DNA from: Panorpa germanica
Taxonomy: Eukaryota > Arthropoda > Insecta > Mecoptera > Panorpidae
Direction of reading: 5' to 3'
DNA: 64,000 nt
Assembly (NCBI GenBank): GCA_963678705.1
Contig: OY783212.1
Location: 3,410,001 to 3,474,000 of the forward strand
Shown here piece after piece: positions 1-64,000 of this stretch; positions within the stretch are counted from its first letter, which is position 1; each line of letters opens with the position of its first letter. The notes beneath the pieces are model-generated. The model saw nothing but the letters and a program-made list of their open reading frames with translations, was not told where the DNA came from and searched no databases. The position numbers and the translations under genes were made by a program.

Positions 1-1770
1 CACAATGGCTTTAGCCATTCCTTAATTTTGCTTACAATTATTGAAGATTGGGTAGTTTCCTTTACGTATGATTATCTTCATTAAAAGTAAAACGCACAAA
101 AAGGGGTTGATGACATAATATATAAACATTGCATTACTATGTCATATTGCTCTTAGTTTTACTTCGATACTTCGGTATTGATTTAATTGTTGGCTGTTAG
201 TATATTGGCAGTTTTATTATATCTAGAAGGTAAGCTAAAACCAACAGTGCCGCGTATTTGTAAGGCCGCATTCATATTTGTGTGCTCGGGTCAAAACATT
301 TGATTTTGTATACGAAGACATGTGTGAACTCAAAGTTCGTGCTCTTTTGGCAAACACTTTAGAGTCCGTACACAGCGACAAACATTTTTGGTTTAGGGTC
401 GGTAAAATAGAACAGATCAAAGCGCCCAAATATTAACTTGGACCTTGTTCGAGGCACCGTACACACATGCGTTGACGATTATGACATTAAAACATAACCT
501 ACAATGCTCAGTATAACCGTATATAAACATTTATTTCTCATAATTAACAATTTTTTCTCATTTTATTTAAATGAATGTGTCATAAGATAGACGAATGTTC
601 GAGTGTTGAAAATTTGTAATATTTTAAAAATAAGCGCGGACAGGTGGTTCGGAAAATAATCCTGCATGTCCACTTGACCTCAAATAATTAAAAAACAGCA
701 CAAATAATGGTAAACGCGCCCTAATTTGTGATTATGAACAGAAATGACACACAAAAATAAAAAATATATCATTCATAATTCATAAATCGAACCAAAAAGC
801 TTACCACAAAATGGATAAACGTGTAAAATTGCAATGCAAAATGTTAATGTGTCATGTGTTGTAACATTAGAATTAGAGCTCAATATTGTTACAACTTATT
901 TATAAATTGAATAAGTCAATAATACGAAAAATACCACAAACCCTAGTAAAATAAACATTGTGAGACGTTAGAACATGGCCCAAGTTAGAAGCTGCATATG
1001 TATCCCAGTTCACAACCAAAATAAAACAGAACTAAAAGCATGTGTGAAAATGAATTTAAATAAGAAACAAATATTTATAGTAAATTATAAAGTTAGCAGA
1101 ATAAAAACAGAGAAAAACAACAATAAGTTAGTTTTGCAGTTTAATAACAAGCACAGCTGAACAATAAATAAATGTTGTTGCGTGTAAATTTAGGTGGCAC
1201 AATTATTTGTGGTTTACAATATTTAATTAATTATTTTTATGATTTCTGTTAGTCCGATAAAGTAAAGAATTTAGAAAATAACGAAAAATAAAATTTATAT
1301 TTTATTGAATGTAAATACACGTGGCAAAATTATTCCACCTTGTATTGACTGTAAATATTTTTATTTTAATTTAAATATTGACCGAGTTAACACTGTTGAA
1401 TATTTTGTATAAAATTGAATTAAAAATGCAGTTAATTAATATGTATCCAATATGTAATGTTAATAAATTTGTATCCAATAATTGAATAACTTTTCAAAAC
1501 GTATTATAAATCCAAATCTTATAGTTTTTCAATTCATACAAAAATGTTGTATTAGATTATCTATAAGTTTAATTTTGAATTTCTTTTAATTTTGAAAAAT
1601 ACAGAAGATGTGAATTCTTATAACGTAAAAATACTTTAAAATTAAAATGTTTTATTTGGATATATAGCACTTGCATAAAATAAAAAATACAAGTAATTAC
1701 ATGAAAGGAAAATTCTACTGAAGTATGAAAATTTTAAAAACATTAAAATTTAATTTTAAAATTCACTCAC
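1..1770. other. AT-rich intron sequence of the esterase gene
   Basis: No exon is visible here. The last recognisable esterase exon ends in a GT donor at its low-coordinate side (1771), and nothing to its left encodes the rest of the patatin domain. The stretch is therefore probably part of an intron longer than 1.7 kb. The only structured piece is the dispersed repeat at 262-480. The short open frames are not convincing. Confidence 0.6.
262..480 (+). repeat. Diverged dispersed repeat, copy 1
   Basis: This stretch aligns by eye, in the same orientation, with 58140-58320. Both begin near a GCATTCATATTTG-like or GTTCACATATG-like block. Both contain an AGATCAAAGCG block (about 413-423 here, 58272-58282 there) followed by a segment ending in GTACAsACrTGCGTyGAC-like sequence. 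The middle is much more diverged than the ends. It is probably an old miniature transposon family; no terminal inverted repeat or target duplication was established. Confidence 0.5.
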
Positions 1771-4700
1771 CATGCCGATGCACTCTCATGCAACTTTCTG
1801 TCAGATCAGTGGTTAAAGTAAAAAATGGAAGCCAGAGATCCTCAATATGGGTGTCCCCAAAAGTACTGCGGATCGTCTGGTTGAAATCCCGTCCGGAAAA
1901 CATTGAGGTAATAGGATACGTTAAGTCCAGAAGAGTCCGCCACCATTGGTTTGTTTTCTACAACAACAGCAATTGTATTCAAATGATATATTTATATTAA
2001 TCCAAGATATTTAAGATTTGAATAAGATATTGAAATTATATGCAGAAATTGGTCTAACAGTCATTACTTTTGTATGTTTCAAAAAACCTCTAATATAAGA
2101 TTATACTCGTATTATATACGATCGATTAAAAGTAACTTTAACAAAACAACAAAGCATAAGAATCCAAACTACGCCTTATAGAAAAACCAATGCAACACTA
2201 ATATAACACTAAGATAAGAAATAGGCAAAATTTCCAGCAGTTTTTCTGAGTCTACCAATTTTAAGTGTCATATACGAATATAATATTGCAAGGAATGCTG
2301 AAATATTTTCATACTATATATTTTCTACTTTCACCTATTTAATTTATATAGATTATGTATTACATTACAAAAAGGTACTCACTCTAGCCCATTCCCTAGC
2401 TTTTTGTGTCACTGTTGTGATATTTTTCTCCGACGCCCAGAGACCTCCGATAAAGGAGCCGATACTAACACCACCAACCATGTCGATTGGGATTCCAGCT
2501 TCCTGTTAAAAAGTAAAACGTATTAAAAAAATAAAAAGAGCTATTTCATTGAAAATTATGTCATCTTACTTGAATTGCCCTAATCATGCCAACATGCGCA
2601 GCACCTTTAGCACCGCCTCCTCCAAGAACAAGCCCCACTGATGTCCCGGTGAGCCAACGGGCCAGTCGGGAAAAATCGGAGTGTAGATTGGGTTCCGACA
2701 TTAACACCTTACTATATAATTCATTCTAAAAAAAATTAAAATTAAAACTTAAATGAAACCCTTACTAAACACAAAGCTGTTGTGTAATAAAACCACTTAC
2801 AATTCTATATTGACTTTTCCTAGTAAACATTCTCTTTGGACATTGTATGTGATGGTGAGAAGACACCCAGTTCCGCATGTTGAGCCAGGACACTGTGTTT
2901 TGCGGACGACATGGCGCACCTTGGACTTCTTTATGCAGTAACACTAATTCCTTTTGCGTTCTCATAGCAAGACGTTCAATTTCTTTTTCAATCTGAATCA
3001 CAAAATCTTAACAATAATTTTATTTTATATTTACTTAAAAATTAATTTTTATGACCACTAATATTAACTAATATAAATACCATACTCTGTAAAACAAACA
3101 CAGCATTTACATAACATTTATGTATGAGATATATATACGTAAATGTTTTATAATTGTAGTTTGTAGGTAATAATGTAAACGAAAGATTCTAATGTTAGTA
3201 TTTTTCAAGAAACCGATAAAATAAAATACAAAAATATGATGTGAGCGTGACATCTGTATTTATCTACTCTATTTCTCTACATGTTACGAATGTTTTGCAA
3301 ATGTTCTAACCTTCCCCATACTAGGTGTCCGCTCTCCCAATCCTATTATTAATATAATATCAGCTTGCCTGACACAGCGCAGTGTCCACGGACTCAAACC
3401 ATTATCGCACTGATAGAGAGACATTTTGTGTTGATCTTCTTGCTGCGCTAGCCAACTAGACAGTCTATATTCATTGTTAGTATCCATTATTGTAGCACCT
3501 AATGTTTTGCGTATTAACTCAGAAGTTAACCGTAATGCAGGTCCTAAACAGAAACATTCATTCAAATCTCTCAGACTAAACTAATTGATCTATACTAAAC
3601 GAACATATTAGTATATTTTACTTCTACTCATAACAATTCTTTAGAAATATTGAAAATAACTTTACGTTATGAAAATATTAAAAATTTGATTAATAGTAGT
3701 TGAAGTTTTAAAATATTAAATACATATTATTAGATTTAAAGTTAATTGACTCAAAAAGTATTATTGTTACCTATTGCACATAGCGAATGATACAGCTCAT
3801 AAGCAAATGCCGTTAGCGGTACATCATCTGATATTGGTACTAGAGCAACAGTTGAAAAATTTAATTGTCTTTGGCCACAGCGAGCCTCAGCTCCTGCACC
3901 AAGAGGTCTATTTATTTGAGGAGTTTGCCACGAGCCTGTAATTTAATGAATAATAAAAAAAAAATTATACAATTTTTTATCAGATGATATTCAATGATAC
4001 TTACCCATAATTTTTTGTCCTAATAAACTAATAAGTCTTGAAACAACTATGGGATACTTAAGTTTAATGGCATTAAATAATCCTTCAGGTAATTTAGCTA
4101 ACTCTGAATCACGTACCGCCATTACTGTCGTACCTCTCGGTTGACCGGTCACCATTTCAACCTATGTTATAAAATAATTAATAAAGATTCCTTGCAATAT
4201 TGTCTAAAAAGCTAAGTTAAGCAGAATACGTACAATGCCAACCATATCACCCTTTCCGTATTCACCGACAAGTTCCTTTTTATCATTTTCATGTTTTATG
4301 ACAGATCTCACGCGTCCGGATAATACAATGTAAGTAGAATCACTCTCATCTCCTTGTCTATAAACGGCTCGACCCGATTCCAGAAACACCCAATCCAGAG
4401 CAAAATCAACCTTGAAGTAATGAAATATTTAAAATAGATTTAAAGTGAATTGTTATATCGTCCTCCAAATATCAGATAACTTTCATACCTAAAGAACCAC
4501 TAATAAACTTGAATTTGCAATTGCAATAACATCTTAATGTAATTCAATCAGATTAAATTCCGTCTAGTAATTAATAATAACAAAAAAATAAAAAATTGAA
4601 ACATACTTGTCGTACAAATGGCGTCAACCTTTTCACAACACTTCTGGCGATATGTAGCACTACTTGTGGCCTTTCTCTCATAATCCTGCATTAAAAATAA

Positions 4701-7700
4701 AAATTAAATATTGTGAGAGAATAATGTTTATGAACATTGCCCAAGAGACGTGATAATGCATAGCTAACTGCTAACATAAAAACACAACGTGCATATATAC
4801 ATACGTGTAACAAGTAGTTTTACTAATAACGGCTATCTTCGATACATGCTTTGCTTTGATGTTAAAAAAGCTTGGCTCTCCTGTCAGGACGGCTAGCCCG
4901 CCAATCATTTCTCCAGGATACGCGGAGAACATATGGACTTCGCTGGAGTTTAGGTTGCCCATGGAGCTGTTACTGTTAGGGTTCACCCCAGAAACCGCCA
5001 AAGAAGACAAAGGTCGTTGAGTTGCCGTCAAATGTCCGGACAAAACATATATCAATCCTATTTCCTGTGAAATATTGTGAACTATAAAATATGTCTTTAG
5101 CAATTAGTAAATTATTGAATAAAATTAACCACCTATCTGTCGTAATGAATTAATGGACTAATGACAAAAAATAATGACGAAACAGGAGTTATTTTGTTGA
5201 ATATTGGACTAGAACAGGGGAGCTCAAATGAAGACTAGTGGTTCGAAATCAACTTTTTTTTAAATATATCTATATTTGGCGTATATTGTGTTAAAAACAA
5301 ATACTTATGAGATTTTTAGTAATAAACAAATTAATTCGAAAAAAGTCGTTCCCTTTCAGGTTCCCCTATTCTAGAATTACTAATTGAAACAATTTGAAAG
5401 CAAATCCATCTCAGAACACCACTGGCTGCCAATATTAGTTTATTATTATGCATTGATTACGCAAACAGTATAGGCTTGTAAAAAGCAGTTTTTATACAGA
5501 TTTAGAAAATCATGTGGTAACGAAAGTATCACTTAAGAAAAATACTGGATATTTAAATTCTAAACGTTAGAATAACCATTTAATCCACTATCCTGCCCAT
5601 TCAATCTGATTAATGATATTATTTAAATATATAGTTAATAAAAATTATATAAAGTTTTGCATATAATTCGTAATGATATCAAAAGTTAAATCTATTCAAA
5701 TTGTTAGTTATAGTTTAGTAAATTCAAGAAACGTTGTGGCCATGCAGTTTTGTAATCAGAAGCATTAAGGTTAGGCGGCTATTTGTGTGATAGCACAAGA
5801 GTTAAGCTTAAAAATATAAGGATAACTTCGATTAATAAGGCAGCACATGAAAGCAAAAGCATGATCGATTGCAGTAAATACCTGGTGTTTATACACGACT
5901 GGAGGTGAATCTCGCAACTAAATAAAAAATATAAATAAATAAAAAATAAAGATGCTTATAGATAGAAAATTCAAAGAGAAATTAGAAGTCGACCTCTACA
6001 ATACACATCTTCATTGCATCACACTCATTTCTTTCTCTACTGACCTTAGAACTTTCTTCCCGCATTAAGATAGTACCAGCAGAAACATCCCGAATATCTA
6101 TCTTTCCTTCGAGAAAAGATTTTTCCTCAGTCAATCCCAACTCCTTTGCAAAACCATCTAGCGCGGTTTTCATGAGTTCGATGTCTCCCGCTACGTTGGA
6201 CGAAGAAGATGGTTGCTGATTCGTATCCGGTTTTGTATGATTCGTCTAAAACAACAAATAAATTAAAAGTAGAGTGTTTATTAAAAGTAGAGACTCATTT
6301 CAAAGTTGTAAAATATCTTACATTAGGCACAGCTGTAGCATCATTTTTTTTATTAGGGAGCAAGCCGTCCGGTGGTGCATTTGTCAATGATTGTCTGTGA
6401 TTTGCATCTGAAAACCAAAAACTATATTTAACCATAAACGGTAAAGGTCTTTTACGTACACAGAGTTAGTGACAAGCCCTGAAGCAACTAAACTATCACG
6501 AACAGGGTTGTGTCGGGTAGTATAATTCGTCATACTGGATAACAGGAAACGAAGTAATCCGCACATATTTAATGCCTTGGAGTACCTTGTATGTAGTATA
6601 AAGTACATTAATAAATAATTTTTATAAATTGTATTATTTTATCTCAGCGACAATTCATTCATAGAAATCTTATATAGTTGTTATTCTAATTTCAACTTCA
6701 ATTTCTTTCAGTAACTTTTTAAGTGTAGTCTAGTTCAGTTCTATTCTGTACAGTACTTTTTACTGAACTTTCTTTTAAAGTCTTCTCAACTTTAATTCTT
6801 TCCGGTATTAGTACATGTTTTTATTTATTTGACTGCCAGATACCCGACACCACCCTAATCACGAGTTATTTATGAATAGAAATACCCAACAAAAAAAGCC
6901 GTCCATAAGTAATCCTAGGTGTACATTGTTATAAAGTAAGACATTATATTTTAGTATAAGATTTACTCTATATGATCCATGAAATCTTAAAAGGAAGTAT
7001 CTCTCTAAAATACGAAATATACATTAATCAGAAGAGATGTCTACATACTCCACAGCATAGTTAATAAAAGTTTCATTTTATATTGGCATATATTTTGTTT
7101 TATATTAAAGTAAAAAAACAGTTGTGCAGTTTACTCTTTAAGGAAAGTTATTTAACAAAATATAAATTATCGTTATGAAATGTAAACAAATCAAATTATA
7201 AAAATATTACACAACAAATAACGTCCGTTATTTGTTTGTGAATTTACTGCATACATAAACCTGTAAAGATGGAATCATACCATAAAAATTCAAGGTAAAT
7301 ATTACAGTATTAGAATATCAGTATCATACTCAGTCCAGAAATTGAGCGACTTAAAAATGTGAAAAACACTTGACATAAATTAAAAATTTGCATATTTTGA
7401 CGACTATAAGTTTAGTTCTGTAACTAAAAAAAAAGGATAAATATTTGTTGCGCTCACGAATTCCTTTTCGTTGATTTCATATGAAATCATGTAGCAGTTT
7501 ATTGTGTGCAGCAAAAAACGAAAGGAAAACCCAATTACATACTAGCTATATACACTATAAAAAGTTGAAGAAGAAAGATGCCAGAAAAATGTAATTTTAA
7601 AAGCCCCTTTTCGAACGAAAGTTTATTTTACAGGTACAATTCATCACAAAATAACTACCATATGTATATATTTATAAAAAAAAAACGAATTCCAAGTTAC

Positions 7701-10700
7701 CTACGAACGTAATAACGGGTATCCAAGGAAACCAGGCTGTTTTAGTTCTAAAAGGAACTACTTCTTATGTAATTATTAATGCGTAATTATTGATATGTAA
7801 CTATCATATTAACTTTGCTACAAGATAACATTTTAATTACTTACATCCCTGGTGCCAGTCATTGGGTATTCGGGAAATTCTGCTTTGATTTTCAGCATCT
7901 AGGTGAAAATAATAATAAAAGAAACTATTAGTAACACTAACATATTTATAATTTCTCTTTCTATATTCCGAGGATATACCGAAATTATTTTTAAACGTAT
8001 CACTTGTTTGTAATTTCTTCTGTTCGATTTTGCATTTCAACTATTTCTTATTTACATTCTTTTTAGTGGTAAAAAATAAACTGATATGAACACACATATA
8101 CAAATGTATTTAACAAACCGTCGCTACTACCAATATGTAACCAATGATTAACAGGAGACGTAAGAGTTTTAACATACAGCAAATGGGTGAATAACTTTAA
8201 TATTTTTTTGCAATAACACTTACGATGATCTTGCCATTCTCGAGGAAGCTTTGGAATTCTATGGATTCCAGGTGAAAATGTAGCACCTGGCATATGCATC
8301 GTCTTCCTACGGCCTCCTGTACTGGAAGACTGAAAAAGAACAATGGTAATCATATACAAACATAAACCTATGACACAATAATTAAATTTTTCAGTAAACT
8401 TACTGATGTTATTAATTCCGAACTAAGCCCCAGATACTGGTGTAGTGCTGTAAAAGTAACTCGTTGCAGTCGCACCATAATTACCTACGAATAGTAATAA
8501 AATAAATATTTCAAAACATCTATGTCTATATCAAAATATCGTTTAGTTCAACTTTAATAACATACTTGCATGACTCGAACAAAAATATCAGGACTATCTT
8601 TGAATACATCCTGAAATGCAGCCATCGGTAACTTAATGACTTGAGAGGGCTCCAACGCGACGGCAGAAATTGTTTTGTACGGATTTGGGTTTCCCTGAAA
8701 GAAATATAAGTTTTACTAATGAGAAGTTATTATAATTATTTATTCTTTGTTACTATTTATTGTACGAACCGTTAGCCAATCTGTAAAACTTAACAAAGAA
8801 GTAACTGAGTCTCCAGGTCGAACACTTTTTAGTGACAATACTCCTGAATCTGGAGAAGTCATTGTTACGCTAAGATGACCACTTTGAACAATAAAAACAT
8901 TTTCGTCAGGATCACCTGAAAGAAAAGTTAGTATTGAGAAATAAGAACTGTTTTACGAAATATCTTGTTATTCATGAGAATTTAGGTCCATTTCAATAGA
9001 ATATCGTAAAAATAATTTTTACGTTTCCAGTTACTCACCAATTTGAAAGAGAAAATCTTCTTCATCTAAAGATATTATTTCTACATGTTTACAAAGTTTT
9101 AAAAATACAGGTTTATCAAAATGACCAAAAACCCGAATACTTTGAAGCATATAAAGTGCATCTGGAGGAACCTTATCGTCCATGTTAAGATCTTCCTCCA
9201 GATATTCTGCTGGAGGTTCTAATACCTAAAATGAATGCATATCTTAGAAAAACTCTTTAATTTTAAAGGACGAATTTCAAGAGTTCTACTGACTTTAAGA
9301 CGGACTGGTGTGTAATCTTTCTGCAACTGAAGCAGTCTTCTAGCAAATCTCATCACAATTTTACGTTTCTTTCCTTGGCCACCGTAAGCATGGCCTGAAA
9401 TTGATTTTACCTAAAATGTGAAATAGTGTAAAATTTAAAACTATCTGGAAGTAATTATTTTATCAAAAGTATCAATCAACTTATAATCTGGAGTAACTAT
9501 TTGTTAAAGTCAAAAGAAAATAAATGAAAGGATCATTGCATAAGGCAGGCTAAAGTGCATCGCGCCATTAAACTGCACGATAATTTGACGAAATTTATAA
9601 AATGGCCATGACTTTCTTTGTGCTATCACATTCTGTACAACTCAGTGCAAAGGTTATCAAACTGCAAGTCTGCATTTTTAATAATACCTGTGATGTATAT
9701 ATTGTGGTATATCTCAAATTCGTAGGCGTTTCCAAGTTTAATTATCTCATAGTAGTTATGAAGAAAAAACCTAGTTAGTATAAGTTCTAAATTAAAATAG
9801 AACATCATATTATTATAGACGGCATCATATTTTTATATTTTTAAATTTAAAGTACCAGCTTGTAACAAAAAAATATTACAAGTAGAAACGTTGGATAAAA
9901 TCAGAAGTTTAATAAAATCCCCATGGCATAACTATACTCGGTGTTATTATATTGCAAGAGGCCTAATAAAGCATGCAGATTCATCGTATGCACAATGTGT
10001 GCAAAAAAAATTAAATAACATGCAATAAAAGATTTTCCGTACTGATAATTTTTACTATTAAGAGTTCGGCCAACTGGTAACTCGCAAACTATGAATGGTG
10101 ATTTTCGCTAAAGTTGCTATGTTGGATAATAAACTGTTGCTTAAAATTTTATTAGCATTTCGGTATAATATAATCAATTACCTTTCTAAGCATCCGTCTT
10201 CCATAGTATAACATTTTATCACGCTTTCGAAATCTTAATGAAGATTGCAATGACAGATTACTAATTGTGGATAATGGTTGTAAATCTGCAACAACAAAAA
10301 ATAGTATGTAAATAAAAATAACTTGTAAATACAAGGGAAGTCATATTTCAAATGAGATATCATAATTTATTTAAAGTAACACTAAAAATGGGAGACAAAT
10401 AGTTAAGTATACTAAAACATTAAAAAAAATATTTTATTTTATTGTATATATTATCGCGTTGCACACAAGTCGTAAATATTACATAAGCAAATTTGCGCAA
10501 AAACTTTTCTAATATTTCACTAATTTGATATTTAAGTAAATAAAATGAAAATTTGACCTAAATTTGTTTAAGCGAACTTATAGTTATTATTTACTTATTT
10601 TTTATGTAATATGAAAAGAACCCAGTAAACAATTTGGACTCCATTCGAAATCGTATTTATTAATGTTGTCATGAAAGAGATCGCTCACACTTTAGTTTCT

Positions 10701-13700
10701 CACAGTCATTCAAAAGTGATAAGACACTTCACAAAGCACGAACATTTTCTCAAAATGTTTACTGGGATAAGATATGTGTTTAGCGTGATAATTTAGTGGA
10801 TTTATATAGCATTCGACTTAAGTATGTCATTTCATATAGAAAACTCTTTAACTAAAGAACTTTATTCTAGTATAATGCTGAATTACTCGAAATAATATAT
10901 TTAAATTAAATGCTTTAAATCCAACAATAAAGGAGCAAATTTAACACTTACCGATGAACCGTTTTAACTTACCACTTTGCTTCAATCTGTTTAGATAAAT
11001 AAAAGCAACTATAATACATGTTATAAATATTATCACACAGCTCGAAACAACCACCTGAAAAAAAGGAGAAAGAATTAGTAATGAATGTCGAAGATAAACG
11101 AACGAAGACATGTGTGCATGCATCAATTTGTTTTATCATAAATTATCTCCCAACTGAAGGTTCTAATAGTTAATGTAACGGAAATAAATGCTGGTTATTT
11201 TATAATTTAATTATTCGAGTCATTGTCCATCAAAACAAATTGATAATCTCGCCTTCGCCCACGATCATGTCATACTTGTCATAGTGCCAGTAGTGCACAC
11301 TACAATGAGCTGTAATAATACATAAATTGTTACATTCAATTACTATAGCTTACAGAATCTCTTTGTAAACTACATATAGACAGCGGTTAAACGATGTTAG
11401 GGCCGATTTTTCAATAGCCATTTCACTGTGGCTTATATTGTAAACCTTGATTGATACTTTTGTTTTTTAACTTTCATTTTTGTTCGAATTGAACGCAGCT
11501 GTATGTTAACCAAGAAAAATTTTCTTTAAGAAATTAAAATTAAAAACCCCTTTTATTAGGTTAATGACAAAACTTTAGTTTAACTGACTATTAAATAACC
11601 GACATTTAAACGGTTATAAATAAGTTTGGGAATTCAGCAGTGGCGTAGCTGTCGCCATATCAGCCCTATCAATGATACGGGGCCCCGGGCTACTGGGGCC
11701 CCAAACTTGTTTAAAAGCACGCTACGTTACTGGAATTAAAATGCTGCTCCGGGTTAACTCTTAGTAAAATATTGATAAGAAACAAGTCTGCGGAGTCGGT
11801 AAAGTAACATCCGATTCCGTTTGTCCCTTTCCACACAAGTTAGTATACATTTTCATATTGAATTTTAATTTAATGAAAATGGTTTGCAATTCAATATGAT
11901 ATAGATTTATAGAAATAATCAATAGCGTAATTCGGTGATTAGATTCGGCATTCTAAACAATGCATGAGTATGATTAATATTCATGAGATCTTAGGATGGC
12001 AGCGCAACTAGCGGTTAAAAAATGAACACTGGATTTTGCTTCATTAACTTAAATGTCACCGAAAAAATTCATTATTTCCAAACCTGCATATGTTACTTAC
12101 ATTTTTGAATTACGGTTTTTAAATTTTATTTCATTTTCAAGATTTGCAATTCCGTCATCTTGATATCACTCCCGAACATCATGATGTACAATTATACCCT
12201 AAGTATCAATAACGATACCTTGGCTAATGTTTATTAAACCGATGTAAAGTTATTACTTATTATGACTTGAATACCTATGTAACCGTGCACGACAGTTGTA
12301 TATCGGGCAATGAACGTGCCCCTTAACAAGACGTCTACAGACTGACACAACAGCTGAAGTCAGACTCCAGCAGCTGAATATCCAGAACGCGAAATTAACA
12401 GACAGTAATTGGTGGACAAATCATCCGAGCAATTCCATTTATATGTAGTTCTGTTCAATTAACATATTGGTCACTTATTTATTGTGGAGTTCAAAGGTTA
12501 ACACTTCTAACGAATGTTTAATTATTAGAACAAATCATAGACGCGGCGTATACATAGGGGTACTCTTACTTTGTCGGTTCGAAAAAAATCTCTTTTGCAC
12601 TTTCTAAAACATAAATTTCCAAGTCGAAACTCGTAAAATTAGCACACAGAGGCAAGCAGTATTGAAAGTAACAGATCAACATGTGACAACGAATATTGTT
12701 AATGTTCTGCATAAGTTGTAAAAGAAATTAGATGTTATACATAAAACATGTTTTCCATATCCACAGCCTACAGTTGAAAAACCTATAATAAATATGCATA
12801 TTTGTTTGTTTTGGACCATGTTTGGAGGATCAGGATTGTCAACTCGTCAAGTTTTCTCATTTTCGTCCATAATACGTCACTTCCTCGCTTGGAACTCTCC
12901 GAACCAAATTTTACAATTCAAAAAAATCTCTGAATTATTTTCATTAATAAATATGTATTTTTACATATATCAATTATTTATATTAATATTATATTAATAT
13001 ATTAAGGAAAACTACAGGTAAGACCAAAACTATTTAAAAAAAAGATAATTTAAAAAAATACCAACAATTCTTTTGAAGAAAATATTACCCTGTGTACCGA
13101 AAAATCAAAAAGTATTTAAAAAAAAGGTAATATTTTTCGGTACATAACGCTATTTAGAAATGCAATGCGTTTCCGTTCCGTTAAACTACTAATAGAATAT
13201 TTCGTATGTTTTTGAAAAGTATAAATATTTTACATTTATTAACAGTAAAGAAACAAGAAACGTAATCGTAAGTAATAATATCTATTTTATCAAATGAAGG
13301 ACGAGAAATATGAAAAACAAACAACAACTATCAGTTACTCAGTCCAGATTTCCTTGAAATGCTTGCGTTTAACCGTTTGTTGAGCTTGCACGTGTTACTA
13401 AAGTATTTGTTAACAGTAATACACACATATCAAAACAAAGCAAAGTAAAAACAAACAACATATTATTGTTCAAATATTCAGAGTCAAGCTTAATATTTTA
13501 CTCGTATTATTCGCAAAATCAATCATTATTATAAAATAACATTCTATTCTTAATGAGAATTATTCTCCTAGTATCCTATTACGTATATGCTTATTTTTAA
13601 TATTTATCAAAGTTTGTAGTAGTAACTACTTCGGTATCTCGTTATCAACGCTAAAAAATTTGCAGATTAATTATAATACGCAGTGTAATCTGTCACGCAA

Positions 13701-14430
13701 TTAATACATACACGAATCTTGTTTACTACAAAAGTTTGCTAAAAAGATGTGAAGGTTCGCACACATTTTTTGTCATGTGAAAATAGTTCGTCGTACACAA
13801 AAACAACTAATAATAGAATATTAATAGCGCTTAAATATGTGTACCTGGTAAACCAGCTATGTAAATTAAATGATTGAAGTAATAAATGTAATTCATTGTT
13901 CATAACAGAGTATAATGTAACAGTAAAAAATATGAATTGAATTAAATACAATAAAAATTAAACAATGTTTAATAAGATAAGTTATTATTTAAGAAATGAA
14001 TGTTGAACTAAATAGCACAACAGTCTTTGCTAAATACTATACTATTTTATCTTTATAAGAGAAAAAAAAACGTTTCTTTAAACTGATTACTTAATTACTA
14101 ATAATTTAAATTACTATATAGGTAATAAAATAAATAAAAAAAACAATGAATCTAAGTAATAAAGTGTCTTTAATACATATCTAATATATAGTTTTAACAA
14201 ATCTTTGTGAAAAGAAGTTATACTGTATAATTTATATGACTATCTTTTTATAGTTTATACATATTAATAAACAAAAAGAGACACACAAATCAATATACAA
14301 ATATTACAATGTCACATGAAATAAAACTTACATTTTCAAGGATTAGTTTATATAGCCCTCCAACCCAAGTTTCTAACAAAATTGTGGAATAACTTCCATC
14401 CTGACTAATTAGTAACTCATACACATCCAT
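1771..14430 (-). CDS. sws: Neuropathy target esterase / Swiss cheese (3' end off window)
   Basis: ER-anchored phospholipase B that deacylates phosphatidylcholine and lysophosphatidylcholine; in insects it is needed for glia and neurons. Exons, 5' to 3': 14332-14430, 10952-11054, 10182-10285, 9294-9410, 9039-9225, 8770-8915, 8566-8694, 8404-8484, 8224-8329, 7845-7898, 6322-6407, 6045-6245, 5882-5917, 4805-5064, 4607-4685, 4234-4410, 4005-4161, 3771-3935, 3311-3543, 2801-2992, 2570-2725, 2383-2502, 1771-1957. All junctions keep frame, giving about 1,058 residues. A luminal start (MDVYELL) is followed by one membrane segment (about 34-55), then three cyclic-nucleotide-binding-like domains (about 165-290, 430-590, 597-707). 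The patatin domain begins near 905, with the oxyanion loop GGGGAKG (939-945) and the nucleophile elbow GVSIG (Ser 969). The DGG-type catalytic Asp and the C-terminus lie off the left edge. Exons 7845-7898 (54 bases) and 5882-5917 (36 bases) could be skipped in frame. Confidence 0.93.
10621..10766. repeat. Possible miniature inverted-repeat element
   Basis: A 146-base stretch in an esterase intron starts CCCAGTAAACA and ends in the inverse, TGTTTACTGGG, with weaker pairing just inside. No clear target-site duplication is visible, so the ends could be off by a few bases. It contains no coding sequence. Confidence 0.4.
10952..10972 (-). other. Tandem alternative splice donors, esterase exon 2
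   Basis: Two GTAAGT donors lie 21 bases apart at the end of the membrane-segment exon (exon edges at 10952 or 10973). Both leave phase 1 and both join to the next exon as an Asp codon. Their use would include or omit seven residues, GKLKRFI, just after the membrane segment. Both donors match the consensus equally well, so the choice is unresolved. Confidence 0.6.
11055..14331. other. Large first intron of the esterase gene
   Basis: No exon was recognised in this 3.3 kb. It contains a GC-rich patch (11636-11760) with an imperfect palindrome of GGGGCCCC blocks next to a GTGGCGTAGCTG motif, a combination typical of metazoan transposon ends. A GGGCCGATTTTTCAAT-type motif near 11401 also resembles an insect transposon end. 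An A/T-rich hairpin (arms TACCGAAAAAT and its inverse) lies at about 13097-13143. The remainder is featureless AT-rich sequence. Confidence 0.45.
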
Positions 14431-14733
14431 TTTTATTTAACTATGTTGATATTTATTAATTAAAATATAAGATTAACACATTTTGTAATAAAGATCAAAA
14501 CTGCCAATAACAATGAACTAACGCAAGCGACAAGCATTCGATTCAATTAAGCTCTAAAATTATAATATTTGACTTTTGACAACGAACTATTGTGAAGTTG
14601 TTGTGAATGACTGTAAAACGTGTAAACGCAAAAACCTTACAGAAAATAAGATCGGTAATAGATGTACCTGATAAATATGATAACATCTGTCACAAATAAC
14701 AAACAATACGATTAGAAATAATTAGATATAAAG
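14431..14733. promoter_or_regulatory. Head-to-head promoter interval, esterase and fidgetin-like 1
   Basis: Only 303 bases separate the start codons of two divergent genes, so both must be driven from this interval unless a further untranslated exon exists. It is AT-rich and no convincing TATA box or named transcription-factor site was picked out. Confidence 0.6.
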
Positions 14734-18002
<3,269 letters not shown>

Positions 18003-19845
18003 ACCAAGGAAGTAAATTTATATAAACATTGTCTGAGAGTGGCTTTTTTGTTAATGTGACATGGAAACAATAAAATTTGTATTTAAAGAATGTCTTTTAT
18101 TGCAGCATATATTTAAAAAATCAAATACACAATATATAATTATTTACCATCTAACATAAATAAATTCGGCCTACAAAATATGAGATTTTATATTAATACA
18201 AATGGTTATTAAGGCATAACTATCACAATTATATATCTAGATCTTAATTTTTTACTTTTACTTTATTATAAGTAGTTATTATGTTGGATAATTAACACTA
18301 GTGTATAGTATTATAAATTTATTATTCTGAGCATCTGTAATATTGTTTTTATTTTGATACTCTAAAATTAATTTTCGTTACGCAAGGTTTCATAAATAAT
18401 TATGAAAATATACGTAAACTGTAAATGGATTGAATGCAAAACTAATCACTTTGGTTTTAAGTGGTAAACACATTTACACAACAAGATACATAGTAATATA
18501 TTATTAAATATTAAGTACTTTTTTTAAGTATTTTAAATTTAAGGCATTTAGAATGTTCATATAACAAACTATTCTTTATAGAATATTTTACTTTTTAGAA
18601 TATGAAATTGGACGGTTCTTTGATTCTATATTGGTCATTAATCAGTCATCAAAATTGTTTACATAATTATATTGGAATGTCATTGAATTGAGCATATGAA
18701 TTTACTATTAACTATTTAAGCTGCTTCTATGTGAATAACTAATAATACAAGTATGAAAATAGTGATATAGCTGCTATTATATTATAAACTTATAAAAAAA
18801 AATGATTTATTGACATCACCTTCAATCGCTTGAATTAAATGATAACAATTTGTGATATATAAATATAACTCAGTGCATAAAGCCGTTTCATATAAGAATT
18901 GATATACATGATAATGATTTCTAATTATTTGTCTAAAATATAAGATAATGCAGTAGAAGCATTCTGCAAATAAAAATATATACATTACATTATAAGATAA
19001 TACAATATAGACATAATAATACAAATTTTCAAATTGAATAGCTACCATATTTTCGGGTTCTAAAAATACAAATCTTACAACTAATGCAAATTTTTCTGTA
19101 TGCAATTCTTTAACATTAAAATGCACGAACCCATGCATATATACATATTATAATATATATTTTATATACAATTATCTCTCAATTTTGGTTTTATATTATT
19201 ACTTAGGCACAAAATCTATAATTTTTTTTTGATAATTCTTACTTACTATTAAGAAGCGAAAATTAATATTCATAATTACGTTAAGTAACCAGTAATTAAA
19301 CACTCAGGTAGTAAACTTTTGAGGCACAATTGTCGATATGTTATTCAATTATTCATCTCAAGATTTATGACTAACATTATTATGTTATTAATTATTGATA
19401 TGTGAATAATCTAAAAAATTGAATATTACATATTAATCGAGGGCTAGTTCACCGAGCTACCGAAAGTTCACATTTCTATTATTATTTTGTGACATTTATG
19501 AAGAGTTACTGTTGATACCTCTCATATTGTTAAAAATAGTTCCGAAACATATTAATAATATCACGGTCTCCCTAAATTTTTGATTATCTTTGTGTTTTGT
19601 ATTGTTTCAACACAATACTAATTATCCTTTTGGTTATAAAAAAATGTCCACGACGTTTAAAGTGTAAATGTGTGTCAAAAACGTTTTAAAGAAAATTTCA
19701 ATATAAAAAAAAAGTTTGGAGGAAAGGCAATTAAGGCACTCACATTTTTTAATGATTAAATTTAAATCATATTTCAGTTTCAGGCCATAATATTTTTGAA
19801 TATTTCCTCTAAATAATTTAAGAAATCAATTACTTGTTTTTGTAT
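18003..19845. other. Tail-to-tail intergenic region
   Basis: Fignl1 and Crumbs converge here. The 1.8 kb is AT-rich and probably holds both 3' untranslated regions. No gene or structured repeat was recognised; the minus-strand frame at 18782-19138 is low-complexity and unlike any family I know. Confidence 0.5.
18069..18074 (+). terminator. Polyadenylation signal of Fignl1
   Basis: A canonical AATAAA lies 67 bases after the Fignl1 stop codon. It fits a very short 3' untranslated region. Confidence 0.6.
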
Positions 19846-22800
19846 TTATATCAGTCTTTCTTCTGGTGGAGGTTTTAGTACAGAATCCATTTCAAGCCGA
19901 GGGTTACAATATTCTTGAGCACTAGGACTATATGTGCCCCTAGTAGCACGTTTGTTACGTGCCATCACCAATAATGCTCCAATTAAAGCACCACCAAGCC
20001 CTAAAATTCCAATAACTATTGGCACTACAATGATAGCAATATCCACCGGTGATGCACCTCCCAAAGATATCTAAAAAAATTAGGATAGTTTTAAAGGTAT
20101 ACTTTTTTAATAAGTCACCTCTCGTTTCTCATATTACCTCTTCTGTACAATTTTTCGCACCGAAGCCTTCTTTGCAAATGCATTCATACTCTGGTGTTGT
20201 GTCACACTTTTCAACACAAATGCCTTCGTTAGCACAAGGATTCACCGAACATGGATCTTCTAGATGACAATTGAATCCACATTTATCGTTAAAACACATG
20301 CAGTGATAGCTTCCAAGTGTGTTGTTACAAATGCCTTCACCTCCACAATCAATATTTCTTTCAACGCACTCATCAATGTCTCGGTTACACGTAGCTCCCT
20401 TAAATCCTGAAATAACATAAAAATATATTAACACAAAACTGCTTGATATGTGTTTGTAAATTATTAACAAGAACAACAGCTTTTGCAGGTGAAGACAATA
20501 CTCGTGTATTTAAGTATAGTGAAATTATTTTTACACCAAAAAGTAAAAGACACGGTGGCCGAAGTAGTTAAAGCATAAACACATAAGCTACCCGACAACA
20601 GCTATACTTTCAGTTTCATTTATTTTTTATAATTTGCTAAATATATTTATAGTGGATTATCTTATTGGAAGTCTGGCACAAGCGGTAAAAAAGCAATTGT
20701 TTTCAGTCACAATTACGTTCCGGCTAAATCAATTATATTTAATCACAATTGCTTTCAACGGTATGTCTGGGGTAAATGTGCCACCTCCGCCTTGTTTAAC
20801 ACGGCCCTGTGTACATATAAAAGGCCTTGATACCAATTACCAATTTGCTAAATACTAATACTCTAAATTGAAATGGAAGCATTAAAATAGTTTACTGAAA
20901 TGAAATTGAGAAGATGCTAAAGCCATAAGACTAAACCAAAAATATTAAATGCATGACCAAGTACAGTATGTAAAAGCAGACGAATTATAAATACCGGGCA
21001 TTAAATATAGGTACCAACCACAATAAACATTTATGATGTTTACGTGTTATTTTTAATTCATTACCTGTTCTAGAACAGCTGCAGGTAAATGAGTCAATTC
21101 CATCGATACAAATGCCACCATTTAAACAAGGATGACTTTTGCAATCATCGATGTTTGTTTCGCAGAAGTCATCCTCAAATCCTGGCAAACAAGCGCAGGT
21201 TGGTGTTCCGTTTTCCGTGGTTTGACAAGTTCCTCCATTCTGACACTGAACAACTGAACAATATGGTTTATCACACATAGCTCCCGTAAAACCTTTTGAA
21301 CACTCGCATGTAAAGTTGTTTCCTGTAACATCATCTGAAAGAAATGTTATTATGAATAACAAAATTCTCAAAAAAAGATAATACAAAGCGATATTTCTTA
21401 TAACCTGGTTTCTAATAATATTAAAATAAGACTTACTATGACCATCTATGCAAGAACTTCCGTTTTTGCAAGGATTATTTTCACATGTAATTAATCTAGA
21501 TGTTTCACATTGCGGTCCTGCGAAATCTGATAAACAGTGGCATTCATAATATGCAAGATGGTTTTCGCATGTACCTCCATTTAAACATGGAGAACTTTCA
21601 CATTCATCTTTCTTTGTCTTACAGAATTGGCCTTCGTAACCTTTTTGACAATCACATGTGTATCCAGCTATACCATCAATACAAGTTGAATTGTGTTCAC
21701 ATTCATTGAAAATGCATTCATCTATATTTTTTGAACAATCGTCTTCTTCATAGCCAGGTTGACATTTACAATTGTAAAATTCTGTACTGTTTAAACATTC
21801 CCCTCCATTGAAGCAATCCTAGTAAAACATAATAGTTGTTTTTGATGTAAAGATTAAAAATAGATATGGAATATTCAAATGGACTTACCTGCTCAAAACA
21901 TAAGACACATCCTTTATCAATTGTTCTATTTCCTATCAATTCGTAATGAGTGACACCATGCCAATTATCTGGATAGATTTCTTGTCTAGAATAAAAAGCT
22001 AACAAGTTGTTGCCCAATCTTACTTCTCCTAAACACCCCTTGAACATTGCTCCATTTTCAATTCCATTTACACCGTTTCTAACGTTCTTTAAGTTGAAGT
22101 CATGTTCGTAATAAGTTGAATTATCATTTTGTAAAGTTGTTAATAAATTATTGTTTTTTAATTTTTGAGCGTTGTAGTTTAATCCATCAAAAATGATATC
22201 GTCGTTAATAGCTCCTCCCAAAACAATTGTCATGTTTTCATTAAATAGATTTTCAAAACCACTTTGATTTATTTGTTCTATTAAAGCATGATCAAAACTC
22301 CAGGGTTCAAAATCTGCTTCTATTTTTCCCGATGTTATAGTAATCAACACCCGAGCCCATCCGTAATCTGAATTTTCTTTGTGGAATCGATACGAAACTG
22401 GAAAAGTTTCATCTTCAGAAAGTCTGAATTGTAGAGTAATCTGTAAATAATCATTTAGAACTCGATTTATGCGCTACTACAAAACATTTCTAATTTACAC
22501 AAAAGTGTCAGACCTGGTACGTATTGGGTATTTTTCAAGGACAAGGTCTATTACTATAAACAATAAAGGTATAAATTGTTACCTGATCTTTATAAACTGC
22601 TACTTCGAAATACATCTCTCCATTTCTGATATGGAGCATTGTGCCACCTGTTTTACTTCTGTATTGAATTTCAATTCTGTCTGGTGCAGTAGTCAAATCT
22701 TCTGTGGACGCAGGACGAAATCTGAGTGTTTCGTTGTTGCCATTGAATGTAATATTGCTAACACACTCATAACCGTCATCGAGATTGTGACACATAGATC

Positions 22801-25800
22801 CGTTGGGACATGAACGAATTTGGCAAAACTCTATATCTTGACAGAACTTTCCTTTATATCCAATGGGGCAAGTACATCTACAATAGTTTAATTTACTTAA
22901 AACATACATATATACCATAATACTCCAACTAGAGGAAACTATACTTACATAAAGTCATTCCAGGTGTTGTTACATGATGCATTATGCCGGCAGGGAGAAC
23001 TTTTACATAGATCGTCACTAACTATCCCCTCTAAGATAGATGAGTTATTGAATATGACTGTACCAAAAGGAAGATAATATGGCAAACCGGGAAAGTCCAA
23101 CGGGAAAAACTCAACTATCATGGTACCAGAGCCGTTATTAATCTATTTATAAAAAATAAAATAAATTAAATCACAAATTCTTATAGAACATAAATTTATT
23201 TTCAAAATTAAATATACCTGAACATCTTGTATAATTCCTTTAAAGTCGCTCAATCCTTCTTTAAGATCAACAATAGCTTGACGTGCTGGTCTTGTTTCAG
23301 GTATTGGTTGGGGTTTACCTCCTAGATACAACAACTGTGCATCCAGTGGACCAGTCGAAGAAATTGTTTTACGAAAGTATTCAGTACCATTGATTTTAAC
23401 TTGAATCAATGTTAAGTTACGAACAACTTCTATCAGATGATTATATCCGTTATCTAGTTTACTGCCAGACACTGTATATGCTTCAGGAGATCCATTAAAT
23501 TGTATTTTCAGTAGAAGGTCACCAGAACTTAACAAAGCAGCCACATAAGAATCTTCCGCTGATATTGTTCCATTAACAATAGGACTTCCCAAATGAAACA
23601 ACTACAAAAAAGCTTTATTAGATTTAAAACTAAATCCGAACGAACATTTTCAAATCCTGATCTACAAGTTACATAAGTCTGAAAATTACTACTGTAGCTG
23701 TAAGAAACTATTTCATTTTACCTGACCACTATCTTGCCGAGTTCTTATAAACATGGAAATATCGACACAAGTTCTTACAGCTTTGCGAGCTACTTCACTG
23801 ACATTTACAACAACAAGACTGTTAGTGGTGTTTTCATGTCCAAAAGTTGCAGCTGTCCTATCTACGGACAAATTATTTATACATAAATAAAAGTAATTTA
23901 TTTCAACATAACATAAACCAGATATAGAAGTTAAACATACTGTATTGGCAAGTTATTCCTAGATATGGTCTTTCGCAAGAACAAGAAAAGTTGCTCCATA
24001 AGTCACTGCAATGTCCTCCAGAATGACATGGGTTTGGCTGGCATTGATTAGTTCTAGGACAACCTTCATGAACATTTACCATTTTAGTAATAGCACCAGA
24101 TTTATCTGGAAGAACCTACAAAAACATTGTAATACTATTGTAATGCATTGACTGAAATTGTACTTCTTTTACAAATGTGTTTGCATATTTTATATAAAAA
24201 TACATACCCATTCTCCATTAATTACAACATCTTCTGTACATCCTACGAAATAAGGTGGTCCATGAATTAGACTTGAAAACTCTTCAATAGCGCCCCCAAG
24301 ATGAGTTGTAGGAAAACTTGTAAAAGAGGCGTTGGTAACATCATTAGTATTAATGGGATATATAGTTTGTTCTTCATTGGCTGATAATACAAGATGCGTA
24401 GAATTGATTGCAACAAAAATCTGATAAGGAAATCAACGATGTTTTAACATTTGTAATATAAAATATTAGTTTTATAAGACATAATGCGCCTATACCTTTT
24501 GCCACTTGCTATTATTTAAATTAGCTCCGATGGAGACACCTTCCCATTTATTTAAGAGAGAAGAATGTAAATTCAGCCTTCCATTCACCAGTTCGAGTAT
24601 GTAGTAAGTTAAACCAGAGCCTAAAGCAAGTAATCCATTTGGCAAAGTTGTTTTAAATCTTAACTGAATATCATAACCTTCGTCACGTGTTGTATTAACC
24701 TCGACGTAACTATTATTACCACCATGAGACATTGTTGTCACCTATATATTAAATAATTCAATATATTTTTCAAGAAATATATATATATATCAAATTTATG
24801 TGCCAACAAACCTTGTCACATGTAGCTCCTTGGAACCCAGTAACACAAGAGCAGTTAAACTTATGCTCCGTTTCGTTAATGACGTACGGTAGACAAGTTC
24901 CGTTATACAAACAGGGTGATGAATCACATCCGGTCAACTTAACGGAGCAGTTCCTTCCTCCCCAGGATCTTTCGCAATGGCAATAATACGAAGCAATGTC
25001 ATCTTTACATTGACCGTGTTCACAAGGTTTGAACCTATAAAAATGACCTGTTATTTTGCAATACTACGTAATAAGCAATGATTTATAAAAGGAAGTAAAT
25101 TTCTATTATATAATTTGATGATGTCTTGTTTCTGCCTGTTGTTTACCTGTCGCATTCATCTATATCAATCTCGCAATGAACTCCTTCGAAGCCGTCTGCA
25201 CAATCACACTCATAGCGACCCACTTTGTCATTGCACGAACCGTGAAATCCACAGGGATTGCTATCACACTCGTTGATATTCTTTTCACATTTTTTTCCTG
25301 TTGTCCCAGCTTGACAAACACATTCGTACCTAACATATGATTTAGATCAATTAAATGAAATTTTAAAAAGGCACACAAATTGGTATATAAGTATTGGTTA
25401 TTAAAATTTGATATTATTGAATTTATTTTTTAATTGATGTTAATAAAATATAGTAATTAATTAATCACCCGCTGGCATTCGCATGACTGAAAGTGCCGCT
25501 GAATACTATTGGCAGAGGGATCGCAGAAGACTTATACATTTCATATAAGGTATGATTTGATCTTTCGAGACAGGTGCCCCCAAAGAGGCATGGACTACTT
25601 TCACATTCATTTATATCTTCCTCACAGTTTTTTCCTAAAATTTTAAGGTATGTTAGAAATATATAAATAGTAGAACGTTTCATTTGTTGATAAAGTGGGG
25701 AAACGGACTGACAGCACTCGAAGTGGAATATCATTTGTATTTTTCGCCATTTATTATTGACTATTGCAATTGGGTTAAGAATTACTTCTTTGTGGTCTGA

Positions 25801-28800
25801 TCTTTTGAATTTTTATTGAAAAATATTAAAATATCTCTCTTTCTCTTCTATTTAATTGTTCATATCTACTATAATATTGCCCACAACTGACAACAAAGGC
25901 TTTAGAGAATAATAACGGTAAAACATGAATATTCTTACAAGAAGCCAGTGCTGCATACACTTTATACAATGCAAATAAGTACCTGTGTATCCAGGAAGGC
26001 AAATGCATTGGTAGTCGTTTATTTCATCTTGGCATTCCGCATCATTTTGACAAGGATTACTTGCGCACTCGTCGATGTTAGTGTCACACAACAGGCCTGT
26101 GTAGCCTGTTCCATCGCAGTTACAAGTAAAGCTGTTGCGCCCATCCTTGCATTGTCCGTCATGCAAGCAAGGCATCGACTGAAATGTATTCACAAAACTT
26201 AGATATTTTAATTTAATGTCTTAAATATACATTTATTTTGTTTTTGTCTAAACCTTGAGCAACATTTCAATATTTAGCCAAAACAATCATCAATTTTTTC
26301 AAATTAAGAAAAAGTCTATGTAACATCCTGCATTTGAGCTTGCTCAACAAAAACCATAAGACTTACTTGATTCCCCATCAACCTGACGTGTTATTAATAG
26401 TTTTACATTTAAGAAATTGAAAATACAGTAACTCCTTAACTTACGCAGATTCAAAGATATGGGTTCTCAGAAGACTTATACAAGATGTTTGAAAATGTTT
26501 TAAAAAATTTAAGATCTAAGAATCTTCTAATATTAGCTAATTACTACATAGATTTAAAAAACTATTACTATTGGACATTTGCGAACACCTCTCGAAACAG
26601 GGCCCGATTAATCTTTCTGTAAAGTAGGCGATTACAACATTAAACTTTCACCAAAATCAATTATATCCAGTCACAATTGTCTTTACGGAAAGTAATCGTA
26701 ACCAGACATAATATTCTTTCGCAGAAAACAATGACCTTTTTTCAATTCTTCTAGCGAGCAATCTATTGCATCCAGTCGCAATTGTTCCGCCGAAATCAAT
26801 TGATTATAATGGTAGACCACTTTCAAATGTCTATCGCCACTGGGCCATTATTTATCCGGCACTTGTCGGACCGAACTAACCATCATTTTATTTATTTAAC
26901 GTAGGTCTACTACCGATGCAGATTCATATGTCTTATCGTGAAGTCATGGTCTCATAGATTTTTAACCTAATAAGTTTATCATTACCTGAGCACATTTACA
27001 TATTAGAACAACCAATCACAGAAAATATGACGCTGATTCGGGAATTGTATCCGAGAGCGAAGCAGTCTGGGGTCAAGTTAAATGGTATCGGCCTCTGTGT
27101 GTTAAAAATCAACTACTATTTTTGCTTCTTTAGAATGGTGATCCCTTAATCCTTTTAAATTTGTATTTCTTTGAACTTAGTTTAAAATATCTCATTGTCG
27201 GGAGTTAATAATTTTTTAAATGATCAAAATTGTTAAATAGTAAATATACACTATTGCTAGTTTAATGTAAAAAGTATAATGCACTCCAGCAAAGAAAATC
27301 ATGCAGTTACAATAAATGTTATCTACCTTATATAAAAATAAAAACATTGACTTACTTGACATTCGTCTATATCAACTTCACAGTTCATGCCTGCCATTCC
27401 TGGACTACATTGACATTCATAAGAAGCTAATTTATCTACACAAGTTGAATCTCCAACACAGGGATTCGATTCACATTCATCAATGTCTGATTCACATTGC
27501 TTACCAGTATAGCCGGAAAGACACTCGCAGGCGTAGTCGTTTACCTGTAATTCAACAATTTTTAGAGAACTTTAATGGAGTAGATATTATTTTTAAAAAA
27601 ATTATTAGTATTATCCAAAACTTAATATAAAACAAATATTAATCACAAAATGAATTTCTATACCTTATTAATACAATTTGCCATGTTCTTACAAGGAGAA
27701 CTTAAACATTCATCAACGTCCATTTCACAACGTTTTCCTGTATACCCAGGTTCACAGTAGCACTGGAACGACCCTTCACGATTTTGGCAAATTCCATTGT
27801 TGCATAGATTTTTCGTAACTTCACATTCATTTATGTCCACCTCACATTGTGTACCTTCATAAAATATGATAATCAGCGTATAAAGAAATAAAGTAAAACA
27901 TAAAAGGCTTCAGAACTTTAAGAATAAAAATAGTTATCAGAAAGCCTAATATGTATGCAACTATGATAACTTTGTAATGTGCATTAAGGGGTTATACAGT
28001 CATGATTTTCAAAAAATCAAATTTTTTAAATTTCATTTTCGTAATGTACATATATTTAAGTATATACACACAGAAATTTTTACTTCTTGCTCTATAACTT
28101 TAATTCTAAAAGCCTTTCCAGACAAAATCTTGAAAAATAGTTTTTTTTCCGGAATCCTGACTGCGTATAACCCCTTAAGGAAAACAGCGCATGTTTCGTA
28201 AATTTGCACGCTTGTAAATTCTATAATTATTTATAAATTGTAACATATTGTGTTGTTAATCTCAGCTTTTTTAAACATGACAATATCACATAATCAATAT
28301 TCAACTATGTAAAAAATTCTAAACATAATTCGAATATAAATTTGTATTAAATTGTTACACGATGTGGTTCGAATATGAATTTGAAATATTAATTTAAAAT
28401 AATGAGTTTGAACTACAGGACCACTAAAAAGAACTTTTTTTTTTTGGAATGTTTGATTTAAAACATTAAACATTGAAAGCAGGTCTTCGTTATACAAACA
28501 TTACTGCAGTTATAAGATATTTCATGTCTGCACTTCACGTTAAAAAGAAAACAAAAAGCTTACTTTTTTGTGATAATAGTATATTTTAATCCTGATAGAC
28601 ACGCAATGAATTTACTGCGTACTAATTTACTAATGTAAGAGTATGAGATTAAGCTTGCATTTAATTTAAAACTGAAAATACTATAATAAAACGAACTATA
28701 ATACCGTAAAGTTCGTAAAGTTTTATTTTATATTCACTAGTTTACAATATCTTAAGCTAAAAAAAATGTATGTAATAGGTAAACTTTTTTATGTTAAATA

Positions 28801-31586
28801 AACCTTATATATACGTAACTGTGTAGCCGTGTTATTAATAAATATTAACAATTCTAATACGATCATTTTCTATAATGTAAAATAATCCAAATGAAAGAAT
28901 ATACGAATCTAATTTCGTTTGTAACAAGGTTTATTCAGTAGAAATATGTGTAATTTAGTTATTCGATTTATTTCTGATTGAGCATATTAATATATAGATA
29001 ATATTTCTTACCAGTCCACCCTTCTTTGCATCTGCAGGAGTAATTTATAGATCCAGTATTGTCAGCAGTACAATTACCTTCGTGCATACAGGGGCTACTG
29101 TGACAAGGATCTATTTGGCAATCTTTTCCTTCCAGACAGCATTTCCCACCTACACATACCTGATAATACAAAATGTGTAGTAATATAATTGTGAAAACAA
29201 ATTAAGTATATACAAAATTAGGAGCAAACCTGCAATTCAGAACAAAGCGGATTGCAAATTTCAGTTCTATATTCACAAGAATCTCCTCCAAATCCATTGC
29301 GGCACTCACAAAACCCTGTACTAGGATTACATGTGCCTTCATTAGAGCATATTTTCAACTTACAGGGCTCGGATAAAGACATAGACGTATTACACGAATA
29401 TCCTGATAACAAAAATGTCAACGATAAAAAGAAATTAGTAAACATTTCATGATTGACTGAAAAGGCGAAATATGACATTACCCGATAATCCATCTGCGCA
29501 CGAGATAATACATTGACCTGGCATGCCTGAATAAAAAATTAATAAGGTATAGTGATACTTTGTAACAAACATATCTGTAATTTATAAAAGAAACATATTA
29601 CCATTGGTTCCAGGTTTACAGTAGCACTCGCCGAACTCACAGTCTGAATCTGGTGGACATTTTACAACGTTTGAGCAAGGTATTCTTTTTTCACAGTAAG
29701 GCCCTACATCACCAGGCATACATTGACAAACGTATGATCCATCTTTGTTAACACAAGTACCCCCGTTGTGACACGGTGAACTAAGACATTCATCCAGATG
29801 CTAGATTTTTAACACAAATAATTAAATTAACTAAGTGCTCATTAATGTATTATAATTCATTTAGTACCTATTTTCTTACTTGTTCACAGTTTAAACCTCC
29901 ATATCCTGATGCACATGTGCAGATATATGTCCCATAAAAATCGAAACAAGTTGCACCGTGTAAACAAGGCCACAGTGTTTCACATTCATCAATGTTTACG
30001 TCGCAAATATGTCCAGTGAATCCTGTTCCTTCGCACTCGCATGTAAAGTTATCAATATGATCAATGCACGTGCCTCCATGTAAACACGGTTGAGATTTGC
30101 AATCGTCAATATTAATTTCGCAGTTTCTACCATTGTATCCTACCGAAAAATAACAAATTAAAATTACTGTGGTTTATAAAAGAGACGTTTATATACCAAA
30201 AGATTATTAATTAGTAAATATCACGTTAATCACGTTCAATAATCCTTAAATAAAAATGCACACTAAATCACCTTTTTTACATTCACAGAAGTAGTTTTCT
30301 TCTCCAGAATCTGCTTGACATGAACCGCCGTTTATACACGGATTTTCAATGCAGAGAGGGTGAATAATAACTTCGTTTTCGCAACGGAATCCTAAAAATA
30401 AATTGATACATTAAAGCATTCGATATACTATAGCATATATGTAATTAATGTGGTACCTGTATAGCCAGGTGCACAAAGACAGTGAAGATATCCCTGCGCG
30501 TCTTCGGTGCAAGTGCCACCATTCTCACACTTTGGTGGTTTATCTTTTTCAACTAAACACAGTGGTCCTTGGTCTTGCTGACAATTCTTTCCACTATACC
30601 GATCACTGCAGTGACATTCATAACTAAAACATCAAAATATACTAATAAAACAAAGAAATCACCCGAAATAATACCCGAACAAAATATACAAGTTTCAAAA
30701 CGAACCTGTTTGCTTTCGAGGTACATATCCCGTGCTGCATGCAAGGCTCATTAAAACAATGATTTTCTTGTGACACTCGCAAAACATTTCTAGAGTCAAC
30801 ACCTAATTAAAACATATATAATTAAGATACTTTAAAATAATGAACAATGATAATTGAAAAATTATAATTACTTACAAGGATCTGTCGATAAAGGACAAGG
30901 ACCAAATTTTACATTTACAGCGTTTTGTAAACTTCTGTTATCAAACTGAAAACCTGGTCCAGATAAAACACAACCAGAAAACTTATCTCCTAAAATTAAG
31001 ATTGCGGCTTCATCTTTAATATTTGATGCAGCAAGATATTCTGTGTTATATGTAGAGTTTGCTAAAAAAAAAATTATCTGCATAATATACATATATAAAA
31101 TATTTGCACCTACATAATTTACATATATAAACTTCCAGAAATACTAAAATAATACAAATGCTTACCGATTAATAATTCTTCATTATCCATGTAAAGCGTT
31201 AGGTTTCCTAACCGATATATAAATTGTATTATATGCCAGTCATTGTCTAATAATTTTGTGTTTACTTCTACCTCTCGTTTTAAAACTCCTTGTTGGGTTA
31301 AAGATAACACAATTGAGTCTCGGGAAATGGTACATTGAAATGAGTCCCCTTTAAAAGTCTGTTTGAAAAGTTCTCCTCCTGAAATTGTTGAAATAGTATA
31401 ATATTTATAAAGATATAAATGATTCATTAAAAGATTTAAATGTAAGATTAATACCTGTACAAGATCTAAAGCTTAATGCTGCATGACTCCACAAAGTTAA
31501 TGGAGAATGAAGTCTCATATATCCGGTACCATCCAAATATGCTTCTCGAGGTTCTGGAACTGCTTCCGTTAGAAAGGCCAATAGAA
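19846..31586 (-). CDS. crb: Crumbs, apical polarity protein (first exon not found)
   Basis: Apical transmembrane protein that sets epithelial polarity through Stardust/PALS1 and FERM proteins. Exons 5' to 3': 31455-31586, 31166-31378, 30876-31061, 30706-30802, 30457-30623, 30272-30391, 29880-30139, 29602-29800, 29482-29526, 29230-29402, 29012-29159, 27664-27854, 27356-27544, 25983-26178, 25469-25634, 25147-25329, 24812-25034, 24496-24741, 24208-24420, 23941-24115, 23722-23861, 23218-23601, 22949-23142, 22583-22877, 21889-22440, 21437-21818, 21065-21334, 20138-20406, 19846-20070. All junctions keep frame, for about 2,076 residues. Laminin-G-like segments lie at 30876-31586, 24208-24741, 22949-23861 and 21889-22877, with many cysteine-rich EGF repeats, several of calcium-binding DxDEC type. 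The last exon has one membrane helix and a 37-residue tail with the FERM-binding GTYSPS and the terminal PDZ ligand ERLI. The first exon found starts in phase 1, so a signal-peptide exon lies further right. Confidence 0.95.
26179..27355. other. Crumbs intron with repeat-like sequence
   Basis: No exon is present in this 1.2 kb intron. Around 26640-26800 it has spaced copies of a motif like AATCAATTATATCCAGTCAC plus AATTG. A related copy occurs in another Crumbs intron at about 20700-20755. This suggests an old interspersed repeat in both places; its borders and class were not resolved. Confidence 0.4.
27855..29011. other. Crumbs intron, AT-rich
   Basis: This 1.16 kb intron contains the TTAA-flanked miniature element at 27988-28174 and otherwise only AT-rich sequence with no recognisable exon. 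Confidence 0.5.
27988..28174. mobile_element. TTAA-flanked miniature transposon in a Crumbs intron
   Basis: A 187-base non-coding element starts GGGGTTATACAGTCA and ends with its near-inverse, TGACTGCGTATAACCCC (one two-base gap in the pairing). It is flanked by TTAA on each side (27984-27987 and 28175-28178). A TTAA duplication is characteristic of piggyBac-type integration, but the terminal bases do not match a family I can name with certainty. Confidence 0.7.
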
Positions 31587-33742
31587 CTAGAATAAATAAA
31601 AAACTAATAAAAATTTAAATAGAACTAATACAATAAAGATTAATTTGTATGAGCTAAACGACATATTTTTTACTGATAACTTTTCTACAAAGCATATGTA
31701 TGGTCACGCATCACCTATTAAATATTATCAATGATTTTATTTGCATGCAATGATTTGAAGTAAAATTTACTCATTGAAAACTCCAAATATATATAGTTTG
31801 ATATAGTTATATATAAATTATAACAGTTTGTTCAATTAGATGTGAACGCATCTTTAATCAATAAGTATTATCTGTCATTAAGATGTCAAATTAAATTTTG
31901 ATTATGTATTAAAGACATGTTGCTCCGATAGCATGCAAAGTGAATAAAAATTTGGTTATGGTAGTTATAACTGGTCATTAAAATTTAGGGGTGAAAAAAA
32001 TAGACATTAGATAGTTAGATGAATGCATGAAAACGCTCTCTTAAGATTAAACACATCGAATATAATAGAGAGTCTATTCTAGTTTACCAGACTACTTTAT
32101 AAACATGCCAAAAAAGAGAAAATCAGGTCGATATGTTACGGTAAATGGCTTAATAGCTTTGTTAAATTCCATGAATACGAAGTAGTTTCATAACAATATA
32201 TAATAAGAAAATATTGCACTAACAGTGAGAATTACTCAAATGAGTGTAGGATATATAATTCAATATATAACAATATAATTCATTTCAAAGCCATTTAACA
32301 TTTTACTCATTATTAAAAATTATTTCCTATTATTTTAAAACCCAGCAATAAAATTAAGAGAAACGAAATACATCAATTATTAATTGCTTGCACTTTTGTA
32401 ATAAAACTAAAATGACCCTGAAAATTTTAACAATTAATTTAGAACTTCCTAATCTACTGAAGCCAAAATATGAATATAAGAAAATATGTATATTTGTCCA
32501 ATTGGTTTTCTGTTTACGTACAGATACAATAGTCTTTCCTATAATCTACGAATTTAGAATTATCATTAATATATATTGAATACTAATAATTCTCATCAAT
32601 AATAACAATGTGTAACAAACATTGCAATTTGATTTATATATAGAAACAAAATTATCTATTGAATACAAAATATATATTTATAAAACTAAATGCTTTAGTT
32701 AAAAATAAGATAATAAATATTACGTACGAAAACCTATATTAAATAAATGTTAATAAGTGATTTAAATAATAAATGAACCAGAAATAAGTATATTATTTTA
32801 TTCGAGGAAGGAAAAGAAATGTTTATTATATAGGTATGTGTCAGGTGTTTGCAGGTGTTTCCTTAGGTGTAGACTTCATGATTCATTCTAATTGTATTGT
32901 GTTACATACCAATTATAATAGAGTTTATCATTATTTTTAAACATAACTGGGTCTTCATAGTTAAAACATTTGTTATAAAATTTATTTGTAAAAAACTTAA
33001 CAAAACACCCACATTAATCACAAAACACACGTATTCTTAATTAGATATTTCACATCACATCACATATTCCCATACAACAAAATTATACACCAATTTATCC
33101 TACTGAGTCATACCAACAAAATCAAACGAAACTGAACAATTAAAAGAAACCAAAGAAAGTTACATTATGGTTGCGCCATCTATTTTACACAACCATAATT
33201 ATAACATGCTACAAAAATTAAATCAACGTATTTTTTACAATAATATTGCTTATATATTCTTGATATTCTACAGAAAATAAAATATATTAGATATACATAT
33301 ATGCGAAACAATAATAAATAAGTTAATTTATATATTATTATCTATAAATCCAATTGTGCATGTTTAGTCATTTACTAATATTTAAAAATAACACTTTGTT
33401 AAAAAAATACAATTTTCATCAATAAATATAATTTTCAAAATTCCTAGTAACGAAATAAATATTAAATAGAAATCTTTGGTAAAAAGTAAATACATAAATT
33501 CATATAGAAAAATCTGCAAAATATATAACATTTACAAATATAAAATTAAACGTGAAGTTAGAACCACTCTAAAAAATTATTATCTAAGTTATTGCTCCAT
33601 TAATATCATATTTAAGTATTTATTGAGTTGCAAGCTGTTTGGCATCAATTTGAAATCTGTTTCGGATGTACAGATACTTGTAAGCTAAACTTAAGACTGG
33701 GTATTATGTTTATATTAAACTATATGTGCTAATCTGTAACAT
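31587..33742. other. AT-rich region between Crumbs exons and the kinase gene
   Basis: No gene was recognised. The 5' exon of Crumbs could lie here or beyond the kinase gene, but no minus-strand frame here shows a signal peptide followed by a phase-1 donor. TTTATT at 33619-33624 is AATAAA on the minus strand and would serve as the distal kinase polyadenylation signal. Confidence 0.45.
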
Positions 33743-36700
33743 TTAATGGGGTCTCCAACGATGTGGTCCATCAGGTGCAAACGACGACGTTCTAATAACA
33801 GGAGCTGTGTGATCTCCAGGAGTACTCGTAGAATCTCCGTTAGACCGAGTATTTAAAAAGTCCCGAATATGTTGTACAATTAAATCGATAGCCACTGAAA
33901 CAAACGGTATCATAATTTATTAGTATATTTCGGTTGGAAAATAACACGAATAAAATTACCGATATTAAAAGAAAAATAAAGTATTTCCTATTTACAGCAT
34001 TTTACTAAACATGTTACAAAATACAACACTTTGATGGATTAATATAAAGATTTATTTCTATGAAAATTAAAAATAATTTACCTACAAGTATAGTACAATG
34101 TTTTAAAGTAATCATAATATGGAATGATGGCAATGACATAAAATAACACAATTAGACCAGTTAGCAGAATAAGTCATTTTTAGAGCTTGATAAGAATTAG
34201 GACTAATTCTTTATTTTTTCAAGGTATCATCTATTACAACGGTGTCCTGTATAATGAACGAAACGTACAAGCTAAGAGAGAAGCAGGATAAAAGTCGTAT
34301 TCAAGCGGTATTGTTAAGATTATTCGTATAAATTCCTCCTGCCAGTCACCAGCCGCATTTTAGTGTGCTACACATATATACTAGATACCGCTCTTATACA
34401 ATTTCCTCCCGCTTCCCTTCTCTACGTTATCATTTCCTTTATTACGAAATAATAACACGTTTCATTTATTAAACAAAATGTTTTGTGACTGCTTTCCTGC
34501 TGGACTGTAGACGCTTACCAATGGACACCGCTGATCTAATAGGTAACTTAAAAATGTAAAATATGTAACCACTATTAACAAAATAAATTCAGTATAATTA
34601 ATAATAATATTCACAAAGTTATCTTAAAACAAACAAATAATAGCTTATTATTAATTATCGAGACTATTTATCCATAAAGGTTTTCTTATTAGATTATTGA
34701 CTTTCAAGTCGTATTGATATATGGTTTAAATAATGTTTGAAATAATAACAAAACTTATTCGTATACACTTTTGATTCATTAAAGTTACAAAATTTAAGTC
34801 TAGGTTTGTAGGAAAAAATACTAAAAACTTTTCATATATAAAAATACAATACTGAATGTTTATAACTATATTAAAGATATCAAAATTTGTAGTTATTGTA
34901 GTTTTTTTCAGTCGGAATACGATATTATTATCAAAATATAAATTGAATTGTTTAAAATCAGTTGATTTTATATATTAATTAGGTTACTTTATCTTATTAT
35001 TCTATGGACATCTTTGATGCAATACGTGAAATAATATTTTTAATTAAATTTCATTCTTTTTCAGAAAATTCAATTAAAGAAAAACTTAAGAAATTACTGA
35101 ACGTCAATAAATAAAGTAAATATAAACACAGTCATTAAAGCTCACTATATAACGCGCTCCTTTTTATTTAACTTCATAACTGTAGGATGCCGGAATATCA
35201 ATGTAAAATTGTACCAAGAATGTCACCGTCATAAGTTTTTGTGTTTACTATAACGTTATGGTTTTCACCCCCTTTAACTTCAGATTGGATCAGGGGTCGA
35301 CTCGCTTTTTAATATTAATATTACCCAAAAGTATGTGTTTACCATAATATTACAAACAGATCAAAAAAACAAACCTAATATTTACATTCTGTGCTCAAAG
35401 AGCTTAGATTTCAAATATTGTAATTTATTGAATCTATTTGTATGGAGATAAATAAAACAAAAAAACTAAAATATTAGACTGTAGAAAAAATTAGTAAAAA
35501 TCGCATAGTGTCTTCACTCTATTATGATAGTTACAGACTATTTTATTTATACATATATTACGCCTTCATACCCACAATATGTAATATTTACCACATTTGC
35601 GGTAATGTATTTAGTCGACCCCTAGTTTGGACTAAGAAAAGTTTTCAATATTATTAAATTCTTATAAAACTTATTTTAAAGTAAAAAAGGTTAAAATGTA
35701 GGAACATCAAACTAAATAAACCACAAGAACATTACAGTTTGTTTAAGAACTAATCCGCTAAACACAAAACGTATATATTACCTTAAATACATGAAATTTG
35801 TAATATTTAATCCAAAATGGTTTCAATTTTGCCTAAAATCAATTAATAAAATAATTTACAATACTTACAAGTCTTCTTAAGATTCTACTAATTTAAAGGA
35901 AGATTTTTCAAGTTTTTGTTAGTCCAAAAAAGCGATTTTATGTTTATAACAGAAATGAAGTAGATCTTATAACGTTATATATTTGGTAACATTTTTACTT
36001 AACAGATAAGAATCTTTTTTATATTAAGTAAACCTTAAAATACACGTAACTGTGTTTAGCGGGTATTTTCTGTTTAGATATACCCAAAACCATTAACATT
36101 GTAATACATATTAAATTTACTTTAGTGATACCTTTCTACATACATACATATATAGAAAACGTTTTAGCTTATTTGTTAAAAAGATGTTACGTAAGTAATA
36201 GTATTTCTTTATGACAACAGAACAATTTACATGAAAACACAATAGAATAACACTAAATTAAAAATAATTTCAATTTACAATCACATAGATCTTGATTATT
36301 GTGTAAAAAATAATAATTTGGAATGAATAATAAAAATGTTTGTTGATAACTAACGTACAGCACCAAGGAACATTTATGTGCGCAAAATATAAAACATAAT
36401 CAAAATTACCGAAATTATTTAAATGTAAATATCTTCAAAGGTATTTGGTTCTAAGTATGCTGTCAGAATGACTGTAAGAGACATTAGAAAAGACTTAATA
36501 TGAAATAAAAACAACATTTAGAACAAAACAACTTTTCAGTTTATAGACTAATATAGACAGCAAAAATTGTGTCGTTTGTAATATAGTACATAATATAGCT
36601 GAGGTTACAGTAATTGTTATTATGCTTGTTACTTGTTTCTTAATTTATGCATTTCATTTTCTACCGAGACAATAATCCTACCGATAGTTTTTAACCGGAG

Positions 36701-39022
36701 ATATTTTTATTGTTTTTACGTATTTATATTCAGTTGTTGTGCTTTTTTGATCCCGGATCTCCTGTTGCTCTTGGAGGATGCAATATATCTTGAATGTGGT
36801 GTACTATTAGGTCAATAGCGACTGCAACAACATGAACCACACAACACTCAGTCAGTAACAGAAACAACACTTTCTCCTTCAAAAACAAAGCCATCAAGAA
36901 AACAAAGTTTAACTAATACAAAAGAGAGTAGATTTCACCAAAATCACTAAGACAACAGAATCACAACACCATAGGTAGATACAAATATTATCAACACAAT
37001 CAATTTATTGCTATTCGATAGTAATATAATAAACAAGATAATTGTATGTTATCTTCTTATGTTTCTGCCTTTTGTATAAAAAATCACGCATGATTTTAAT
37101 TTAATAAGACTTGAATGCAAATTAATTAAGAAAAATACTTGTTAATTATAGTTCTAGTGTGCGGAGATTTATGGCTAATAGTTTTAAGACTACTATGGCA
37201 AAACAATAGAACAAAAACTATCCGCACTACGGACTCATTGTACTTTTTTCCAAATAATCCGATAAAGGAAGGGGTAAAATCGACATTTCGAGCTGTTTGG
37301 TGTCATTAAACCTCGTTTAGCAGAAGAAAATTAAAAGTACCCCAGAAAAGCTTTTTTCGCATATACCTCGAAAACGGTAAATGATATTAAAAAGAATTTC
37401 GAATATAATTTGTAGTGTAAAATTGTATTACATTACATATTTAATGACACCAAATAGAACATTTTGTTAAATGTGAAACCGTACTCCTCGAAGAGTTCAT
37501 TTCTGACCCTCGTTTATCGAGTTATGTTATAAAAAAAAGTGCAATAAGGATATAAAATACTTTAGAGTAGTTAAACGAAAGTTAATTTGACTATTAATAT
37601 AAGCTGATTTAGAAAAATTATATATATCACATTAAATCTCAGTTATATATTAATATTTGTATATCTATTATTTTTAAAGAGTATTAGTAAAGAAAGGAAC
37701 AAATTGTTATTATCTACTCCTAGAAATACCAATTATATAACTGTATATTTAAAAATAATTTACTCACCCGTGTTGTCAGCTCCACGAGGAATGATAACGT
37801 CAGCAAATTTTTTTGTCTGGAATTAAGTAAAGTGTTAACCTTGCGCAAAATAACACACTTACACCTTAACTAATTAAATAGACTGACACTTACTGGAGAA
37901 CAGAATTCTTCAAATGCTGGTTTCACAAAATTCATATATTGATTCAGCACTTGGTCTAAATCACGGCCCCGCTCGTTAATATCCCGAGGTACTGTAAATA
38001 GCGTTAACTCATTTTTTAAATAAATTTATTGAGACTTAATGCAAGACCGTAAAGTCTTTACCTCTCCTGGCTAATCTTGTATCTGAATCTGTGTCAACAA
38101 ATAACTTCATGTGGAACAAATCTCTGATTGCTCGGAAATAAAAAACCAAGATTCCTTCAAAAAGTACGACATCTGCAGGATAAATCGTCACTTTTCGATC
38201 CGGGCACCTGCAAAGTAAATGAATTTTTTTAAATATCGAATTATGTACCAATTTGTTCAATTTAAAAGCCTTTTTAGACGATTAGATTAGATCCGTCGTT
38301 TACATTTTTGTATTTATATACGTTAAACGTACAGGTGTTTTTGTAACAAATTTAGGATCTGATCTGATTGTGCAAAGGCCTGTAAGAATGATAGACTTTA
38401 CAATGAGTTTGTTTTGTAGTCGTAAGCTGGCAATTCACATTTACGACCTGCAAGAACTTCCGTGAGAGTGTACCGCATTAATTCTTCGTTAAATGCATCA
38501 GGATGATCGAAATTAAATAAACCCTTATCAGCACGCTGTTTCTCTGCAACTGTTAGCTCACGATAAAAGCTATCTTGACTAATGCAAACAACCTGTAATA
38601 AAAAAATGAAAATGTATAATCGAAATATATAAGATTGAAATAATATAATTGTAAACAACTATTGACCTTGAAATTTGAAACTAACCTGTCTTTGCGTGTG
38701 GTCCATATCTGCTTGTCCTAGTTGTTCCATAATTCTTTTACATACCGTAGACTAAAACGAAATTATAAAAACTTGTTAGCAAGTCAGACATCTATAAATA
38801 GGTTTTTACTAAAAAATATTTATGATAATATGCTGCTGTAATCAATTTTTAGTAGGATTGTAAACTAACCTTGCCACTAGCTGTACCACCAGCAACACCT
38901 ATTAGAAATGGGGTTTTTCCTTCACTAGATCCATTACTTTTTCCATTAAATCTTACAGTATTAGAGTCACTCATTTTAACAATACGTAGTTCATCGATTA
39001 AATTTCGTACGGCATCTGCCAT
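33743..39022 (-). CDS. Uridine-cytidine kinase
   Basis: Cytosolic kinase that phosphorylates uridine and cytidine to UMP and CMP, the first committed step of pyrimidine salvage. Exons 5' to 3' for the longer form: 38870-39022, 38686-38751, 38402-38592, 38062-38207, 37894-37991, 37768-37816, 33743-33894, giving 284 residues. The P-loop [11 protein letters not shown] (42-52) spans the first intron. The SQDSFYR and FNFDHPDAF blocks, the [11 protein letters not shown] core and the [11 protein letters not shown] block are typical of UCK1/UCK2. The final exon encodes [14 protein letters not shown] and ends in RWRPH, like vertebrate UCK2. A second, shorter last exon lies at 36730-36821. The gene is divergent from Hsp70 and may be nested inside the 5' intron of Crumbs. 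Confidence 0.93.
33895..36729. other. Intron before the distal last exon of the kinase gene
   Basis: This 2.8 kb is AT-rich, with no exon recognised. A slightly more GC-rich patch at about 34230-34440 contains an ATACCGCTCTTATA motif also present at 60021-60034, perhaps part of a dispersed repeat. Confidence 0.4.
36730..36821 (-). CDS. Alternative last exon of uridine-cytidine kinase
   Basis: This exon competes with 33743-33894. It is preceded by a TTGTTGCAG acceptor on the minus strand, accepts the same phase-1 junction after exon 37768-37816, and begins with the same V-A-I-D-L-I-V block followed by HHIQDIL instead of QHIRDFL. It then ends after a short, unrelated tail finishing in KKHNN. 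The result is a 264-residue form with a different C-terminus. The shared start suggests an exon duplication followed by divergence of the tails. Confidence 0.85.
37237..37545. repeat. Fold-back repeat in a kinase intron
   Basis: The outer ends pair as ATTGTACTTTTTT against AAAAAAGTGCAAT. A second inner pair is GGTGTCATTAA (about 37300) against TTAATGACACC (about 37440). Partial pairing in between makes the whole 309 bases an imperfect palindrome centred near 37391. It has no coding content, so it is probably a miniature transposon; the target duplication is unclear. Confidence 0.5.
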
Positions 39023-40118
39023 TTTTGTATTCTTTTGCTAAGGTGTCAGCAATTTCTATCATGATTAATGGTAAGCGAATCGTAATGATGGCGGCACTGC
39101 AATTTAAATTAATTTGTGTGCATGGAATTTCATAAAACTTTGAAATATTTTAATTCTATCTTCATTTCAAAAAGTTATTATATATGTATAAAAATTAAAA
39201 TAACATAAATTTAAAAGTTATTGTTTAGAGCAGTAATTAGCAGTATTATTTTTCAGTTAATTGTTTTAATGTAAAGTTGATTTTTTTTAACTTATTTCTT
39301 AGTTAAAGCAAGTTACTATAATCTTATCACCGAATTATCATTGGCAGTTTCTATGGTGGCGATGCTTTATATAGGTCAAAACTCAAAACACTTGCTAAAT
39401 AAGGTTATATGTTAAATAAATCTACATAATAGTCTATGCAAACTATTCCTTTAAGTATAATTCTTTATTATCGTTTATTATGTTAGTAGACAATCTTTTC
39501 AAAAGAATGAAACACATTTATGACATTTGTTATGGTCACAACAATAGCGCTCTTCTTCCACAAAACTCGCCATTTCTGACGGATTGTCTCACGCAAACGC
39601 TTCTAAACGCTGTTTTTGTCAACAACAGCGCTGCGTTTAATATATATGATTATGAATAAGTTTATGATTATTATGTATGTACATATCCATTTAACGTGAT
39701 TAAAGAGCAACGTGAATAGCAACTAATCCCAAAAATTCTAGTCCGGCGATCGAACCCAATGTATACCAGTCTATCGTAAGCATCACTCCTGTTCACTGTG
39801 TCATAAGAAATGATTGCTTTGATATACCAATTTTGTCTGTGTAAATAAGAATAAAAATTATTAAGGTACATCATTTGGTAATTATTTACCATATATATAA
39901 TTTCAATATATGCACTATTTTAAGTATATAATAAAAATCGTATATTCCACTGTTTTTCAAACATAAGTATTTATTTGCATTTTTTATTTATTCGTCATAT
40001 TATATGTTTACTCGCAGTTCTGCAAGGTATGGTAGGAAGGTAGTGGTAGGGGTATATCACAGCCTGTCCAGTATATTCCAAGCATTCAAACGGCTCCGTA
40101 GCGCGCAATCCGGATGGT
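39023..40118. other. Divergent intergenic region, kinase and Hsp70
   Basis: This holds the 5' flanks of two divergent genes. No further gene was recognised. Short open frames on both strands have no family resemblance. Confidence 0.5.
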
Positions 40119-40150
40119 GGAATCTTCCAGATTCCAGAGTTTTATTTAAA
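40119..40150 (+). promoter_or_regulatory. Heat-shock element and TATA box of Hsp70
   Basis: GGAATCTTCCAGATTCCAGA at 40119-40138 contains alternating GAA/TTC pentamers, the binding pattern of heat-shock factor. It is followed at once by TATTTAAAA (40142-40150). A start site about 30 bases downstream, near 40170-40180, would leave a leader of about 190 bases with no intron, as in other inducible Hsp70 genes. Confidence 0.75.
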
Positions 40151-40368
40151 AGCCCAGCGGGCTCCGCAACACAACAGTTCTCTGGAGTATTTTGATCAGT
40201 GAAAGACGGTGAAATAGTATAGTTAATAGTGATAAAATAAAGACGTAATAAATATACAAAAGAAAAAAATATTGTGAATAAATTTCATAAAGTGTTTTTA
40301 AAGATTTAAAATTGAGTTGAGTTTGTGTTATAAAATAAAGTGGTGTAAATAATAATAAAATTAATAAC

Positions 40369-40950
40369 ATGGTTGCGATTGGAATTGATTTGGGAACAAC
40401 CTATTCCTGCGTCGCAGTTTGGCAGCACGGACATATAGAGATAATTGCAAATGACCAAGGAAATCGAACAACTCCTAGTTATGTGGCATTTACGGATACA
40501 GAAAGACTCATCGGAGATGCTGCCAAGAATCAGGTTGCTATGAACCCTGCGAATACCGTGTTCGATGCGAAACGCTTGATTGGACGTAAATTTGATGACC
40601 CTAAAATTCAGGACGACTTGAAGCATTGGCCATTCCAGGTGGTAAGCTCGAACGGAAAACCGAAGATCAAAGTAGAGTACAAAGGTGAGACAAAACAATT
40701 CGCTCCAGAGGAGATCAGCTCCATGGTTCTTACAAAAATGAAGGAAATCGCTGAAGCCTACTTAGGGCATTCTGTAAAGGACGCCGTTATCACGGTGCCG
40801 GCTTACTTTAACGATTCGCAACGTCAGGCAACCAAAGACGCCGGCGCCATCGCTGGAATCAATGTACTACGAATCATCAATGAACCCACCGCTGCTGCAC
40901 TGGCCTACGGTTTGGACAAGAACCTAAAGGGAGAGAAAAATGTGCAGTAG
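40369..40950 (+). pseudogene. Hsp70, 5' part, interrupted by mobile element
   Basis: This is the N-terminal 192 codons of a cytosolic, intronless Hsp70 chaperone. The ATPase domain begins normally with the phosphate-1 loop IDLGTTYS near residue 6. The native sequence stops after ...GEKNV. The first codon overlapping the insertion reads Gln, and the next is TAG, supplied by the element's own end. The truncated product would lack the phosphate-2 loop, half the ATPase domain, and the substrate-binding domain and lid, so it cannot work as a chaperone. No other lesion is visible in either half, so the disruption is probably recent. Confidence 0.93.
40940..40945. repeat. Target-site duplication, left copy (ATGTGC)
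   Basis: These six bases of Hsp70 coding sequence are repeated exactly at 55993-55998 on the other side of the insertion. A 6-base duplication is characteristic of Polinton/Maverick integration. Confidence 0.92.
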
Positions 40951-41015
40951 GGTAGTAGAGCCGGTTCTAGGACAGTTTGGAGTGAGGATGCATTTAGGTC
41001 ACGATATGCAGAGAG

Positions 41016-41196
41016 GGCGTGGCTAGACTTGGAAGAATGTAAAAGGGGGGTAAGGGTGGGGTAAGGAGTGAGGTGGCGTGGCTAGACAATGGGGGGTAAT
41101 AGTTGGGATAATATGAAAGAGTGAGATAGCGATATTAATTATTACGTGTGTAATAATTAATATCTAATGGTAAAGAGTGAGATACCGATATTAATT
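41016..41196 (+). repeat. Subterminal direct repeats, left arm
   Basis: GGCGTGGCTAGAC occurs at 41016-41028 and again at 41075-41087. A 23-base block starting AGAGTGAGATAGCGATATTA occurs at 41118-41140 and, with one difference, at 41174-41196. A short palindrome, AATTATTACGTGTGTAATAATT-like, sits between the second pair. Repeats this close to the tip could be binding sites for an integrase or replication protein. Confidence 0.65.
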
Positions 41197-41439
41197 CTTA
41201 TGTTTGATTTGTTATTGGTTATAAGATTATGACAGTGTTAAATTATTTATAACAGTGTATTTATAACGCATTCCTTCGAATGTAACTTGAAGCACACGTG
41301 TTAGCCGGCGTCAGCAAAATGATAATAATTTCAAACATGTCGTATATATTAGAAGAAATATCAAAACTATTGTAATTACTTAATTTATAATATATAAAAA
41401 TTTAAAATGTATATAATTCTTTTATTTATTTAGTTATTA

Positions 41440-41715
41440 TTGATATTAATTGATAATATAAGTAAGATATATTTAAACATAATATATATACCAAATAAAT
41501 TTAATTTAGGCATTGATTTAAAGTTAAATTGTGGATTACAGTGTCATTTGTTAATAGATTTAAATATGTTTAATCAATTTAAATTCTTTGATGAAATTAT
41601 AATCAATCAGAATAATTTCTGTGAAACTTTTAGAGCCGGGTTACTTTTTATATCTGAATTTGGAGACCCTGGATATGAGAGCCAAGACTCACTTGATTGG
41701 ATTCTTAATGATTAA
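41440..41715 (+). CDS. Unassigned open frame in left arm
   Basis: About 91 codons, opening with TTG rather than ATG, so it may be a fragment or lack its true start. The translation is hydrophobic and Asn/Ile-rich in the first half, contains CGLQCHLLIDLNMFNQFKFF, and ends in an acidic stretch with DPGYESQDSLDWILND. I do not recognise the family. It is the only open frame between the terminal region and the polymerase remnants, and an identical copy lies in the right arm. Confidence 0.4.
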   Translation: MILIDNISKIYLNIIYIPNKFNLGIDLKLNCGLQCHLLIDLNMFNQFKFFDEIIINQNNFCETFRAGLLFISEFGDPGYESQDSLDWILND

Positions 41716-42477
41716 TTTTATTGCACTAATTACTAATAGATTGTAAATTTTGTTGTACATAGAAAATATATCCAAATAAGGATAATTCATAAAGTATAAG
41801 GGTGCTAATTCATCCATTGAATTTACATGACTTGAACAATATGAATACAAAATTGCATGACTTAACCAAATATGGGCACAAAATTTTTATAGTACACTTT
41901 TATAGAAATTAAGACATAGTACATAAACCCATTACCAAACAGTTTAACTCGGTCTCGGTTTGATTCGGTCAAGTTCATCGATTCTCACCATTTGCTATTT
42001 CATTTGACAGTTGTTACATTGTTTCGTTCCATACACTTATAAAAAAATAGTTTTAGATACATTCTTTTATCTCAAGTTATATTTAAATAATAATAAATAT
42101 ATATAATAAAATATTATATTCTTGTCTGAGCGACGAGTATTTTGAGCAATACCGTTAGTAGGTTAAAGCATATTATTTCTTCGCATATTATGATTTCTTA
42201 GCTATATTTAAAAACTTAAAAAGGCTCTACATTACGCCTGATATAATGCAGCACTTTATACAGCTTCATACATGTTTCTCATACGCACTCAAATAATACA
42301 TTTTAGGGTATATAAAAGAGATAGTAAAATAACAAATATATAATGAATTTTTATAAATTATTGAAATAGTTACGATAGATGTGTAAATATCTCTTATTGT
42401 ATTGCAATATATTAAAAAATAACTAAATATTTGAGGTTCTGGTAGCCAACTTTATAAACATACTTTTACAGAAATGA

Positions 42478-42690
42478 GGCTCCTATTTTCTAACTGTTTA
42501 CCGGACGTCTATATATTTTCTAAATTAAGCTATGTAAGTTAAGACAAAACTATCAGAAGACATTAAATAAAAAGCAACACGGATCCTATACCTTGGAACT
42601 GGTATGAGTAGCGTAATTTGTAAAATATAGGCCTTTGAAAAATTGTCAGAAGTTATCAGCTGTCAGGTAAGCAGTTACAAAATAGGAGCC
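42478..42690. repeat. Nested inverted-repeat element, left arm
   Basis: Outer sequences GGCTCCTATTTTCTAACTG (42478 onward) and the near-inverse CAGTTACAAAATAGGAGCC (ending 42690) pair over at least 19 bases with one mismatch, and pairing continues weakly inward. The 213-base unit has no coding content. It looks like a miniature transposon that entered the element before the arm was duplicated, because it occurs in both arms. Confidence 0.6.
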
Positions 42691-42941
42691 TTTTAAGTCA
42701 TGGTTATCAAATATAACCTTTAGTGTCAGCAAGTGAGATGACATCCTGCAGAAATAATAAAATCCACTATACATTGTTAATGAACGCAGTCTTTAAAGTG
42801 TTTCTAGTTTAGATAAAAAGAAAATCGAAATATTATTTTGTGTAATTGTTTATTTTTGAAATTCATGTTCATATACAGCAAAAGTATAATAATACCTAAT
42901 AATTAACATTCTTTTGTCAAAAAATACTTAAACAATATTGC

Positions 42942-45900
42942 GTGGTGCTTTTGTGTTTAAAACAGGGCCGGTTTTACCATAAGGTGATTCCATGGAGTCT
43001 TAAGGAAATAATGCATTTGGAAATAATTATTAACAGATATAATCCTTTGCGGGGATCATCTTATATTGATTTACCAAAGAAAGTTAAAGATAAAAAGGCT
43101 ATAGTAAATGTAGTAAATAATGATCAAGCTTGCTTTATGTGGGCTATAACTTCAGCATTGTATCCAGCATCAAAAAGTATGGATAGAGTTACATCATATC
43201 AACATTATTCAAAAGTACTTAATTCAAATGGTATAGAATTACCGATGAAATTAAAAGATATTAGAACATTTGAGAAGAATAATGATATAAGTGTGAATGT
43301 TTATGGACTTGAAAATAATTTCATTGTGGGACCGTTGCATTATACATCTAAAAAGAAGAAACAACATGTTAATTTATTGTATATTGAAGATTTGAGTAAT
43401 GGACATTATTGTTGGATTAAAAATATATCAAGATTAATAAGAAGTCAATTTACTAAGCATACTAGTAAACAATTTTTGTGTAATGGATGCTTTTCATTTT
43501 TTAACACAGAAGATCAGTTAAATAGACATTTAGAATATGATTGCAATAAGATATATACAATCCTTCCTTCTAAGTATAACGCTAAGATAAATTGGGTAAT
43601 ATGATATCTCAAAACATTTTAAAATTCGATAATCATAAGAATCAATTACGCGTTCCATTTGTGATATATGGAGATTTTGAAACATTATTAAAACCCATTA
43701 GTACTTGTTATCCTGAAACTAATACATCATTTTCAAATAATATTCAAATTCATGAACCATATTAAATGTTCCTTTAATGATTCCTTAAGTAAGTTTGTTA
43801 CGTACAGAGGTATTAATTGCGTTAAAGTATTTATTGAAACAATAACTGAAGACGCTAAACAAATTTATAAAGTCTTAAATAAAGTGAAGCCTTTAAATAA
43901 ATTATCTGATTGGCAAAAACAGGAATATGATGAAGCTTCTATTTGCCATATTTGTGAAGGTATCCTCAATGGTGATAAAGTGTTAGATCATTGTCATTTA
44001 ACTGGTAATTAACGAGGAGCTGCTCATAATCATTGCAATTTAAAATTTACAATTCCAAAGTTTATACCTGTCATATTCCATAACTTAAGTAATTACGATA
44101 GCCATATAATTGTAAAAGAATTAGGTAATGATAGTGAAAAAATTGAAGTTATTCCAGAAAATAAGGTAAAGTATATATCTTTTACGAAACATATTTTGGT
44201 GGAATCAAAAGTCGATAAAAATGATAAAGTTCATAACTGCTATATTAAACTTAGATTTATTGATTCTTTACGATTTATGCATTCTAGTTTAGAAACACTT
44301 GCAAAAAATTTATTATCAGAACAATTTTTCGAATTAAAAAAATTCTATCCGAATGAAAATCATTTCAATTTATTAAAACGTAAAGGTGTATTTCCTTATG
44401 AATATGTAAATAGTAGGGATATGCTTAATGAATCTGACTTGCCATCTCAAAATAATTTTTATAGCTCACTTAATGGCTGTAATATATCTGACGATGATTA
44501 CAATCATGCCAAAATGGTTTAGTATGCATTTGAAATGAAAACATTAGGGGAATATTCAGACTTATATTTAAAGATCGATGTTCTGTTGTTAACAGATATT
44601 TTTGAAAATTTTCGAGATGTGGGCTATAAAACATATAATATACATCATTTTCAAATAATATTCAAATTCATGAACCATATTCTTTTGCTTATTATATTAA
44701 ATGTTCCTTTAATGATTCCTTAAGTAAGTTTGTTACATACAGAGGTATTAATTGCGTTAAAGTATTTATTGAAACAATAACTGATACGTACAGAGGTATT
44801 AATTGCGTTAAAGTATTTATTGAAACAATAACTGAAGACGCTAAACAAATTTATAAAGTCTTAAATAAAGTGAAGCCTTTAAATAAATTATCTGATTGGC
44901 AAAAACAGGAATATGATGAAGCTTCTATTTGCCATATTTGTGAAGGTATCCTCAATGGTGATAAAGTGTTAGATCATTGTCATTTAACTGGTAATTACCG
45001 AGGAGCTGCTCATAATCATTGCAATTTAAAATTTACAATTCCAAAGTTTATACCTGTCATATTCCATAACTTAAGTAATTACGATAGCCATATAATTGTA
45101 AAAGAATTAGGTAATGATAGTGAAAAAATTGAAGTTATTCCAGAAAATAAGGAAAAGTATATATCTTTTACAAAACATATTTTGGTGGAATCAAAAGTCG
45201 ATAAAAATGATAAAGTTCATAACTGCTATATTAAACTTAGATTTATGCATTCTAGTTTAGAAACACTTGCAAAAAATTTATTATCAGAACAATTTTTCGA
45301 ATTAAAAAATTCTATCCGAATGAAAATTATTTCAATTTATTAAAACGTAAAGGTGTATTTCCTTATGAATATGTAAATAGTAGGGATATGCTTAATGAAT
45401 CTGACTTGCCATCTCAAAATAATTTTTATAGCTCACTTAATGGCTGTAATATATCTGACGATGATTACAATTATGCCAAAATGGTTTGGTATGCATTTGA
45501 AATGAAAACATTGGGGGAATATTCAGACTTATATTTAAAGATCGATGTTCTGTTGTTAACAGATATTTTGCTATAAAACATATAATTTAGATCCCTGTCA
45601 ATATTATACAGCACCAGGACTTTCTTGGGATGCTATGTTAAATTATACAAGTATTGAATTAGAACTTTTAACAGATATTGATATGTTACATTTTATTAAA
45701 AAAGGTATAAGAGGTGGAATATCACAATGCTCTCACAGACATGGAATTGCAAATAATAAATATATGTCCAATTATGATTCAAATAAAGATTCTCAATATT
45801 TAATGTATTGGGATGCAAATAACTAAAGCTATTGAAGATAACTCAGATGTTGGTTATATATTAGAAGTCGATTTAAGATATCCTAATTATTTGCACGATG

Positions 45901-47914
45901 AACACAATGATCTACCTTTCTGTGCCGAAAATATTAAACCACCTTGCATTAAAACAAATGACGTTAAATTAATACCAAATCTAAATAACAAGTATAATTA
46001 TGTGCTTCACAATAGATCGTTAAAGCAATGTCTTAAAAATAATCTGAAAATAGATAAAATTCATAGAATTTTGGAATTTAAACAGTCTGATTGGTTAAAA
46101 AGTTATATTGATCTAAATACATTAAAAAGAAAGAACTCTGCAAATACATTTGAGAAAAAACTTTTTTAAATTAATGAATAATTTAGTTTATGGTAAAACA
46201 ATAGAAAATGTAGATAAACGTGTCGATGTAAAGTTAATAACTCATTGGGATAATATAGGAAAAACAATGGGTGCTAATACACTTATAAGTAAACCAATCA
46301 ATTTATTAAAACGTAAAGGTGTATTTCCTTATGAATATGTAAATAGTAGGGATATGCTTAATGAATCTGACTTGCCATCTCAAAATAATTTTTATAGCTC
46401 ACTTAATGGCTGTAATATATCTGACGATGATTACAATCATGCCAAAATGGTTTGGTATGCATTTGAAATGAAAACATTGGGGGAATATTCAGACTTATAT
46501 TTAAAGATCGATGTTCTGTTGTTAACAGATATTTTGCTATAAAACATATAATTTAGATCCCTGTCAATATTATACAGCACCAGGACTTTCTTGGGATGCT
46601 ATGTTAAATTATACAAGTATTGAATTAGAACTTTTAGCAGATATTGATATGTTACATTTTATTAAAAAAGGTATAAGAGGTGGAATATCACAATGCTCTC
46701 ACAGACATGGAATTGCAAATAATAAATATATGTCCAATTATGATTCAAATAAAGATTCTCAATATTTAATGTATTGGGATGCAAATAACTAAAGCTATTG
46801 AAGATAACTCAGATGTTGGTTATATATTAGAAGTCGATTTAAGATATCCTAATTATTTGCACGATGAACACAATGATCTACCTTTGTGTGCCGAAAATAT
46901 TAAACCACCTTTCATTAAAACAAATGACGTTAAATTAATATAACATATAATTACAATCATAACAGTTTCTTATTTGACATGGAGGACCATCTCTTTGTAT
47001 GTTTCCTTTGTTATAATGTTTGTAACATAATCGACGTCCTTGTATATTTTGATTTTCTCAAATGGTATAGAATTACTTTTTAACACAGAAGATCAGTTAA
47101 ATAGACATTTAGAATATGATTGCAATAAGATATATACAATCCTTCCTTCTAAGTATAACGCTAAAGATAAATTGGGTAATATGATATCTCAAAACATTTT
47201 AAAATTCGATAATCATAAGAATCAATTACGCGTTCCATTTGTGATATATGGAGATTTTGAAACATTATTAAAACCCATTAGTACTTGTTATCCTGAAACT
47301 AATACATCATTTTCAAATAATATTCAAATTCATGAACCATATTCTTTTGCTTATTATATTAAATGTTCCCTTAATGATTCCTTAAGTAAGTTTGTTACGT
47401 ACAGAGGTATTAATTGCGTTAAAGTATTTATTGAAACAATATACAGATACAGATTCATTAATATATCAAATTAAAACAGATGATATATATGACGATATTA
47501 AGTGTAATCTAGATAAATTTGATACATCTAATTATCCATTTAATAATGAATTTTCATTACCTTTAATGAACAAAGCTAAATTAGGCTTAATGAAAGATGA
47601 ATGCGCGAGTAGTATAATTTGGGAGTTTGTTGGGTTAAGGTCAAAAAATGTATGCAATTGATATTGAGGGTTCATGCACAGCTAAAGCAAAAGGAATTAA
47701 GAAAAATATTGTAAACAAATTCCATATTAAAGATTATGTAAATTGTTTATCTCAGGATAACATATTATTGATCACAATGAATACCTTTAAATCTATTAAG
47801 CATACAATTTATACTCAAATGATAAGTAAAGTAGGTCTTAGTGGAAATGATAATAAAAGATATGTATTAACTGATGGTATAAGTACTTTAGCACATGGAC
47901 ATTATAAAATTTAG
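42942..47914 (+). pseudogene. Scrambled Polinton-type DNA polymerase B, left arm
   Basis: These are remnants of a large type-B DNA polymerase in several frames. The N-terminal segment is at 42942-43604, with a C-x2-C zinc-finger-like block. Exonuclease-type DFE lies in YGDFETLL (about 47248-47271). An endonuclease VII-like block with CHIC and LDHCHLTGNYRG occurs twice (about 43938-44035 and 44930-45025). A polymerase motif-A-like VDLRYPNYL is at about 45869-45895, a motif-B-like [10 protein letters not shown] at about 46168-46197, and a motif-C-like YTDTDS at about 47440-47457. The C-terminal block is at 47648-47914. Segments near 43.84-44.57 kb recur at 44.82-45.56 kb, and 45.32-45.94 kb recurs at 46.28-46.91 kb. 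Stops and frameshifts break every copy. It is not functional as it stands. Confidence 0.85.
46939..47060. other. Unassigned stretch between polymerase fragments
   Basis: This roughly 120-base piece sits between two polymerase-derived blocks and does not match either on the plus strand. On the minus strand one frame reads through it with Cys, Arg and Gly residues (for example NKGNIQRDGPPCQIRNCYDC), suggesting an inverted fragment of another gene. The source is unknown. It is mirrored at 49878-49999. Confidence 0.3.
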
Positions 47915-48419
47915 TACTAATTTTAAGTTAAGTTTAAGTTTTGTATAAATTTATATCTGTTTTAGTTAAGATAATTAAAATGTATATTTATATAACAATT
48001 GAAAAATAGCATGATGATCATGTTAACTTTGACTTTCCAAGTTTTCTAGAGTTTAAACAAGTTTGTAATTTATGTTGAGATTCAAATAAATATTCCTTTA
48101 TGGTATAAGATAATTAAAATGTATATTTATATAACAATTGAAAAATAGCATATTTGTAAATAAATAATAATATATAAACACAAACCATTGAGTTTTATTA
48201 TTATAAGATTTAATACATCCATATAAAATAAGATACACATATTTTATTAGTAATGTTTTGTTATATATAATTCTTATATGATTAACACTGGTCATAAGAG
48301 CTCTAATATATATGCATAGACATATTAATGTATGCGTACATAAAGTGGATGACAATTGTATACGTTATATGCAGGAGCAGTACCCAACTTGAACGTACTG
48401 GGAACGTAACTTGAACGTA

Positions 48420-48518
48420 CTAGGAACGTAACTTGCATGAACGTACTGGGAACTACGTTCCCATTACGTTCAAGTTACGTTAGTTTACGTTGAATTACGT
48501 TCCAAGTTACGTTCCCAT
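48420..48518. repeat. Central spacer of the palindrome, ACGT-repeat array
   Basis: These 99 bases are the only non-mirrored part of the element. Together with the inner arm edges (48391-48551) they form an array of about 14 short units centred on ACGT. On the left they read GAACGTACTGG or GAACGTAACTT; on the right they read the inverse orientation. The switch of orientation falls near 48451, slightly left of the geometric centre at 48469. Confidence 0.85.
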
Positions 48519-49023
48519 TACGTTCAAGTTACGTTCCCAGTACGTTCAAGTTGGGTACTGCTCCTGCATATAACGTATACAATTGTCATCCACTTTATGT
48601 ACGCATACATTAATATGTCTATGCATATATATTAGAGCTCTTATGACCAGTGTTAATCATATAAGAATTATATATAACAAAACATTACTAATAAAATATG
48701 TGTATCTTATTTTATATGGATGTATTAAATCTTATAATAATAAAACTCAATGGTTTGTGTTTATATATTATTATTTATTTACAAATATGCTATTTTTCAA
48801 TTGTTATATAAATATACATTTTAATTATCTTATACCATAAAGGAATATTTATTTGAATCTCAACATAAATTACAAACTTGTTTAAACTCTAGAAAACTTG
48901 GAAAGTCAAAGTTAACATGATCATCATGCTATTTTTCAATTGTTATATAAATATACATTTTAATTATCTTAACTAAAACAGATATAAATTTATACAAAAC
49001 TTAAACTTAACTTAAAATTAGTA

Positions 49024-52000
49024 CTAAATTTTATAATGTCCATGTGCTAAAGTACTTATACCATCAGTTAATACATATCTTTTATTATCATTTCCACTAA
49101 GACCTACTTTACTTATCATTTGAGTATAAATTGTATGCTTAATAGATTTAAAGGTATTCATTGTGATCAATAATATGTTATCCTGAGATAAACAATTTAC
49201 ATAATCTTTAATATGGAATTTGTTTACAATATTTTTCTTAATTCCTTTTGCTTTAGCTGTGCATGAACCCTCAATATCAATTGCATACATTTTTTGACCT
49301 TAACCCAACAAACTCCCAAATTATACTACTCGCGCATTCATCTTTCATTAAGCCTAATTTAGCTTTGTTCATTAAAGGTAATGAAAATTCATTATTAAAT
49401 GGATAATTAGATGTATCAAATTTATCTAGATTACACTTAATATCGTCATATATATCATCTGTTTTAATTTGATATATTAATGAATCTGTATCTGTATATT
49501 GTTTCAATAAATACTTTAACGCAATTAATACCTCTGTACGTAACAAACTTACTTAAGGAATCATTAAGGGAACATTTAATATAATAAGCAAAAGAATATG
49601 GTTCATGAATTTGAATATTATTTGAAAATGATGTATTAGTTTCAGGATAACAAGTACTAATGGGTTTTAATAATGTTTCAAAATCTCCATATATCACAAA
49701 TGGAACGCGTAATTGATTCTTATGATTATCGAATTTTAAAATGTTTTGAGATATCATATTACCCAATTTATCTTTAGCGTTATACTTAGAAGGAAGGATT
49801 GTATATATCTTATTGCAATCATATTCTAAATGTCTATTTAACTGATCTTCTGTGTTAAAAAGTAATTCTATACCATTTGAGAAAATCAAAATATACAAGG
49901 ACGTCGATTATGTTACAAACATTATAACAAAGGAAACATACAAAGAGATGGTCCTCCATGTCAAATAAGAAACTGTTATGATTGTAATTATATGTTATAT
50001 TAATTTAACGTCATTTGTTTTAATGAAAGGTGGTTTAATATTTTCGGCACACAAAGGTAGATCATTGTGTTCATCGTGCAAATAATTAGGATATCTTAAA
50101 TCGACTTCTAATATATAACCAACATCTGAGTTATCTTCAATAGCTTTAGTTATTTGCATCCCAATACATTAAATATTGAGAATCTTTATTTGAATCATAA
50201 TTGGACATATATTTATTATTTGCAATTCCATGTCTGTGAGAGCATTGTGATATTCCACCTCTTATACCTTTTTTAATAAAATGTAACATATCAATATCTG
50301 CTAAAAGTTCTAATTCAATACTTGTATAATTTAACATAGCATCCCAAGAAAGTCCTGGTGCTGTATAATATTGACAGGGATCTAAATTATATGTTTTATA
50401 GCAAAATATCTGTTAACAACAGAACATCGATCTTTAAATATAAGTCTGAATATTCCCCCAATGTTTTCATTTCAAATGCATACCAAACCATTTTGGCATG
50501 ATTGTAATCATCGTCAGATATATTACAGCCATTAAGTGAGCTATAAAAATTATTTTGAGATGGCAAGTCAGATTCATTAAGCATATCCCTACTATTTACA
50601 TATTCATAAGGAAATACACCTTTACGTTTTAATAAATTGATTGGTTTACTTATAAGTGTATTAGCACCCATTGTTTTTCCTATATTATCCCAATGAGTTA
50701 TTAACTTTACATCGACACGTTTATCTACATTTTCTATTGTTTTACCATAAACTAAATTATTCATTAATTTAAAAAAGTTTTTTCTCAAATGTATTTGCAG
50801 AGTTCTTTCTTTTTAATGTATTTAGATCAATATAACTTTTTAACCAATCAGACTGTTTAAATTCCAAAATTCTATGAATTTTATCTATTTTCAGATTATT
50901 TTTAAGACATTGCTTTAACGATCTATTGTGAAGCACATAATTATACTTGTTATTTAGATTTGGTATTAATTTAACGTCATTTGTTTTAATGCAAGGTGGT
51001 TTAATATTTTCGGCACAGAAAGGTAGATCATTGTGTTCATCGTGCAAATAATTAGGATATCTTAAATCGACTTCTAATATATAACCAACATCTGAGTTAT
51101 CTTCAATAGCTTTAGTTATTTGCATCCCAATACATTAAATATTGAGAATCTTTATTTGAATCATAATTGGACATATATTTATTATTTGCAATTCCATGTC
51201 TGTGAGAGCATTGTGATATTCCACCTCTTATACCTTTTTTAATAAAATGTAACATATCAATATCTGTTAAAAGTTCTAATTCAATACTTGTATAATTTAA
51301 CATAGCATCCCAAGAAAGTCCTGGTGCTGTATAATATTGACAGGGATCTAAATTATATGTTTTATAGCAAAATATCTGTTAACAACAGAACATCGATCTT
51401 TAAATATAAGTCTGAATATTCCCCCAATGTTTTCATTTCAAATGCATACCAAACCATTTTGGCATAATTGTAATCATCGTCAGATATATTACAGCCATTA
51501 AGTGAGCTATAAAAATTATTTTGAGATGGCAAGTCAGATTCATTAAGCATATCCCTACTATTTACATATTCATAAGGAAATACACCTTTACGTTTTAATA
51601 AATTGAAATAATTTTCATTCGGATAGAATTTTTTAATTCGAAAAATTGTTCTGATAATAAATTTTTTGCAAGTGTTTCTAAACTAGAATGCATAAATCTA
51701 AGTTTAATATAGCAGTTATGAACTTTATCATTTTTATCGACTTTTGATTCCACCAAAATATGTTTTGTAAAAGATATATACTTTTCCTTATTTTCTGGAA
51801 TAACTTCAATTTTTTCACTATCATTACCTAATTCTTTTACAATTATATGGCTATCGTAATTACTTAAGTTATGGAATATGACAGGTATAAACTTTGGAAT
51901 TGTAAATTTTAAATTGCAATGATTATGAGCAGCTCCTCGGTAATTACCAGTTAAATGACAATGATCTAACACTTTATCACCATTGAGGATACCTTCACAA

Positions 52001-53996
52001 ATATGGCAAATAGAAGCTTCATCATATTCCTGTTTTTGCCAATCAGATAATTTATTTAAAGGCTTCACTTTATTTAAGACTTTATAAATTTGTTTAGCGT
52101 CTTCAGTTATTGTTTCAATAAATACTTTAACGCAATTAATACCTCTGTACGTATCAGTTATTGTTTCAATAAATACTTTAACGCAATTAATACCTCTGTA
52201 TGTAACAAACTTACTTAAGGAATCATTAAAGGAACATTTAATATAATAAGCAAAAGAATATGGTTCATGAATTTGAATATTATTTGAAAATGATGTATAT
52301 TATATGTTTTATAGCCCACATCTCGAAAATTTTCAAAAATATCTGTTAACAACAGAACATCGATCTTTAAATATAAGTCTGAATATTCCCCTAATGTTTT
52401 CATTTCAAATGCATACTAAACCATTTTGGCATGATTGTAATCATCGTCAGATATATTACAGCCATTAAGTGAGCTATAAAAATTATTTTGAGATGGCAAG
52501 TCAGATTCATTAAGCATATCCCTACTATTTACATATTCATAAGGAAATACACCTTTACGTTTTAATAAATTGAAATGATTTTCATTCGGATAGAATTTTT
52601 TTAATTCGAAAAATTGTTCTGATAATAAATTTTTTGCAAGTGTTTCTAAACTAGAATGCATAAATCGTAAAGAATCAATAAATCTAAGTTTAATATAGCA
52701 GTTATGAACTTTATCATTTTTATCGACTTTTGATTCCACCAAAATATGTTTCGTAAAAGATATATACTTTACCTTATTTTCTGGAATAACTTCAATTTTT
52801 TCACTATCATTACCTAATTCTTTTACAATTATATGGCTATCGTAATTACTTAAGTTATGGAATATGACAGGTATAAACTTTGGAATTGTAAATTTTAAAT
52901 TGCAATGATTATGAGCAGCTCCTCGTTAATTACCAGTTAAATGACAATGATCTAACACTTTATCACCATTGAGGATACCTTCACAAATATGGCAAATAGA
53001 AGCTTCATCATATTCCTGTTTTTGCCAATCAGATAATTTATTTAAAGGCTTCACTTTATTTAAGACTTTATAAATTTGTTTAGCGTCTTCAGTTATTGTT
53101 TCAATAAATACTTTAACGCAATTAATACCTCTGTACGTAACAAACTTACTTAAGGAATCATTAAAGGAACATTTAATATGGTTCATGAATTTGAATATTA
53201 TTTGAAAATGATGTATTAGTTTCAGGATAACAAGTACTAATGGGTTTTAATAATGTTTCAAAATCTCCATATATCACAAATGGAACGCGTAATTGATTCT
53301 TATGATTATCGAATTTTAAAATGTTTTGAGATATCATATTACCCAATTTATCTTAGCGTTATACTTAGAAGGAAGGATTGTATATATCTTATTGCAATCA
53401 TATTCTAAATGTCTATTTAACTGATCTTCTGTGTTAAAAAATGAAAAGCATCCATTACACAAAAATTGTTTACTAGTATGCTTAGTAAATTGACTTCTTA
53501 TTAATCTTGATATATTTTTAATCCAACAATAATGTCCATTACTCAAATCTTCAATATACAATAAATTAACATGTTGTTTCTTCTTTTTAGATGTATAATG
53601 CAACGGTCCCACAATGAAATTATTTTCAAGTCCATAAACATTCACACTTATATCATTATTCTTCTCAAATGTTCTAATATCTTTTAATTTCATCGGTAAT
53701 TCTATACCATTTGAATTAAGTACTTTTGAATAATGTTGATATGATGTAACTCTATCCATACTTTTTGATGCTGGATACAATGCTGAAGTTATAGCCCACA
53801 TAAAGCAAGCTTGATCATTATTTACTACATTTACTATAGCCTTTTTATCTTTAACTTTCTTTGGTAAATCAATATAAGATGATCCCCGCAAAGGATTATA
53901 TCTGTTAATAATTATTTCCAAATGCATTATTTCCTTAAGACTCCATGGAATCACCTTATGGTAAAACCGGCCCTGTTTTAAACACAAAAGCACCAC
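49024..53996 (-). pseudogene. Scrambled Polinton-type DNA polymerase B, right arm
   Basis: Mirror copy of the remnants at 42942-47914 on the opposite strand. It has the same order of blocks, duplications, stop codons and frameshifts. The N-terminal segment is at 53334-53996, the endonuclease VII-like blocks near 51.9 and 52.9 kb, the DTD-containing block near 49.48-49.50 kb and the C-terminal block at 49024-49290. Confidence 0.85.
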
Positions 53997-54247
53997 GCAA
54001 TATTGTTTAAGTATTTTTTGACAAAAGAATGTTAATTATTAGGTATTATTATACTTTTGCTGTATATGAACATGAATTTCAAAAATAAACAATTACACAA
54101 AATAATATTTCGATTTTCTTTTTATCTAAACTAGAAACACTTTAAAGACTGCGTTCATTAACAATGTATAGTGGATTTTATTATTTCTGCAGGATGTCAT
54201 CTCACTTGCTGACACTAAAGGTTATATTTGATAACCATGACTTAAAA

Positions 54248-54460
54248 GGCTCCTATTTTGTAACTGCTTACCTGACAGCTGATAACTTCTGACAATTTTT
54301 CAAAGGCCTATATTTTACAAATTACGCTACTCATACCAGTTCCAAGGTATAGGATCCGTGTTGCTTTTTATTTAATGTCTTCTGATAGTTTTGTCTTAAC
54401 TTACATAGCTTAATTTAGAAAATATATAGACGTCCGGTAAACAGTTAGAAAATAGGAGCC
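54248..54460. repeat. Nested inverted-repeat element, right arm
   Basis: Mirror copy of 42478-42690, with the same 19-base near-perfect terminal inverted repeats. Confidence 0.6.
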
Positions 54461-55222
54461 TCATTTCTGTAAAAGTATGTTTATAAAGTTGGCTACCAGA
54501 ACCTCAAATATTTAGTTATTTTTTAATATATTGCAATACAATAAGAGATATTTACACATCTATCGTAACTATTTCAATAATTTATAAAAATTCATTATAT
54601 ATTTGTTATTTTACTATCTCTTTTATATACCCTAAAATGTATTATTTGAGTGCGTATGAGAAACATGTATGAAGCTGTATAAAGTGCTGCATTATATCAG
54701 GCGTAATGTAGAGCCTTTTTAAGTTTTTAAATATAGCTAAGAAATCATAATATGCGAAGAAATAATATGCTTTAACCTACTAACGGTATTGCTCAAAATA
54801 CTCGTCGCTCAGACAAGAATATAATATTTTATTATATATATTTATTATTATTTAAATATAACTTGAGATAAAAGAATGTATCTAAAACTATTTTTTTATA
54901 AGTGTATGGAACGAAACAATGTAACAACTGTCAAATGAAATAGCAAATGGTGAGAATCGATGAACTTGACCGAATCAAACCGAGACCGAGTTAAACTGTT
55001 TGGTAATGGGTTTATGTACTATGTCTTAATTTCTATAAAAGTGTACTATAAAAATTTTGTGCCCATATTTGGTTAAGTCATGCAATTTTGTATTCATATT
55101 GTTCAAGTCATGTAAATTCAATGGATGAATTAGCACCCTTATACTTTATGAATTATCCTTATTTGGATATATTTTCTATGTACAACAAAATTTACAATCT
55201 ATTAGTAATTAGTGCAATAAAA

Positions 55223-55498
55223 TTAATCATTAAGAATCCAATCAAGTGAGTCTTGGCTCTCATATCCAGGGTCTCCAAATTCAGATATAAAAAGTAACCC
55301 GGCTCTAAAAGTTTCACAGAAATTATTCTGATTGATTATAATTTCATCAAAGAATTTAAATTGATTAAACATATTTAAATCTATTAACAAATGACACTGT
55401 AATCCACAATTTAACTTTAAATCAATGCCTAAATTAAATTTATTTGGTATATATATTATGTTTAAATATATCTTACTTATATTATCAATTAATATCAA
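55223..55498 (-). CDS. Unassigned open frame in right arm
   Basis: Identical mirror copy of the frame at 41440-41715. It also lacks an ATG start, and the family is not recognised. Confidence 0.4.
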   Translation of the reverse strand: MILIDNISKIYLNIIYIPNKFNLGIDLKLNCGLQCHLLIDLNMFNQFKFFDEIIINQNNFCETFRAGLLFISEFGDPGYESQDSLDWILND

Positions 55499-55741
55499 TA
55501 ATAACTAAATAAATAAAAGAATTATATACATTTTAAATTTTTATATATTATAAATTAAGTAATTACAATAGTTTTGATATTTCTTCTAATATATACGACA
55601 TGTTTGAAATTATTATCATTTTGCTGACGCCGGCTAACACGTGTGCTTCAAGTTACATTCGAAGGAATGCGTTATAAATACACTGTTATAAATAATTTAA
55701 CACTGTCATAATCTTATAACCAATAACAAATCAAACATAAG

Positions 55742-55922
55742 AATTAATATCGGTATCTCACTCTTTACCATTAGATATTAATTATTACACACGTAATAAT
55801 TAATATCGCTATCTCACTCTTTCATATTATCCCAACTATTACCCCCCATTGTCTAGCCACGCCACCTCACTCCTTACCCCACCCTTACCCCCCTTTTACA
55901 TTCTTCCAAGTCTAGCCACGCC
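55742..55922 (-). repeat. Subterminal direct repeats, right arm
   Basis: Mirror copies of the repeats at 41016-41196. The GTCTAGCCACGCC units are at 55851-55863 and 55910-55922, and the 23-base units at 55742-55764 and 55798-55820. Confidence 0.65.
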
Positions 55923-55992
55923 CTCTCTGCATATCGTGACCTAAATGCATCCTCACTCCAAACTGTCCTAGAACCGGCTCTACTACCCTACT

Positions 55993-55998
55993 ATGTGC
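55993..55998. repeat. Target-site duplication, right copy (ATGTGC)
   Basis: Exact repeat of 40940-40945. The Hsp70 reading frame resumes through this copy, with GTG at 55995-55997 repeating the last intact Val codon of the left half. Confidence 0.92.
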
Positions 55999-57332
55999 TC
56001 ATTTTCGATCTTGGAGGCGGTACCTTCGACGTATCCATCCTGACCATCGACGAAGGTTCGCTATTTGAAGTAAAATCTACCGCAGGGGACACACATCTCG
56101 GCGGGGAGGATTTCGATAATCGGCTGGTTGATTTCTTAGCAGGCGAATTTAAGAGAAAATTTAAAAAAGATATCAAAAGCAATCCCAGAGCACTGCGCAG
56201 ATTGAGAACGGCGGCAGAGAGGGCGAAGCGGACGTTGTCCTCCAGCACGGAAGCCACGATCGAAGTAGATGCACTCCTGGACGGCATTGACTACTACACT
56301 AAAATAAGTCGTGCACGATTCGAAGAGCTCAATGCAGATCTGTTTCGCGGCACATTGCAGCCCGTGGAGAAGGCCCTGACCGACGCCAAGTTAGACAAGA
56401 GCTCCATAAATGACATCGTCATGGTAGGGGGCTCCACACGTATACCAAAAATCCAAAATCTTATTCAAAATTTATTCAATGGAAAAACACTGAATCTGTC
56501 CATTAATCCCGACGAAGCCATAGCTTACGGGGCTGGTGTCCAGGCTGCGATCCTGACTGGGGACACTAGCAGCAAGATCCAGGACGTGCTCCTGGTGGAT
56601 GTAACGCCGTTGTCTTTAGGTATCGAGACCGCAGGCGGTGTCATGAGCAAGATCGTCGAGCGCAACGCCCGCATCCCCTGCAAGCAGTCCCAGATCTTCT
56701 CTACGTACGCAGACAACCAGACCGGAGTCACCATCCAGGTATTCGAAGGAGAGCGAGCCATGACTAAAGACAACAATCTCCTGGGGACCTTTGATCTGAT
56801 GGGCATACCACCAGCTCCCAGGGGGGTTCCGAAAATAGATGTTACATTCGATTTGGACGCCAACGGTATTCTTAATGTCTCGGCAAAGGAAGATAGCACA
56901 GGAAAGTCGAAAAAAATCACGATCAAGAACGACAAGGGTCGACTATCACAGGCGGAGATCGACCGTATGCTTTCGGAGGCTGAAAAGTACAAGGATGATG
57001 ACGAGAAACAGCGAAAGAGAGTCGCCGCTCGCCATCAGCTGGAGACCTATGTGTTCAACGTGAAGCAAGCCGCCGAGGAAGCGAAGACCCAAGGAAATAT
57101 CAGCGACACCGACAAGGCGACCGTGTCCAAGAACTGTGAGGACACCGTGTCCTGGTTGGACAACAACATCCTCGCCGAAGAAGATGAATATCAATACCGC
57201 CTTCAGGAGTTGCAGAAAACATGCAGTCCTATCATGACGAAAATACACCAGGGAGGTGCTTCTAGGGCTAGACCTGAACCAAATGATGCAGGTGATAACG
57301 CACAACGACCCACCGTTGAAGAAGTCGATTAA
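55998..57332 (+). pseudogene. Hsp70, 3' part, displaced by mobile element
   Basis: This is the remaining 444 codons of the same Hsp70, starting at the Leu after the insertion point. It opens with the phosphate-2 loop [10 protein letters not shown], runs through the rest of the ATPase domain, the linker and substrate-binding domain and the helical lid, and ends in EEVD, the C-terminal signal of cytosolic Hsp70 that binds TPR co-chaperones. The two halves sum to 636 residues, the usual family length, and both are free of other lesions. This half has no promoter of its own in view. Its coding sequence is much more GC-rich than the surroundings, as is common for highly expressed heat-shock genes. 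Confidence 0.93.
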
Positions 57333-58139
57333 ATACTTGCTTCGCTAAAAATGGAGTTTATTTTTTATCTTTGTTGTGTTTTTATAATAAGTCTATTAAT
57401 GTTTTTATTTAGATAATTATAATCTAGTAATCCAGTAGTATCAGTAATATAAAAAGTTTTCTGGTTGTAGAAAAAAATATTAAAAAACACCCGAAAAGTG
57501 CACTTCTTGCAAATAACTTAAAAATGGTAAGATTTTTACATCTATTCATCACGGCTTAGTCACTAGAGCTGTGCAAAGTTTTAAGCTAAACAGAAACGTT
57601 TAAAAAAACATAAATAATAGAAATATTATTATTTCATATATGCTTTATAGTTTAGTGGATTGTTAGTTATAAGTCGAAGTTTATGAGATATTACATTCAA
57701 ATCGAATACAAAATAATAAATATCTGAGCCAAATATGTAATATGTATTATAAATAACAAATATCTACAATAAATAACTAGTATGAAAATAAATCAACTGA
57801 CTATTAACTGAATTCTACTGCGTTGTTATTTATCCTGAAAATATTCTCTTAATTACTTTGATCCATTTACATGTATTGAAACTAAACGGTCTACAACATA
57901 AAACAATGGTACCATTTAACTTTACTAGTAACATACCTTTCCTACGTAACATTTTTTATAAATGATATATAAAATATACATCATATTCTACTAAAATATA
58001 CATAAAAATATATAAAACAAGTAACTCAGGGGCTTAATCATAATATTGACAGAGATTAGCAGTGGGTCAACGGAACAGTTAACGTCCTATTTACATCAAA
58101 TTGTATTGAGGTGGTCAAGGATAAGCATCACCAATGTAA

Positions 58140-58320
58140 TGCGGTGTTCACATATGCATGTACGCCTTAGAATATTCGGCTTTAATGTACGAATACTTAT
58201 TCGACAAAGCTTTGAAATTCGTACACGAAACGAGTATTTTACGAAACGGTTTTATGTCTGTAAAATACAATAGATCAAAGCGTCCGACCATCTTCAAGGT
58301 ACTGTACAGACGTCGTCAAC
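58140..58320 (+). repeat. Diverged dispersed repeat, copy 2
   Basis: Same orientation as, and related by eye to, 262-480. It shares the AGATCAAAGCG block and the segment after it. Confidence 0.5.
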
Positions 58321-59908
58321 AAAGTTTATAATAATGAACAACGTTTATATAAATGAAATAAAATTGTGCTGTTTTACAGAACTCGCCATTAAGGATTTGC
58401 TGCTTATAAATATTAAAATTATTTAATAGAACTCATTTAATAATTTAATAACAATAATTTTATAATATAATATATATTATAATTATATATTTTATATAAT
58501 TAATTAAATTTATAATATAATATAATTTATTATTTAATAACACTTATACATGTCTTACTCACTCTCATGCGCACGGATAATGCCCTCTCGCTCGTACTCG
58601 GAACTAAAATTAGTATTGATAACAGAACAGCCTTACATATACGTAAAAATCAGCCATCAGAAAATAAGTGACATTAGCAGCGATTTTACGTACCTTGATT
58701 ACCTGATACCTGGAAAATGGCGGCCTGGTCAAACTAGCAGGTAGGCATACGATTATTGTACATACTAACACTACTCAATCTTACACATTTTGTTCATCAG
58801 AAATTAGTGATGTCTGCCAGGCTGGGATCTTGGACTATTAGTATATGTCGCTATATTGACTTTTTTATTATTGTAAATATACAAAAGTTGCCAGGGACAC
58901 TGTTTTGGCAATTAATTTATTTATTCAACCATATAAAAGTATTATCGATATTATTTCTTGTTTACCACATTCATAATATTAAAATTTTATATGTGGCACT
59001 AGATAGCTAGTAAGTAGTATCTAACTTATTACTGCAACTTTCATGCATCTCTTTTACACTTTGTTGTATATAAGAGACCAATTAGATGCGAATCGTATCA
59101 CTCTGAATGGTGATTGGAATCCTATTAGACATTAGTGAGACATTACATGAAGCTTTGGACAGCATGTCTGCACCGGCCGGAACGCTCCGTACCCCCTCTG
59201 ATTGCCTTCCTAATACTTTTTAAGTTACGTGGTACTATCTAGTACTACCACATATGTTCTCCCGAACACTGTGTGACTACCGTCTAACCGCTCTCTGATA
59301 CGAGATTGCTAAGGTACGACAAATTGTTTGTAGGCATCAAACATCAGATTTATCGTATCAAACGTGAAAGAAAGGTTACATGCAGCGACAACTACGAGTT
59401 TTAGAGTTACAAATGTATGTACGTTTTTACAAACGAGGACGCTTCGAAGAGCTCTGGCAATATGTGTGGATGAAATCACTTGGATAGCCGATCTCCGTTG
59501 TTCTCACAGTACGCGATGCGTACATCTCCACTTGTCTTTCATGTTTATTATAATAAATTTGATGCGGCTTGCAGACAGTTGCCTTAACATGACAACTACC
59601 TTAAAAGACCTATATAAATAAGTATAACTTGCATTTTGTTGGCACCCATTTCACAATGTTTACCAACAATACGTTAATCAATAAGAATGACCTCTAAAAG
59701 TTCTGCAATTCTACTACGCCGTCTGTCTACTGCTCGTCTACATGAGGGATTGATGGTGAAACGAGTGCGGGGAGACAAGCAGGCGCACGACGCAACGATG
59801 TCTGCGACGCAATTTGTAACGAAAACGATAGTTGGATCTAGAATCGCATAGAAAAACAAGCATGGGGAAATATAGAAGATCTTTTTAAGGATACTTACAT
59901 ATATAGTT

Positions 59909-60085
59909 CAAATTACGAGAGTTCGGCGGCGACTCATACTAAAAAGTACTGACTCACTTATTTTTTTATAATGTATATAAAAACGAATACGATCAAATTC
60001 ATTATCGTATTATAGTTTTATACCGCTCTTATAACCTCTTTTAAGTATAAGTCGCCGCCGAACTATCGTGATTTGGACTTATACC
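59909..60085. repeat. Fold-back element with about 40-base inverted repeats
   Basis: The left end (ATATAGTTCAAATTACGAGA, then GTTCGGCGGCGACTCATACT) pairs with the right end read in reverse (TATAAGTCCAAATCACGATA, then GTTCGGCGGCGACTTATACT) over about 40 bases with few mismatches. The middle is AT-rich and non-coding. It is probably a miniature transposon of about 177 bases. Confidence 0.65.
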
Positions 60086-60609
60086 AATATTTACTTAATG
60101 TTATTACTTTAATGTTTTCTATTTAGCGAGTAGCATTTTCTCTTTAAATTTAGTAACTCAACATTTTATGTGTTAACATTAGTTCACCTTGTAAAATATA
60201 AAAATTAAAAAATGATTAAATATAATAATTACTAATAATAATAATTAATATTAAATAAAGTATAGTACTGACGCACAACGCCTGCGTACTAAATACATTC
60301 AAACTAAAAATAAAAACTGAAACAGTAGGTGTGAATGCGGCTGAAAACTAAAAAAGGAAAGAAGTACTTCCAAAACATTTAACTGTTTTTTAAAAACTTT
60401 CTACGTAGTGCATATTACGTACTGACCTCTGGTACTGACGTGTTTGGAGTTTAAGTATTTATTATTGACCATATCAGAATTTTCGGCGTTCGGTGTATTT
60501 ATTCTTACATACATACGCTTATATTTTAGTATTACGATATCACTTGACCGGTAAAGACGTACTTCGGTCGGAGAGAGCACGAGTTTAAACAGATTACGAG
60601 TTGGAAAAA

Positions 60610-60622
60610 TTCTGGAATACTC
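60610..60622 (+). promoter_or_regulatory. Heat-shock-element-like site upstream of small HSP
   Basis: TTCTGGAATACTC is a TTC-nn-GAA-nn-CTC array, matching two perfect and one near-perfect heat-shock-factor pentamers. It lies about 190 bases before the start codon, a plausible promoter distance if there is no intron in the leader. Confidence 0.5.
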
Positions 60623-60807
60623 TAAAGAAAAATAATTCATAGCAACAATCCAATTGTTACTCATTTTTATTTGATACGTCGTAGTTGGCTATTATATCAG
60701 ACTATCGAAACGATTTCTGTTTTCAAGTAAGAATAAGGATAAAACGCAATTTTTTACAATTGGTATTTGGATATAACGTATATTTTTTAAATCAACAAAT
60801 CGATAGC

Positions 60808-61362
60808 ATGCGAAAGATGTTTACAATTGTACCTGCAGTTCTCAGCCGTTTGCCGTTGCACCAGGCGATTGACAAGCGCAGCTTCAGCAGGTCCATCAAG
60901 CTATGTTTGCCGAGATTGCTGCATTCGCGGTCATTCGACGAATACTACAACCCTTGGAAGTCACTCTTTGAACGAGAAAACGATTCCACGGTCACAGCAT
61001 TCAAAGATAAGTTCCAAGTTTGTGTTAACGTTCAACAATTTGCCCCTGAAGAAATATCTGTAAAAGTACAAGATGGAGTACTTGTTATTCAAGGAAAGCA
61101 TGAAGAAAAGAAAGACGACTATGGCTTCGTTTCCCGACAGTTTCTTAGACGCTACATGCTGCCTGCAGGACATGAAGGTAAGGACGTTGTAAGCAGTTTG
61201 TCCGCAGATGGAATCCTCACGGTCACAGCTCCGAAGAATACAGACGACTCTCCAACATCTGAACGCGTGGTGCCCATAGCAAAAACTGAGGCTCCTCACA
61301 ACTTACCGGATAAAAGTTCAAAAATGAAAAAAATTCAAGGTGAAAGTTCAAAGGTGGAATAA
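60808..61362 (+). CDS. Small heat-shock protein (alpha-crystallin domain)
   Basis: ATP-independent holdase that binds unfolding proteins as large oligomers; 184 residues in one exon. The alpha-crystallin domain spans about 65-143, with the FAPEEISVKVQDGVLVIQGK strand block and the conserved close LSADGILTVTAP. A V-P-I motif (155-157), which docks neighbouring subunits, lies in the C-terminal tail. An in-frame TTG/ATG-poor extension upstream to 60685 exists, but the ATG at 60808 was chosen because it is the first ATG of the frame near the conserved part. Residues 1-41 have several Arg/Lys and hydrophobic residues with only one acidic residue, which resembles a mitochondrial targeting peptide. 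That reading is inference; Drosophila Hsp22 is a known mitochondrial example. Confidence 0.9.
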   Translation: MRKMFTIVPAVLSRLPLHQAIDKRSFSRSIKLCLPRLLHSRSFDEYYNPWKSLFERENDSTVTAFKDKFQVCVNVQQFAPEEISVKVQDGVLVIQGKHEEKKDDYGFVSRQFLRRYMLPAGHEGKDVVSSLSADGILTVTAPKNTDDSPTSERVVPIAKTEAPHNLPDKSSKMKKIQGESSKVE

Positions 61363-61453
61363 AAATCCATTTCATTCATCCAACTAAGCTGAGAAAATTA
61401 ACTTCAAATATTTCATACTGGAAGTAAATTTTCATTTGAAATTTAAAACAAAA

Positions 61454-61459
61454 AATAAA
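61454..61459 (+). terminator. Polyadenylation signal of the small HSP gene
   Basis: AATAAA lies 92 bases after the stop codon in an A-rich context. Confidence 0.5.
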
Positions 61460-64000
61460 ATAGTCTTAAAAATTATATATAATTCTATTTTATTAAAATA
61501 AAATATAAAACAAAGATAATGCTTGTATAATTTTGATATATTTAAAAATAGTCTTATAACTGATATATCATATAAAACAATTTAGCAGCCTTTAGACATG
61601 AGTTCATAATATTTTCACTGGTTTGAGACTCTAGAATAATATTTCAAATGATATGATTGCAAGTATATTTGTTCTGTAACTATTAGCTATTATTAATTAT
61701 GAATCACGATATAAATCTGATTATGCAATAATATTAAGCATGCCAGCCTTATTTCATATAATAATTTGAATAGTAAATTATCACAATTTGCGTTGAAATA
61801 TTAAACTAGAATAATTTCTATATAATAACATTTTATATTTGACAAAATCCATATTTAAAATGTCAATAACTTGATTTTACAATCACAAATAATTATGAAA
61901 ATGTACTGCTATCGATATTTAAAATATGGATTTCTAAGACTATAAACTGCATCGGATAACAACATAACTTAGAGAGTAAATATGCAAATTCCAATTTACA
62001 GAAAAACTCTCTATTAAAAGAGAAAATACATTTTAAATTTTATTCTGGTTTTATCATAAAATTTGTTTTCAACTTCTTTCTGTTATAATAATATATATTT
62101 TTTTTATTTTGTTAAATTTTATTTATAAAATGGCATGAACAATGATAAAAATTCTTTTTGAGTCTCGATATTTTCATACAAGTATTTTGATAAATAAATA
62201 GCTGCTTCCTTTAGATCTAATAAAAAAGTATAAAGAATTCTACCACATTTATTTATTACTTCGAGCACAGATTATATATTAACAAAGTTGGTGCAACTAG
62301 TTTGTGCTTTTGATTGGCATAAGAAATTGAACTGACTTGTACACGTATACTTATGAGTTGCAAAATAAAAAATGTGGCTGACATTCTGCAGACGTATTAA
62401 TTTAACCAAGAGATATGCGGAGTGATTTCGCGACACTATAAGATAATTTCTACGAACCTAAATAATATCTATAATACGAAATCTAACACATTTTTAAAAT
62501 ATGTATAATTTTTAATATGTACAAATAAATCTGATTGAAAAAATATATCTAAAAATATTATTTTGATATTTATTAACCATGTTATTTAAAATAATCATTA
62601 TTTATTAACAAATATCAGAATATATTAAATAATTAATTTGCGTTTAAAACAAATATAAAAAATATTCTTGATAACTTATGAAATAAATTGCGAATATTTA
62701 GGCATTTTTTAAGTAATAATTAATTAGCTCTAATCATAATTGTAACTAAAACTAATAAGTACTCAATTATAATGTAAACCATATAGCTAGTATAAAACAT
62801 AACTAATCTTAAATAAAACTATAATAAAATACTGTCAATATTATTAACGAAAATAAAAGAATTGCTCAAATAACAAAAGAAACTAAATGGATGGTGTCAA
62901 AATATTCATTGTTGTTTTCACAAAATAGAGTATATTTACTTTAATTTTAGGCAATTCGATCATTATGATATTTATCATTTCTGACTATTATTAAATATGC
63001 AATATTATATTTAAAAATATATTAAAATGAGCAACAATTTTTTATAAATCGTGTATAATACACGTATAAACAATTTTTTTCTTGTTTTCATTATTCATGA
63101 TTTTTTCTTATATTTTTGTTTCATATAAAAGTTTATAAAAACTTATCAAATCTATGTAGCTTTATTATTTACCTTATTGAACTGATCCCTCCACCAAGAT
63201 CTATATTTAGTAAATATATGCTAAATGACACAAAACAAATTCAACTTTAATTTTATTTAGTTACTTATTTGGTTACTAACAATCAAACCTGGATATGTTT
63301 TGTTCCATACTATTCATAATTATATAATAAAGTGCAATATTGTAAATCAATAATTAAAAATGTTTGCAATGACAAATAATACTTTAAACTCTATGGAATA
63401 ATATTGGTTCTATAATTAAATAAAAGTAAACATTTCTCGCTTTATTCTTTACAGTTTTTCACGTTTATCTCAATAAAAGAAAGCAGTAATACAATAAAAT
63501 TGGTTCAGCATAATCTTTTATAGAATACTGTAGTTACATTTTTTGTCTAGCTAATAAATAATCCTGAATTTCATTCAAATTGACTTGATTTTATAACATC
63601 TGGAAACATAATTATGTCACAAAATATTTAACGTTTTGTTTTTAATAGAAATAATCGGCAAATAGTCCGTGAGTAGTAATTAAAAAAAAATTAAAATTAT
63701 ATATTAAATATATAATATAGAACTATTGCTCATAATCCTTCCCTATTTGTAATAGCAACGGAATTTTCAAGAAAAACAAAAAGTTACAATTCAAACAAAT
63801 ATCTAATACATATAAAAATGAGAGGTATTCACTATGTGCGTGCAGCAGAATGTAGCTCAAAATAAATAAAACAGCTACAGTGAAAATAAAAAATTAATTC
63901 AGTTTACGCAAAGTTTTTTATACCTCCAGAAAGAAAACATGGTAAAAAAAAATTGATTTTATACGAAACAGCTTTAACAATTATTCAAATATTCTCTTGC
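61460..64000. other. AT-rich region without recognisable genes
   Basis: No open frame longer than about 60 codons and no inverted-repeat element was seen. The sequence is uniformly AT-rich. Confidence 0.55.

Follow-up and report, generated by a model that had tools for sequence, protein, structure and literature searches.

In the window, the 64,000-nucleotide stretch of Panorpa germanica DNA analysed here, an otherwise open Hsp70 gene is interrupted by an element whose two halves mirror each other, and the question arises of what this element is and how its halves came to be identical. Our preferred reading, to which we give a probability of roughly two in three, is that the window element belongs to a dispersed family of snap-back (self-complementary) satellites that derive from Polintons and are mobilised by helpers.

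The window element and its insertion site

The arms on either side of the 99-bp centre (40946–48419 and 48519–55992) are reverse complements at 7474 of 7474 bases when positions summing to 96938 are paired, and each of 19 control offsets gave 29–32% complementarity. A preliminary description of this DNA had reported two 7,474-base arms around a 99-base centre, arm frames paired at that same sum and inverted repeats making up essentially the whole element, all of which was borne out by the base-by-base pairing. The element has the tips AGTAGGGTAGTAG...CTACTACCCTACT and is flanked on both sides by ATGTGC, a 6-bp target duplication; when the host flanks were joined, Hsp70 read through the empty site in a single open frame of 646 aa with EEVD at its end. 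Perfect arms at this copy alone would be suspicious, as the fold-back of one read or contig during assembly could produce them, but ten further copies have different flanks, lengths and arm variants, and the 6-bp duplication is clean and the host reading frame intact across the empty site. The palindrome is therefore supported as genuine, and we give an assembly artefact practically no weight.

The hallmarks on which the element had been called a Polinton derivative, namely the 6-base duplication, the AG...CT ends and the polymerase B (polB) remnants, were all found; the tips are common to gene-bearing elements of this genome, and subterminal blocks (Table 1) support the same assignment. A complete Polinton has unique genes, a capsid gene among them, between terminal repeats some hundreds of bases long; the window element lacks this layout, being inverted repeat essentially throughout. 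Of eight arm frames given to Pfam, the fragment at 44013–44522 matched PF03175 (DNA_pol_B_2, E = 3.6e-8) and the remaining seven had no match at 0.001. The open frame at 42903–43604 is read as an N-terminal part of polB from its likeness to kin frames, its Pfam matches lying under the curated cut-offs. Each arm carries duplicated polB pieces, one pair of about 900 bp at 90% identity and one of 666 bp at 98%. A 1347-aa polB family found in the PF03175 search was considered as the parent and rejected, as blastn matched the arm at none of 15 loci and tblastn likewise gave no match at the 5 loci tested; viral contigs scanned with a polB fragment gave no match.

Table 1. Coordinates of features of the window element and its flanks (positions in the window)
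Feature	Position	Strand	Basis or remark
Hsp70 5' part, including left target duplication	40339..40945	+	ORF; empty site open for 646 aa
Left 6-bp target duplication ATGTGC	40940..40945	.	flank comparison
Left arm, 7474 bp	40946..48419	+	7474/7474 complementary to right arm
Left tip AGTAGGGTAGTAGAGCCG; pattern common to ordinary Polintons	40946..40963	+	genome-wide tip pattern count
Subterminal stretch, three blocks 96–99% identical to the 575-bp terminal repeat of an ordinary Polinton	40977..41281	+	sequence alignment
Open frame, read as polB N-terminal part, zinc-finger-like stretch at end	42903..43604	+	resemblance to kin frames
polB segment of about 0.9 kb, first copy	43722..44602	+	arm 2777–3657, 90% identical to arm 3695–4624
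polB fragment PF03175	44013..44522	+	E 3.6e-8
polB segment of about 0.9 kb, second copy, with Endonuclease VII-like stretch	44640..45569	+	PF02945 E 3.8e-5
666-bp polB segment, first copy	45332..45997	+	arm 4387–5052, 98.2% identical to arm 5353–6017
666-bp polB segment, second copy	46298..46962	+	arm self-comparison
Centre motif (27-mer)	48359..48385	+	mirror image at 48553–48579
Central array of 11/22-mers, GAACGTAACTT type	48386..48552	.	orientation flips at about 48453
99-bp centre, symmetry imperfect	48420..48518	.	arm pairing, copy comparison
Right arm, exact reverse complement of left arm	48519..55992	-	arm pairing
Mirror copy of PF03175 polB fragment	52416..52925	-	ORF
Right 6-bp target duplication ATGTGC	55993..55998	.	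flank comparison
Hsp70 3' part, ending PTVEEVD	55999..57332	+	ORF; empty-site reading frame

A dispersed family and its Polinton relatives

Other copies bounded by the same tip, already envisaged in the preliminary description, were found when the genome was searched with the window tip, which gave 41 matches (40 of 1359 candidates were scored, and eight of these 40 were singles). Ten of the 15 other inverted pairs were inspected and all ten had inverted arms; the sample favours symmetric copies, as it was drawn from candidates ordered by their likeness to the window tip and took in pairs with both arms listed. The arms were inverted over most of their length in nine of them; the exception, C1 18.9M, was inverted over 1828 bp at 100%. 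In 8 of the 11 copies (the window and seven of the ten others), which lie at different sites, the 6-bp target duplication was exact; that of the C131 copy matched at five of six bases, and C1 0.9M and C1 8.8M had no matching duplication. The C131 copy sits on a 36-kb contig, and in C4 2.7M a segment of about 986 bp is present in one arm only. With further copies in the genome a single-copy origin was rejected, and the earlier picture of the palindrome as a single event gave way to a dispersed family. When ten tip pairs were probed at 3 kb, one was cleanly palindromic, three gave partial inverted matches (58–132 bp) and six gave none. The 17 elements read as palindromes, or so taken by their centre motif, span 12.1–15.7 kb.

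Rather than being unique DNA, the 99-bp centre belongs to an inverted, imperfect array of 11-mers, and the centre motif occurs in the genome 269 times forward and 254 times in reverse, with no match to its backwards control. The 179-base stretch 48380–48558 has a predicted fold of -76 kcal/mol, much of it supplied by the 40 bases of perfect arm at each end, against -22.5 kcal/mol for shuffles. No perfect inverted repeat (arms of at least 9, spacer of at most 6) was seen in the window centre, and the centres of C6, C12 and C2 are also without a perfect short inverted repeat. The window and C6 are 99.97% identical over 7525 bp, and C6 is longer by 210 bp, at the centre.

A degenerate form of the tip pattern had 191 forward and 189 reverse matches in the genome and none to its backwards control. 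On contig C1 the centre motif is present in 11 of 23 tip pairs, and the 12 without it include ordinary Polintons with capsid and polB genes. An ordinary element at C1:1910732–1927750 has a 575-bp terminal repeat at 99.5% and the target duplication GCTGTC. Among the 126 matches listed, a capsid gene was found in six of the 12 C1 pairs without the centre motif versus none of the 11 with it (Fisher p = 0.014). The capsid-bearing elements have genes for a double jelly-roll capsid and polB and tips like those of the palindromes; a PDB search with a capsid probe gave no match. Both arms of two palindromes that share the centre motif contain uninterrupted polB frames (1262–1267 aa), and a 400-bp polB probe from the palindrome C1:5327977–5343342 was 99–100% identical in ordinary elements. 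The earlier statement that the element has no genes of its own fits the window copy, where only polB fragments were found, and does not extend to some kindred palindromes.

The motif is shown in one orientation only by two of the 11 C1 pairs that contain it; one pair has it 0.8–1.1 kb off the midpoint and one 3.8–4.0 kb off, and nine of 18 further C1 motif clusters outside tip pairs are also in one orientation only, which indicates that the motif occurs in incomplete or non-mirrored copies as well.

Very long inverted repeats that contain an array of internal tandem repeats are also found in Foldback elements (Drosophila FB, Galileo), and the window family might accordingly be a DNA transposon of this type, with no kinship to Polintons, that acquired its polB fragments secondarily. 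Foldback elements have P-superfamily kinship and a target duplication length of their own, and their gene relatives, tips and target duplication differ from those of the window family. The family's tip pattern, its subterminal blocks and its 6-bp duplication recur in the capsid- and polB-bearing elements and speak against a Foldback origin, which we consider highly improbable.

Arm symmetry within and between copies

Within copies, nine of 11 showed no difference between their arms in 1820 bp, and between copies 0–32 of about 1820 positions differed. Private substitutions were scored in six copies over about 5.4 kb. The window had a single one, present in both arms, and none in one arm only; C3 21.7M had 12 two-arm and two one-arm substitutions, and C1 8.8M had 10 two-arm and 23 one-arm substitutions, the latter split into seven left and 16 right and none of them found in another of the six copies compared. 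The C131 copy had 13 one-arm sites in about 2.6 kb, nine left and four right. Furthermore, tip variants agreed in 37 of 39 pairs (shuffle mean 5.7, maximum 15). The arms are re-symmetrised: those of young copies are identical or nearly so although the copies differ from one another. Lesions shared by both arms consequently do not date the palindrome, and the earlier claim that decay came before the arm duplication was not upheld, given this re-symmetrisation and the uninterrupted polB frames of two palindromes.

Identical arms in differing copies, and a private substitution present in both arms of the window, would also be seen if the palindrome had formed once and host gene conversion kept its arms identical after insertion, as in Y-chromosome palindromes. 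However, the one-arm sites of C1 8.8M and C131 have stayed unconverted, and such independent divergence of the arms argues against gene conversion in the host as the principal cause, a case that rests on these two copies, one without a matching duplication and the other on its short contig. Arms that are equal within young copies and independently diverged in two older ones are most simply explained by symmetry restored at or before insertion. We regard gene conversion as an improbable main explanation; a mixture of occasional conversion with symmetry at birth may apply.

A further alternative is that mismatch repair of a long hairpin intermediate, and not self-copying at the centre, equalises the arms in each cycle. 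A single strand of the window element would pair with itself into a stem some 7.5 kb long, and the same symmetry at birth is predicted, but repair alone would leave unexplained both the variation in centre length beside nearly fixed arms and the replacement of arms on both sides. We hold it to be somewhat unlikely, with a confidence that overlaps that in snap-back copying because the two differ only in the last step.

Proposed snap-back copying and related systems

From the symmetry of the assembled sequence we infer a fold-back step as the source of the satellites. Ordinary copies would supply a putative Polinton integrase and protein-primed polymerase in trans, acting on the shared tips, and some palindromes may use polB from their own arms instead. 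During extrachromosomal replication a growing or displaced strand would fold back at the central inverted array and copy its own arm to the tip, so that one arm would template both. Where an arm had recombined with a helper, the next fold-back cycle would install the new arm on either side of the centre; this would account for one centre being common to palindromes with different polB lineages. An arm that repeatedly templates the other implies a replicative DNA intermediate. To our knowledge, Polinton replication has been inferred from gene content and not observed, and with the palindrome family protein-primed, strand-displacement replication becomes testable on genome sequence alone; its mirror-image copies point to the replication mode of these poorly understood virus-like elements. 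No description of palindromic Polintons was found among the titles and abstract openings listed in searches of the PMC library.

Polintons/Mavericks (polintoviruses) share the 6-bp target duplication, AG...CT tips and polB with the window family, but terminal repeats were 575 bp in the ordinary element measured, whereas the window's inverted repeats are essentially the whole element; the family also has a dedicated centre module, and no capsid gene was among the matches listed for its 11 members on C1. MITEs and other internally deleted transposons are presumably mobilised in trans, as the window family would be, but the family is not much shortened and the window arms carry duplicated polB pieces.

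The likeness to fold-back defective genomes of other linear replicators, proposed earlier for the window, is supported by the finding that one genome end is duplicated in inverted orientation on the two sides of a centre that varies. In one account, AAV snapback genomes (5'-SBG and 3'-SBG) are self-complementary molecules made from either end of the linear genome (PMC8235507), and each window-family palindrome would similarly be made from one end. Those are described as subgenomes in particles, whereas the window family consists of integrated Polinton-type copies that form lineages of their own. The family would widen the range of snap-back defective genomes beyond virus particles, to virus-derived elements that are inherited and multiply as a family. 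Both AAV ends yield snapbacks according to the same text (PMC8235507), and here one element, C3:16084474–16100892, resembles a reciprocal class derived from the end on the capsid side. A tentative extension of the satellite reading, which we would not yet favour, is that Polintons have AAV-like satellites of both ends. The polB-end class would have a shared centre, sometimes two uninterrupted polB frames and no capsid gene, would exchange arms with helpers and be symmetrised at each move, and would be kept near helper length by internal duplication through packaging in the helper capsid. If this were true, Polinton replication by way of a single-stranded snap-back intermediate would have left a heritable record in the arms.

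The family also provides a natural collection of giant palindromes in a eukaryotic genome, one of which has no spacer at its centre. At C5:7333298–7342835, the midpoint of polB coincides with the midpoint of the centre to the base.

Structure, insertion site and dispersal of the palindromic element

The arms of the Polinton derivative in the Hsp70 gene, held in the preliminary description to be equal and palindromic, were aligned base by base and proved perfectly reverse-complementary (7474 of 7474 positions), against only 29–32% complementarity at 19 other pairing offsets. Several polB pieces are present in duplicate inside the arm. The 99-bp centre is an 11-mer array, and the tips (AGTAGGG...CCCTACT) are flanked on both sides by the 6-bp target duplication ATGTGC. 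The host gene is otherwise open, and its joined flanks give a 646-aa frame ending in EEVD; the insertion is thus a clean and apparently recent one.

Features of the window
Feature	Position	Strand	Basis
Left arm	40946-48419		base-by-base pairing
Right arm	48519-55992		base-by-base pairing
Orientation reversal in central array	~48453
polB piece in arm	44013-44522		PF03175, E 3.6e-8
Hsp70 gene, broken by the element	40339-57332
Small heat-shock-like open frame	60685-61362	+	translation alone
EGF/laminin-G-type exons, Crumbs-like	20985-23601	-	translation alone

A 1-kb tip query against the genome (G000, 464 Mb; the window is C9:3410001-3474000) gave 41 matches from the best 40 of 1359 candidates scored, and those listed sorted into 16 inverted pairs (window counted), 8 singles and 1 small additional piece. 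Of the 15 pairs besides the window, ten were retrieved, each as two 10-kb pieces; they were picked from matches ranked by window-tip similarity with both arms listed, a choice biased towards symmetric copies, and all ten had inverted arms. The genome search proposed earlier thus yielded further copies, named here by contig and approximate position. Tip-to-tip length was 14.1–15.7 kb in the eight copies so measured; C131 (17.3 kb) and C1 18.9M (22.6 kb) contain other sequence between the tips. The target duplication was exact in 8 of 11 copies, window included, and matched at 5 of 6 bases in C131; it was sought in C1 0.9M and C1 8.8M, and no match was found. Different flanks with matching duplications are not expected from an assembly fold-back, which was therefore ruled out.

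Symmetry of the arms within and between copies

Over the first 1820 bp, the left and right arms showed no difference in 9 of 11 copies, the others being C1 8.8M (8 differences) and C131 (5 over 1141 aligned positions); between copies, 0–32 sites differed. When half-lengths of 7.1–7.9 kb were compared with the central array left out, six of eight copies had 0–2 arm substitutions, and C1 0.9M and C1 8.8M had 9 and 35, respectively. The C4 2.7M copy carries a segment of ~986 bp in one arm only. An alignment of ~5.4 kb from six copies gave private substitutions in both arms and substitutions in one arm, respectively, of 1 and 0 in the window, 0 and 0 in C6, 10 and 23 in C1 8.8M, 12 and 2 in C3 21.7M, and 0 and 0 in both C12 and C2, which are identical here so that private changes cannot show in either. 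The 23 one-arm sites of C1 8.8M (7 left, 16 right) were shared with no other copy, and among 13 in C131 (9 left, 4 right) one derived state was present elsewhere, indicating that the arms diverged after insertion in both copies.

Among 380 tip matches, the first 100 comprised 39 tip pairs (facing tips bounding one candidate element) and 22 unpaired tips. The two ends carried the same tip variant in 37 of these 39 pairs; 10,000 shuffles gave a mean of 5.7 and a maximum of 15. We favour equalisation of the arms at or before insertion, in the moving form, over the main rival, host gene conversion between the arms. Seven of the nine arm differences in C1 0.9M (pieces L017/L018), a copy with no matching target duplication, are G on the left and A on the right, both arms read inward, and six of these seven lie 6.8–7.6 kb from the tip.

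The centre module, arm lineages and ordinary relatives

Centre length is variable among near-identical copies: window and C6 share 99.97% identity over 7525 bp, yet are 210 bp apart in length, and a difference of 22 bp separates C12 from C2, which are identical across the ~5.4-kb alignment. An inverted-repeat search of ten centres found a perfect 38-bp inverted repeat (GAACGTAATTC...) in four, an AT run only in C1:5327977, and no perfect inverted repeat in those of the window, C6, C12 and C2. The tenth, the C4 2.7M centre (piece L015, 8041-8660), which also contains the 38-bp repeat, has at least 620 bp of perfect symmetry without spacer around an AT microsatellite. The 27-base motif beside the palindrome centre occurs 269 times forward and 254 times reverse genome-wide (backwards control, 0; first 100 matches listed). 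It falls inside 11 of 23 tip pairs on contig C1; all matches lie within ~850 bp of the midpoint in nine of these, at 0.8–1.1 kb in one and at 3.8–4.0 kb in C1 18.9M, and both orientations occur in 9 of the 11. Eighteen more clusters lie on C1 outside these pairs, nine of them in single orientation.

The palindrome C1:5327977-5343342 has the centre module in common with the window family, and its polB is ~68% identical to that of the window over 203 bp. Among the best 40 of 744 candidates, a 400-bp probe from this polB matched ordinary elements (same tip pattern, not palindromic) once each at 99–100% identity, and further elements in inverted pairs. Open frames around the probe, which are not proof of a functional gene, measure 1262 and 1267 aa in this palindrome, 1263 and 1263 aa in C1:8961781-8975320, 1263 and 649 aa in a C7 pair known here without its tips, and 608–1269 aa in tip pairs classed as ordinary. 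The probe midpoint of C1:8961781-8975320, known here without its centre sequence, coincides with the tip midpoint to the base, and its centre motif is off-centre. A third polB lineage is represented by C5:7333298-7342835, which is 92% identical to the probe and has open frames of 912 and 739 aa; its polB midpoint coincides with the centre-module midpoint to the base. The earlier proposal that decay came before arm duplication does not follow, because related palindromes have uninterrupted polB frames in both arms and shared lesions are thus no proof of that order. The occurrence of several arm lineages around a single centre suggests that arms were exchanged and symmetry then restored.

Genome-wide, matches to the tip pattern number 191 in one orientation and 189 in the other (control, 0). 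Probes of 400 bp placed 3 kb inside the tips of ten pairs showed one to be cleanly palindromic, three with partial inverted matches and six with none. One of the last, C1:1910732-1927750, has a terminal repeat of 575 bp at 99.5%, the duplication GCTGTC, and 11-mer array units directly inside the left repeat; a double jelly-roll capsid gene (PF21738, E 2.3e-24) lies in another, C1:8684736-8707034. Capsid matches across the genome number at least 126 among 533 candidates, mostly in open frames of ~406 aa; control genomes gave 0 of 14. A listed capsid gene was present in 6 of 12 C1 tip pairs without the centre motif vs none of the 11 that contain it (Fisher p 0.014), some genes being missed, since that of C1:8684736 is absent from the matches listed. 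Median length was 15.3 kb for 17 palindromes (read as such or so classed by centre motif, C1 18.9M excluded) vs 16.4 kb for 11 tip pairs in which a capsid gene was listed, the tips being discordant in two of these pairs. A distinct polB lineage, whose frames are ~1347 aa long, has about ten copies (e.g. C3:15599351, C2:9878692, C9:6908113) and gave no match to the arm by blastn at 15 loci or by tblastn at the five loci tested. Three polB matches at C97:5321, 15201 and 25081 form a tandem series with exactly 9880 bp from one to the next, and each has an open frame of 1269 aa.

Proposed mechanism and a candidate reciprocal class

The window-type element is most likely a snap-back satellite. Polinton enzymes, presumably supplied to it, would recognise the tips; a strand would turn back on itself at the inverted array in the centre and copy its own arm, and arm exchange and packaging may also take place. 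The observations, all from one assembled genome, are that the arms are symmetric, with symmetry lost in two older copies, that the tip pattern is shared and that the centre is unstable. The nearest analogue described in the literature consulted is the snapback genomes of AAV, reported as symmetric and asymmetric forms arising from either end (PMC8235507).

Both ends of C3:16084474-16100892 bear, inverted, the gene found in ordinary elements at the end opposite polB, by short, partial matches; a probe for this gene matches 3.0 kb inside the left tip and 2.7 kb inside the right one. This element, known here without its centre sequence, may represent a reciprocal palindrome class. Among 40 matches listed, the same probe gave further inverted pairs at C54:254840/265780 and C7:4990173/4997721.
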